Shown here: positions 1-64,000 of the stretch, one piece after another
Numbering within the stretch: position 1 is the first letter of the stretch
Layout of the letters: the number at the start of each line of letters is the position of its first letter
Origin: Apostichopus japonicus
Lineage: Eukaryota; Echinodermata; Holothuroidea; Aspidochirotida; Stichopodidae
Length of the DNA: 64,000 nt
Direction: 5' to 3'
Assembly: GCF_037975245.1 (NCBI RefSeq)
Contig: NC_092564.1
Coordinates: 13,852,484-13,916,483, forward strand
Notes under the pieces: model-generated
Databases searched by the model: none
What the model was told of the DNA's origin: nothing
The model's input: only the letters and a program-made list of their open reading frames with translations
Position numbers and translations under genes: made by a program

Positions 1-2423
1 AACTCAAACTTCAGCTTCAACGATATCTGTCCCTTCATGGGAGTGGGCCAAAAGGAGGGGGGGTGGGTGGTGATGGTTCAAGTGTAGAGAAGCTTTGCAG
101 ATGGATGGTCAATATATGAAGGCCATCTTATAGATTAGAAAATGGATTATCATTCCAGCAGAAAGCATTCCATTATATGTAAGTAGAAATCAAATAGATT
201 CTTATATGAAGAAAAATGTTTTAGATGTTGATGTGTTAGAAATTAAGATTTTTTTAACTTGGTATTTTTATGAGTCGTCTTTCTGTGTGTGTGTGACTTG
301 TTGAATATGTTGAATATGTTGAATACGTTGAATATGTTGCTCTCATTAGTCTTCAAGCCTATCCTGCTGCCTATATTACACCAGTGAAGGATAATATTTC
401 TAACATATTTTGTCTATACAATACTATAACTGCCAACTTTTTATATTACTGTTAAAATATTTGATGATGGTTGAGAGATATAATTCCTATTGCACCCAAA
501 TTCTTATGTGCTGAAATTATGAGACGTTGCCAAAAGTAATTTTCTACTGTCTTCTTATTTTGAAAGACTATCTGCAAACATTGAGGTTAAAAAATACAAG
601 GCGACGTTACAATGATTTCATATTTTACTGAGGGAGGTGGGGGGGGGGGGCGGGTGGGGTGTGTACAGGCAGCTGATAATCAGTGACAGGGAATAGCTTA
701 GGCTTAATCATGACAGAATAAATACAACATTACATTTCAAATTGTAGGATCAACTTCAAAAGGTTTCAATCATGTTTAAATCATATGATGCCTTGTATCA
801 TTATAGTATTCTTGTTGCAACTAATCAAGAGTTTAACTACATCAAAAGTAGTAGAGGAATGTATGCATGCATGATGCTGATCACATAGGTGTCTAACTCA
901 AATTGGTGGTACAGACAAATGGACAAAGCTTTTTAGTATTTTCAAGAAATTAAAGAAAAGAACAGAATTGATGTTTCTAGCTTGAACAGGATGCCTTTAA
1001 GTTAGTAGTAATTGTATTATCTTTTTTACAAGAGATGAATGGAGATAATTGAAATGTTTGATGATATGTACGTTTTTTTAGAATCAACAAAGTCAAAAAG
1101 ATAAACCATCCGTGACTTTGTGAAAAAACAACTTTTTCAATTTACTTTTGAATTATAATGAGGCTGTGTATGTGGTTGATGTAGGTATTTTATGGAGCTG
1201 ACTAAATGATGCAATCATCTTTTGTAGAATGATGGGAAGGTGTTTAAAGTGATTATCAAACACCTGGATATCTTCATGTATTGTTTGTCTTAAAAGAATC
1301 AGTCTTTTCCATTTACATATGTTGTTGTTGGATAGGAGGGTTTAGACATTTGACAGCTATTCATGTAGAGTATTTACTACTGGTGAGGTGAGGGGTGAAG
1401 GGGAAGGAAGGGGAATAACTAGTGGGGTTGGGGGATTGTGGGGTGGGAGGTAGGAAGGAATGGAGAATAAAGCTGTACAGCATTTCTACAAATTTTGCTA
1501 TCATGATTTGACTTACAGATCTAAGCCCTGGCATTATTTCAAATGTAGATACCTCACTTTCTCTTTTGTGAATTGTAAGAAATGTTAAGAATTACCAGTA
1601 AGTTCTCATTCATAGGGTATAATGTCTTTCAAAAAATAATCCATCCTCTGTAGTACTTTAATAGACTTTAATAATATATTAATTTTCAAATATCAGAAAT
1701 AGTTTAATTCTTTCATATACTCATGTAGTCTTTCCAATGGTTATATTGTGCCATTCATTCTTTGTATCAGTTTGGCACGCTCATTGTGTTGTTTAGTAAT
1801 TGTCATTATGTTAGCAAATTACTAACGATCTAGTTGTTTTACTTGTTACTCTTATGACATGCAAATACCATATTAATGTACCTTTCCTATGGGTGGTGCA
1901 GTTTTGACACACCATTGTTATTTATATCATCAAATTGCTAAGGCTCCTGTAGTTTTACCTATTGATTATGCAAGAAAACCTATCATGTACCTTCCTATTG
2001 ATTCTGAAGAATCCAATGGTGATTTCTCTCATATATTTTCAATAAAATAAGTTTAGGCACTTTATAAATAAGAAATGGCGAGGCAGTAGCTGCAGAACCT
2101 CCTATCTAATCAAACAATAAAGAAAATCTCTGCAGACTAGCAAGGCCTAATATGTGAAACTTCAGAACATGTAAATTATATACTTCAAAGCCTGGCTGCA
2201 GCGATGCTGCAGCCCCTCCCCATCCCCCACTCTCTCTGCATCCTTCTTTTGACAAGGTGCCTCAGGTGTTCGTTCTAGATTTATTAAGACTTTCAACAAG
2301 TGTAAAAGTTTCCAAACTATGCTGCCAGGCATGTCATTTTGTATTCTGATATCAATAAGCACAAATAGTCTGTGTATGGGAGTTGATTCATCTTGGGTCT
2401 TTCTCTTAGTTCTTTCACAAATA

Positions 2424-2479
2424 TACATGTATAAATATATACATACATATATTTATATATATATAACCACATATCTCTC

Positions 2480-2514
<35 letters not shown>
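2424..2514. repeat. AT-rich microsatellite
   Basis: This is a run of imperfect ATAT/ACAT units ending in a nearly pure (AT)n tract around 2488-2513. It is a simple-sequence repeat with no coding content. Confidence 0.85.
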
Positions 2515-2517
<3 letters not shown>

Positions 2518-4064
2518 AAGTAGTTTATTTGCTCTGCTGTTCATATCTTTCTTATATGACTATCATAATAAATGTCTTTCTTTTCTTTGTTATCTTTCTG
2601 AAAAATTATGACATCTTAACTAATATCTAGAAAATAATGGAACAATGTAACTCGGAATGTTTGTTTATGAACCAATTATTTTCTTGATTAGTAAACATAT
2701 TCACTTAATTATTCAATTAATTATCACAAAATTAATTGACGTTATGTAACGTATCACCGCATATGGCATTACTATTCAATTTTACTTTTTTCCCTTCTAA
2801 TTGTTGCTTAATATGCTTGTGAATTGATATCTGAACAATGACTGAAAAAATCAGACAGATTTTAATCAGTTATAACCAATTGTGACCTCAATGTGAAGAA
2901 ATTCACCAGTTGAAATTCTGTTCTAGCCGAAATGCCTTTGCTTTTTACAAATTGTTTACAATTTCCCAGTCACTTTCCAATGCTAGCTTACTTTCTGGGT
3001 TGTATCAAATGAAACTGGAGTGTGTAATAAAATCCACCGACCTACCGTGATATTTTGAAGTAACTTCAGATATTTAATTATGCTTTTTCAGGTAGTAATG
3101 AAATGTACTTTCACAATATTTATAGTATAAAGAAACGAATCTCAACTTTCCTGTTACTTTGTTTTGCCAGCAATTTTTTTATGTCTTCAGAAATGTTTGC
3201 CTTATATACTGAATTATTCTGTAATTCTGCAGTTTGTGTGATATTTATGTATTGTTGATAAGATCCACCTTGACTGTATCAATCACCTTGATTAATACCT
3301 CAGCCAACATTAATTTGTTTATTGTAAATATTTGCAAGAAAATGGAGTGTAATAATGACATAGTATTTGTTTAAGAGTTGTGAAGTGTGAAAATATCAGA
3401 TTTCTTTTAACCAGTAATTAATATCTTTATAAAAAACAAATAATTTGTTTTGACATAGTCTTTAATAGATGAAAATGTGTTTATTTACTTCTGTTTTAAA
3501 ATCCATGTTAAAGTCAGTGATCATAGCTTTATGAAATTGTTAAGTTGGGTTTGACCTTAAAATATCAAATCTTATTGAGAAAAAATACTATTGGAAAAAA
3601 AAAAAAAAATTCTGTTTTTGTTTTCTCACTGTGTCTACTTTTACCAGCGGCTTACGTCACTGTTAATTATTGATGATAAATCCCAAAGTCCATCCAATGC
3701 ACCGTCAACCCCCATCGATTCTCTTCAAGGACCCTCTCCTGCAAACATGGACAGAAAATGCAGACCCTCACATTCGCATCGGTGCTCGATGAAAACCTTA
3801 CTTCCCTACTCACTATGCTATGCCATGTTTAGTATTGCCTGATGGTGTCAACATGGAACGGTAATTTCAATGACAGGAATATAATGAGGGACCATGTACT
3901 GGGACCATAGAAATTGATTAGGACTCAATTTGCTGTTCCAGAAGGGCGCCAGCTAATTATTTACGCGCCGGTAACACCCCCGTATTAATTCTTCACAGCT
4001 GATTGAAATAGTTCAATACACCGTCTGCCTCATACATTGAATTTGCTAAGTACGTACTTGTCGT

Positions 4065-4072
4065 TTACGTCA
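4065..4072 (+). promoter_or_regulatory. CRE-like octamer TTACGTCA upstream of PRUNE2-like start
   Basis: The octamer TTACGTCA lies about 145 bases before the initiator ATG at 4216, and another copy sits at 3652-3659. It differs by one base from the palindromic CRE TGACGTCA bound by ATF/CREB/C-EBP bZIP factors. Two copies near the CG-richer start region are suggestive, but an 8-mer can occur by chance, so this is a weak regulatory call. Confidence 0.2.
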
Positions 4073-4215
4073 GTGCAAATTTCAACGTTATAACCGTGGA
4101 GAACCAAACTGTTCGTCGGTGGAAACGTACAGCCGACCTGTGTATTTTCGTTCTAGTTTTCATTTTCAATACTAACGTTGAGTACGATGACCAAACTGCG
4201 ACTTTGAATAGTGAA

Positions 4216-4257
4216 ATGGATTTGATAGACTATTTGCGTACGGCAAAAGACGACGTT
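4216..4257 (+). CDS. PRUNE2: PRUNE2-like exon 1 (initiator exon)
   Basis: ATG at 4216 opens a 14-codon exon reading [14 protein letters not shown] and ends at a strong GTAAGT donor at 4258 in phase 0. Prune proteins begin with a short acidic helix of this type just before the first catalytic motif, so position and content fit. Upstream bases (GTGAAATGG) give a purine at -3 and G at +4, a good initiation context. Confidence 0.75.
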
Positions 4258-7200
4258 GTAAGTAGCTAGGCCTAGATCGACCCAGAACTTCAGTTAAGCT
4301 CACTCACTGGTATGCTCTAACGTTTGCCTACGAACTTGTAGTAGAGATTGGCAGTTAACTTATAGTAAGGCCTACTGTTAATGTTACTACTGTTACTAGT
4401 GTTAGTGTTACTACTGAATACGTTACTGTATTGTATATACGAGTAGGTAGGCTAACATGTAACAGGAAGAATATTGACATCCAGAGTCCCCAACCTTGAA
4501 TGCACATCCTTGGTAGTGAACTAAGATTGGTTAGGGTGTCACTGTCATAAGCAAATAATGTTAACAATAACATAATCTTTAATTTAAACCCAAGATCTGG
4601 TAGCCTAAACAGTAAGTGACAATCTGATGCCAAGGATTAGTCTGCTAGTGAGTATTGCCACTAGCATTAGACCACAAATGAGTGTTTGTCTGGCCCAAAT
4701 TTGTTTGTCTGTGAGAGTGCACCAGATGTTGCATTTTGTAAGTACACATGTATTTCTGTTTTAAAATTTAAGGTGCGCTAACTTGAGCCTTACTTTAGAA
4801 CTACTCATATCACACAGAAAATACTAATAGTGAAGGCCAGCACACACTGCAGGCCCAGGCTGGACTCAATGCTACTCTTACACAGAATCACAAGTAGTCT
4901 GGGCATATTTATTTCCTGTGATATCTAACTAGTTATGTACTGTAAGACATGACATATTTTATTTATTATAGATCTGGTTAATGTCTCTTTACTTCCAGTT
5001 TTGTTTTTCATTAATTTTCTATTCATATCTGCATTTACATGTTTTGAAACCAAAACATAACATCAACGGGTATCCTTTTCAAATCCTTAAAGAAATTGAA
5101 GCTTATGAGTTTCCAAGTGTGTATATATATAATTCAAAGCACAGACAGTTTTTTTTTTTTAGCTTTCCTCTCTTTTCCCCAAAAAACGGCAAATTATGTG
5201 TAAATCACATACATTTTGCAGCCTCAAAACAGTGCAACTATAATAGAATTCAGAAAATGTCTTTATTGTGCTTATCCTCTGGATCAGGTTGCTTAAAATT
5301 GGTTCCCTCATTTGTTTATGAACTGAACTCATACTTTCTACCAAATATCATGATTACCTTTCATACATCTTACTCAAAATGTTCATTGTTGAAAGAACAT
5401 GGTTTGTTGTGAGGAGGTAAACCTTGTAGTGCAACTGAGACAGTGGACTCTGGTGTCATCCACAAATATTGTTCTTCCAATTCAGAATACTGATATTGTA
5501 ATCTAATTCTTAAAGTGTGGTGCTTTTGGAACATGTTTCTCTTTTTAAAGACAGGTGCTGCAGTCTAGTCTGAATTCAAGTCATCAGAATGAAAATTGTT
5601 TGCAAGAAATAGTGTCTTCCTCTTTGAACAAAACAGTTGAAACATGACTATCTCATAAAGAGAAGCAGTTTAACATGGTAATGGTAAACTAATTGTGCTG
5701 ATGCCAGGTTTAGAACACAAGTTAAAACTGAAAAAATTAAAAGAGAAAGGATATTATGTCATTGCAAGAAGCTGTACTATTGGCGATACTTTATCAAAGG
5801 AATATGTAGTTTTATTTGGCAAGTGTTGCAAAAACTTTGGCACAAAATTCGGCAACTTAACTTTTATCAATATCTCTGTGATACTATTTTGATTGGACGG
5901 TACAATTCATAATTTTAACATGATTAATTATCCTAAAAATGATTTAAAAATAGACAGGAAATGAGAATCATTTTACTTGTGTGAAGCTTACTTTGAGTTC
6001 CTTTTGTGACATTCAGGAACTAAACAATTTCTGCAACGTCAGAGACTGTACATAACACCTGAGCTGTAAACATGTTAACAATAGTATAGCGAGAAACTAA
6101 AATGACTCATAATGGAAGCATTGAGTCATTTTGATTAATAAAAGAGTTAATCTAAAAAATATATATTAATACATTTGAATATAAGTCAAGTCTTTAAAGG
6201 TCTGTGCATTTATGTGAACTCTCTTTTAATTTAATAAGGTCATTGATGTTGTATGAGGTTATCTCTTTGTGATTGGCTACTGAACAATTGTTCAGTTTTA
6301 ACTTGTGTTCTAAACCTGGCATCAGCACAATTAGTGTAACATGGTAAACTGCTTCTCTTTATGAGATAATCATGTCTAAACTGTTTTTTTCAAAGAGGAA
6401 GACACTATTTCTTGCAAACAATTTTCATTCTGATGACTTGAATTCAGAATAGACTGCCTGCCTTTAAAAAAAAACACATGTTTGGTTCCAAAAGCACCAC
6501 ACTTCAAGAATTAGATTACAAAATCAGTATATATTCTGAATTGGAAGAACAATTTTTGATAAGAGGGCTTAAATAACAGTGCTGACACAATTGTAGGAAT
6601 ACTCAGGTAATATATGATCTGGCATTGCAAAATTAGTACCCTAATATTAACAATTATCTTGAGTTTACAGTAATATGCAGTGATAATATATTCAAACCTT
6701 TCTTATGTTTTTATGTTTGTAGCATAATTTCTGAGATAGAAAGGTGAAGATTTTCATATGAGATGACTGTCTGAAATATGGGAAAGTGTGAAGAGAATAT
6801 TCTTATAAATTGCTATGGATAAACTCAGTCAAAATTACATCAATTTTTACTTCCCAGTAGAGGTTAAGCTTGAGTAACTGTTGTAATGTTCCATCTAGAA
6901 TACATGTAAGAGTTTTTTTATTTAAAAGGGTGCTGAACAGGTAGTAATTAATTAGCTGATTTCTTGTTGATAATACCAATGTAGAACTGTCCTGGTTGTA
7001 TATATGCAATATCGGCTAAGTGTTCATGCATGTTAGGAAAGTTTCAAACCAGTGGTGCTCACTAGATACTAGATAGCCTCTGGTTCAAATCTAGCCAGCA
7101 AAACATTTCAATTTAGCCTTTGACCAAAAACAAATAACTCCCAAACAACCCACAATCTTGCCCTTTTTAGATTTGCAGGCCCTTAAGGCCATAGGCTTGT

Positions 7201-10200
7201 GGCAAGGCACAGTGGTACTGTCCCTAAGCAGCACATTTCCATAGACTTGGGCACGGTAATACTGGTCCTAACCAGCATATTTCCATAGACTTGGGCACAG
7301 TGCCACTGGCCCTAACCAGCACATAGGCTTAGGCACAGTCCCACTGGCCCTCACCAGCACATTGTCATCTAGGCACAGTACTGCTGGTACTAACCAACAA
7401 ATTGCCATGTAGGCTTGGGCACTGTACTACTGGCCCTAACCAGCTCATTGTTTGCTCTAGATATGGTGAGATTTGGTTCCCATGGCCCTTTGCACCAAGT
7501 ATATAATGTTTCTTTCTGGCCCTTCATAAAAAATGTAAAATCCTTAGTTTGAACAAATCATAAATTTCACAGAAAAAATTATTGTATATAGGCCTAATTT
7601 ATTCCCGTTAATAATGACTTAAATTTTTTCCTTTAACAAAATTAGACTTAGAGGTTTTTAAAGTGGACAACCTTAGTGCAAAAAACTATGAAACAGATAG
7701 TTATATCAATTACTTTGTGCTCACTGTGTTATTGTATGGGGTGGGGAGGGGGTGGGTGAGGGGTGCATACAAGGTATGTCACCTTTGTGTGATTTGCCAG
7801 AACCTGAATTTGATCTCAAAATCCTAAGGTCAGTCTTGAAATAAAAGATTACAAAGCGGTGAATTGCTTTTTAGGTTTTCAAGTTTATCATTATGGCCCC
7901 TGAAGTTTCCTGTGCCTGTGCCCTGTGACATAAATTGTTGCCAAATGTGTCACCCTTTTTAGTCTAACCTACAGGGAAGAATTTTGTTATTTGTTTGGCA
8001 AAGCACCGTTAAAAAATGTTTCCAGAAACCATATTTACATATTTCTGTTGATCACACCTACATAGGATGTCATTTCATTACTGTCATGATTTATGATATT
8101 ATGAACTTGTGCTGTGCAAAATGTACCCAGTAAATTATTCACTGGCCTAGTCTGCTTTTTAATCTGTTCAAGAATAGTCTGTCAATCAGCCACTTTGCTA
8201 CAGTATGTGTATCCTATTCAGGCATCATCGTATTGAGTGTAGTGTTTACTTTGGGGTTACTTTTTAAGTTAATTGTTTGCTAAATTTCCAATGTAGGCCT
8301 ACTCTTCAATGTGTAATTAATTTATTTGTGTGACTGCTTCATCCAAGTGTTTAATTATTAAACATGAAGACAAGTATGATTCACTCATGATCCATAGACT
8401 TGGGCACTCAATCAAGAAAGAGTACTAGAAAAATATCAATGTTCAATATATTTCAGTTAAATGAAAGCCTAGATATTGTTGAGGGAATTGAGATGGGTGG
8501 CGAGGGGGATCTTTATAATGAGTAAAAGCTAAAGGAAAGGCACCCAAGATGGATCCTGTACAAGTCAAACTTTATTTCACAAAACTGTGATACACTGTGG
8601 CCAAGTGATCATACATGTGTTTCTTACAATGGATTACAGATAGCAAAACACATCATGTCCAACTTTTTATTTCAATCAGTATTCTCATCAACATAAGAAC
8701 ACATGTGTGATGTACAGTATAATACATATATGTGCACAATAAAATTACAAATTTCAGATGTATCAATATTTTTTACTTCTGCTGATGTTTTGTGTTAATG
8801 AAAATGTTAGCAACATTTGACTAAATGCTAAAGGAAAAGTCACCCAAGATATAAATCGGCACTGTATTAAAACGTATTTCCCAAACTGATACATTGTGGC
8901 CAGATCATGTGTTTCTTACAATGGACTACAGATTGCAAACACACGTCAGTAGTTCACCCAAATAGTGTGATATATTCCGTATAGCTATTAGCATACAACA
9001 TAGATACAGTAAATAGTAACTGACAATACTGTATTACTTTCATTTGGCCTCAACATTCCTTATCAGACTATCCCAAAAGAGAACAATAGAACATGACATA
9101 GCACAAGGACAATAGATTTTAAAGCTCTGCTTTTATTATTACAATCTCCGTATGTAGACTGTATCGCCTTAAAATGGTTGACTTTGAAATTATTGAACCA
9201 AAGTATTCAGGGTTTAAATAAGAGTTAGTAATAATTTGATTAGTCTATTCATCAGTTAAGTGGTGTATGCTTTAACCATTAATTTCTAACAATTGGTTAT
9301 TCCAGGTAACCGCCTTGTTTCATTTTTGACTTCTCTGTTGATCTAAAACTTGAATGAATTTATCCTGACTGATACAGTACTAGATACTCAGGGTCACCCT
9401 GTTGAAGGACAGCCAACTCCCATAGTGCTTTTGAAGATACTACATACTGTATGTGTGTATGTGCATGTTTGTGTGGGTGCGTGTATGTATGTGTGTATGT
9501 ATGATATACGAATGCAATATGAATTAGAAGTGAAAAACATCACAGGAAGTTTTAAGTTTGTGGTAGATTTTTCAAAATCCTTCTTTCAACACTGAGTGAC
9601 TATCACACTGTATCGTACAGCTGATCATTTAATCTCTAGATATAAATAGCTGTATATATATGATAAGGTTATTGCTCCCACAATTGCTGACCTGAGAAAG
9701 GATCCCTTGTCTCTCTTCCTTGAATGACATCGAAATCTAAACCTTTGTTAAATGTCATCGTTTTTAAAGCTACCGGTCGTTTCTTGGTTATTACTTTACA
9801 ACTTAAGTATATATATAAAGTCTTTCTTCCTATGCAGGTAATGTTAACAACAAATTTATCATGATTGAGGATAAGGACTTTTTATATAGTATATACTTCT
9901 GTTAAGTTTAGCTTTTGATCACTGATCACTGATTTGATCACTGATTTGCATCTTACAGTATTTACAGTATTTGTATACATAGCGATAAGTCACCTTGATA
10001 ATAAACATGTTAAAGTAAAAAATTATATACTAGACTACTAGAGTACATAATACAGTAAGCAGCCAGACTTTGGCATTGAAAACAACATCAACTTACTGTC
10101 TTATGTCACATATATCATACATTGGTTTTCAAAGCTAACGACTAGATCACATGATAAATAATAACTGTGCTACTGGTATATGAATCATCATATATTACTG

Positions 10201-13200
10201 ACTGATTCATTCCACACCCTTAATGGTATAATCATTGATTGTAATATATAGATTATTTGTAATGTCCCTTTGTTTACTTGAGTTAATTAAGTCTAACCTG
10301 AGTAGTCTACTTCATGACCATTTGTATGAGTTTGTGAGCTTTATGGATGATATAGATACTGTATAGTGTTTGAGGATATACTGTAGAGATTAAAGTGTGA
10401 AAAATTAAATGTGGTAATCAAGTTAACAATAACAATGAGTCATACTCATTTGTTGATTGCTGAGCATGTATATTTAAAGCTGATTTGATTTTTGTCTTTT
10501 CAAAGAAGAAAAAGAATTGGTGAAATTGTCAATTATGATAGTAGATTTATTTTGAAGAAGGGCATTTCGATTGTTCAAACTTTGTATCAAAGATTTTCAA
10601 ATCTAGTCAACTGTATGATTGCAACATAATACACAGACAGAAAGATACACGGTTATGCCCTTGAAAATTTGGCAGTTCTTTTTGTAAAATTTGCTAATTC
10701 ATTGAATTTTCTGTGTATGATTAACTACTGTACGTTGTATAATAACAGTATCTAACCCCGACTGAATGGCGCTCAGGTTGGATTGTAACAGAATATTTAG
10801 TGACGTTAAATGCCTAGTTGAACAGAGCTGTAACTGTCACCGTGGGCTTGGCTTTGTTTGCATTGTGTGGGCTAGTCTGCATTATCCTAGCTGTATTAAA
10901 GCAAGACAGTATTTATAGACAGACTCTATTGTAGTACGTAGGTTATTAAAGGGACAGACATTGTTTGCTATAAAGCTACAGTAACTTGTGTATGTAGATT
11001 ACTGCAATACTTAAGCGCTGCACATGATTTGATATTGCTCTCAGATGTTTACAAATTTGTCTGTTATTTAATATTTTACTTCCTTTGGAAAGTGGCAGGA
11101 CCTATACATTTTAACATTAATTATACCTCACCCCTGAGCCAACAGCATATTGTACAACTTATCAAACTGTAACAGATATTATACCTCAGGAAATTATCAA
11201 AACAGATCCAGACTGAAATGTGTTTGCATTGCTTGTCATTAATCAGCCACTGTGAAGAACCATTGTGATGTTTTATAATATATTTAGATATAAAGTAGTG
11301 TAGGGCACTGGTCAGTTCATGAAACATATATTAATATGTATATATATCCATATATGGTATACTTTGTAGTCTTGGACAGAGGATTTCATCCTTGAAAATT
11401 CGATTACGATCCCATTTGTAATGTAATAGATGTAGGAAAGTCTAAGATTTGATTTGCCTTAGAATAAGTTATGCATTCCTCTCATATATATATTTTCTTT
11501 TACTGCACATTGCTATCTACAAGTTCTACAGAGAAGTAACATTTTAGTTTTGGGCAAACATTCTTTGGAGAAGCTTAATTACGTAGACTGGTCATGTAAG
11601 TTGGTCAAGGCAGTATGTGAAAAGCAATGCATGGAAGTGCCACGTAGTGGAACATATCCTATTGCAGTGCAAGAAAATAGTATTAGATCAAACTGTTCAA
11701 ACACAAAAATAAAATATGGTTAGCATTATGTAAAGTGTGATGTTATTTAAGTTGAGAACATGTCCACTCCAAAACTGGCATACCTGATAGCTGATGTATG
11801 TTGGATGAATGGTTTATGTAAATGTTTGGAATGGGTTTGACAGGATGAAAACATCAGGTTTTAAATTTCAGAATGTGCTTCCAAAGGTTGAAAACCATTC
11901 TCTGAAAGTACTAATGCCTTCAGTTTCCCTTTAATGTTTTGTTTGGGTTGATTTTCTCAAAGAATTGTTTAACAAACTAAACAGAAGTTGCCAGCTGTAA
12001 CAGTAGTTCAGATTCTAGTAAGGTTGAAATTGTTGTATGGTGACTGAGTTGTAACTAAGGTGTCATCAGTTTTATATCATGCTTATAACAGGGTTTATGT
12101 GCGTTATGGCAGGAATATGTTGGTGGTTGTGGTTGTACTGTAACCAGTGTTGTAGCCACGCCGGTCGGCGCCGGTCGGGCGTAACCGCCACTAGTGCTTG
12201 CCGATCGGCACTCAGAGTAAATCAGCATCCTACCGACCGCCACTCAAGCTTCCTACCGACCGTCACAAAAATCAGTGAATCTTGTATTAAATGAAATCAA
12301 AATACACTGAAAATTACTCAAAAAGTAAGTTGCCAAGAACAAGATTTTTTTTATTGCAAACACCTACACAGGTGTTGTGGATCAAGCGATACAATCCAGC
12401 ACTGAATCATACAAAACGGTATACAAACATTCAGAATTTGTGAAATGCAAAATCATATTTATTAAGCCTTTCCTCGTACAATACAAATTACAATGATAAT
12501 TAATATGTAATTGTGACTTGTGAGGGCTTTACTAGGCGTGGTTTTTTTTTCGTTCAGTGATGCCGGTGGGCGTAGGGTGTTACGTTCAGTGATGTCGGTG
12601 GGGCGTAGGGTGTATTGAATAACATACCTAATTTTAGCTATTCACAAAGACTGTCAGGTGAAAAAATAGGGGTAGAATAGAGCCGCCTAAAGCCATTGAA
12701 ATCAACTAAAACCCTGTAGCTTCGGGGGCTTCGCCCCTCGAACCCCACCAAGGGCCCCTGGACCTCACGCAGAGGAGGGCTCGCCATGCTCGCGGGCTGG
12801 CTTCGCTCGCCATCGTCAGACAAATTAGCCGCCACTCTCTTCAAATTAGCCAGCACTCACTTTCTCCTGGCTACAACACTGACTGTAACTAAACTCATTT
12901 TAGAATAATACCTTTGACCACCATAAAATACTTGTGAAAAGACATGTCATCCAAGATATAGCCTCTAGAGGCATTAACACCAAACATTTGGTTCACAATC
13001 AACCTGAGTTCCACTAAAATTGAGATTGTAGCCATATGATTACAACATCACAAGTCCCTTTGAATTGGAACAGATATATACTACACATCGTGATCAGCTT
13101 AAAGGTTGGTGTGCCATCTACTGTGTAGTGTTAATGTAGTGTGAATGTTAATGCACCCACACCTAATGGAATAGCTGCTGTCTGACTGTTAAGTATGACA

Positions 13201-16200
13201 AATGACATTTGTTACCAACTTTATAGTTGGGACAACCTACTGTAGACAGCAATACTACAGCAATACTACAGCAATACAGCACCTGAGGAATGCCCCACTG
13301 TCTTGTTACACCATTTTACCTCCATGGTTACACAATGAAAGTTGCATACAACTGTTGTCTGTCATATAGACACAGTATTAGGCTATTAGCTACCAGTATC
13401 AAGTATATACAAGCTCTTGAGGTTTTTAAGTGGTTAATTGTATTAATGTATTGGTATCAATCTGGTACAAAAGGTTTGACATTGTGAGGATTAAAGTACC
13501 TTCTTAAGCCTCAATGTAAATCAAGCTTGATTAGTCCACTTTCATTTCAAAGAATGAGACCAAGTCAAGTTAAAAACTTTTCTGCTGTGCATTTTGCACA
13601 TGTAGACATGGATCCAGGTGATGGGGGGGGGGGGGGGGAGATAATTCCTCCCCTTATTCAAACCCACACAAAAGATAACCAGCAGTTATTAGTGCAAACT
13701 TGTGTGTAGACCTAATTTATAGGACCCTAAATATTTTTCAAGCACCATTTCACATCTAAGATTTCAATTTGTTTGTGGGTCTGGACCCCAAGATCCTGCT
13801 AGATGGGAGTTGGCCTCACCAACCCAGTGGCCACAACCCCTCCATTTTATAATCCTGTATCTGCCCCTGATGTGGGAAGTTGGTCAACAAAGTATTGATA
13901 ATCAAATCAACATTAATTTTAACATTAATTTAACATTAATTAATGTTAAACATTGATAAAGTTAATATTCATTAATGTTAACTTATTAATGTAAAATATT
14001 TAACATTAATTAATTTAACATTAATTAGTGTTCAATAATTTACCATTAATGCTTATTAAATATTAATTTTGTTGAAGGTTTCAGAACGTGTCTTTAGGTT
14101 TGATCAGTCTCAATCTTATTAATAGTTACACTCTGCTTTGATGATAAAATAGTTGATTTATTGAAGAGCAGTGACCTTTCTATAGACCTGACCAATTACA
14201 CCACAAATTATCTATATCCTTGTAAAGACCACACTAGTATCCGTATTGTACTGTACTGTACAGTAATTCCTACGGTCAGTGCCTAATGTAAAGGAAGTGG
14301 TATTTTCCCTTACTCAAACTTTTGTTTCATCGATGTATTGCAGTAAGTGCTTTTACAAGTACTTCCTTCGTTCATTCAGACAAAGCCCATACACTTATGT
14401 TCTTTAGGGTTAGTAGAAAATCAACCATAAATCCTGTGCATGAAAAACCAGAGATTCCAAGAGAAGCATTCTCTCGTTACCACAATGTCGTTAAGATTGG
14501 ATATAATCCCTGAGAAATCAATAAAACCCTCCAGTACTTGATTCTAAGTTTCGTCTCTTTCCATAACAGACAGTTTTAATTTCTCCTCTTTTGTTTTTAA
14601 TTGTTCACAATAATTGGAAAGTGGTAGAATATTTGTAAACAGACTTAAGACGATTTCTTCTGGCCTTGTTTGATATTGTATCGATACTTGCATCCATGGC
14701 AATGAAGTCTTATTAGCACAAGCCACTTATATGGTTGTATTTCAAATACCTAGAGAACTGTGGTCAAGTTAGTATTATTTTTATTATGAGGAATAACTTA
14801 GTGTTCAAATTTTATGTATGTAGTTTTGTAGTCTCTGAGTTTTGCCTCTTGTAAAGTACTACGTATATGATTCCTGTGTACATACTGTAACTGTGTTATA
14901 CATGTTCACATTTGTATCAATTTGCAGCTACTGTATACATGAGCATTTTGCGATGCAATCCTGGATAAATCGTTCCCTGTTACATCATTACAAATATACT
15001 TCAAGGCCTTGGTATGAAACTATGTTGTTGCCAGATGATTGCATAAGAAGGTGGAATCTTATTGAAGTGTGTAAACTCAGGTTATATAATTTAAGTAACA
15101 AACTGCAACCAGTTACCTTACGTCTTAACATGAGATACCCAGTTTAAGCAAGCCTATAACATAATGTTAAGTTACAGTAGACTTATTGCTGGGCCTGCAT
15201 TCATTTGTACAATAACCATTGTCATGAATCACATAACATTACAACACTCCTCTCTCACCTGTCTCCATACTGCCAACCCACTTTTCTCATCTGCCATGTC
15301 TATACAAACACACATTGGTAAAAATCATCGCCTCTAATTGTGGTCTTTTTTTATTTTCTTCTTTTGCAGACATACTTGGATGCATTTAAAGAAGTTCATG
15401 TTGTACTAGGCAACCCTGCTTGTGACTTGGACTCTGTAGTTTCATCTTTAATTTATTCATGCTACTTGTCAAAGGTGAGTTATTTGTCCTGATTTAATAT
15501 GTACTAGACATGTATTTGAAATCATGCAAAGAAGTTCATATACACACTAATAACAGTATGCACTGTTCAGTACTTAGTAAAACAAAATTTGTATTGAAAT
15601 GACAGAAATATTACAAATAAGAGAAAGATGAAAGTAAGTTCAGGCCAGACATAACGGTACAGTATGGGACAAAAATGAATCGTTTTCGTTTACCCCCACC
15701 GAAAGTACACAGCACGGGTTTATTTCCTGATTTTTACTCACAAAGACAGTTTCGAAACAAACTGAAACTCAAAGCATATTTGCTACAAATCATGCAGAAT
15801 AACTGCCATGCCATTGGTAATTAATAAATCGAAAGTCCAATGTGAAAAATTGGAACCGTATTTTTATTTCATTGTACTAGAAATGAACTTGAATAGGAAA
15901 TCTTTAAATGGGAGAACTTGCATTATCCATGCACAAAGCTCTTTGCAAACATTTCTAGTGGTAACTTTTGTTCACTGATCAAAGTATCAACCACAATTGT
16001 CTTAACCCCCCCCCCCTCCCAAAAACTAATTTTCGTACTCTTCTATCTTCAAGAATTACAAAACTATTACTCTGGTTCCTTTCCTTCTACTTCTATTATG
16101 GAAAGACTACTATTATTTCTACTTATAACTGCTAGTCCTGGTTTTCTCTTCTTGTTTGTATGAAATAATATTTCTGTCTCATTTTGTGGGAGCCCTTGAA

Positions 16201-19200
16201 GTGTTGTTATAATTACAGCTGTAACCTCTCCCATGCTGGAAGTTCATGTATTATTGATCTGTTGTCAAAGTGTCCTCGAAAGTGATACTTCGCTTCAGTC
16301 AGGCCTCCTATGATAGCACTGTCTGAGCATGTTTTACATAGGTGGTTGATTAAAATGCCACAATTAATATTTTCTCTTTCCTGCATTACGGATAACATTT
16401 CATGTGTTGCATTTAACACTTTTTTCTTTTTTTCCATCTCTGTCACATAGATATCTAATGAGGAATTCAGAACAATAATCCCTGTTTTGAATATCCCCAA
16501 GGAGGATTTTCTCCTCAGGACAGAGGTTGTTTCTTTTCTCTCATCTCAAGATCTCGATGAAACATTGTTAATATTCAGGGATGATATTGACCTCAGCACT
16601 CTAGCTGCTGGCAGCAGACTGAAATTAACTCTGGTCGATCATAACGTCTTATCCCGAGAGGATGCGGACCAGCTGGACCCATGTATCGTGCAGATTATAG
16701 ATCACCATGACAATGGAAGGGTGGAGGAAGAGGGCAGAGAGATAGATATTCAGCTGGAACCAGTAGGGTCATGTACCACCCTTGTCTTGGCGGACATTCT
16801 TAAAAAATCGGAAGAACTGTTAGACGAGAGGATAGCGTCACTTGCGATAGGTTTGTACTTATGTTTGAAAATTAAATCATCTTGAATATTACACAAAGAA
16901 GGAAACAGTGGTAGTGTTGTAACTGTTTTTTTTTTTAATATTGAGGGGGGTGGTTGTTGGGGTAAGGGGTGGGTATATCTCTCACTATTTTAATAAACCA
17001 ACAGAAAGTAACAAGCAGTCAAGTTGAAAGTCACAGCTGAGAGTCTCCAGAAAAGAGTGTGAATGAGAACATGTTTGAAAAAATCTTAAATCTATCCTTT
17101 GGCACAAATACAGTTGTCACAGTAATTGTTCTTAAGAATAGATGCATGAAGTGATTTTAAAGATGGATTAAACATCCTTTGCACTATAAACCAGTGTCTA
17201 CATTAAGATTTCACTAATAGACAGAAGCAAAAGTCTTCCGTCCTCTTTCTTTTGATAAAGTCAATAGTGAGACACTTGACTATTCAAACCTAAATTTAAG
17301 TTTGTTATTTGGATAATTATTCTACAGCTTTGGAAAAGCAGAAAGTAGATATTGTCCCCACAGCAGAGCAAGAATTTGCATATATGTGAATATTTAATCC
17401 ATTCTGTAGAGTGTACACTACTAACTTACTATAGCTAAAAGGTGACGTCAGGTTTGTATTGGATGTTGTCCTGATTGAGAGATGTCACCATTTCAAAGTG
17501 TCTCATATCACAGTGGCTGATATTAGTAATGACTACTATGTCTGCAGTGGATATGACAGGAAGTTGTTGCAGAAAGCCTCCATATTTTTTCCTCATTTTT
17601 TTCTATTTCCAGAACAGAGTTTTCAGAATTGAGAATGATTATTTATAATTGCCACAATTTCAATAGGTACTTTAATTTTCTGTCAATTTTGAAACAAATA
17701 TATATACGATGAGAAAAACATGCTTTGAAGGTCACTGAAATTGTTGAATCCGCCCAGTCAATCTATTGAACGATGGCCTGTTAAAGTAAACAAGTTCTCA
17801 CTTGATTGAAAGAATAGTGAGGGGTGTGTTTGGGTTGCATTGAAAGTACTAACAGGGAAAATGAAAAGATATTAAGTCTCATGGATACTTCTAGTTGATT
17901 TCACATCAATGGGTTTCCATGTGATGAATTAGCTGGTGATACTTAGTGCAGTGTATATAATTTCTGTGATCTCTTTATTTGAAGTTTATGATAAACATTT
18001 TGAGACATTTTCTGATTGGATATTGGCTATATTTTATTTGATAAACCATGTTTACATGGAAAGAATATAAAGCAACATTGCAAAGGGAATGGGTAAAAGG
18101 AATGCATCTATGTTAACAATGTTTCTGTGATGGCGTGACATCCAGTAAGTAAACTTGCCAACTAAACAGCTTGTATGTGGGAAATTACTCAAATTGTCTG
18201 AGCCTTTGTTAGCATATAAGCATTACTTTTCAAAACATGACTGTGAGCTATCAATTTGCTCCATGGGCAAACAAATTGTTTGTTGAAATGTTTAGTCAGA
18301 ACTCCTCAGTATGATTGTATAGATTTGCTTGGTCACCAAGTTTTCTCAATTTTATGAAACGTACATTATTAAATGTTTCTCAAAAAAGGATTGTAACTGG
18401 TCAAGCTCAGATCTATAGCCTTGTAGATTAGTTTGTAATTAGTGCATAATTAACATATGAGATTAAAAAAATATTATCTCTCATAAACTTTACCATATTA
18501 GTATCAGTCACTAAAAAGTATTTTTCAGAAATTTTAAACATTTTTTGCCACTTTTGTTAACTTAATGTGGTCTCACACTTGACCCAGTGAAGGTGATGAA
18601 CTATTTTGTACAGTAAACATGAATTCAGTTTGTACAATTTGCATCCAGATTTTTTTTTACCAAGGTCAATGCAAGATGCTGTTTTAAGTTATATTCATTT
18701 TAGGAAAACCCTTATTTTGGCAAAATGGGAATTTTAATCCATGTTTAAAGAAAAAGTTTTGCTAGGCATTAATTTTTCTTCAAATATGGGCCTTTAATTT
18801 GGTGACCAAACATGTCTTAAAATTTAAGTCCTCTTTCAGACTTTCACAATTATTCCCTTCTCGAAGATAACAGCAACTGTCAACAATTTTAGCATTAGAA
18901 TTGTTTTTAATACTAGACAGCTAACAGGTCTAGTACTGTAGGTTACTCCCTCTCCTGTCTTTGTTAGTGACAAACATGTTCTGTCCATTGGGGGATTACT
19001 GTAGGCTCAATTGTTGACAAGAATCTCCATATCTCTTTAGTTCAAACAGAAGTAAACAGTCCATTGTAAAGCAGGCATGCAGTCTCAATTGGGCAACAGA
19101 TTGTGAGATTTTGGTTGAATGTCCTAGCTGCTCTTATGTTCTCTATAACTTATTTGTAGAACTTTCCACTCGATGGCTTCTGCTTGTTATTATCTGGATC

Positions 19201-22200
19201 ACTTGTTTACATTCAAAGAGAACTTGTGGAGATTCTAAGCTTCTTTTTAACAGTTGCTCTCTGAGATAAGAGTTGACTTTCTTTCAAACATCTTGATAAT
19301 GTAGAAAATTGCCTGTGTGACCCACATGAGTTTACATTATTACTTTATTCCTTTGGGTAATGTGTGTCCATGCAATGGATACTACTGTATATATAGGACA
19401 GTCTAATACAAATCTGTAAATAGTACAGAAAAGTACTGTCAACCATTGCTTATTGTATTTCAGTCACTTTGTCTATGGATTGTACCAATAACATATGGTG
19501 TGTACAGTATAAATGTTTGGTTATGGGGAAACAAGTCTCTGCTGTACATAGTTTTGAAGTACTTAAAATTGGATTGGTACTAACTAGTAACTACAATATA
19601 GAATGTTAATGCTACTGCTGAATCTGTATTCATGGTCTTTCAGATTTCAAATTTCCAGTTAAACCTATTCTAAGCAACTTATTTAAATCTTGCATAAAAT
19701 TCATTCATGCACTTTAATAGATGAGGTAGTAAGAAATTTGCTTACGTATACTGTATATTTATTGTAGTGGTAGCTTTTACCTACACTACATAACACTGAA
19801 CACTGTGTGTGTGTGTGTGGGAAGTAATGCGTCACAATAGTACAACTACACGCTGTAATGGAGATGAACTGAAGAAAAACTGTGCAGTGTGTTTAATACA
19901 CTGGAGCTTTATCTACCAGCAAGAAATTAAAGCTCTATGGGGCATGATTGCTATTTATCAGGTGCTTGACTTTATGAAAACAATACTTGTAAAGCTGTGA
20001 CACCTAACAAATTGCATTCCTGTTATGTATAACTCTACAATTGGAACAACATACTGTATAAATGAATGGAAGGTAGTTATTATCTAACTGTGGATATTCA
20101 AGTATCATTGTTGAAATTGTGAACAAAAATGTCAAGGAAGCCTCTGCAGAGTTAAGAGATGCAAATTGTAAAGTTTACTAGGACTTTGTTCGTTTGGAAA
20201 GTGACTAGTTTTCTTGGTCGTGTTTCATTTTCTTACAAGACAGACACTTCAAGTTTTTTTATTTGCATAAATTGACACTCATTGCTTTGGCTACTGCTTC
20301 CAGTCAATCTGGACCACAGTTATATTGTAACTTCTTTCTTTAAGATAATTCTGTTGTTAATGAAATTGTTGAGGAAGTACCATTATGCCTTACAAATAAT
20401 GAAAAAACAATGCCTACATTTAATAGCTCTCACTTGCCACCCTGAATTTTTAGTTGTATTCATTGAATCCACAGAGACGTATAGTTATTTGTACTTTTCC
20501 AGAAAGTTTCCATGATTTGTGATTATTTATTTATATTTTGTCTTCAGAAATGTTCCTTTTATCTTTTTCTTCAGGTACTATTCTTCTTGACACAGTTAAT
20601 CTGTCTACTACAGCAGGAAGAACCACAGACAAGGATACAAGGGTGGTGTATACTCTGAGTAGACATTGCCCAAATCTACTACACCAAGAAGTCTTTGATG
20701 CTTTACAAAAGTCCAAATTTGATGTCACAGGTAAGAAAAGAAACTACTCTAACTAACCATTTGTTTTAGTGAAATAATTGTCATTCATGAACAGATCTTA
20801 AGCATGCATATCACAGCCACCATCACAATAGTATACTACACTGTGATGTCACCCAGTTGGGACAAGTTTCCTATACCATACTTTCATGTCCTGTCTTTGA
20901 ACACTGGTACTGAGAGTACGAGCAGTTTAGGTTTCTATCAGAGAAAGATTAAGGAACTTTGTACTGTCAGAATGAGTGCTTTGAAGCATGATAGTAAAGT
21001 ACAGTATAGAGTGGTATTAGCATCGGCAATTGTTTCAACTGTCTGGTGATGTTTAAGTTTTATTTCATTTGTGTTACATTTTGAGAATAAATTTGGCATA
21101 GCAGAAATTGCTAGGCAAGTGCTTTGATATGTTTTGAGGCCAACCTTGTGTTGTAACTTTAGCATTGTTTAGTACAGATCGTCTGTTCTTCAATGTTGGG
21201 AATATTCAATGTAGCAGCGATAGTTACAGATAAGACATGGAACAGTTTCAGGTTCAAGTGAAAAAGGAACACCAGTTTCAGGATTTTCATACGTCGGCAA
21301 TGGGAGGGATTAGAGGTGGTTGTTGTGCAGCTCTTAGTCTAGGAATTTGAATGTTTACTCTTTAGTCCCCTGATGGAAGGAGTGGAAAGGGACAGTAAGA
21401 AATGTATAAGTGGACACTTTGATGATGTCCGATTAAGAGATCCATCCTAATTAAGATCCATCCTAAGAGATCCATCTGTTCGTTGCATATAAATTGTAAT
21501 TTGTACAGTGTAAAAAGTAACTGTTCTCAAGTAAACAATTTATGTTGAATTATTGTTTTGGTTACTATACTGTTCAGTTTGGAAATCTTAAATGCAAGAA
21601 TTTGCAATTATTTCAAGATGTCGACTTACATGTTCCTACTGTATTTCTTTTAGGTCTTTCAGCGATGGATGTTCTCAGAAAAGATTTTAAGTCCGTTTCT
21701 GATCAGGATACTACCATCGGTCTTAGCTCCATTCCTTGCTCTGTAGAGGTAAAGTTTTAATGATAAACATAACTAGTGGATTCTAGTGTTAACATTTATG
21801 CCATGTAAGATTTCTTACTTCATTGGTGCCAAATCATGCAATATGACAAATTTTCTACTTCACAAATTTTATTACTGATTCACATGTTAGTAGTCAGTTT
21901 GTTGCCATTTACCAAGCTAAAATTCTGTAGCCCCCACGAGTTATGGTTGTGTTATTAATGGAATACTACCTATCGTGGAGTGCTGACCCTTTTGATGGGT
22001 GGAAATTCTTGCCAGTGGTGCAGAAACTTGTGCAAAAATTTCTGAGATGTTTGGTCCATCGTAACTCTGTCTTAAATTTTATCTTATGACTTGCCGTTAT
22101 CAAGTTGGTCTTGATTAGGAAAATAGGTGAGAGCTGTTTTTCAGCTAATTATAACATGTTTGGCATTCTTGTTTTAGCTTGGGGATATCACTGTGGGGAT

Positions 22201-25200
22201 TTGGTGATCAATATTGATTAGTTTGGCTGTTTTTTGTTCTGAGATTGCAATACAATATCTAAAAGAATTAAGCAGTCCTGTAAAAACATCGCTTCATATT
22301 TTTACCCTGAAATATAGCTGTCAACTAGAATTTTTTTTTATATAATGGTGAATTACTTTTGTGAGACTTCTTTCAGCATTGCTGCTTTACATAGAAAGAG
22401 AGTGGGAGGGGGTGGGAGGTATGTGGTGGGGGGGTGGGAAAGATGGAAGGTAGGAGATACTGAAAGGTGGACCTTGGAATTTCATAATTACATACCATAA
22501 ATTGTTCATGCAACTCATTACAAGCAACTTGTTTAGCACACAAAGGTTGGAATGGGAGTCTGCCAATTGCAAAATTAACAAACTCCTGTTGGAACGAAGA
22601 AGCAAAACTCTTCAGTTATTGTAAATGCTGAACTTTTGAAGCTGCAGAGACTATGTGAAAGTCCTGCAGTCTGTGGCAACCTTTAGCAATGTATAAATTC
22701 AATGCAACAGTACACAATATATTGTAGCACAGGAGAAAACAATGAAGGTAGTAAAAAATATGTCAGTTCCAAAAACTGTAAAGGTGGTGTAGATAAATGT
22801 GCATGAAAGGTACAGGATTGCTTTAACTAAACACAATTGTGTACCAATGGTTGGGGAATAGTGCAGGTGTAAGCACCTCTCACATTTTGACCAGACCCCT
22901 AAATTGTGAGCGAGAAGGTAAAACTTTAACTTTTTTGTTATGCTTTAAACTTAGACCAAAAAAAAATTGAAGCCACTCCTAAAATTGACAAGTTTTACTG
23001 CTCTTCTCATACATCTTCTAGTAGTTATAGCTCTTAAACACCATCTAAATTTAAAAATATTTTATAAAAAGTGTAGGTATAAAGATACTTAGGTAATATA
23101 TAAATTAAGCAATTCTGGCTTTTAAAGGCAGTTTGCATTTGACTTTTGATCTTTAGTTCTTGTTTATTCTTCTTGCCATGAGGAGTGGTCTATGGAGATA
23201 CTGTATATCAACTGTAAATAGAGGAAAACCAATCTCTTTTTATGATCTTACCCTCTTATCTCCTCTGAAAGGTGACCCAGAAAGGATGTAAGGCAATCAG
23301 AAATATCCTGCGTTGCTCAGTAGGGTTTAATAAGATGCAATTAGCTTCTATCAACAGTGATCGGTTTGAAGGGCATTGAATATTTTAATATTGAATAGTT
23401 TGCAACATGAATGTAAAGGCAATACAAAATGAAGTACATGCATACACATACAAATACATATATATATACCGACACGGCCACACATACATATGCAAATATA
23501 AGTGAATGACACCAAAAGGAACCTGCCTTTTGCTTCCACCATTTAACCTTTCTTGCTGAGTTTTGATTCCTGTAAATTTCAGAATGAAAAAGTTCACAGC
23601 CCAATTACATCATTACAACACCTTTAATAGTCACTCATACGAGTCAACAGTCTAGGATTGATTTCTGTTGTACACATCCAATGTGCACCCATTGTCAACA
23701 TCTTAGAAATGAGACTAAAACCCTACCTTAAGTCATTTGCATTTGTTTATTAAAGTTGTTGAACCGCCCAGTCTCCGTAGCTATAGATGGTGGAATTGTA
23801 AAGGTTGGATTTTATTACCATTGGTACTTAAAATAGACAATGTTCATGGCAGGTCACAGTCTTTTCTCTGTTCAATGCACAATTAAACTTGCAGTACATG
23901 TTGAGGAATTGCCTTATGTAGGAGAGCAGGCTATGTGTGTAATAATGTCACACTGCTTGATTTAGCTTTCAAATCCAGTGGTGTTGCTGTTATTTTTGTG
24001 CCCCTGCATCACAGATGTAGAACCTAGGCTTGAAACTGGACAATGATACTAGAATAGAAATTACAATTTAATATCAGTAAGTAAATTATAGGAGATTTGG
24101 CAACCTCTATGCATATCAATAGACAAGCAACACTAGTAACATGAAAACAAAACCACAAACAAAGCCACAATTAATTGAAGATTGAATGAATATCAAACTC
24201 TACAATTCTTAGATTCTCCAAAGGAAAAATACATACATATGTACCTTAAGCAGACATCTATGAATCTTACTGTGGAAGTTTGCTTTAACACTTGAATCAA
24301 ATTTGATCACCACTTTAAGCATCTGTTGCTGCAGGAAGAGGCCAAAGCTGGTTGATTATTAATGGTTTGCTTCTAGCCGAGGTTTAACAGATTGTTATAA
24401 GAAGAGCTTCATTTCCATCTCAGACTTGTTTGCATCATTCTCAGTTTTCTTAAGAGCAGAGCTCTACACGTGCTGGTACTGTATGGCTTACTACAGTACA
24501 AAGACACAAGCATAGCATAGCATAGATAACAATGTTATTGTGTCGTATGTAGTGTGACAACAGATGGTAAAGTTGAGAAAGTCTTGTTCTGTTAAAGATT
24601 GAATGATGAGACTTACCATTGGCCTACAACACCTTCATTGCAGATTTACTGTGTAGATACTGCCTACTTTACACACATGAGTAGGGAAAATGTTGGTGTC
24701 ATTACCTGGTAAGGGTAATTTCCAGTCCTAGTTTCCCCTCTTTGGACAAGACCTGTAGCAAATGTCACTACAACAAACTCTCACATCGTACCTTGTTTTT
24801 GTCGTAGGTCCTTCTCGACAAGTCTGAAGGGAATCAAGTTCTTCAAGAATTTTGTGAGTCCCAGCGTCTTTCAGTTCTTCTACTAATGGCAGCCTTCCAA
24901 GGAGAAGATGGCAATTTGAAGAGAGAACTTGGGGTGTTCTCTCTTTCTCAGGAGGATGAAATGAGGGCAAAGTTAACATCTCACTTGACCTCTGATGCAG
25001 CTGGTCTGCAGTTGGAGGAACAGAGTGTGGATTGTAAAGATTTGTCCTCCTTTCACCATGGTAATGTTGGAGCTTCCAGGAAAGTTGTCCTTCCTCTTGT
25101 CCAGCAGTTTTTGGAAGAAGTGGGAGTAACCAACCAAAGTACCACAGGGGACAAACAGAAACCAGAGGACAGAAGAGCAGATGGAGAGAGTTCTGTTGAA

Positions 25201-28200
25201 ACCGAGGATGGAGGGTCAGAGATGAAGGTAGTAGACACTGCCGATCTTTTAGGCAGTTTTGAGCCCAGTTCTCAAACTAATTATTCTGGGGTTGCACCTA
25301 TATTGCATGGTAATACTAACAATTCTAATAGTTTTAACGGCGATGCTAGCTCAATAACACCGCAGCATGATATGCACATTCATAATATAACCACTGCTCA
25401 AAATATGCAACATGTATATAACCTGTTGGATTTAGATCCTATGTCACCAACAACCTCAGACCAGCAGCCAATCTCGCAAACAAGTTCTAGTTTGAACGAT
25501 TTGCTTGGTTTTGATCCTTTTTCAAGCTTAAATACTGACTTACAAGGTGAAGAGCAGAAAGAGGTATTTCAATCAGAAGGAAGTGTCTCATCTCCGATGG
25601 ATCAGTCCGATGCTATTAGTGATTCTCTGCTGTTAGTGGACTTTGGTGCATCAGAAGACCCAATCAGCCAAAGTACTGAGACTGAAGATGTATTCTCGGT
25701 CTTAAGTAGTCAAGGTCAGACTGGGTTTGAAATTGAATCAGGTAGCACAGATGGGAATGTTAGATTATCAGAGACAAGGGAAGGGTTTGATTCTTTCTTA
25801 CTAGAGCCAACTGAGATTGGGGATCAATTAATCAAGAGATTAGACCCCAGCATACATGGTAACAAGGATGATCACAGACAGGAATCCTTTAATGTGACAG
25901 ATTCTGATGGGAGCAGTCTGGCTGACTTAAAGAAAGATGATTTTCAAGATGAGAAAGAGGACAAAACAGTTGAAGAAATAAGTGGTATACAGAGAGATGA
26001 GGAGGACAAGATAGAAATGCCTGAAACCCTGGAAATATTAGTCTCTGAAAAAGACAGTTCAGATTTGTTGAGCAAAGGTTCAGAGGAGGATATTGCCTTT
26101 TTCGTTGAAAAGGCGGATAGCGAAAGGGAAGCAGGAACGTTGGATGAACTAGAATTGAATGGAGAATTAGCTGAAGAGAAAAGGGGCAAGTTTTCATCAA
26201 CTATCGCACCAAACAACTCATTTGGGGATTTAGATGAGTATGCAAGGACCAGTACACCACAACTAGATGATGATGAATTATCCGAAAAAGTGGAAGAACT
26301 ACATCGATCCAGGAGTGAAAGTTTAATTACAAATGAATCTCAAAATGAAGGAGATAAAATTACCATCAAGAATTTGGAGATGATTGCTACATTAGGAGCA
26401 TCAGGTAATGAAGTACAGGGAGAGGATGCAGGAGAGCAGACCACTATTTCAGAGTTGAAATCTTTTCTTGGAGTTTTAAACGGAGAAGAACACATTCATG
26501 GAGATGATAATAGTCAAAGTGATGATAAGGGAAACGATGTGGGTGATGAAGGTCTTACATGGGGTACGGTAGAGGAGGATGGAGCACATACAGAGGAAAA
26601 TGAAGATGATGATGTCAGTGGACAATCCTCAGATGCTCCTTTGCTGAGTGAAGGAGCTCTGTCCAATGACAGGGAAAGTGCAGAACATATAATAGTTCAT
26701 GAACGTCCGACCCAAAGTGAGATTGGAATAGAAATAGAGGCAGGAAAGAGTGACTCTGACCTGAAATATTCATCAGATAATGCTGATTCATCTGATCACT
26801 GTCCGTCTGAAGGCGATAAGGACACAAGACAGGGTTCATTTGATGAAACTTCTCAACAAAATTCATCTTTTGCAATGTTTACATCAAAAGTAGGAACCAG
26901 TGAAAAATTTGATGTGCAAGAGTCCGACAATGGTAGTGGGGCCAGTGATTGTGGTGGAACCATAAATGATGACAAATCCTTAAGCAGTGACCAGAATGAA
27001 ATGGACATGATGGATGAAAAGAAGATAGATGATGAAACAAATGAAGATGATTCAATGACAATTTCGGTGGATTTGCAGGTCAATAGCTTGCAAGAATTAC
27101 ACAGTGAGTATCAACATCATATTGCTGAGAAGATGCAATTTGGTCAAACTGAGAAAGTGGTTGACCACTTTTTTACTCCTGAGAGTGATGAGCTTTCTTA
27201 TGACAATCAAAATCTCAGAGGTTCTGAAGATCACACTGAAAACTATATCATTGAGGATGAATCTATGAACAAGTTTGCACCAGATGATACAGAAGATGAT
27301 GAAAGAAGCTCTCAAGAGCAGGTTGATGAAGAAGGTATTGATGGTGGTTTAGTAGGGAATGCTCTAAGCAATCCATCAATAATTGAAGTTGGTTTAACCT
27401 CTGGCAGTGATGTATCATCCAGAGGTGAACAGGACAACATTGGTGACTTTTCAAGTATGATGAGTAATGAACATGATGATAATGAGATAAGTAGTATCTT
27501 TGGAGATACTTCTTTTAAAAGTTCTTTGCTTGAAGTTGACACTCAAAACTTTGATGAAAATGAAAGTAGAGGTCAGACAAAAGAAAACATACAAACAAAT
27601 CCTTTTGCAAATGAGGTTGATGAACTCTTCAATGTTAATGAAAACTTAACAACAGAACAAGATGGTACACAAGTAGTCCCTTTTGAACATGAATTGAGCA
27701 GTGAAATGATCACTGGTACTACAAATGATCAGAAGTTTGATATTTCAGTAGAAAGTACCTCTGAGATAACTGTTTTTGAAGAACCCAAACAAGACACCCA
27801 CAAAAACATGTATGAAAGAGGAAGCCAGGTTCAATTGGAGAGTAGCCTTCAAACCAATCCATTTGGTGTTGGAGAACTGTCCAATGGGAAGCGATCTTTT
27901 AGAGCTGAAGACAAAGATATTCTTGGAGATGAAATAATTGATATTTCTACAGGAGGTACTTCTGATGTCATACCTGTATTACAACACAAGCTGAAAGTTC
28001 ATGAAACAAATTATGAGAGTCAATCAATGGGGAACCCTCAAACGAATCCTTTTGTAGGGGAGATGAAAATTCATTCTGATAGAAATCCCTTCATGGAAAC
28101 AGATAAAGAAGATATATCTGATCAAGACCTCTCCTGTCAAATGATGCAAACGAGTGACGATTATGCTATGGTTGAGAGCTCTGTGGATACTTCGTCTTTT

Positions 28201-31200
28201 GCAAGTCCTTCTTTACTTCTCATCAAGGGAGATGAACACCAGGATCAGGAAAAGTTTATAGAAGGTCCAGCAGACCAACATAGGCAGACCAATCCTTTTG
28301 ATGTTGAAATGGGAGGCTTATTTGATGAAAAACTGATATCCAATAGTGACCAAGGTATCTGGGATCCTGAAAAATCTGTGATGCAAGGTATAGGAGGCTC
28401 GTCATTTGTAAGTTATTCACAAGAAGATGATACTGGTGATCACAGCCATACCGAAGAGGAACAGATTACAGCTCTGTATGAAGGGAATCTGGAGTCCAAC
28501 CCTTTTACAAGTGGGAGTGGTTTATTTTACGACCCTTCTTCTAAAGCGGATGAAAATACAAATGGAATTGAAATTGGTGCAGATGAATTAGTTGCCTCAA
28601 AGGAAATAACTAATCATGAAAAGTCACCTGACTGGAAGCCACCAGTACCTTCTGATGGAAACCAACTTGATGGGGAAATGAGCAAAACAGTAAGTATTGA
28701 AGTATTTGAGACTGGTTATTCATCCGAGGAAGAAGGTGCTGACTTTGTTGATACAACCAAGGAAAAAGAATCTTTAGAAATGGTAGGTTATGACAAAGAT
28801 GATGAAGATGATACTGAAGTTTCTCCTGAAACCATGGAAACTGGAGAATTGGTACTGAATGGTAACCCTAACACACCCTTTGTGTTTGATATGTCAAATC
28901 AGCAGGTGGAAGAGAAGGGCCTGATTGATATCATGGCTGTAGAGGAAACAGAGAATCAGTTTGGGTCTGATGACATGGATAAAACACAGGAACACAAGCC
29001 AGACTCAGAAGAAGAAAAGAACAGAGGAAGTATAACAGTGTCTGAAGAGGGTTTGACAACTGAAGTACCTTCATCAGAAAGGGATTCAAATGCAGACAAG
29101 ACATTTGACTTCTTACCTGATGTAGACGTTTTACCTTCAAAGTCTGTGGACGACACTGTCATTGAAGACCAACATATTGTAGAAGAAAATGAGAATTCAG
29201 TTTGCTCCACAAGACAAGAAGGAGAGAGCCAAAAAGAAATAGATCAAGATGACATGGATTATGATGGTAATGATGCTTTATTAGAACTATCTGTAACTTC
29301 CAAGAAAGTGGACAAGGAAATGGCAGAACATCAAGTAGAAATGGAAGATAAGGGTGATGAAGATGTTGTCAAGGAACTAACAGTTGAATCTTTGGAAGTT
29401 CATCCCACTGTATATTCTCTAAAGGATGTGGGAAACCATAAGGATCAAGAATCTCAAGAAATGGACAGATTTGAAGAGGATTCAGTTGAGGAAGAAGAGA
29501 AGCCAAGAGAAGTAGGTTACAATGATATGGGTTTTAATGATTCATCTCAGTTTACCATAAGTGATGGTAATGAAGCTTTATTAGAATTATCTGTAGCCTC
29601 CAAGAAAGAGGAACAGGAATTGGCAGGACATCAAGAAATGGAACAAGAGGATGAAGATGTTATCAAGGAACAAGCAGTTGAATCTTTGCAAGTTCGTCCC
29701 ACTGTGCATTCTTCAAAGGATTTGGAAATCCATAAGGATCAAGAATCTCAGGAAATGGACAGGTCTGAAGATGAAGAAGAAGAGAAGCCAAGAGAAGTAG
29801 ATTCCAATGATTTGGGTTTTAAAGATTCATCTCAGTTTACCATAAAGGATGATAAGGAAGCTTTATTAGAACTATCTGTAACTTCCAAGAAAGAAGACCA
29901 GGAAATGACAGGATATCAAGAAATGGAAAATGAGGTTGATGAAGATGTTGTCAAGGAAGAAGCAGTTGAACCTTTGGAAGTTCATCCCACTGTACTTTCT
30001 CCAAAGGATGTGGGAAACCATAAGGATGAAGAATCTCAGGAAATGGACAGGTCTGAAGATGAAGAAGAAGAGAAGCCAAGAGAAGTAGATTACAATGATA
30101 TGGATTTTAATGATTCATCTCAGTTTACCATAAAGGATGATAAGGAAGCTTTATTAGAACTATCTGTAACGTCCAAGAAAGAGGACCAAGAAATGTCAGA
30201 ACATCAAGAAATGGAAGATGAGGATGAAGTTGTTGTCAAGGAGCAAGCAGTTGATCTTTTGGAAGCTCATCTCACTGTACATTCTCCAAAGAAGGTGGGA
30301 AACCATAAGGATCAAGAATCTCAAGAAATGGACAGATCTGAAGCGGATTCAGCAGAGGAAGAAGAGGAGCCAAGAGAAGTAGATTACAATGATATGGGTT
30401 TTAATGATTCATTTCAGTTAACCATAAATGATGGTAATGATGCTTTATCAGAACTATCTGTAACTTCCAAGAAAGAGGAACAGGAATTGGCAGGACATCA
30501 AGAAATGGAAGATGAGGGTGATGAAGATGTTGTCAAGGAAGAAGTAGTTGAACCTTTGGAAGCTCATCCCACTGTACATTCTTCAAAGGATTTGGAATAC
30601 CATAAGGATCAAGTATCTCATGAAATGGACAGGTCTGAAGATGAAGAAGAAGAGAAGCCAAGAGAAGTAGATTACAATGATATGGATTTTAATGATTCAT
30701 CTCAGTTTACCATAAATAATGGTAATGATGCTTTATTAGAACTATCTGTAACGTCCAAGAAAGAGGACCAAGAAATGTCAGAACATCAAGAAATGGAAGA
30801 TGAGGATGAAGTTGTTGTCAAGGAGCAAGCAGTTGATCTTTTGGAAGCTCATCTCACTGTACATTCTCCAAAGAAGGTGGGAAACCATAAGGATCAAGAA
30901 TCTCAAGAAATGGACAGATCTGAAGAGGATTCAGCAGAGGAAGACGAGGAGCCAAGAGAAGTAGATTACAATGATATGGGTTTTAATGATTCATTTCAGT
31001 TAACCATAAATGATGGTAATGATGCTTTATCAGAACTATCTGTAACTTCCAAGAAAGAGGAACAGGAATTGGCAGAACATAAAGAAATGGAAGATGACGG
31101 TGATGAAGATGTTGGCAAGGAAGAAGTAGTGGAACCTTTGGAAGCTCATCCCACTGTACATTCTTCAAAGGATTTGGAATACCATAAGGATCAAGTATCT

Positions 31201-34200
31201 CATGAAATGGACAGGTCTGAAGAAGAAGAAGAAGAAGAGAAGCCAAGAGAAGTAGATTATAATGATATGGGTTTTAATGATTCATGTCAGTTAACCATAA
31301 ATGATGGTAATGATGCTTTATCAGAACTATCTGTAACTTCCAAGAAAGAGGAACAGGAATTGTCAGGACATCAAGAAATGGAAGATGAGGGTGATGAAGA
31401 TGTTGTCAAGGAAGAAGTAGTTGAACCTTTGGAAGCTCATCCCACTGTACATTCTTCAAAGGATTTGGAATACCATAAGGATCAAGTATCTCATGAAATG
31501 GACAGGTCTGAAGATGAAGAAGAAGAGAAGCCAAGAGAAGTAGATTACAATGATATGGATTTTAATGATTCATCTCAGTTTACCATAAATAATGGTAATG
31601 ATGCTTTATTAGAACTATCTGTAACGTCCAAGAAAGAGGACCAAGAAATGTCAGAACATCAAGAAATGGAAGATGAGGATGAAGTTGTTGTCAAGGAGCA
31701 AGCAGTTGATCTTTTGGAAGCTCATCTCACTGTACATTCTCCAAAGAAGGTGGGAAACCATAAGGATCAAGAATCTCAAGAAATGGACAGATCTGAAGAG
31801 GATTCAGCAGAGGAAGACGAGGAGCCAAGAGAAGTAGATTACAATGATATGGGTTTTAATGATTCATTTCAGTTAACCATAAATGATGGTAATGATGCTT
31901 TATCAGAACTTTCTGTAACTTCCAAGAAAGAGGAACAGGAATTGGCAGAACATAAAGAAATGGAAGATGACGGTGATGAAGATGTTGGCAAGGAAGAAGT
32001 AGTGGAACCTTTGGAAGCTCATCCCACTGTACATTCTTCAAAGGATTTGGAATACCATAAGGATCAAGTATCTCATGAAATGGACAGGTCTGAAGAAGAA
32101 GAAGAAGAGAAGCCAAGAGAAGTAGATTATAATGATATGGGTTTTAATGATTCATCTCAGTTTACCATAAATGATGGTCATGATGCTTTATTAGTACTAT
32201 CTGTAACGTCCATGAAAGAGGCCCAGGGCATGGCAGAACATCAAGTAGAAATGGAACAAGAGGATATAGAAGATGTTGTGAAGGAACAAGCAGTTGAATC
32301 TTTGGAAGCTCATCTCACTGTACTTTCTTCAAAGGATTTGGAATACCGTAAGGATCAAGTATCTCATGAAATGGACAGGTCTGACGAGGTTTCAGCAGAG
32401 GAAGAAGAGAAGCCAAGAGAAGTAGATTACAATGATATGGGTTTTATTGATTCATCTCAGTTTACCGTAAACAATGGTAATGATGCTTTCTTAGAACTAT
32501 CTTTAACTTCCAAGAAAGAGGACCAGGAAATGACTGGACATCAAGAAATGGAAAATGAGGATGAAGAAGATGTTATCAAGGAGGAAGCAGTTAAATCTTT
32601 GGAAGCGCATCTCACTGTACATTCTTCAAAGGATCTGGAATACCATAAGGATGAAGTATCTCAGCAAATGGACAGGTCTGAAGATGAAGAAGAAGAGAAG
32701 CCAAGAGAAGTAGATTACAATGATATGGAATTTAATGATTCATCTCAGTTTACCATAAATGATGATGGTAATGATGCTTTATTAGAACTATCTGTAACTT
32801 CCAAGAAAGAGGACCAAGAAACTTCAGAATATCAAGAAATGGAAGATGAGGGTGATGAAGATGTTGTCAAGGAAGAAGCAGTTGATCTTTTGGAAGCTCA
32901 TCCCACTGTGCATTCTTCAAAGGATTTGGAATACTATAAGGATGAAGAATCTCAGCAAATGGACAGTTCTGAAGATGAAGAAGAAGAGAAGCCAAGAGAA
33001 GTAGATTACAATGATATGGAATTTAACGATTCATCACAGTTTACCATAAATGATGATGGTAATGATGCTTTATTAGAACTATCTGTAAAGTCCAAGAAAG
33101 AGGACCAAGAAACTTCAGAATATCAAGAAATGGAAGATGAGGGTGATGAAAATGTTGTCAAGGAAGAAGCAGTTGAACTATTGGAAGCTCATCCCATTGT
33201 GCATTCTTCAAAGGATCTGGAATACTATAAGGATCAAGTATCTCATGAAATGGACAGGTCTGAAGATGAAGAAGAAAAGAAGCCAAGAGAAGTAAATTAC
33301 AATGATATGGAATTTAATGATTCATCTCAGTTTACCATAAATGATGGTAATGAAGCTTTATTAAAATTATCTGTAACCTCCAAGAAAGAGGAACAGGAAT
33401 TGGCAGGACATCACGAAATGGAAGATGACGGTAATGAAGATGTTGTCAAGGAAGAAGCAGTTGATCCTTTTGAAGCTCATCCCACTGTGCATTCTTCAAA
33501 GGATTTGGAATACCATACGGATCAAGAATCTCAAGAAATGGACAGATCTGAAGAGGATTCAGAAGAGGAAGAAGAGAAGCCAAGAGAAGTAGATTACAAT
33601 GATATGGGTTTTAATGATTCATCTCAGTTAACCATAAATGATGGTAATGATGCTTTATTAGAACTGTCTGTAACGTCCAAGAAAGAGGACCAAGAAATAT
33701 CAGAACATAAAGTAGAAAAGGAATCTTTGAATGTTCAACTGACTCTTGATCCTTCTATGGATATGAATAATCATGAGGAGCAAGAATTAAATGAAAATAA
33801 CAGGGATGAAGAGGTTTCTTCAAAGCCAGAGGAAGAGAATCCAAGAGAGGTAGATCACAATGAGATGGATTATGCTTACTCATCTCAGTTTACCATAAAT
33901 GATGATGGTAATTATGCTTTATTAGAACTATCTGTAACTTCCAAAAAAGAAGACCAGGAAATAACAGGTCATCAAATAGAAAAGGAAGATGAGCATGAGG
34001 AAGAAGTGATCAAGAAACAAACAGTTGAACCTTTGGAAGTTCATCCCACTGCAGATTTATCAAAGGATGTGGAAAACCACCAGGAGCAAGAATCTTTTGA
34101 AATTGATGGAGATGAAGAGGGTTCAATAGAGGAAGAAGAGAATCCCAGAGAAGTAGATCACAATGAGATGGATTTCAAGCATGAATACCAGTTTGTTGTA

Positions 34201-37200
34201 AATGATGAAGAAAGGGATGTACTCAAACTCACAGATGACTTGAATCTGCTAACTGTTGAACATAAGGAGAGTCAACTTGATGAAGTTGCTGTCTTTGTAG
34301 AAGATAGTGTAGCTAGTGATGAAAGAGTAATGGATACCATGGAGGAGAGCAAAGAGGTCGATGCTGGTGGGGAACATGGAGTTATCAAACTAGATGATGG
34401 CGATTTCAAAGTATCTACTGGAGGAAGAACAACAGAGTATGAAGATGAAGTCAACAAAATGTCAATAAAAACAGAAGATTATTGTATTATCAGTGAAATA
34501 ATTGATGGTATTATTTCTCAGATTGTTGGTGACAAAATGGAGAATGACTTGGTAACTAGAGAAAGAACAACTGAGAATGCATTATTTAAAAGGGAAGCTG
34601 AAGAGGAACAAGAGAATGCGATTACATCTACTCATAATAAGTATCCACAGGAAGAAATCACAAGGAAAGTTGAGGAGATGAACCCTGAAAGTTGTCCATC
34701 TGGCATGAAACAAGATGATGTATCACTTAGTTATAAAAAGCCTGTACAAATATCATCCAACTTCAGTGATTTAGAAGCCAAACAATTTGAACTCTCTCTC
34801 AAACCACCCGGGAGCATCGTTGATGAGGAGGTGACATCTCCTGTTCTCTCAGATCTCTCAGAGTCGGGAGTAGATATGTCTCCCAATCATCAGTCTTCCA
34901 GTCCTAAAGTCAGACCAAGTTCTTTGAGTCTCTCTGACCTGTCTATTAACAGTAACAAAGGGGCATCTGTAGCTCTAGCCCACATGGACACACCTACCAT
35001 ACTGTCCCCAAGTCTAGACTCTCTCTCAAGTTACAGCCATGAGGGATACTTCGCATCGCCAGACTTTGAGGATGATACTCCAACACCTGGTATGTCAGAT
35101 GTCAAGTCTCTGAGAGGGATGGAAACTGATGAACCAGCTTATAAAAGAGCTCTGTCGGTTGACTCTGAGCTTAACAGGAATGTTAACAGAGGCTGGTCAG
35201 ATAACCAGTCCTTGCTTGATGCCATTCTACTCACTCAGGTGAATATGGGAGCAATTAACACTTTCTCTCTGACTTTTAAGCAGATTCTCATTGTATCCAC
35301 CATTCTAGTTTTTTTCCAACCATCACAAAGTTTTTAGCCTGTTGGTATTTAAACTATGCCAGCAAAATTAAATTAAAAATTTGGGTGAAAAGATGAGGAG
35401 CAAAAACACATCCTGTTGAATTGAATGTCTTATTTAGTGTTATATGATCTTGACAGAAAAAGGGGGCAAGTGGGTAACACAAAGTGTAAAATTAGAACAA
35501 AACGGGCAACAAAATTGGTAAAATCGATATAGATCACTGCAATGCCAAATTTGTTTCGTATCGTAAAGAAATATGGAACTAGGAGTGCAAAGTGGAGAAC
35601 AAATTTCTGTGATGCCTGACTCAGTATCATGTGTAGCATTTTAAAAATGCTTCATTTTATTGTGTATGAGACTGTCCCAGTGGGTAGATGTTCATACCTG
35701 ATTGTATTTTCTCAATTACAAAAAAAATCAAGAAGATTCAAAGACTTCTTTCACTTTAGACCTTTCAAACTTACTTCCTCATCATAATTTTATCTGCTTA
35801 AAAGTCAAAGAGTTTATGGGAGTAGCCCAGGCATTAACAGCTATTTATTTCACTCATATATTCAGCATTATTTAATCCGCCATGCATCCCCTATTAATCA
35901 GTTCACTAATCATCAAATTTATCAACCAAACATTCACACTTTTCATCTATTGAAGGACTTACCAGTCACTTGCAAGATTCATCTTTTATTCAGGGGTTTG
36001 TCTCAGTATCAAATTGTTGACCATGCCATCTTCTTATAACATCTTTAGCATCTCAGAAAATAAAATATCTCATCCTTTGATAATGGTGTGAGGTGTCATA
36101 GCTGAAGATATCTTAGTATATTAATAAAAGTAACACTTCTATCTACCAGTAGTAACAAAATGTAAAATGATGCATGGTGGTGGAATTTACTAACCTAATT
36201 AAACTAGTTTTTGTTTCTAAGTCAAGTAAGATTTCTGTTTATTGTTCAGTATTTGAAATTCATATTCATCTAAGGTGTTTTGTTGATGTCTTTTATCTAG
36301 TAAATAATAGTGAACATATACAAATGAATTTTGTAACTCGCAACCCTCTTTCAGGATATATATTTGACCAGGACTAATTTTTGATATTTTGTTGTCATTT
36401 CAGGGCGTGCTAATTCATTACTACTCTGTTTTATAGGTTGTGCTATATGTTTGCTTTTGCAGATTGTAAGACCTGGTGTACTGTAAGTTAATTTTCTTGA
36501 CTTTTTTCCCCCCTTTGTTGCATACTATCTGTATTTCTGATTTTATTTAAATGTTTAATAAAAACTTTTAGAAATCAAGGGAAGAATTGACAGAAGAGAC
36601 TCCTCAAGCAGAAGCTGATATGAGTGCAGATGCAGACCAGCATGGTGCAGAAGATAAAACTACAGATGAAGCCAGAGAAGCTGAACGGGGTGAAGCAGAG
36701 GGTGCAGAGGAAGATGATATGGACAACATATCCATTAAGATTACCAGGAAGGACCCTCCCAGCATAACCCCAGAGGTGCAGGCGCTGGTAGACGAGGCTG
36801 ACGGGGGCAGGGGGAGGCTAGATACTCTACTCTCGGATACAAGCATCGGGGATTTTGATTATGGCGATGACGACGACGATGACGATGAAGATGAGTCTGA
36901 CCGAGAAGCCAAGGGTGAGGAGTGATGGAAATGTTGAATTATATATGTATCACTATTGGAAGTGTAAAATCACCTTACATGACAATGTCTGCAGTCTAGT
37001 GTAGCATCTGTTGAGATGGAATAGGTGTAGGATGACCACAGAATAAAAGTAAGTAAGTTGGGTATCCCTACATTGAGAGGTACAGCTAATTTATCATTGC
37101 TGGTTTACAGGAAATATTATGACTGATGGATGCTATGCAACCACACACTTGATAGATGATGACTCATAGTGAAAATATTAATATGATTCAACCAATCAGG

Positions 37201-40200
37201 ATTGGGGAGCATTTTCCTCCTCTCCTTCCCATAGAACCCATAAATAGGGGGTATTTTTCTAGAAATTTACTTATCAGGAAGGAAATCATATTGTCACTCA
37301 GTTTGTCTTTTGTGTAATATGTAGATTTTGTAGCATTTGCCTATAAAAAGATTAATTCTGGAAGTTTACATGTTGAAATGACTGTCTGACAGGTTGCAGT
37401 TTCAATTTATATGTCTTTCTGTTGTATTAAGCTAAACAAATGACATATTTCTGGTAAGCGTATGACATGCTTAGTACTGTTCAAGATTTTATGATAACAT
37501 ACTTTGTGATTAGAGATGTTAAAAGTAGTTTAGCCCAATTGTAGCATTTTTGAGGATATGTTTTGTTATGTGTTAGTGCTTGCAGTTTTGTCATTATGTA
37601 AGGGCTACTTTAGAATACTGGAGTTCTGAAGATGATTAGTTCTTCTTTGTTGTCAGGTGCTTACAGCGGGGCTGCGGATTCTCCCAATCGAAAACGACTT
37701 TCTGCCGAACTTGCCCTTAATCTTGAGGACGGGACTTCCATCACTACAGAGATCATAGATGCAGCTTACCCAGCTGTTCTTACACCATCAAGTACTGAAA
37801 TGTCTTGGGATGGTCAGTAATTCTTTCAATTTGATTACATTTATAATTTCTTTGCGTCATAGGAAAAGGTCATATGTTATGAGTTTGGAATGTTTTTAGT
37901 CAAACTTTCAATGCTCACTGTTAAAACAGTCATATGTGAGACTATTTTCAGTGAAATCTGTGATATCAGATCGAGTTGGAATCATAAAACAGCTCATTAT
38001 ACACAGCAACACTAATGTGCCTTTGGTTTCTCTTTGGTGGAGGTTGTTTGATCATTTTTCATGAAACATCCCAATGTTTCACTCTGGGGGTAATTCTTGC
38101 ACAGGATCTCATTCACAGCATTTTTCTAGAGAACTTAAGTGTAGACCTGCTAAAATGTGTGATAAAAGTAAAGTTTTTAGATAAATTGATGCAATTCTAG
38201 TTAATGGGTTTGGATGTAAGCATTCAATAGTTTTGCTTTGTTCATGGGTTCCTCTTTAACCTGAACTCTTCCTCCCTCCCACTCCTACCACCCCCACCTC
38301 CAGTCTCCCTCCCTCCCACTCCTACTGTCGCCACCTCGTCTCCTCTCCTCCCACTCCTACCATCCCCACCTCCAGTCTCCCTCCCTCCCTCCCACTCCTT
38401 CCATCCCAACCTCCAGTCACCCTCCCTCCCACTCCTACCATCCCCACCTCCAGTCTCCCTCCCTCCCCCTTCTACCATCCCCCCACCAGTCTCCCTCCCT
38501 CCCACTCCTACCATCCCCACCTCCAGTCACCCTCCCTCCCCCTTCTACCATCCCCCACCTCCAGTCTCCCTCCCTTCCCCTTCTACCATCCCCCACCTCC
38601 AGTCTCCATCCCTCCCACTCCTACCATCCCCACCTCCAGTCTCCATCCTTTCCCCTTCTACCATCCCCCACCTCCAGTCTCCCTCCCTCCCACTCCTACC
38701 ATCCCCACCTCCAGTCTCCCTTCCTCCCACTCCTACCATCCCCACCTCCAGTCTCCTTTGTTAGTTGACATAATACCTTCATTTTTTACTTCTTTGTAGA
38801 TGATACATCCATGGACAAGAAATCATCAAAGCCTGAGAAAATCGCAGAGTACACCGCTAGAGAAGAACACGAAGACAGATGGCGTTGGCGAACGGTTAAA
38901 ATTGGAGACACAGAGCACATGGTGGATAATAAAGTCATCGAGCCATTTAAGAAGGTTCTTTCCCATGGAGGTATAGAAGCAAAACTTGTTTCATAGTTTT
39001 ATTGGCTAATTAACTTAGATGTTACAAGCAGACTGGGGGCATTTTGTTAAGCAACCATTGCTCATTGATATCTAGTGCTATGTAATATGTGATGGATGTC
39101 TTAAAGTATATGCTGACTCAGAATGACAATGTGTGTTGTACCTGTTGCTAAATCCTAAAATTTATATATATGTTTATATTTTTTTTCTGTTAATTTTTTG
39201 GGGCAAAAATGATGCAGATGATTTAGATTCACTGCTTCTTTTTCTGATCTCCACACAACCAACCATCTTCAATTAACTGTGCAGAGGTCTGTGTTTTATC
39301 CAGTAACTGGAATCAAGCCAGTTTTTTATCTATGGCCTCCTTCACACCCTAGCTTTTTCCAAGTCCTCAATATTCAAGGCATACACATGTACAAAGATCT
39401 AGCTATCTGACATTGTTTGGGGAGTTTCAAACTTCCAGTGACCACTCACACACATTTGCATCCACTGATAACCATCTACACAGTCAATACCAATCCTGTT
39501 ACCTATGCAGAAGACAATTTGTTGATCTACTGCACTTAAATAAGGCTTGAAAACCTTGAAAGAAATGTCCAAATTTGACAAGCAGCAGCTAATAAATATG
39601 AACAAAAGATTGTAAGGCATTGCTGTCTACTCATTAAAAATGTTGAAACAACTGGTGGCAATTTGTGAAGGACACTTAATTAGTTTGTTGCCTGCTTTGT
39701 CCGTAAATCAAGTCCTGTCACGATATGATAGGTTTCATGGTCATCGAGAATGATTGGATTGAGTGATTGACTACATGAAATAATTTATTACAAAAACCAA
39801 TCAAATTTTCATTTGCAGGTTACTATGGCAACACCATGAATGCTGTGATTGTAATTGCCTCCTGTTACCTGCCAGAGAAATCAAGAAAGGACTACGAATA
39901 CGTCATGCATAATCTCTTCCTGTGAGTATGAAATTTGTATATTTTATATATACATATTTATATATATTACAAATATATATATTTGTATATTTTTTTCCTC
40001 TTCCAGAATTAGATCAATCACTATTTACTTATTGGAAAAAAATTGGGTATCATAATTAGGGAAAACTGCTTTGTATTCCGTAATAATGTCAAATTTGTTC
40101 TGAGTAAAATCAACATTGGAAAACTATGGGAAGTTTTATAGCCAAAACTTTTCTTTCCAATAGTTTGATCTAAGTAAGATCCAAAAGTTAATGAGTTAAA

Positions 40201-43200
40201 GATTAGACTCTGTGTGTGTTCAAGTTTGGCCTTCCTCATAGCATTATAATGGGATGTGTTTGCTGTGTTTCTTATCACATGTAAAAGAGCTCTGTTAGCT
40301 TCAAGCTTAGATCTGTGTTATCGAGGTAATATTCAAGTTTGCATTGACCTGACCTCAGAACGGCTAAGAGTTGACAAAGTCACCACAAGTACATTATTTA
40401 CAAAAATTCTTTTAACAGTTCTTTTGAAATTAATTTACATTGTAGTCTTGGCTTGTTTAAACATGCATATTCAAAAGAGTTTTCATAGTGAGGCAGAGTT
40501 ATCAAGGCAGGTTTTGTAAGTGGAGTTTGTTACCATCACATACTGCTCTGTAATTTTATTGCATTAGATTGTATGTTTAGTTTGCTATGGTTAACAAAAA
40601 TCATCTTGTCTGTGTTTTTACAGGTATGTAGTGAGTAGTTTAGAGCTTCTGGTCGCTCAGGACTACATAATTGTATACTTCCATGGTGCTGCTCCTCGTA
40701 CGAAGATTCCAAGCCTAGCTTGGATGAAACGCTGCTATCAGATGATTGACAGGAGGTAAGGTCCTCCTCTCATATCTTATACCGTGACATGTCTCACTCC
40801 TCTTGTCTGTCACATAACTTATTTTATGTGTGAAAAATTGTTGCAATTAATATAAATGTTCACTGTTCCTTTTCCTTTTTAACTTTGAATTAACAACCCT
40901 CTTCCTCACATGACTGTAGATAATCTCAAACTCAGACCAAGATGAATCTGTAACATAATATACTTTTAAGTAAATAGACTGGTGTTAGAAAAACATTACA
41001 ATTTTAAATAGATTTGTTTATGGCATTTATGATTCATTGAAGCATGATTGTTGTTTTTGTGACTTTCTGCCTTTAAGACCTGTCTTACTATATCAGGCTT
41101 ATTTAAGAGAAGCTTTGACATTGTGTGTATTCATATAGTTCAACACAGGTTTCTCTTATCTATCTTATTTATATTTATTGTTTATAATTAGGCAATGGTT
41201 TAATAATATTTGATTCATTATTTACAGAAATATACCAAGGTTTGAAGGAATCTTGCAATTTTCCCCCAAAACGTATTACCTGACTTTTTAAAGTTGAATG
41301 TATAGTAAAGAATTCAATAGTACAAGATGTACATTTATCTTTAGGATAACCGGTTGTTGTACCTCAACCTCAAGGAGATAGTACTCTCAAGGAGATGGTA
41401 AACCTTAAAGAGTTAATAAAACTGAAGGAGATGGGAACCTCTCAATGGTCTTTTGGTGAAGAGATAAGATGGTTGTTCAAATCAGTTCAAGACCTATAGA
41501 GCAGTTGTTATCTTTATGCACAACTTTCCTTTTTAATTTTTTTTCTCTTTTGAATTTTAGGTTAAAGAAGAACCTGAAAGGACTGTACATAATCCATCCT
41601 ACAGGGTGGTTAAAGACAGTAATCACCTTTACTAGGCCCTTTATTAGGTAAGATAATCCATCCTACAGGGTGGTTAAAGACAGTAATCACCTTTACTAGG
41701 CCCTTTATTAGGTAAGATTTCACCATATTATCAAAGTTAGGCTTATTTGTAAGAATGTATCCTATAGAAAGTTTATTTCCATGAACAAAAGAACATATAT
41801 ATCCTTCACAAACAAGAATATTTCCTACGGATATTTACTAGAGAGGGGTGTAGATTATTGGGTGATCTGTTCCAAACAGTGTTGCATATTCATGAGTACC
41901 TTCTTTGGTGTTCCTACACCCTATGCATTACATTATATACTTTTTGTAGATATAAATCGATCTGTCACAGCCTAATACATCAAGAGTATTTACCAGTTTA
42001 TACTTCACATACTGTAATGATCCCCCAAAATAGGAAAGCTATGGAAGGAAGAATTACCAATAGACGATATTTCGACCGTGGAATGCTGGCTAGTGAAAGT
42101 ATTTTTAATAACAAATTGTTTCAAAAGTGCCTAATGCATAATGACCCAATGTAGGAATTTACAGGTTGCACGACTCAACAGGTATTGCATAACTTTACAT
42201 GCAAATCGATAATGGATAGCATAAATTTGTTGGTTGTTGGTGGGGAGTATGTTACCTGTGGCAAGAGGGGTTCATATGAAAACGTATCGAAATGAATGTA
42301 AAATACCTCTAAGACTACTACAAAGTCAAGTTTATGTAATACCTTTTCTCTGTTTTTGTTTTCAGTGCCAAATTTTATAGAAAGCTGAAATTTATTTACA
42401 AATTAAGTGATTTGAAAAAAGTTATTTCTATGGAGTACATTTACATCCCTGAAGAAGTGAAGAGGTAAGATCATCTTCAGCTGCAAGAGTGAAAATGTCA
42501 GCAAAGTGTTTGTTAACATTATGTTTTAATAATCTGTTCAGAAAAAAAAAATCTAGTAAGTAAATTTTGAAACAATTGCATTGGTCACATGATCAGGCAT
42601 ATTCATGTCATTGTGATGTTCTTAGAAATTGGTGGCAGTATTCACCTGACATGAACCTTATTTTCGCCTAGCGCTTTTCCATAAGTGTCATAAAGTATTC
42701 AATCACAATCCATCCATCAGAGAGTTTTGATGAAACATAAGATTTTGGGGTCTTCAGGACATTTTAGAGGAATGCTCAGCTTATCATAAATCGTTTGCAT
42801 TCAGATTCAGCTTCTGATATATTCAGTATTTGGCTTTGACAGTATGCAAAGTTGTAGAACTGCAAAATAAACAGTTGTCAAAGTCTCAGAGAAAATTATT
42901 ATTGATTATAGAGGATATAGTGTAGGCTGGGTCTCAAAAAGGCGAGCATCCATTATTCGGATTCTGTCTCATACAATTTTGGTAATTATTTTTATAATAA
43001 TGAAAATTTTGGTGACTCATAAGTCCTGACTTGAAAGGGTACTCATTGCTGTGTGATTTGTGGAAAGTCTGTCTGTAAAGTTGAATGTGATGATGGATTT
43101 GCAATCTGCCCGCTTTTATTTATGGTGTTATAAAATTATCCCCTCTAGACCATTCATTCTGCATCAGTATCATACAATGTAAGTTACTAATGTAAGATAT

Positions 43201-46200
43201 GAACATTGGATGTCCTAGATTGCCCCTTGCATTGATCAGGATTCATTCCAAAAGTTAATTCTGCGTTTTTTCAGATTCCTTCCTCTATAAAATGACTGAT
43301 AACCACATCTCTGCCCTGCCCCCTCTTCTTGAAAAATTTCCTACAGCAGGTTTAGAAAATCAAGTTTGCTGCACCCTGAATCTTAGTTATTAAATCCCTG
43401 TTAGTGAATTAGAACCCTGCATCCCTTTAACTGATAACTTCTTGCTCCAAGCTGCCTCTTCGTCAATAATCCTCTCCAATTAATGTTGCACTTTAACACA
43501 AGACTGTAGAATATTTGTAGAACTATTCGTGAGGAAACTTGCATTCTTCTTTAGGTGAGGTCAACGACAGAAGAATTTCATTTAAATTGATTGCGTTACA
43601 GCTTAATTTCTGTTTTATCAGATTTGTTGAAACAGAAACCTTTGCCTAGGTTGGTAGTGGATATTCTAAAGTTTGAGTTCAAATTTCCTGATGCCATTTC
43701 AAAGCAAACATCCAGAAGTAGTCTAGATAAATCTCACTTTCATAGATGTCTAGCCAAACTTACTTTCAAATTTAAATGGAGGTTTCAGATGTTGTTGTCA
43801 TGGACTGCAGATGAGACTTTAACTTCTTGACAACTGTGTACATTTTTGGGGTGAAAAGAGAAAAACACTGCTCCAATAACTTGAGAAGAATCTGTTAAGA
43901 AATGGAGTCAGTTAGGCAAGACAACCGGTTAGTTGATTATATGGTAGCTTGACAAGCTCTTTGTGGGTCAGAAAATGAATCGGAAAAGGATTCATTTTAG
44001 GTTTTTTCTAAATGACTCAATTATGGGTTGTTTTTCTTTCAGTCGCTAAGTTTTCAATTTTATCACCATTTTTATTGTTTCTGAACTCTGAGGAAATACT
44101 TGACATCCTTTTCTTGAATAAGCCTCTTATTTTTGTAGGAATTACCACTGGTTTTGATGTAGGCCTTGTAGTGTACTATATTTCTAGAAGTGCAACGATT
44201 GAAGCTTTCCATGTCGGTAGTGTGTTCTATTTTTCACCTTAAACATCCTCATTGAAAGCATTTGCGCTCATTAGTGTCTAATATGCTTCACCACGCTTGA
44301 GTTGCCCATGGTTGGAGTCACGTCCCCTAGGTTGAAGTTGGGTCCCTGCGGTTGGACTCAAGTCCCTGCTGTGGGAGTCAAGTGTCCCTTTAGCTAGAGT
44401 CATCTTTGGTACCCCTCTATTGATGTCCATTTTGGTAGAATTCACTTTTGTTAGGATTCCTCTATGGAGGTCTCTTCATCTGGAGTCACTTCCATTTAGC
44501 CATACAAATGAAGTCCCTTGCGTGGAAGACACTACCATTGGGGATGCCTGTGCTAAGGACCTATTGTTTAAACTAATCATTTTAGTTGGACTAAGTGTAG
44601 ATGTAGTCTCTTCAAGGTCCAGCCTACTTTTTAACAGTGCCATTAAGATTGGTTCACCCTCCAATAAGTAGATACCTTTCTGCTGAAGCTTGTTCAGATC
44701 CTCAGTTGAGAGAGATTTATACTAACTTGGTGTAAATGGATAGTGGAGCTGATTGCATTGTGTTCTAAACTCTCTCAGTTAGTAGTATGTTACTTTAACT
44801 CTCATTGTGTGGTAGACTGAGGAGACACCTACTCTCGTGAAGTTTTGTATTTGATATGAAGGTTTCCTTCTAGCTGGGGGTCAGAATTATCATACTCGAG
44901 GAAACCTAGAAGGTGCCAGATATATGAAGACAGTCATATGAAGAGTCGGTTCTATACGCTGAATTAATAGTGGACTCCGTAAAGTGAACAACAAAAATTA
45001 TCCCTGTTTTTAAGCTGTATGAAGAGTGGGAACTTAGTGACATGTCAGTGATTTGTCTGTGATTGTTAAGTTTGTTTTTATTACGATGTAACTCAGGCTT
45101 TAGTGAGCACTCTGATTGTAACACTCCATTAATGAGACAGAGTTAACCATTGGAGTTTGCTTGTTTACTCTAAGATAAAGTTACGTTAAGATCCTAACCT
45201 ATTGCTGTTTCTGTGAAACCGGCAGCTCCATTGCTAATCACTATAAACATAAAAAGTTGCCCTCATGACATTGTCTTGTGCTAGCAATCAATACATCTCA
45301 TTCTTATCCCCTCCGTTTTTCTACCTTCCATAGATTTGACGACACCAAACAGGAAAAGGTAATTTTGTCACCCCATTGATCTCATATATATATCTCCATT
45401 GCATTGTATGCACAGCATGTTTCTTAGGCATGGTGGGCGTTCATCGTGTGGCAATCTCCGTGGCCATGCACCGCCATCACACCGTGCAATATATATTAAA
45501 CAATCTGACCGTCCGGCACCAGGTTGTGCTACTTACAACCTTTCTACCAAGACATGGACATGGACCAAGTGTTGACAAGGTTACTCGGTTGATAGTCGGT
45601 GCCGTCAGTCACAGTGTTCTGTGTTTTTAAATGTGATTAAATATCAAAACATGATATGTGTTTAGTTTCTTGAAAGAATGGAATTAGGAAGCAGTTTTTG
45701 TTAGAAAGAGTGAACACTCAAATTTAGGATTCATTAATGTAGAGCTTCATGCCGTATTCCTTCCTTGTGATTAAGTGGTTTGAAAACTTACCCTAACAGG
45801 TTTGTTTTGAAGAGCTATTTCTTTCTTGAAAGTGCAATGTTTCTGAATATAACTTCAAAAATCCAAAGCACCATTTACCTGTTACTCAAAGGCTTTTGTT
45901 GTATATGCTCAATATCAAAGCAAATTTGAAGTGTTCTATTAAATCTCTGTTTGTGAGAAACCCAATTCTGCTAATTAATTCAAACTTTAACATGTAAAAT
46001 TCTCACAGTTACTCCCAGGAAATAATCCTGTTCTTCCTTATCTCTTTTTTTCACTCTTCCAATTTTTGTTTTTTGCAACCCACCACATTGTGCTTTTTCG
46101 ATTAGCCCGGTGTAAACCTCTGTTAATGTGTTTGTCGTCACTTTTCTCCTTGCGTTTTTACAGGCTGTCAGACCTCCAAGTGGTCAGTACTTTCACTTCT

Positions 46201-49200
46201 TTACTGCAATGATATCACTCTCCAAGTCTTGCCTTCCTTCTATTAGCCACAACTTGCCTCTTTGGTTCCTCAGGGCCATGACATCTCTCCTCTTTGTGCA
46301 CTTACCCTTACCGTGGCCTATATCAGTCTTTGGTCACTACGCAAGTAAGGAGAACTAGCATCTCTGCCCCCTCCCACCTCCATTTAAGGCTGTCTCATAT
46401 ATCCTTGGTTTATACACAGCAGTTTATTAAATACTTCTGCCTAAAACATCCAATAATACTCCCTAACATAACAACAAGAATAACCACACTTTTTTGGGAA
46501 TAACCACATTTTTTTTGCACTTAACCAGTATAAACTACTTGAAATTGGGCCCTGATGATAAGTTTGAAAGATTTATTGATTTGAAACAACATTTGCCAAA
46601 GTAAAGACGGAACAGAAGAGAAAGGAAACCAACAGAGAAAGGAAAAAAATTATTTAAGAAAATATAGTTTTGTTCAAGTAGCAACTCATCCCATGTAACA
46701 TGGAACGTCTCATAATGCATTTTCAGTTTCAGGTAAAAGGAGGGAAGTGTTGACACAACGAAACCTATGCTTTAGTTTCTGTCGTCCGTAGTCACAATCG
46801 AGATAAGAAATAAACTGACAGAAGTTGTATTAAAAGTTGGACTTGTTAAATGAAAAAAAAAAGTCTGAATTTTATCATACATGTTGATTAATATGTTGAC
46901 TTGAATGAAGAAACACAATCTTTAGAGAACATGTAACCATTTTGAATAAATTGTTCACTATGTACATATAGGGCTCAGAAATGGATTTGGTCACAGTTTT
47001 GTAGTGTTAAGTAAACTTTACAAAGAGGGCTTGTTTGGTTATGGAATTCATTGCAAATTGAGAAAAGTGCATGTTTTTACTAATATACTTCACTTATTAA
47101 CTGCACCCTTCTTTGTATTACTCACAACTGATGTAATCTCTTTGATGCTGAAACAAACATGTATCTGTCACAGTAGAATGATTATACCCATAATTAGTGG
47201 CCACAGTAGGTATACCCTCAATTAGTGGCCACAGTAGGTATACCTTCAATTAGTGGCCACAGTAGGTATACCCTCAATTAGTGGCCACAGTAGGTATACC
47301 CTCAATTAGTGGCCACAGTAGGTAGACCCTCAATTAGTGGCCACAGTACTAAGGTGTACCCTCAATTAACTGCATATGGTGGGAACATTTAAATCGGGAC
47401 AGGTCACAATACAAATGTAGTAAAATAGTGATCATGTGATCTAGCCAACCAATCAGAGCAACAATATATTCTATAAACATAACATTAATCAACAAAAATC
47501 ACAGTTAGAGACTCTAATCAAGCCACATCCTGATTACAACTGCACATAGGTGGAGTTTTATTTCTAGTTCAGGTCAAATAATACAAATGTAGTAACATAA
47601 GGGAGAGAATTTGCTCTTTGATTTCACATTCCTGGTGAGTGATTTAGTTGGCCTTACATGTGGTCATATCGACATGGTTTCATTTCTGAGCCTTTAGTGA
47701 ATTAATCCCATCTTCCATTAGAATGAGTAGGTTTTGATAGTCATCCTCTTATCAGTGATATACAGGCTAGTAACTAGGTAGTGATGCTGACATTTCACCT
47801 CGCACAGGTGCTGTTGGAATTGGGAATTAAAGAAAAACAAAAACTATCATTTTAAAATGAGAGAATATCTCACTTGTAGGTCTGACAATGGTTGTGGACT
47901 ACACTTCACCAACTTTGCTACGCTTTTGTCTCTTAGAATCCGGGGAAAACAGGCCAAAAATTTAACAATTTTTATAAAGGGGTTGCTTTAAATGCTTTTT
48001 TGTCTTTCTACATTAATAATTGTGATCAGAATCAGAAACCAATGCTTTGAAATCAAATGTGGAATTACTAACATTGAAATAATTGCTTTTAAAATCTGTT
48101 CTCTGCTTCTTGGGTTCAAGCAGCCATTACTTTATTTAATGCTTAATAAAGTATTTGACAAACCTGCAATTAAAGTTTCTATTTATAATTCACATTATTT
48201 TGGTGGCTATTTCTTTGTTAGTTCAGTAGTTGTTAATAGTATTCATAAATAATAGCAACAAACACATAACAAAATCGATCAATCAATTTTTGTGAGAATT
48301 TGGAAGGCTAACAATAACTTTCTTTCAATAATTTTTCTGTTGGTTCTAGTTTTGTTACACTAATCTGTTCATACATGATTTATTTCCTGTATAAACTGTT
48401 TTCCAGTTGGGACAATTCCATTTAAAGATAAGATTGTTTAATGCTTTATTTACCATGGGAAGACTTATTTATTGGGTTATTGGTAGTCTCACATTCCTAT
48501 ATGGTAGTGGTAGTTACTTGGCCTCATGCAATGCTGAAGAGGTCAGTGAATTGATTTTTTTGCCCTTTGTGTGGTACTAATTCAGGGACCATTTCACCCC
48601 TGTTGTTAATAAGTGAAAAATGAATTTGGAATCATTTAAAGCCTTGGCTAAGACTAAAGCAGACTTGTGATCACCTTAACTCTTGTGTCAATATAAGGGA
48701 AAGAAACACAGGGGTCCTATTGATCTTGTTGTGGTTAGAGGACCAGGTTCCATCCATGATGCCCCTCTTGTCAAGAAGGTGCAAACAATCAATAATGTCT
48801 TGGCATGGATCTGGGGAGGGGGGAGGGGTCTGGGGTAGCTAAACCCTTCCCCCTCCTTTCAACCTCACAGAAAAATTAAAGAGTAGAAATAGTAGCACAC
48901 ATTGCATTTAGACCTTATTATAGATTTAATTTTGTTTTGTCTAAATATGCCTCAGAATGCACCACAGACACCCCCCCCCCCTTCCACGAGACCCCAGGGC
49001 ACCACTGCCTCCCTTATAACATCCTAAATCTGTCTGACTGTTCCTATTGTCTTAGGTACTGGTTGATAAGGGATCATTTTACCATACCGTGGTGAGAACT
49101 ATCAAAAGAATGTGGTGACGGTTCTTGATAAATGCACAATGCTACATAGTTGGAAGAATTCTTGCATACCATGTGTTTATCCAATCACTTTATCCACATA

Positions 49201-52017
49201 TATCTAGACATTTAATTTTTCCTAGTTATCTTGAATTATTCCACATCATGGTTTTTCATGAAACTGTAGATGATTAATTAATATTATTCAGATAATAACT
49301 GAGAACCTTTCATCAATAGATGACAACTTGTAACCTATTTTCATGCAGTATATACATTTGTACAGCTGTGGTATAGGCTCATTTAGACTTAACTTTCCAG
49401 ACCAGTGGTTCTTTACCTTTTTCATCCCGGTTCCCCCTTTTCCATTCAGAATAGGTGTTTCTCCCTTCTAAAATATATCACAAGAAGGGTCACCAACAGT
49501 GGTTTTCTCCATAGTTCACATTCACAGCAAAGAGCATGCTTTGGGACAATGTGATAAATGGCATATTGTTAAGGAGAGACAAACGTTTTCACATGAAATT
49601 CCAAAAGATCCCTCCCTATGGGAACCCTGCCCCCCCCCCCAGGTTAAGAACCACTGTTCTAAGACTGATAATTCAAGATATTTATCCTTAGATTCCAAGA
49701 TGTAACAGTATATCCTGCATACCACCTTGGTTAGATCAATTTCAAGCATAAGTCTTGTTTTGTAGAAGTGGACAACATCTTAAGTACTAAAAATGATTTT
49801 TCTATTGAATGATTATTGTTCACTTGTAATCGATTAACAGGTTTTTTTCTTTGAAAAGCTACAACCACAACCGTATATGTCTGGGTTTGTTTAAACTCTG
49901 TGTATTTATGTGTGTGTGTTTCTATGATACTGGTGTATTGCTCATATGGGTTTAACTAAACCATTTTAAAACAAACTTTGGAGTTCTTTTATCTTTTTGT
50001 GAATTATGGGATATTTATGGTGTTCACAATATTAATCAACTTATCATATACTAACATCTCATATCTATTCCACATGAGAGTTTTCTTCTTATTTATATGC
50101 ATTTTGGATATAACTGCATGAACTATTGATTACTACTGTATTGGTTGATATGTGAGTTCTTGCCCTCACATGCTACCTGCTACTTTCAAAGAGGGCTAGA
50201 TACCCAATAGGAGGTTGTTTTCAACCATGAAATAATAGTGTGAGGGTAAAGATGGCAATATGAGATATTCTGGGCATTTTCTTGTCTTTTTGTACTATTG
50301 TAATAACAGATGGTGTGTCATGTGAGTGGTTTGCATGGTATGGTATTTTGCTTGCTGTACTTGGGATTTTTACATCTTACTTTGTTAACAGCGAAAAACA
50401 CTACTGCAAGCAATATGCCAATATGTAGCGATGCTAAAGTCAGTTAAGTGGAGGCACGAAAGCTTGGCATGAATGAGTGGAAGAAAGCTATTGGAAAGGG
50501 GGGTTGAGGAGGGGGATTGAGGAGGGGGAGTTTGAAGGAGGGGAACTTAGTCAGATTTCATAAGTGAAACGGATAACCAAAGAGCTGATTGTTCTTTTGT
50601 CTGTGTACGAGGTTGTTTGTGCTATATAAATTACATGTATGTCTATCGTCATAATGGACTATGATGTAATTCCAGAGCTAAATGATTGATGTACCTTTGC
50701 ATTTAGGGAATTATTCTTAATCAGGTTACTCCAGATATCAATGACCAACCAATGGGTCAAAGCTGACTAATTTACATTAATTTTAATCTATTATGAAATT
50801 AATTTCCAGTCTTTAGAAACATCCATCCTTAAGTTCACTTTATTAGAGTAGTATCTTTGATAGTTAATGAACAATACAGTTTCTGTCCAAAAAAATTTCC
50901 ATTTCTGTATTAAAGATGTTGTGGTAGAATTTCAGGATCATACAAATTTCTGGATGTTGGATGCTGGATGTAGCCTGTTTGTCCATTGTAGCAGAAATAC
51001 TAGGCAATTACTTAAAAGAACATCTTATGAAACTGCATGCTCTAACCCGTGGCTACAAACTTGAGAAGAAGGCATGTGAGGCATGTTGCAGAATAGCTAT
51101 ATTAAAAAAAGACACTACAAAATATGAGAGACAGTAGATTATATCCAACCTCTATTTTCACAAACTGGAAACATCTATATGAAAGTAAGGACCACTGTAC
51201 AGGTACCAATGTCAATGGGTCCAGAAAATAAAGATATGTTTGGTTATATCTGACTGTTGGACTATCTGATTCCTTCCTCTGTGATAGTCGCTAACAGTAA
51301 ATCAACAACATGAAGTGCTTATTTTGGAAAGTGACAGAGAAATGTGGGTTGATTGACTTGATTCATAGAACTAGTTACATGATTACGTTACAAAATGGGT
51401 GAATGAAAGGTTCCAAGACATCAATTCTTATAAATAGACTCTCCTGAGCGAACCAGCTTTTAGATTCAACACGGACATTTCTCACTCCGATTTCAATTAT
51501 TAATAATGATTTATGTCCATGTTTTTCCTTTCATGTTGATCGAACAAACATAAAAACCAGCAGAAATATCATTCATATCCAGAAGTTTTAAGTCATGATT
51601 AATAATATGATTAATAATTAATAATGATTTCGATCCGTGTTTTCCTTTCACGTAGATTGGATAGACATTAAACCAGCAGAAATATCGTCCATATCGAGTA
51701 GTTTTTCATCCCCGCCATTCAGCGCCAAACCTCGCCGAAGGAGGCGCAACCCTTATCCAGAGGCAGATCAGTCCTTTATGCCACAAGATGCAGATGATCT
51801 CAGCGACGTTGGAACCGAGGGTCCGGACTCTGGTCGCAGTTCTAGGAGGATGAGTTTCTCTGGTAGCCTGGGTTTCTTCGAAGATGATTTCCTGGCCTAC
51901 GCAGAGAGTCATCAGCCGTGTTCCATCGAGGAGTACCTCATGCAACAGAGGGAGCTCTTTGATCATCTACGCCAGGAGGCAGAGGAGGAATATGACTTGG
52001 AGAGTGTTTTTCCTTGA
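4216..52017 (+). CDS. PRUNE2: PRUNE2/BMCC1-like protein: Prune phosphoesterase, giant repetitive linker and BCH domain (16 exons)
   Basis: Joined exons: 4216-4257, 15370-15474, 16451-16850, 20575-20730, 21654-21748, 24808-35238, 36572-36914, 37657-37812, 38800-38970, 39819-39921, 40624-40755, 41561-41647, 42366-42464, 45334-45358, 46164-46182, 51656-52017. Every junction is GT-AG and the phases agree, giving 12,726 nt (about 4,241 residues), longer than vertebrate PRUNE2 (about 3,000). Residues 1-371 are a DHH-DHHA2 domain with NPACDLD (29-35), RDDIDL (92-97), DHN (112-114) and DHH (133-135). Residues about 370-3800 are an acidic, probably disordered linker with NPF, DPF and LLDLD motifs and an array of about 17 repeats. 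Residues about 3920-4115 are a BCH domain. In vertebrates, Prune enzymes hydrolyse short polyphosphates, and BCH domains of this family bind small GTPases, their regulators or lipids. Cytoplasmic or vesicle location is inferred from the lack of a signal peptide. The domain identity is very secure; exons 14-16 are the least certain. Confidence 0.88.
5468..6553. repeat. large inverted repeat (foldback element)
   Basis: The segment 5468-5732 reappears in reverse complement at 6291-6553. About 265 bp are aligned almost end to end with scattered mismatches and small indels, around a 558-bp spacer. Examples are GTTCTTCCAATTCAG at 5471 against CTGAATTGGAAGAAC ending at 6550, and ATGCCAGGTTTAGAACACAA at 5701 against its complement near 6304-6323. 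I see no transposase frame or clear target-site duplication. It may be a foldback-type MITE or an inverted segmental duplication. In the pre-mRNA the arms could form a long hairpin. Confidence 0.85.
7049..7109 (+). other. possible tRNA-like SINE remnant
   Basis: A GGTTCAAATCTAG string at about 7082-7094 resembles a Pol III B box, preceded about 30 bases upstream by a weak A-box-like GTGGTGCTCACTAG. No complete cloverleaf or 3' repeat tail is evident. This is a low-confidence call. Confidence 0.2.
7195..7455. repeat. degenerate minisatellite, about 50-60 bp unit
   Basis: About five diverged units share the core GGCACAGT...ACTGG.CCTAACCAGCA...CATAGACTTGG. It lies in intron 1 and has no coding content. 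Length differences between units suggest an old array. Confidence 0.75.
8527..8948. repeat. diverged direct duplication, two copies of about 125 bp
   Basis: 8527-8657 and 8826-8948 share, in order, GCTAAAGGAAA, CACCCAAGAT, GATACA.TGTGGCCA, ATGTGTTTCTTACAATGGA and ACAGAT.GCAAA, with substitutions and small deletions between. The copies are in direct orientation about 300 bp apart. They may be two members of a dispersed family or an old tandem duplication. Confidence 0.7.
9440..9506. repeat. GT/TATG-rich microsatellite
   Basis: Imperfect GTGTATGT units run through intron 1. It is simple sequence only. Confidence 0.7.
12145..12881. mobile_element. hAT-type MITE (737 bp) with 8-bp target-site duplication
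   Basis: The element begins CAGTGTTGTAGCCA (12145-12158) and ends with the exact complement TGGCTACAACACTG (12868-12881), a 14-bp terminal inverted repeat. It is flanked by perfect 8-bp direct repeats ACTGTAAC at 12137-12144 and 12882-12889. An 8-bp duplication with CAGTG-type ends is the signature of hAT transposons. No transposase frame is present, so it is non-autonomous. Inside are GC-rich CGGTCGG repeats at the left end, a duplicated GTTCAGTGATG(C/T)CGGTGG block near 12554-12611, and a right end much richer in G+C than the host intron, consistent with a recent insertion. Confidence 0.93.
13255..13280. repeat. short GCAATACTACA tandem repeat
   Basis: Three near-identical copies of an 11-bp unit occur in intron 1. 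Confidence 0.6.
13600..13876. mobile_element. possible degenerate hAT-like MITE
   Basis: The right end reads TCCTGTATCTGCCCCTG, whose complement CAGGGGCAGATACAGGA is a typical hAT-family terminus. About 270 bp to the left, ATGGATCCAGGTGATGGGGGG is a mutated counterpart that leads into a G-run. Target duplications are not clear (ATGTAG/ATGTGG at best). This is a tentative call based on end sequence. Confidence 0.3.
13905..14062. repeat. AT-rich TTAACATTAAT repeats
   Basis: Multiple copies of AACATTAATT and its complement AATTAATGTT alternate. The stretch can form several short hairpins and looks like expanded palindromic simple sequence. Confidence 0.7.
15370..15474 (+). CDS. PRUNE2: PRUNE2-like exon 2: DHH motif I
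   Basis: The exon lies between a TTTTGCAG acceptor and a GTGAGT donor and has 35 codons, phase 0 at both ends. It encodes [19 protein letters not shown]. The NxACDLDS string (residues about 29-36) is motif I of the Prune/DHH phosphoesterases, whose two aspartates ligand the catalytic metals. Confidence 0.93.
15475..16450 (+). other. PRUNE2: intron 2
   Basis: A GTGAGT...CACATAG intron of 976 bp. A C-run near 16006-16018 is the only notable feature. Confidence 0.85.
16451..16850 (+). CDS. PRUNE2: PRUNE2-like exon 3: catalytic core of DHH domain
   Basis: A 400-nt exon, phase 0 to phase 1. It encodes residues 50-183, including [10 protein letters not shown] (motif II, 88-97), LVDHNVLS (110-117), IIDHHDN (131-137, the family-defining DHH at nt 16700-16708) and GSCTTLV (155-161, motif IV). 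All the acidic and histidine ligands expected of an active DHH enzyme are present. As I recall, human PRUNE1 has DHR here and human PRUNE2 lacks the motif. Confidence 0.96.
16851..20574 (+). other. PRUNE2: intron 3
   Basis: A GTTTGT...TTCAG intron of 3.7 kb. I see no gene, TE with recognisable ends or long repeat. A short phrase near 17745 (GTTGAATCCGCCCAGTC) recurs in similar form near 23757. Confidence 0.8.
20575..20730 (+). CDS. PRUNE2: PRUNE2-like exon 4: end of DHH domain
   Basis: A TTTTTCTTCAG acceptor and GTAAGA donor, phase 1 to 1. It encodes [20 protein letters not shown]..., matching the Prune-family segment in which the aspartate of ILDT.N (motif region IV/V) completes the metal site. 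It is followed by a helix leading to the inter-domain linker ([17 protein letters not shown]). Confidence 0.95.
20731..21653 (+). other. PRUNE2: intron 4
   Basis: A GTAAGA...TTTTAG intron of 923 bp. A small tandem AGATCCATCCTAA near 21439-21475 is its only repeat. Confidence 0.85.
21654..21748 (+). CDS. PRUNE2: PRUNE2-like exon 5: start of DHHA2 domain
   Basis: A TTTCTTTTAG acceptor and a GTAAAG donor, phase 1 to 0. It encodes [19 protein letters not shown]..., the LRKD(F/Q)K helix that opens the DHHA2 subdomain in Prune proteins. Confidence 0.9.
21749..24807 (+). other. PRUNE2: intron 5
   Basis: A GTAAAG...GTCGTAG intron of 3.1 kb. It has a G-rich GGGTGG tract near 22400-22450 and a TG/TA simple repeat near 23440-23495. 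No exon or mobile element was recognised. Confidence 0.8.
24808..35238 (+). CDS. PRUNE2: PRUNE2-like exon 6: giant exon (DHHA2 end, endocytic-motif linker, acidic repeat array)
   Basis: A 10,431-nt exon, phase 0 at both ends, from acceptor TTTTTGTCGTAG to donor GTGAAT. It begins at [11 protein letters not shown], well upstream of the first in-frame ATG (24886), because the DHHA2 domain runs across the junction; ASRKVVLPL near residue 354 carries the conserved arginine of this fold. After residue about 371 the chain is very rich in E, D, S and K and lacks globular signatures. LLDLD (25423-25437), DPF (25513-25521) and six NPF (27598, 27856, 28045, 28084, 28291 and 28498) look like endocytic sites. 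From 29251 to about 34215 there are about 17 tandem repeats. The end (34800-35238) is serine/proline-rich. Vertebrate PRUNE2 also has one outsized exon here, as I recall, so the gene structure is probably ancestral. Confidence 0.95.
27598..28506 (+). other. PRUNE2: cluster of six NPF motifs in the coding sequence
   Basis: In-frame Asn-Pro-Phe occurs at 27598, 27856, 28045, 28084, 28291 and 28498 (residues about 1197, 1283, 1346, 1359, 1428 and 1497). Five of the six are preceded by T or S and/or Q (QTNPF, ESNPF), and several are followed within ten residues by acidic LF or LS strings. NPF is the core ligand of EH domains (Eps15, intersectin, EHD). Spacing of 39-258 bp resembles the multivalent NPF tracts of endocytic adaptors. 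Confidence 0.9.
29251..34215 (+). repeat. PRUNE2: coding tandem repeat: about 17 units of about 96 residues
   Basis: Units start near 29251, 29518, 29803, 30091, 30385, 30673, 30967, 31258, 31546, 31840, 32128, 32428, 32716, 33007, 33298, 33595, 33856 and (partial) 34159, most 285-300 bp long. Shared landmarks are [16 protein letters not shown], [53 protein letters not shown]. Unit 16 lacks about 15 residues and the last is fused to unique sequence. Units 5-6-7 and 8-9-10 form a higher-order duplication of 873 bp (291 codons). All indels are multiples of three, so the frame is selected. The repeat is not a family I recognise. Confidence 0.95.
30385..32127 (+). repeat. PRUNE2: recent higher-order duplication (873-bp period) inside the repeat array
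   Basis: 30385-31257 and 31258-32127 are copies of a three-unit block. By eye, 30673-30966 and 31546-31839 are identical over 294 bp. The neighbouring pairs differ by a few substitutions and one extra GAA codon in the glutamate run. Confidence 0.9.
35239..36571 (+). other. PRUNE2: intron 6
   Basis: A GTGAAT...CTTTTAG intron of 1.3 kb. The frame of exon 6 stays open 32 codons into it, to a TAG at 35335. No other exon is supported. Confidence 0.8.
36572..36914 (+). CDS. PRUNE2: PRUNE2-like exon 7: acidic pre-BCH segment
   Basis: A phase 0 to 1 exon between TTTTAG and GTGAGG. It encodes a glutamate/aspartate-rich segment with a conserved-looking core ([21 protein letters not shown]) and [19 protein letters not shown], which parallels the LDTPDE..FEY stretch just before the BCH domain of vertebrate PRUNE2. 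It ends in a run of seven aspartates. Confidence 0.88.
36915..37656 (+). other. PRUNE2: intron 7
   Basis: A GTGAGG...TTGTCAG intron of 742 bp. Nothing notable was seen. Confidence 0.85.
37657..37812 (+). CDS. PRUNE2: PRUNE2-like exon 8: pre-BCH segment with W-acidic motif
   Basis: A phase 1 to 1 exon with a GTCAGT donor. It encodes [20 protein letters not shown]... and ends EMSWD; the split codon at the junction gives EMSWDDDTSMD. A tryptophan followed by acidic residues just before the BCH domain matches the kinesin light-chain-binding W-acidic motif known in the BCH relative caytaxin. Confidence 0.85.
37813..38799 (+). other. PRUNE2: intron 8 with pyrimidine-rich minisatellite
   Basis: A GTCAGT...TTTGTAG intron of 987 bp. 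Half of it is the C+T-rich tandem repeat at 38265-38755, which ends 45 bp before exon 9. Confidence 0.85.
38265..38755. repeat. C/T-rich minisatellite, about 37-bp unit, about 13 copies
   Basis: Repeats of CTCCCACTCCTACCATCCCC-ACCTCCAGTCTCC with small length variants. The + strand is almost all pyrimidine. The - strand is a series of GGGAGGGAGG blocks that could form G-quadruplex or triplex DNA. It abuts the 3' splice site of exon 9. Confidence 0.95.
38800..38970 (+). CDS. PRUNE2: PRUNE2-like exon 9: start of BCH domain
   Basis: A phase 1 to 1 exon. It encodes [20 protein letters not shown] and [14 protein letters not shown], closely matching the opening of the BCH (BNIP2 and Cdc42GAP homology) domain of PRUNE2, BNIP2 and caytaxin (EYT.EEE...WR.V.IG..E, IEPY..V.SHGG). 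Confidence 0.96.
38971..39818 (+). other. PRUNE2: intron 9
   Basis: A GTATAG...TTTGCAG intron of 848 bp. Nothing notable was seen. Confidence 0.85.
39819..39921 (+). CDS. PRUNE2: PRUNE2-like exon 10: BCH domain
   Basis: A phase 1 to 2 exon with a GTGAGT donor. It encodes [20 protein letters not shown] and YVMHNLFL, the hydrophobic strand and helix of the CRAL-TRIO-like BCH fold (YYGDGLNAI.VFA.C.LP in relatives). Confidence 0.96.
39922..40623 (+). other. PRUNE2: intron 10
   Basis: A GTGAGT...TTTACAG intron of 702 bp. It has a TATA-type microsatellite near 39940-39990. Confidence 0.85.
40624..40755 (+). CDS. PRUNE2: PRUNE2-like exon 11: BCH domain
   Basis: A phase 2 to 2 exon. It encodes [20 protein letters not shown] and [15 protein letters not shown], the central and most conserved part of the BCH domain (LELLVA..Y.IVYLNGA, GW..KCYQ.IDRR in relatives). 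Confidence 0.97.
40756..41560 (+). other. PRUNE2: intron 11
   Basis: A GTAAGG...ATTTTAG intron of 805 bp. A loose CAAGGAGAT repeat occurs near 41370-41440. Confidence 0.85.
41561..41647 (+). CDS. PRUNE2: PRUNE2-like exon 12: BCH domain, donor duplicated
   Basis: A phase 2 to 2 exon. It encodes [20 protein letters not shown] and TFTRPFI, matching LRKNLKS..I.HP.WFIRT..A.TRPFIS of the family. Its last 57 bases plus the GTAAGAT donor are tandemly repeated immediately downstream (41655-41718). Use of the first donor continues the BCH frame into exon 13. Reading past it meets TAA, which is part of the donor itself. Confidence 0.95.
41591..41718 (+). repeat. PRUNE2: 64-bp tandem duplication spanning the exon 12 splice donor
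   Basis: 41591-41654 and 41655-41718 are identical 64-bp copies, each containing the 3' end of exon 12 and the GTAAGAT donor. Perfect identity implies a very recent event or an assembly artefact. Copy 2 also contains ATCCTACAG, which could act as a cryptic acceptor. Confidence 0.97.
41648..42365 (+). other. PRUNE2: intron 12
   Basis: A GTAAGA...TTTTCAG intron of 718 bp. It begins with the duplicate copy of the exon 12 end described separately. Confidence 0.85.
42366..42464 (+). CDS. PRUNE2: PRUNE2-like exon 13: end of BCH domain
   Basis: A phase 2 to 2 exon with a GTAAGA donor. It encodes [20 protein letters not shown] and [12 protein letters not shown], equivalent to SSKF..KI.YV..L.EL...PMEY..IPE of the family. 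This completes the globular BCH core. Confidence 0.95.
42465..45333 (+). other. PRUNE2: intron 13
   Basis: A GTAAGA...TTCCATAG intron of 2.9 kb. A loose minisatellite occupies about 44294-44497. No mobile element with clear ends was seen. Confidence 0.75.
44294..44497. repeat. degenerate minisatellite, about 25-bp unit
   Basis: Loose repeats of TTGGAGTCA.GTCCC(T/C) run through intron 13. They are strongly diverged, with about seven or eight recognisable units. Confidence 0.55.
45334..45358 (+). CDS. PRUNE2: PRUNE2-like exon 14 (25-nt microexon)
   Basis: A CTTCCATAG acceptor and GTAATT donor, phase 2 to 0. It gives R-FDDTKQEK directly after IPEEVK, which parallels the acidic (K)LDEELREA helix that follows the BCH core in vertebrate PRUNE2. 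Position, phase and content support it. Confidence 0.75.
45359..46163 (+). other. PRUNE2: intron 14
   Basis: A GTAATT...TTTTACAG intron of 805 bp. No repeat or other feature was seen. Confidence 0.7.
46164..46182 (+). CDS. PRUNE2: PRUNE2-like exon 15 (19-nt microexon)
   Basis: A GTTTTTACAG acceptor and GTCAGT donor, encoding AVRPPS plus one base. It is required to carry the phase-0 end of exon 14 into the phase-1 start of exon 16; without it exon 16 terminates after two codons. The same frame stays open through the intron to 46358, so an alternative retained end is possible. Confidence 0.5.
47188..47372. repeat. 28-bp minisatellite, about 6 copies
   Basis: Units read AATTAGTGGCCACAGTAGGT-ATACCCTC. 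Only a few substitutions separate the copies, and the last has an insertion, so it is a young array. Confidence 0.95.
49403..49656. mobile_element. hAT-like MITE (254 bp)
   Basis: The left end CAGTGGTTCTTTACC (49403-49417) matches the complement of the right end GGTTAAGAACCACTG (49642-49656) at 14 of 15 positions. CAGTGGTTCT ends are typical of hAT non-autonomous elements. The flanks TTCCAGAC and TTCTAAGA(C) are only loosely similar, so the target duplication is decayed. No coding capacity. Confidence 0.8.
51656..52017 (+). CDS. PRUNE2: PRUNE2-like exon 16: C-terminal tail and stop
   Basis: A CACGTAG acceptor, phase 1, with stop TGA at 52015-52017. It adds [20 protein letters not shown], a basic patch KPRRRRR (possible nuclear-localisation or phosphatase-docking-like segment), serine-rich and acidic stretches, and a predicted helix [20 protein letters not shown] ending EYDLESVFP. 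Base composition is clearly coding and richer in G+C than its surroundings. I do not recognise the tail from vertebrate PRUNE2. It could belong to this gene by the microexon route or to an alternative transcript. Confidence 0.65.
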
Positions 52018-52630
52018 GTATATCTTTACAACAAAAGTCCTCCTTATTTATAGAATTTTCCCTGATTCCAAGAAATGCAAATGTTCATGTGATGCCTTAA
52101 GAGTCTTACATTCGTCCAGAATCGGTCCTTCACTCCTTTCAAGGATTTGATATCATGTTTGCTCGTTACCATGTCTACCCATCCTACCCCTCTGTTTTAT
52201 TACGTTTCTTGAGCCCTGCAACTAATTTGGTTGTTGAATCAGATTATTTAGTCATCTGCAGAAAGTTAAGTTAGGTGATGGGGGGAGGGGGGGGGGGTGG
52301 AAGAGGTGATAGTTCTTTTGAAGAGTATGGAAAAATCATATTTTACTTTTCTTTCAAGGCTTACACTTTTCAGTTTCATTATGAACTTCTCACGCACCCT
52401 GTCCTTCCACACAGAAGAAAACCAAGAAAAAACAAGTCAGGCAAATGTTCCAAATTTGTAAGTGTGTCTAGGAAGTTGTGTGTCGAATCCATGATGGCTA
52501 GTAACTGCACTCTGACTGAACTATCATCAAGATGATTAGAAATAAATGTAAAAGCTGCCTGAATAGTTCCAACAACAATAGTTCAATAATTCAACAATAT
52601 TTAATTCAATAAATTAACTATAGTTCCATC
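52018..52630 (+). other. PRUNE2: PRUNE2-like 3' UTR (probable)
   Basis: Noncoding after the stop. AATAAA hexamers at 52541-52546 and near 52607 are candidate polyadenylation signals. A G-run lies at about 52279-52297. Confidence 0.45.
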
Positions 52631-55478
52631 CAACAACCAGAAAAAGGCCTTAAAAGTCTTTCTGCCAAGGAAGGAGGTTATTGTCAACAGCTTGTGAATC
52701 AAAACTTTATTTAACCTTTACTTGACTTTATTTGACCTCATCAGAGGTCAAGAATTTTTAGTTTATTTCCTTTGGGTCCCTTTCAGTTTTGATCAACTTG
52801 GAAACAATTTCTCTCTCCACTCTGGTCAATGTGGTCTACGATGGATTTCTATATTCATGTACAGTTTATTTTTCTCTGTTACAAAAAAAGTCAGTAAAGA
52901 TGATAGAATTATCTGTGGTGTATTACAAGGAACCCCAGAGTGCACTTTGTGGAAGCTGACACAGAAAACAGACATTAACTAGATGTATAATATTATGCAT
53001 ATGGTTAGCATATAATTAGCATGTCATTAATAAGTGGCATTACTGTATAGATGCACTTATTCATCTAACAGCTGAATTTAACTCAAGAAACATCAATAAC
53101 ATTTGTGCAAATTTGTTATCAGTAACAATTGATACTTTAAAGATTTATATTAGTGTAGATATTAGCAGTACATATTAAAATTGCAATAGAACATATGACA
53201 TATTTTGAACAAGTACACATGTACTATTTGTACATCTAGTTGGTGCTTAGTTTAACATTTAACATGATTAACTTTAAGATATATATTGACCCATTCATTT
53301 CTTTATATTTCTTTCTCATCATATTTAGGTTTGCCTGTATGATAGTTCTACAATAAATGTCCCATTTACTCTCAAGTGCATTCTTTTTATGGAGGCCAAT
53401 AAAAAAAGTGCTAACAGGGGAGAAGTAGTTTGGGATATTTAATAAAACACAAATCAGTAACATAAGAACAGTCTTGGATTTCATATAGTACATTTCAAAC
53501 CACATAATACAGTTTGTTTTTGTTGCTCCTAGCTAATTTTTGGCCAATGACATAGTAATGTCTTATCAACATAACAGAATAAAATGTACTTTTTATGCAG
53601 TACACAGGTTCTATGTCATGTTGGTTTAAATGCAACAGCAACAGTGGTCTTTGCAAATCACAGATATCTGCATATCCATCCAATGGGATGATACAGGTCC
53701 TTTTAAATTGTTTCTGTAATTTGATGTGAAAGTCAGGTATTGATAACAAATCAGTTATTGATAACCAATCGATAACAAATTGATAACAAATCAACAAACC
53801 AGTTCGAGTCACTCCAAGATTAATGTATGTCGTCCAGTTACAGAGTTGTTGACAATTGACAATTCATAATCATGGACGTTAAATATGAATCTAAGAGACT
53901 GACTTTGGTCAACTTGCTGCCTTGATAAGCCAATGAGGCTTCTTTGCCAGTTCCTGCTAGCAGGAGGATCTAAAAAAAATGGATGAAATAGAATCAGACC
54001 AAGGGAAAGAAAGAGTAAAGAAATATTTAAATAAATGTGAAGTTTCATGTACAGTTATGCTACAGAGAGTCTTTCTGTGTCTTCAAAAGATTGAGTCATC
54101 GGTTTCATATTTGTTCCAATGATTTTCTATTTATTTCAGCTAATTTTGGATGGTAGATATTCATCAATAAATTTTCTACGTGTTAAAATTGTAGATGCTG
54201 ATGACATAATTTTCTTCATGTTTAATTCATTAAGCATCGAGGCACCCAAGCCTTCATTAATTGCCTTAATAACATTCACTTTCCTTGTAAGTGTTTACGT
54301 GTAACGATTAGACTTTCGGTTTTATCTGTAAGATTTAGAAATGCAAGGTTGCGTGGATGTCAGATTTTATTCCTTTTCTTGTATAAATTGTTATTAGCTA
54401 CATCTTATGTATAATTTTGTAAACAGCTATTAAAAGAAGTTTGTATTTTTTTTTTTTTTAACATTTGGCAGATACATTGCTTTATATTATCAGAATCATT
54501 TTTACAAGTTTTTAATTTAGTTAAAGCTACCTTAGCAGGAATATTTTTAGTGCAAGATTTTCAACTGACTGTAAAGAGAAAAAGGATGTTGAAATGTATA
54601 ACTTATGATTCTAAGGCAGTTTATGGAAAGAAAAATAGTATTTCTACATTTGTGGAGATTAGCGTTGTGAATACTAACAAAATTAAAACAGGCTTTAACC
54701 ATCTTTTTCATATTGAATTAATCAAAAATTTTAAGCCATATTTGATAATTAAGTTACAAGCAAAGATAGATATTGAAAGCTGGAATTTGGAATTCGATTG
54801 GGATAGATAATATTTTACTTCCAATTAATAGCTGGACTATTTTTTTACCGTTGTGGCCGAAACTATACCATACACATACATAATGAGCAAACCCTATCTC
54901 AAAGGTATATTTGGCAATGTTTTCATTTTCTCCTTTGTTTTTGCTTTTTTGCTTTATATTAAGAAGATTTTACAGCTGTAAGAGTGACAACTCTCTAGAT
55001 ATTTAAATGATGCATTGCTCTGCTGCCACCAGTCAAGCTAGTGTCATGTGACAGGTCAGGTGGTTGTAAACAGAGGGCTTAAGTAAGTGCAATAGTGACA
55101 ATGAAGATAATAGTTTTGTTACCACCCGTTTTTTTTTCTCATTTCTGCTTCTTCTTATTATCTTTCGGCTATTTGATTTACCTTTTTTTTTGTTTAAAAT
55201 TTTATTTGCACATATGTTAACTTGGTGTATACTTCATAGTTTTAATTAAATCCATCTTCTGGCTTTTCGTTTAAACGATCAATTATAAATTTTAAATAGG
55301 CAGTATTTTAATTCAGAATTATATTTTCTTATAGCAGACCATGTTGATCTGCATAAATATTTTTTTGGATTCTATTGTTATTGTGTGTGGCTTATGCATT
55401 TAAGGCTGGTGTAAAGTTATCACAGTGTGTTCTATAACATAATTATTACCATAACATAACATTTAAAAAGAAGACTGC

Positions 55479-55546
55479 TCTGGTGCATTGGTAGAGCCCT
55501 GATTACAGTAGGTATAGGTTGAATCCAATTAGCCTTTTGCAATACG
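55479..55546 (+). other. possible tRNA-derived SINE remnant
   Basis: CTGGTGCATTGGTAGAG resembles a Pol III A box region, and GGTTGAATCC, 28 bases on, resembles a B box (GGTTCGAATCC) lacking one base. Spacing is tRNA-like but no intact acceptor stem is evident. Confidence 0.3.
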
Positions 55547-57797
55547 ACATTCATTGGCATTTACAGGGATATTGTGGTTTAATTCGATCACTTATCGAGA
55601 TTGTTGGAAATTGTCTGCTTCTCGAGCTAAGAGGCACATCCTCATAGCATTTTGTGTAGTGAAGATATGAATTTTTTAAATTTGAGATATTTTGTTGATT
55701 AATCTGACAACAGTAGATTGAATGGTGTCATCGTGGCAGTTAAGCTGGAAATGTTTATGTTTTAGTTTATTATATTTGAAGTCGTTTAATATCCACCAAA
55801 AGAAACGAGTTGTATTTGAATGATTCTATGTACAGAAAACATTGACAGTTAAAGCAAACATTCCAAATGTATTATGTTTCAAAGATAGATCAATAAGAAG
55901 ATTATAATTAAAAGTAACACTTATGAAGAACATCTGCCATGATGACATCACCCGTCCACCTCCTATGTTCCACTTCCTTGGGTAAGGTGGCCAGGGGAGG
56001 GGGGGGGGAGGGTTTAACCGATCAAAATAGGTAACACTCAATCAACCATAATCTTTGTATGTAATTCTAGAGCTCACTTTAGATCCATGATGATCCTTGA
56101 TTCAATTAACCTGTTAAACTACAGATTGATCCAGAGATCTCATAAGCCCAGTGTCCACCTGGATAAATCCCTGAAGGTCAGTCTACCTTCTGAAAAACAT
56201 TGGTTGACAGAGCAAGTTTGTCTGTTGTGCTTGAACCATGTCTAATGTAAACAGGTATATTATATGTGAACATGAATTATTCATGAAGCACCACAAAACG
56301 GATTACATACTGCCTTAATTAAATACTTTAACATATTTTTTGTTATTTTGCTATTAAAAAAAGGGGTAGAAAACAGAATCAGAAGACAAAAAAAAGATAT
56401 TTTTATTGGTAGAAGGGCATAAACTGACCAGTGTAAAGTGTATTCTTCAAGAAGACTTGTTGCTAGAAGTAGGGTTTAACTATTTCAAGTATTTGATTGT
56501 TTACAGTGCTTCTGGCAAACAGTTGCATCAGATGAATCTTTGTAATCCAAATTTAATATCAATATAGTGCTTCTTACAGAAAATTCATCTATTTGCTCTT
56601 TTTTTGTTAAAACTGTTGTTTCCTCAAGTGTTATTCATGAAATGTTCCTGATGCCATTTGATAGCATGATTGATTCCTTGGTCAAGGAAAAATGAATCAT
56701 TGTAGTCATGATGTAATTGTGCCTATGTGTGCAAGTGCCTATGTGTAACTGTGCCTATGTGTGTGCCCATATGTGGTGTGCATGTGTGTGTGTAAATGAT
56801 GCACCTATCAAGCAGTATATTTGCAGCTTGGTTGGACTCATATTTGGTATGTAGATCTTCTGTGACGAGTACAAGAAGCCTATGAGATCTACTGTAGGTA
56901 AAAGGTCAAGACAGGTAAAAATTCTGAAACATTGTATTCAAGGTGGTTACCCCAAAATAACATCTTGAGCGAATTTCATAACTGTTATGTACAGTCATAG
57001 TGAGTTCTAGGTCCCTTTTTTATATATTAAACAAGTGGGGACAAAAAAACTGTGTGTTTCAAAGGTCAAACTCAAAAAGTAAAGCTTGAAAGAGCTCAAT
57101 ACCTTTTTTTGTAGATCCACATTAGTATGTAAATGAAAAAACAAAGAAAACATTCTCAAAGGGGAGGGGAACCCCTCCCCAGAACGGAGGTTAGCCAAAT
57201 TTCTCTCCCCCCACTAAATTTGTAAAACTTTGGCAAATTCATCCGAAGTCTGACATTCATTCATTCACAATATCAGTCGTCACGATGCCCTTTACGTATC
57301 TGTCTTTCATCGTATCTTTCCTTGACAATCGCTCTGTACATCCCATCATTCATCTTCCATTCCTTGTCATTCGTGTTAAAATGTATTGCCATTCACACTA
57401 AAAATTATTGCCAGGCCATTCGCCATGTACCTTGTTATTCGTCATATTATTCCTTTTGCCCCCCCCCCCCTCCAACTTTTAGATGTCAATGTTCGTCATG
57501 TCATTCTTTGTCATTCGCAACATATGCTTTGGATTTGGTGTCTGAAAGTAGTGGGAACCTGGGAGGGAGGGGGGGGGGTCTAAGGGGAAGGTGAGAAATG
57601 TTTGGATTTTCTTACGCCCCTGGATGAAAAATGGTGCAATATCTTCATGATATTCCATGCTACTAGTTGTGTATTTGAAAAGTAATTATGCTATCTACAT
57701 AAGAAATGAATCGAATAAAGAAAGCCACCTCAAAACTGTCTGTGGAAAAGTGGGTGTAGGGTGGGGGGGGTTGGGACTGCCCCAGCTATGTCTGTTG

Positions 57798-58628
57798 CAT
57801 GGGCGGCGATCCGTACTTCCGAGTGGGGGGATATGACCTTGTTGACTATCTAAGCGTAGCGCCACCATTAGTTGGCGCGAAGCGTACAAGAAAATTTTGG
57901 GATTTACAAACCCTCTAGATGGCCGGAAACGGCACTTCCGGAGGTTTCCAAGCGGCATATACCCAACTTAAAGTAGGGATATCATGTCCGAAATATCTCA
58001 TAATCAGGATCCAAAATACTTTTTTTTTTTAATTTCGGGTGTTATTTTGGGAAAATTGCCACTGTCAACCTTGTTTCAGGCGCTACGTTAGAATGTTCGA
58101 GAGCTCTTTTATATTATTCGATGAAGAAAATGGCCTCATGCAGGCTATTATAGGCCTATACACATGCAATACACAATTACACATAGTTTCATTCCTAGGT
58201 ACCGATTGCTAGGGCATCCAGGTGAAACGTGTATTAAGCATTACCAACATGAGATTCTCAGCTGTTCGAGGGAATATGTACGTGTGAAGGGCTTCTATAG
58301 GGCCTATATGAATACTATGAGGGTGCATATATGTACTATATCAATACCGTGGGCGCAATAATACATTTTGTTGTTATAGGGCCAATGAAGCCTACAGTCA
58401 ACTATTCTTGCTTTATAAAGACGGTTTATTTGAAAAGATCGCACTGCGTTTATGGTAGGCGAGAAATGAAGCTAAAAAAGAGCCGTACATTCACGATGAT
58501 GCATAAATGTAGGCATGAAAATATTCTTATCCCTGGCATTTGGTGGGGGGATATGGTGTATTACATCCCCTCCACCCATTTTCATGGGGGGATATATCCC
58601 CCCTCCCCCCCAGGATCGCCGCCCATGG
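57798..58628. mobile_element. hAT-like MITE (831 bp) with GTCTGTTG flanks
   Basis: The left end CATGGGCGGCGATCC (57798-57812) is the exact complement of GGATCGCCGCCCATG (58613-58627). Both ends lead into G-rich GGGGGGATAT strings, extending the inverted repeat imperfectly. The 8-mer GTCTGTTG occurs directly outside both ends (57790-57797 and 58629-58636, with one extra G on the right), which fits an 8-bp hAT target duplication. No transposase is encoded. Confidence 0.85.
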
Positions 58629-58995
58629 GTCTGTTGCGTTATTTCTTGCCTCACAAGAGTGGTCTCCCGCTTTGTGGTTGTTCGCATCGACGTAAATCAT
58701 TCTGTCGAGATTTGTCAATTTTAATGTGGTAGATCCATTAAGGAATTCCGTACTTAATTTCAACGTACACGTACACGTAATGGGCATTCATTCATTTACG
58801 TGCATTTAGTATTGCCATTCGGTTATCATTCGCTTCACCTACACAGTGATCATTCGTTGTCGTTCGTTTTAGTCTGACCCCTGAACATCTGCTTATTGGT
58901 AGTCTATTTATAGCCGCACGGCGTGCCAAATATTGGCGTAATGGAATTAGCATATTACACAATAGGGGAATTCCGCATTTTGCCACACAGCCTCT

Positions 58996-59023
58996 ATCGC
59001 TCTTTCAACATACAAAGAGCGAT
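58996..59023. repeat. perfect hairpin, 10-bp stem with 8-nt loop
   Basis: ATCGCTCTTT and AAAGAGCGAT flank CAACATAC. It is not near a recognised gene end and its function is unknown. Confidence 0.7.
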
Positions 59024-60030
59024 CATATTATCCACATACAAGTGCCAACATACAACCGAACTGCTATTTGCCATGTCCAGTGTTGTGTAGTTCTACAGCA
59101 TTGACGCGTGTCGACTCAAGACGGATATTCCTCTCCACCTCAGTGTTTCTTTTAACTGAATTTATACACTCAAGTAGGTTTGTCGAGGACAAAAGGAGCC
59201 GTTTGACAACGGTAAGTCGTATATTACTTTTCCCTTTGTACGGAAGAAGTTGCTACCAACAATATGTCATAATTCAGTATTTCTTCAAATAGGGAAACAA
59301 TAGGGAAATTCAAATAGGGAAACAATTAACTTAATCAAATTCAGGCCATAGACTACTGCAGAGGTACTAGCATAAATGTTATTTACTGAATAAGGGTTAT
59401 AGTACCACATCATTCCTGTCATACAAGCCCGGTGGTCACGTGAAAGGAAAGTAACTTTAGAATACCCCCAGTCCCGCCACTCCCCTGAGATAAAATACTC
59501 AAATTGGACTAAGTGTTTGAACCACCGCAGGGGAGAATCTATACTACATATATAGACCGGGGCGTGTACAAGTGGCTGATGGCATTGAGCCATGGTTTAG
59601 TCGCTTATTTAGCGATGTTTCCAGGATGCTACCCCCCCCCACCCCTCATATAATACAAATCCTCTCGTTTTTGAACGAACTTCAATAACACTGAATAGCA
59701 GAGAAACGGAATCGCTCAATATTTTGTTCATTACTGGAACTAGTTAATAACTTTACTCTCCACGAAAAGGTTCCCCTGATATACAACAGTGCACCCTTGC
59801 GTGCGGCCTTTCGTTGAACCATAGATGTGTTATACCCTAGTTGGACTATGCACTGTCTACCAGTTTACTGGTGTACTCATATCACATATGATAGTTTCAA
59901 TCGTACAATGAAACGAGACTTACGTCTATGTTGAAGATTGATTGCGGTTCTACTGACACACTACACGAACATGGAATGACATTATATTGCTCAATCGGTC
60001 GCATCAGTGTTTAAAGATACTTCTTCTGCA

Positions 60031-60534
60031 CAGGGGCGTAGCGAAGGGGTTTTTGTTGGGGGGTGTGGAGAATTTGATTTGCCGACGGATCTGGAAGTGG
60101 TGACTGAAATGGGGGAAGGGTCTAAGGGGAGGGGGTGTCCCCCTCCCCTTTGGAAAATTTTTAGTTTTGAAACGTCCTTAGATGCAATCTGGTGCATATT
60201 TTAAGTCAAAATTTGATTTGCCGACGGATCTGGAAGTGGTGACTGAAATGGGGGAGGGGTCTAAGGGTAGGAGGTCTACCCCTCCCCTTTGGAAAATTTT
60301 TAGTTTTGAAACGTCCTTAGATGCAATCTGGTGTATACTTTAAGTCAAATTTGGCACGGAAGAAGCTCCCGTTCTCCTTTTCTCTATTCAGCTTTCCTTC
60401 TTTCTTCCCCTTCCGCTCTCTTCACGCTCTTTTCTCCTTTTGCCGACAGACCCAAAATTTGCCGACAGCGACCAAATTATTGGGGGGGTGTGACACCCCC
60501 CACACCCCCCCCCCCCCCGCTCGCTACGCCCCTG
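60031..60534. mobile_element. hAT-like MITE (504 bp) with internal 139-bp duplication
   Basis: Ends CAGGGGCGTAGCGA (60031-60044) and TCGCTACGCCCCTG (60521-60534) are perfect complements and a classic hAT terminus. The flanks CTTCTGCA and ATTCTGCA agree at 7 of 8 positions, a near-perfect 8-bp target duplication. Inside, 60071-60209 is repeated in tandem at 60210-60348 with few changes. No protein is encoded. Confidence 0.92.
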
Positions 60535-60996
60535 ATTCTGCAGACGTTAGTTAGAAAAGGATGGGAGATACCTGAGGGAAGGTTTGAGAGCCAACAAACA
60601 ACTTAAGCAGACAATACACATCTAGTAATATTTAGACCACTGTATCCCACACCCTCATGAGAAAGGTCAGTGAGAAACTTGAACACATCGTATCTATTCT
60701 TGGAACAAAAGGCACACCATTTGTGAATGTTTGAGTTAAACAGTTTTAGTGTGCGTGTTCTTCGAATATGTAGCAACTGATTTACTAGGCTACTTGTTTT
60801 TGGAGGCAGTATACAACAACTAATGCGACTATCTTTACGTTTTGTACGAATTAGTATCAAAATCTACACATAATGCACATTTGAAACATATTGCCGTGTC
60901 GTATTGAAGAAGTTTATCAAGGCTAAATTCCCATCTGTCCGTTCAGCGTACTTGAACAGATTTGATCACATGCCCTGTACAGAGTAGAGGGGATAT

Positions 60997-61004
60997 TATA
61001 AAAG
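60997..61004 (+). promoter_or_regulatory. TATA box of the NHL-repeat gene
   Basis: TATAAAAG matches the TATA consensus and lies about 620 bp before the ATG at 61616. About 215 bp downstream is a consensus donor (G/GTGAGT at 61212) and a matching acceptor at 61550, which together suggest a 5'-UTR exon starting near 61027. Confidence 0.45.
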
Positions 61005-61211
61005 GATGTTACTTATAATGCCTGGTAGGATGTTTATTTCCCGGATAAAATACTCAGGGGAGATTACACACTGTCACAACGGCTGCATAAGTCCTTGTCC
61101 TAGATGTCATCAAGCTATATATTTGCGTTGTACAAAACTTCATAGATGGTAAACTGATTACATAGAAAGACTGCACAACTTGACACCTCCGATAACATTT
61201 ACTACACAAAG

Positions 61212-61550
61212 GTGAGTCGACATGTACGCATGCGGCAAAAGTTCTTACTGAAATATCCTGGAGCAGCTGACGAAAAGCAGGTACTAAAAAACGTAAACCG
61301 GTAATAACTTCGACAAAGCATTTATGCGCGGAGAACGCCTTGCGAACAGAACAAATATGCGTGGATTAATAGAATCACTGAAATTGCGCGGCCAGAAAGC
61401 TGACACGTTTTGATCGGCCGCCAAGGGAAGCCACGGTAGGCTACTATGTCATGGAGAGGCCTACTTGTTTTTAATCAAGTATTTGGGGATAGTTATTTCA
61501 GTACTTTTGGATATGAAACCTCACTAACATATGTTTCGTTTGTATCACAG
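61212..61550 (+). other. probable 5'-UTR intron of the NHL-repeat gene
   Basis: GTGAGT at 61212 and TTTGTATCACAG ending at 61550 bound a 339-bp candidate intron in the leader. This is an inference from splice consensus and the upstream TATA box. Confidence 0.4.
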
Positions 61551-61615
61551 CTTCAGGCATTTCGAGTCGTTACTATAGACTGACTAGTCAAATTCCATTA
61601 GTCGTGATTATAAGA

Positions 61616-62881
61616 ATGGCGGAAGCTGATATATCTCCCCGGGACTCCTCATCAGAGGATCTGGAGGTAGACCCTACTCCAGAGCTGGTCATAATCAATT
61701 CGAGCAGTAATTACAAAGTCGGACAAAAAGTTACTCTGGAACTTCGCCATCTTATGCCACAACAACAGGTCGAGTTAAACGTCACACCAGATGGTGTAGA
61801 CATTGAATATACTACGAATCTAATGGGTCCTACAGAAGGGAAACGATATATACTGGTTCCGCGAAAGTACGGTGGATATAAGGTTACCGTAGATATCAAA
61901 GAACCAGCTGAAGATGATGACGCAAATCGCAGTATTAATGCTGTCTTCATTCATGTAATCCCCATGGGAGAGCTAAAATTACGGGTTACGGGTCTCCCCC
62001 AGCAGGTGCAGTTGCCACGTGACGTCCTCGTGGATAAATCTGATCTTATCGTCGCAGATGGCATACGTAGGCGTGTAATTAGAGTCTCAATGGTCCAAGA
62101 ATCAGAACAAGAAGAATATATGGTGCCAAGCGAGAACTTTTCTCCAATAGGTCTTGCCATGAAGAGAGACACGACGTCAGAAGAAAATAATGAGTTATAC
62201 GTCACTGATCTCACCAACGCATGCGTCCATGTCTTCCACGGTCCGCATAAGCTTCTGGAGAGCTTTGGTAAAAATGTTCTAAAGCGACCAACAGGAATAG
62301 CTATTGACGATGATGGTTTTATATTTGTGGCTGATCACGAAGCCAAGAGAATCTTCCAGTTCAGCCCAGACTACGAGCTTGTGAATGATGACACACCTCA
62401 TCTATTGTCTGGACCGCAACTCATGACGATTCACAAAACCGTCTCTTCCTTTGGTGCGGAATCATCTACCTTACTCGTTGCCAATCGCACAGAAAGTAAG
62501 GTATCATTATTCAACATACAACAACCAACAGAGGGCGAACCTCATAAGAAATTAGTTCATATAACGGATCTGAAAATTGATATCGACGCCCTCAGTTGTA
62601 AATTCGTCATGCCATTCAGCGTGGCGTGTGATCCTGACGGTCATATCTTTATCGCCGGTCAGGTCATGACGCAAAACGGCGAGAGAAAGGGTTTCATCTG
62701 GTTCAAGGACATGAATAGTTCATTATTTGGAGGTTCTAAGATGATCGACTGGTCGTTCGGTGGCGGATTACGTAATCCGGGTGGTATGCGCATCGTGGAA
62801 GAAGTTGACGGTAGATACCTCTATATAACAGACATGAGGGGAAAGAATGCCAACAACTGTATCAACAAATACTTACTTTAA
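61616..62881 (+). CDS. NHL-repeat beta-propeller protein with N-terminal Ig/filamin-like region (421 aa, intronless)
   Basis: A single open exon from ATG 61616 (AAGAATGG, A at -3 and G at +4) to TAA 62879-62881. Residues 1-20 are acidic and disordered. Residues about 21-118 are beta-rich and may form an Ig or filamin-type domain (VGQKVTLELRHLMPQQQVEL). From about 135 to 421 there are six NHL-type blades, clearest at 175-207 (SPIGLAMK..LYVTDLTNACVHVF), 222-250 (RPTGIAIDDDGFIFVADHEA), 332-350 and 387-419 (GGMRIVEEVDGRYLYITD). NHL propellers bind proteins or RNA, as in TRIM71 and Brat. Here there is no RING, B-box, signal peptide or membrane segment, so it is a TRIM-like propeller without ligase modules. 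The partner is unknown. Intronless coding suggests retroposition or a lineage-specific family. Confidence 0.88.
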   Translation: MAEADISPRDSSSEDLEVDPTPELVIINSSSNYKVGQKVTLELRHLMPQQQVELNVTPDGVDIEYTTNLMGPTEGKRYILVPRKYGGYKVTVDIKEPAEDDDANRSINAVFIHVIPMGELKLRVTGLPQQVQLPRDVLVDKSDLIVADGIRRRVIRVSMVQESEQEEYMVPSENFSPIGLAMKRDTTSEENNELYVTDLTNACVHVFHGPHKLLESFGKNVLKRPTGIAIDDDGFIFVADHEAKRIFQFSPDYELVNDDTPHLLSGPQLMTIHKTVSSFGAESSTLLVANRTESKVSLFNIQQPTEGEPHKKLVHITDLKIDIDALSCKFVMPFSVACDPDGHIFIAGQVMTQNGERKGFIWFKDMNSSLFGGSKMIDWSFGGGLRNPGGMRIVEEVDGRYLYITDMRGKNANNCINKYLL

Positions 62882-64000
62882 TAATTGGATAAAAGGTTCT
62901 TAAAATTTAAAATCGCATCAACTTTACCATTCAGTTAACTCTTATCAAAGCGAACAATTAAGACAATGGTGGTTTACTGTATTATTGTGGGTTTTTTTAC
63001 TGCTCATTTTTGTTCTTTTCTTGTCTTCGTTTTACTGTAAAGCGGTGCGTGACGCAGTGAGCGTCGCTATATAAAATTATATTAATATTATTATTACTCT
63101 TATCATTATTATAAACAATGTCCTTAGTATCAGTTACGAAAACATATCATTGATTCATTCAGATTGAGGCCTCTGTTAAGCACATTTGTTTTCCATCGAT
63201 CATTGCTAAATATTTCTAAATTATTCAGATCCAATAGTACCGTACTATAAGATAGCGTCATTTTTTCTAGCAGCGCCCGGTTCATTCCAATAAAAAGACG
63301 AAGAGGAAACAATTGTAACAATTATAAGCCGTTTTTATATTATTAATATTCATATGACAAAATATCTGGGCAACGATAGTTTTAAATCCAAGTGGAACCA
63401 TCACTTACCGTGTTGTCTATTGGCAGAGGCGACGGAGGGTGGTTAAATGTGTTAATGTAGGCAGGGAGGGGGATACACTTCGAAGGGCAGTACGTGAAAC
63501 AAGTGACTTTGATTTGAAAGGGAAAACCAAAATGCAGTGACTAAATGGACCCTCTGTGCTTTCTGTGCCACAAATTCTACTATAAGAATTTTCTACCAAA
63601 AATATCTCACTTAAGACTTTATTAAAGACAGTAGATTTAATGAAGTTATTAGTGTCAAGCTTCGTGTGAACGCTTTGTGGTAATTGAATATTTCGTCTCC
63701 TCCAGGGGCTGCAATGAGTTGCCGGTGGTAACAATAGTCTGTTACGATAATGTTAACGTCAGCACAGACTCTTCAATACATTTATTACGTCACTAAATAT
63801 ATATTATAATATGAGAAAGAAGAAACGTATCTATAGGCTACTTCAAACATTTTTCTTTGTTTTTAAAGTCTTTAATTGAAATGGCTTGACCTGAAGTAAA
63901 ATCAATTGAGTCGAACAGTATTGAATTCAGTAACAAAGTCAATTTTTAAGTGATGTAAAGTAAACTAAGACCTGACGATTGGCGATTTCTTAGTGCAGTG
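62882..64000. other. 3' flank of the NHL gene
   Basis: AATAAA at 63289-63294 is a candidate polyadenylation signal for the NHL gene. An ATT-rich stretch lies at 63074-63115. No further coding exon is supported; the open frame on the minus strand at 63417-63734 has no recognisable features. Confidence 0.5.

Follow-up and report, generated by a model that had tools for sequence, protein, structure and literature searches.

An array of 17 tandem acidic units, possibly a disordered spacer, in the giant linker exon of a PRUNE2/BMCC1-type gene of Apostichopus japonicus

A gene of Apostichopus japonicus with the predicted architecture of PRUNE2/BMCC1 contains 17 tandem acidic units of 86–101 residues, read in one frame within a single exon of 10,431 bases. 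Positions are given within the window, which is the whole 64,000-nucleotide stretch of DNA that was analysed. The repeated unit has no convincing counterpart in Pfam, NCBIfam or the PDB, which were the libraries searched. We propose that the array is a passive, polyanionic, disordered spacer in the linker of the protein, lengthened by repeated unequal crossing-over, and put the probability of this reading at about one half.

The gene model has 14 exons, which join in phase without a stop and place a DHH-DHHA2 (prune) head and a BNIP2/BCH tail at the two ends of the predicted protein. In the joined model all four domains score above their Pfam cut-offs: DHH (PF01368, 44.2 bits against 28.1), DHHA2 (PF02833, 71 against 27), BNIP2 (PF12496, 59.9 against 27) and CRAL_TRIO_2, or BCH (PF13716, 91.9 against 23). 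The best PDB sequence match of the BCH tail is Rho GTPase-activating protein 1 (E 2.8e-24). A giant linker exon between DHHA2 and the BNIP2 homology is characteristic of PRUNE2/BMCC1, and such an exon, open over all of its 10,431 bases, is found here. By this predicted architecture the gene is of the PRUNE2/BMCC1 type. The in-phase joins predict that head and tail are carried on one transcript. The sole DHHA2 match and the sole BNIP2 match reported in the assembly, in a search that may have missed some, both belong to this gene. The features are as follows.

4216..4257 (+): proposed first coding exon (N terminus); phase fits exon 2, GT donor; the weakest exon, inferred only
15370..15474 (+): exon 2, start of the DHH domain (GNPACDLDS); AG/GT borders, phase, Pfam DHH on the joined model
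16451..16850 (+): exon 3, DHH domain (IIDHHDN); PF01368
20575..20730 (+): exon 4, between DHH and DHHA2 and extending into DHHA2; AG/GT borders, phase
21654..21748 (+): exon 5, first part of DHHA2; PF02833 passes its cut-off in the joined model but not with this exon by itself
24808..35238 (+): giant exon 6, 10,431 bases, 3,477 codons, with the DHHA2 end, acidic linker and repeat array; open frame, DHHA2 match in the first codons, AG/GT borders
25423..28506 (+): endocytic-type motifs before the array, LLDLD (25423), DPF (25513) and six NPF (27598, 27856, 28045, 28084, 28291, 28498); compared with shuffling
29257..34155 (+): repeat array, 17 units of 86–101 residues; Tandem Repeats Finder, PREV split, unit comparison
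30358..32108 (+): recent duplication of 873 bases (three units)
34156..34239 (+): remnant of an 18th unit, 28 residues; PREV split
36572..36914 (+): exon 7, acidic linker; AG/GT borders, phase
37657..37812 (+): exon 8, linker; AG/GT borders, phase
38800..38970 (+): exon 9, BNIP2 region; PF12496
39819..39921 (+): exon 10, BCH domain; joined model, Pfam, PDB match
40624..40755 (+): exon 11, BCH domain; PF13716
41561..41647 (+): exon 12, BCH domain; PF13716
42366..42464 (+): exon 13, end of the BCH domain; joined model, Pfam
45334..45358 (+): exon 14, tentative C terminus; joined model

Tandem Repeats Finder identified a single array at 29261-33712 with 15.3 copies. It was listed twice, in rows that overlap: one has a period of 291, 87% matches and a score of 6300, the other a period of 288, 86% matches and a score of 6223. 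Units were delimited by cutting the frame at PREV, which closes all 17, always in the same frame. Their lengths are, in order, 86, 95, 96, 98, 96, 98, 97, 96, 98, 96, 100, 96, 97, 97, 99, 87 and 101 residues, so that 12 of the 17 fall between 95 and 98; some 14 residues are missing close to the beginning of unit 1, and unit 16 carries an internal loss. Since PREV closes every unit in a single frame, and that frame runs open from stop to stop for 3,509 codons, the length differences are net multiples of three. Between units the protein identity is 56–100% and the DNA identity 76–100%. As a chance control, up to 2,000 pairs of 288-base segments were drawn at random, in frame, from the linker upstream of the array, and the closest pair reached 38.5%. 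The net charge is -18 to -29 for each unit and -391 across the 1,633 residues, and the array makes up 46% of the stretch from the DHHA2 end to exon 9. A search of the assembly reported no second array or haplotype copy elsewhere; the unit was found here only.

No catalogued repeat family was recovered for the unit. In Pfam, no model passed its curated cut-off with the exon or with three pieces of the array. The whole exon drew UBA_MELK (E 0.00074, 19.9 bits, cut-off 27) and PUA_4 (E 0.0059, 17.1 bits, cut-off 23.9), scores which are sums over the copies, with no individual stretch passing. The NCBIfam library, which is prokaryotic, gave no match. The PDB gave a single, unconvincing match by phmmer (E 6.4) and none by profile. 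An earlier note on this DNA had described about 17 acidic repeats of about 96 residues that belong to no known family, keep frame when their length changes and fill almost half of the linker, all of which agrees with these results. It had placed the array at 29251-34215; the array is real, with full units at 29257-34155 and the remnant reaching 34239.

How did the array arise? A second copy of the segment 30358-31235 lies 873 bases further on. The two differ at 5 of 878 positions, and 547 bases are exact and cover units 6 and 9 entirely. At the 3' edge, units 16-17 have only 56–65% protein identity to the other units, against 67–100% within units 1-15. The near-exact duplication, together with this divergence at the 3' edge, suggests unequal crossing-over, and the array looks like a recently expanded segment. 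Could units instead have been added or collapsed in the assembly, so that the copy number is wrong? In the 547 exact bases the copy number is indeed open to misjudgement. Such an artefact is nevertheless highly improbable because most copies differ, by about 8–24% in DNA outside the near-identical group of units 4-10 and the pair 13/14, and all are read in one frame; the array is also shorter than 5 kb, and the assembly consists of 35 contigs.

The units have changed at the protein level much as drift would have it. Over the unit, omega is 1.04 with all 17 units (P 0.82) and 1.11 with the 11 distinct ones (P 0.55), neither of which differs from 1. Of 134 distinct one-step changes, 27 are silent, where 22.3% would be expected (P 0.60; 33 multi-step changes were left out). 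Changes that shift the charge by 0, 1 and 2 number 59, 41 and 7 of 107, with 54, 40 and 6% expected, and the mean charge drift is not clearly below neutral (P 0.10). No stop is present in the array where 6.4 would be expected (P 0.0017). By composition the array is probably disordered: on the charge-hydropathy scale it lies well on the disordered side (+0.41), compared with -0.14 for the DHH-DHHA2 head and -0.04 for BCH. AlphaFold gave a pLDDT of 34 for three units, but a folded control, one exon's worth of the DHH domain modelled with no alignment, scored as low at 32, so that these values do not tell disorder from fold.

Short motifs of endocytic type are found in the linker before the array. 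NPF occurs six times against 0.10 expected by shuffling, and clathrin-box patterns four times against 0.92 (P 0.02), all 5' of the array. DPF/W occurs once before the array against 0.21 (P 0.19), which alone is not beyond chance. NPF, DPF and clathrin-box motifs are clustered within one chain, as is expected of endocytic adaptors; NPF is bound by EH domains in the available account (PMC12370899), and binding of the present protein to EH domains, AP-2 and clathrin is predicted at most.

The array was scanned for a set of docking-motif patterns (NPF, DPF/W, FxDxF, clathrin box, W-acidic, EEVD and others). The clathrin box is absent from all 17 units, FxDxF occurs in three of them and DPF in one, and none of the listed patterns occurs in more than three except SIM-like, CK2-like and REVD. 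The first two are loose patterns (SIM-like, 13 against 6.2 expected, in repeats that are not independent; CK2-like, 64 against 66.5), and REVD, with 14 copies, is itself a landmark. Caspase cleavage at REVD was rejected because the paper considered, in the part available, concerns activation of caspases by BMCC1 and gives no account of cutting at a REVD-type site (PMC4669766). DYND, with its tyrosine near acids, was considered as a candidate tyrosine-acidic kinesin motif and is a lead only; published motifs of this kind sit C-terminal in the available account (PMC6214655).

Are the landmarks docking sites, as the multivalent docking platform that the earlier note named beside an extended acidic spacer would suggest? 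On that view every unit would hold its own small docking motif, with [36 protein letters not shown] as the likeliest place, and 17 copies would give avidity for one endocytic, cytoskeletal or motor partner. Many alignment columns are invariant across the units. Omega is lowest in the landmark block (PREV-DYNDM...SSQFTIND...[11 protein letters not shown]), at 0.56 with 17 units (nominal P 0.044) and 0.65 with 11 (P 0.18) on a fixed tree, and 0.48 and 0.79 on its own tree, a span of 0.48-0.79 over the four fits. Human PRUNE2 is, in the available text, a scaffold that binds AP-2 (PMC3765211), and a short isoform, though a C-terminal one, binds MAP6 (PMC3327665). However, the constraint is marginal and the block was picked after viewing the alignment; in no run of 10 codons is amino-acid change significantly rarer than expected (permutation P 0.96), HPTVHSSKD falls in one of the fastest-changing stretches, and the clathrin box, FxDxF and DPF are as scarce in the array as described above. 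The block is at most mildly constrained, and the platform is weakened; we consider it improbable. Mild constraint on the block is possible, and the landmarks are largely a leftover of recent common ancestry. Outside the block omega is 1.55 (P 0.025 and 0.033), so that the unit may be something other than uniform filler. A bolder version, in which the landmark segment, some 38 residues long, is a true docking module present 17 times, its valency tuned by unequal crossing-over and the acidic remainder under weak positive selection, seems to us still more doubtful; were it true, copy number would act as an inherited setting of endosomal or motor traffic in this animal, one that is probably polymorphic.

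The spacer is the part of that earlier proposal which we retain as the best reading. One acidic segment of about 96 residues would have been duplicated repeatedly by unequal crossing-over, lengthening the disordered linker. The unfolded array would most likely act passively, keeping the prune head and the endocytic-type motifs apart from the C-terminal BCH domain, and would contribute bulk and negative charge at the site where the protein is held. Such a role would call for a frame free of stops, for length and for overall acidity, the exact residues being of little weight. The array may instead be tolerated filler, expanded in a permissive linker whose sole demand is an unbroken frame, and the two readings are inseparable by sequence alone. 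An omega near 1, charge changes that match drift, and recent duplication with edge divergence are what filler would leave, but all units are strongly acidic, although perhaps by plain inheritance. We regard filler as somewhat unlikely, and infer both the spacer role and the endocytic setting of the linker.

The array is a natural case of a linker enlarged by tandem duplication, in which linker length can be compared across individuals or species and an effect on trafficking tested. It also cautions that recent duplication alone can give a drifting segment the appearance of a set of motifs. The complete predicted PRUNE2/BMCC1 architecture, giant linker exon included, is present in an echinoderm, an affiliation that the mitochondrial code also suggests, contrary to a 2009 report which, in the part available, gives invertebrates no PRUNE2 homologue (PMC2655648). 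Apart from that report, the matches listed held nothing relevant on PRUNE2 repeats or on the gene in invertebrates; the echinoderm papers listed, a small part of the total which does not prove absence, made no mention of PRUNE2. Among the matches listed, none joined PRUNE2 to EH/NPF, and of those on disorder and endocytosis PMC3765211 alone mentioned it.

With known systems the comparison is as follows. PRUNE1 and insect prune share the DHH and DHHA2 domains and are short proteins not known to carry the linker and BCH tail that are present here. The likeness to endocytic adaptors (Epsin1 and AP180, and the NPF/DPF networks of Eps15 and Dab2) is functional only, and lies in a long, acidic, probably unfolded chain adjoining NPF, DPF and clathrin-box-like motifs. 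In contrast to those adaptors, the head here is prune-like and not ENTH, ANTH, EH or PTB, the motifs precede the array rather than sit inside it, and binding is predicted at most. The available accounts report that Epsin1 and AP180 curve membranes through their disordered domains (PMC4515776), and that human BMCC1 binds AP-2 via residues 575-904 and is located on endocytic vesicles, its knock-down in human cells leaving transferrin uptake unaffected (PMC3765211). In human PRUNE2 the giant linker exon is exon 8, of 6,598 bp, with a human-chimpanzee dN/dS of 1.38 in the part available (PMC2655648). The present gene resembles vertebrate PRUNE2/BMCC1 in its DHH and DHHA2 head, its single giant, fast-evolving linker exon and its tail of BNIP2 homology and BCH (CRAL-TRIO). 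To our knowledge the vertebrate PRUNE2 linker has no tandem repeats like the present unit. The difference is in the linker, which here has an exon of 10,431 bases and consists for nearly half of its length of the tandem array.

The giant exon 6 (24808-35238) of a candidate PRUNE2/BMCC1-type gene carries at 29261-33712 a tandem array with a period of 291 or 288 bases, 15.3 copies and 86–87% matches (Tandem Repeats Finder). The stop-to-stop frame around the array spans 24808-35337, or 3,509 codons. Cut at the constant PREV, this frame yields 17 units at 29257-34155, followed by a 28-residue remnant that ends at 34239. The units are 86–101 residues long, 95–98 in 12 of the 17, and are 56–100% identical to each other in protein and 76–100% in DNA, against at most 38.5% identity for random in-frame pairs of 288-base stretches taken upstream of the array in the linker, meaning the protein between the DHHA2 and BNIP2 regions. 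Since PREV ends all 17 units in one shared frame, the units differ in net length by multiples of three. Net charge is -18 to -29 per unit and -391 over the 1,633 residues of the array. The earlier note had described about 17 acidic repeats whose length changes keep frame, and both points are borne out.

The unit was also said to belong to no known family, and this holds in a profile search: no Pfam, NCBIfam or PDB-profile match passed the cut-off. For the whole giant exon, the Pfam scores of UBA_MELK (E 0.00074, 19.9 bits, cut-off 27) and PUA_4 (E 0.0059) were below cut-off and were sums across copies; taken singly, no stretch passes. Three pieces of the array gave nothing above cut-off in Pfam with E up to 1, NCBIfam, a prokaryote library, gave no match to the array, and one PDB match to the unit (E 6.4) was found by single sequence and none by profile. 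Across the whole assembly (671.6 Mb, 35 contigs) there were 17 matches to the unit, all at this locus, and none was reported elsewhere. The array is a real, uncatalogued repeat inside a gene of known kind. Translating the assembly's cox1 with mitochondrial codes 5 and 9 yields the conserved residues under table 9, in which AAA is asparagine and ATA isoleucine; this suggests an echinoderm source. As a separate observation on the assembly, cox1 pieces with TGA codons lie on contig C29 (14745-16086 and 30842-31219) in addition to C35, and would stem either from inserted mitochondrial DNA or from a mitochondrial contig that was misassembled.

The 14-exon model of the host gene is open over 4,115 codons, with continuous phase and AG/GT at all internal borders; exons 1 and 14 are its least certain parts. 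Pfam finds DHH (44.2 bits) and DHHA2 (71 bits) in the head and BNIP2 (59.9 bits) and CRAL_TRIO_2 (91.9 bits) in the tail, all above curated cut-offs. In the PDB, the top sequence hit for the tail is Rho GTPase-activating protein 1, and the giant exon directly continues the DHHA2 domain. Judged by sequence, this is the architecture of PRUNE2, alias BMCC1. DHHA2 and BNIP2 matches in the whole assembly were reported only in this gene, in a search where weak matches can be missed. Splicing at the exon 8/9 junction (37795-38820) creates EMSWDDD, which resembles the tryptophan-acidic kinesin light chain motif exemplified by the SKIP peptide TNLEWDDSAI (PMC6214655). An exact 64-base tandem duplication at 41589-41718 includes the 3' portion of BCH exon 12 together with its donor site, and thus produces two identical donors 64 bases apart. 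Downstream, a 129-codon open frame of protein-like sequence with a stop at its end (51628-52017) is perhaps the C-terminal exon, with a phase that did not fit exon 14 by eye. A 454-codon open frame at 61517-62881, with an NHL repeat above cut-off, is probably part of another gene.

Unequal crossing-over leads to mixing inside an array and decay at its edge. Unit 9 is an exact copy of unit 6, and 878 bases from 30358 repeat 873 bases downstream with 5 mismatches, including one exact run of 547 bases. Divergence is greatest at the 3' edge, in units 16 and 17. This duplication and edge divergence match the expected pattern; the mode of origin is ordinary, and it predicts variation in unit number between individuals. 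Two minisatellites lie outside the array: a 37-base C-rich unit in 13 copies at 38267-38756, in the intron immediately 5' of the BNIP2 exon, and a 28-base unit in 5.9 copies (96% matches) at 47183-47348.

Because recent duplicates appear conserved with or without selection, silent and amino-acid changes were compared. Pairwise dN/dS was 0.88 for the 17 units, 0.87 for the 11 distinct units and 1.00 for nine of these 11 (units 16 and 17 excluded). The units depart from their consensus by 134 distinct one-step codon changes, after 33 multi-step ones were left out; 27 of the 134 are silent, or 20.1%, where absence of selection would give 22.3% (P 0.60), and omega from these counts is 1.14 (95% interval 0.74–1.81). 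When a codon model was fitted with the tree fixed, omega did not differ from 1 in either set, at 1.04 with all 17 units (P 0.82) and 1.11 with the 11 distinct ones (P 0.55). The array contains no stops against 6.4 expected (P 0.0017), and this, with the near-neutral omega, indicates drifting residues within a frame that is maintained. Selection on charge is not visible: among 107 changes the charge shift was 0, 1 or 2 in 59, 41 and 7, against 54, 40 and 6% expected.

The earlier note had proposed an extended spacer or a docking platform. Docking, a minority reading in which the landmarks are functional sites, draws on the landmark block (alignment columns 1-33 and 99-103 of the unit), where fixed-tree omega was 0.56 (P 0.044, 17 units) or 0.65 (P 0.18, 11 units), with 1.55 in the remaining columns for both sets (P 0.025 and 0.033), all nominal P values because the blocks were picked after the alignment was inspected and the units share a crossing-over history. 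With the tree fitted per block, the landmark block and the rest gave 0.48 and 1.52 (17 units) or 0.79 and 1.59 (11 units); one-step counts show no firm block difference, with 13 silent among 44 in the landmark block and 14 among 90 in the rest (Fisher P 0.07). However, in a 10-codon scan no stretch had significantly fewer amino-acid changes than chance would give (P 0.96), and the landmark HPTVHSSKD is covered by stretches among the five fastest-changing. Drifting residues thus tell against landmarks as function, and of the two proposals the spacer fits best.

What such a spacer might separate is suggested by the linker before the array. In other proteins, NPF, clathrin-box and DPF motifs act as recruitment sites for EH domains, clathrin and AP-2. 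In this part of the linker NPF occurs six times where shuffling predicts 0.10, and five of the six fit T/S-NPF:

27598-28506: six NPF motifs (four QTNPF, one ESNPF, one DRNPF)

This stretch is likely an EH-domain-binding region of the PRUNE2-type protein, EH domains being NPF binders (PMC12370899). Clathrin-box patterns, LLDLD among them, number four against 0.92 expected (P 0.02); the single DPF is not beyond chance (0.21 expected for DPF/W, P 0.19). Residues 575-904 of human BMCC1 bind AP-2 and the protein is located on endocytic vesicles, with transferrin uptake unchanged on knock-down (PMC3765211).

Charge-hydropathy, calculated from composition, places the array at +0.41, farther to the unfolded side than any of four comparison segments (preceding linker +0.22, following linker +0.16, BCH -0.04, head -0.14). 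AlphaFold gave three units a pLDDT of 34 and no secondary structure, but a folded-DHH piece run without an alignment was also low at 32, so the score carries no weight for the unfolded reading. A scaling law for unfolded chains would give the array alone a radius of gyration near 16 nm. The array is best read as a long polyanionic spacer, which would separate the candidate endocytic hooks from the BCH domain. By analogy with Epsin1 and AP180, whose disordered domains drive membrane curvature (PMC4515776), a role in curvature is possible.

The interest of this array is that it represents a naturally lengthened PRUNE2 linker. PMC2655648 states that African frog, fish and invertebrates have no PRUNE2 homologue, which does not fit this assembly if the sequence assignment is right; more recent annotation may by now have put that statement right. 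That paper apart, nothing further on PRUNE2 repeats or invertebrate PRUNE2 was found among the literature matches listed. Exon 8 of human PRUNE2 is 6,598 bp long, encodes 2,199 residues and has a human-chimpanzee dN/dS of 1.38 (PMC2655648), so a giant, fast-evolving linker exon like the one described here is not unique to this animal.
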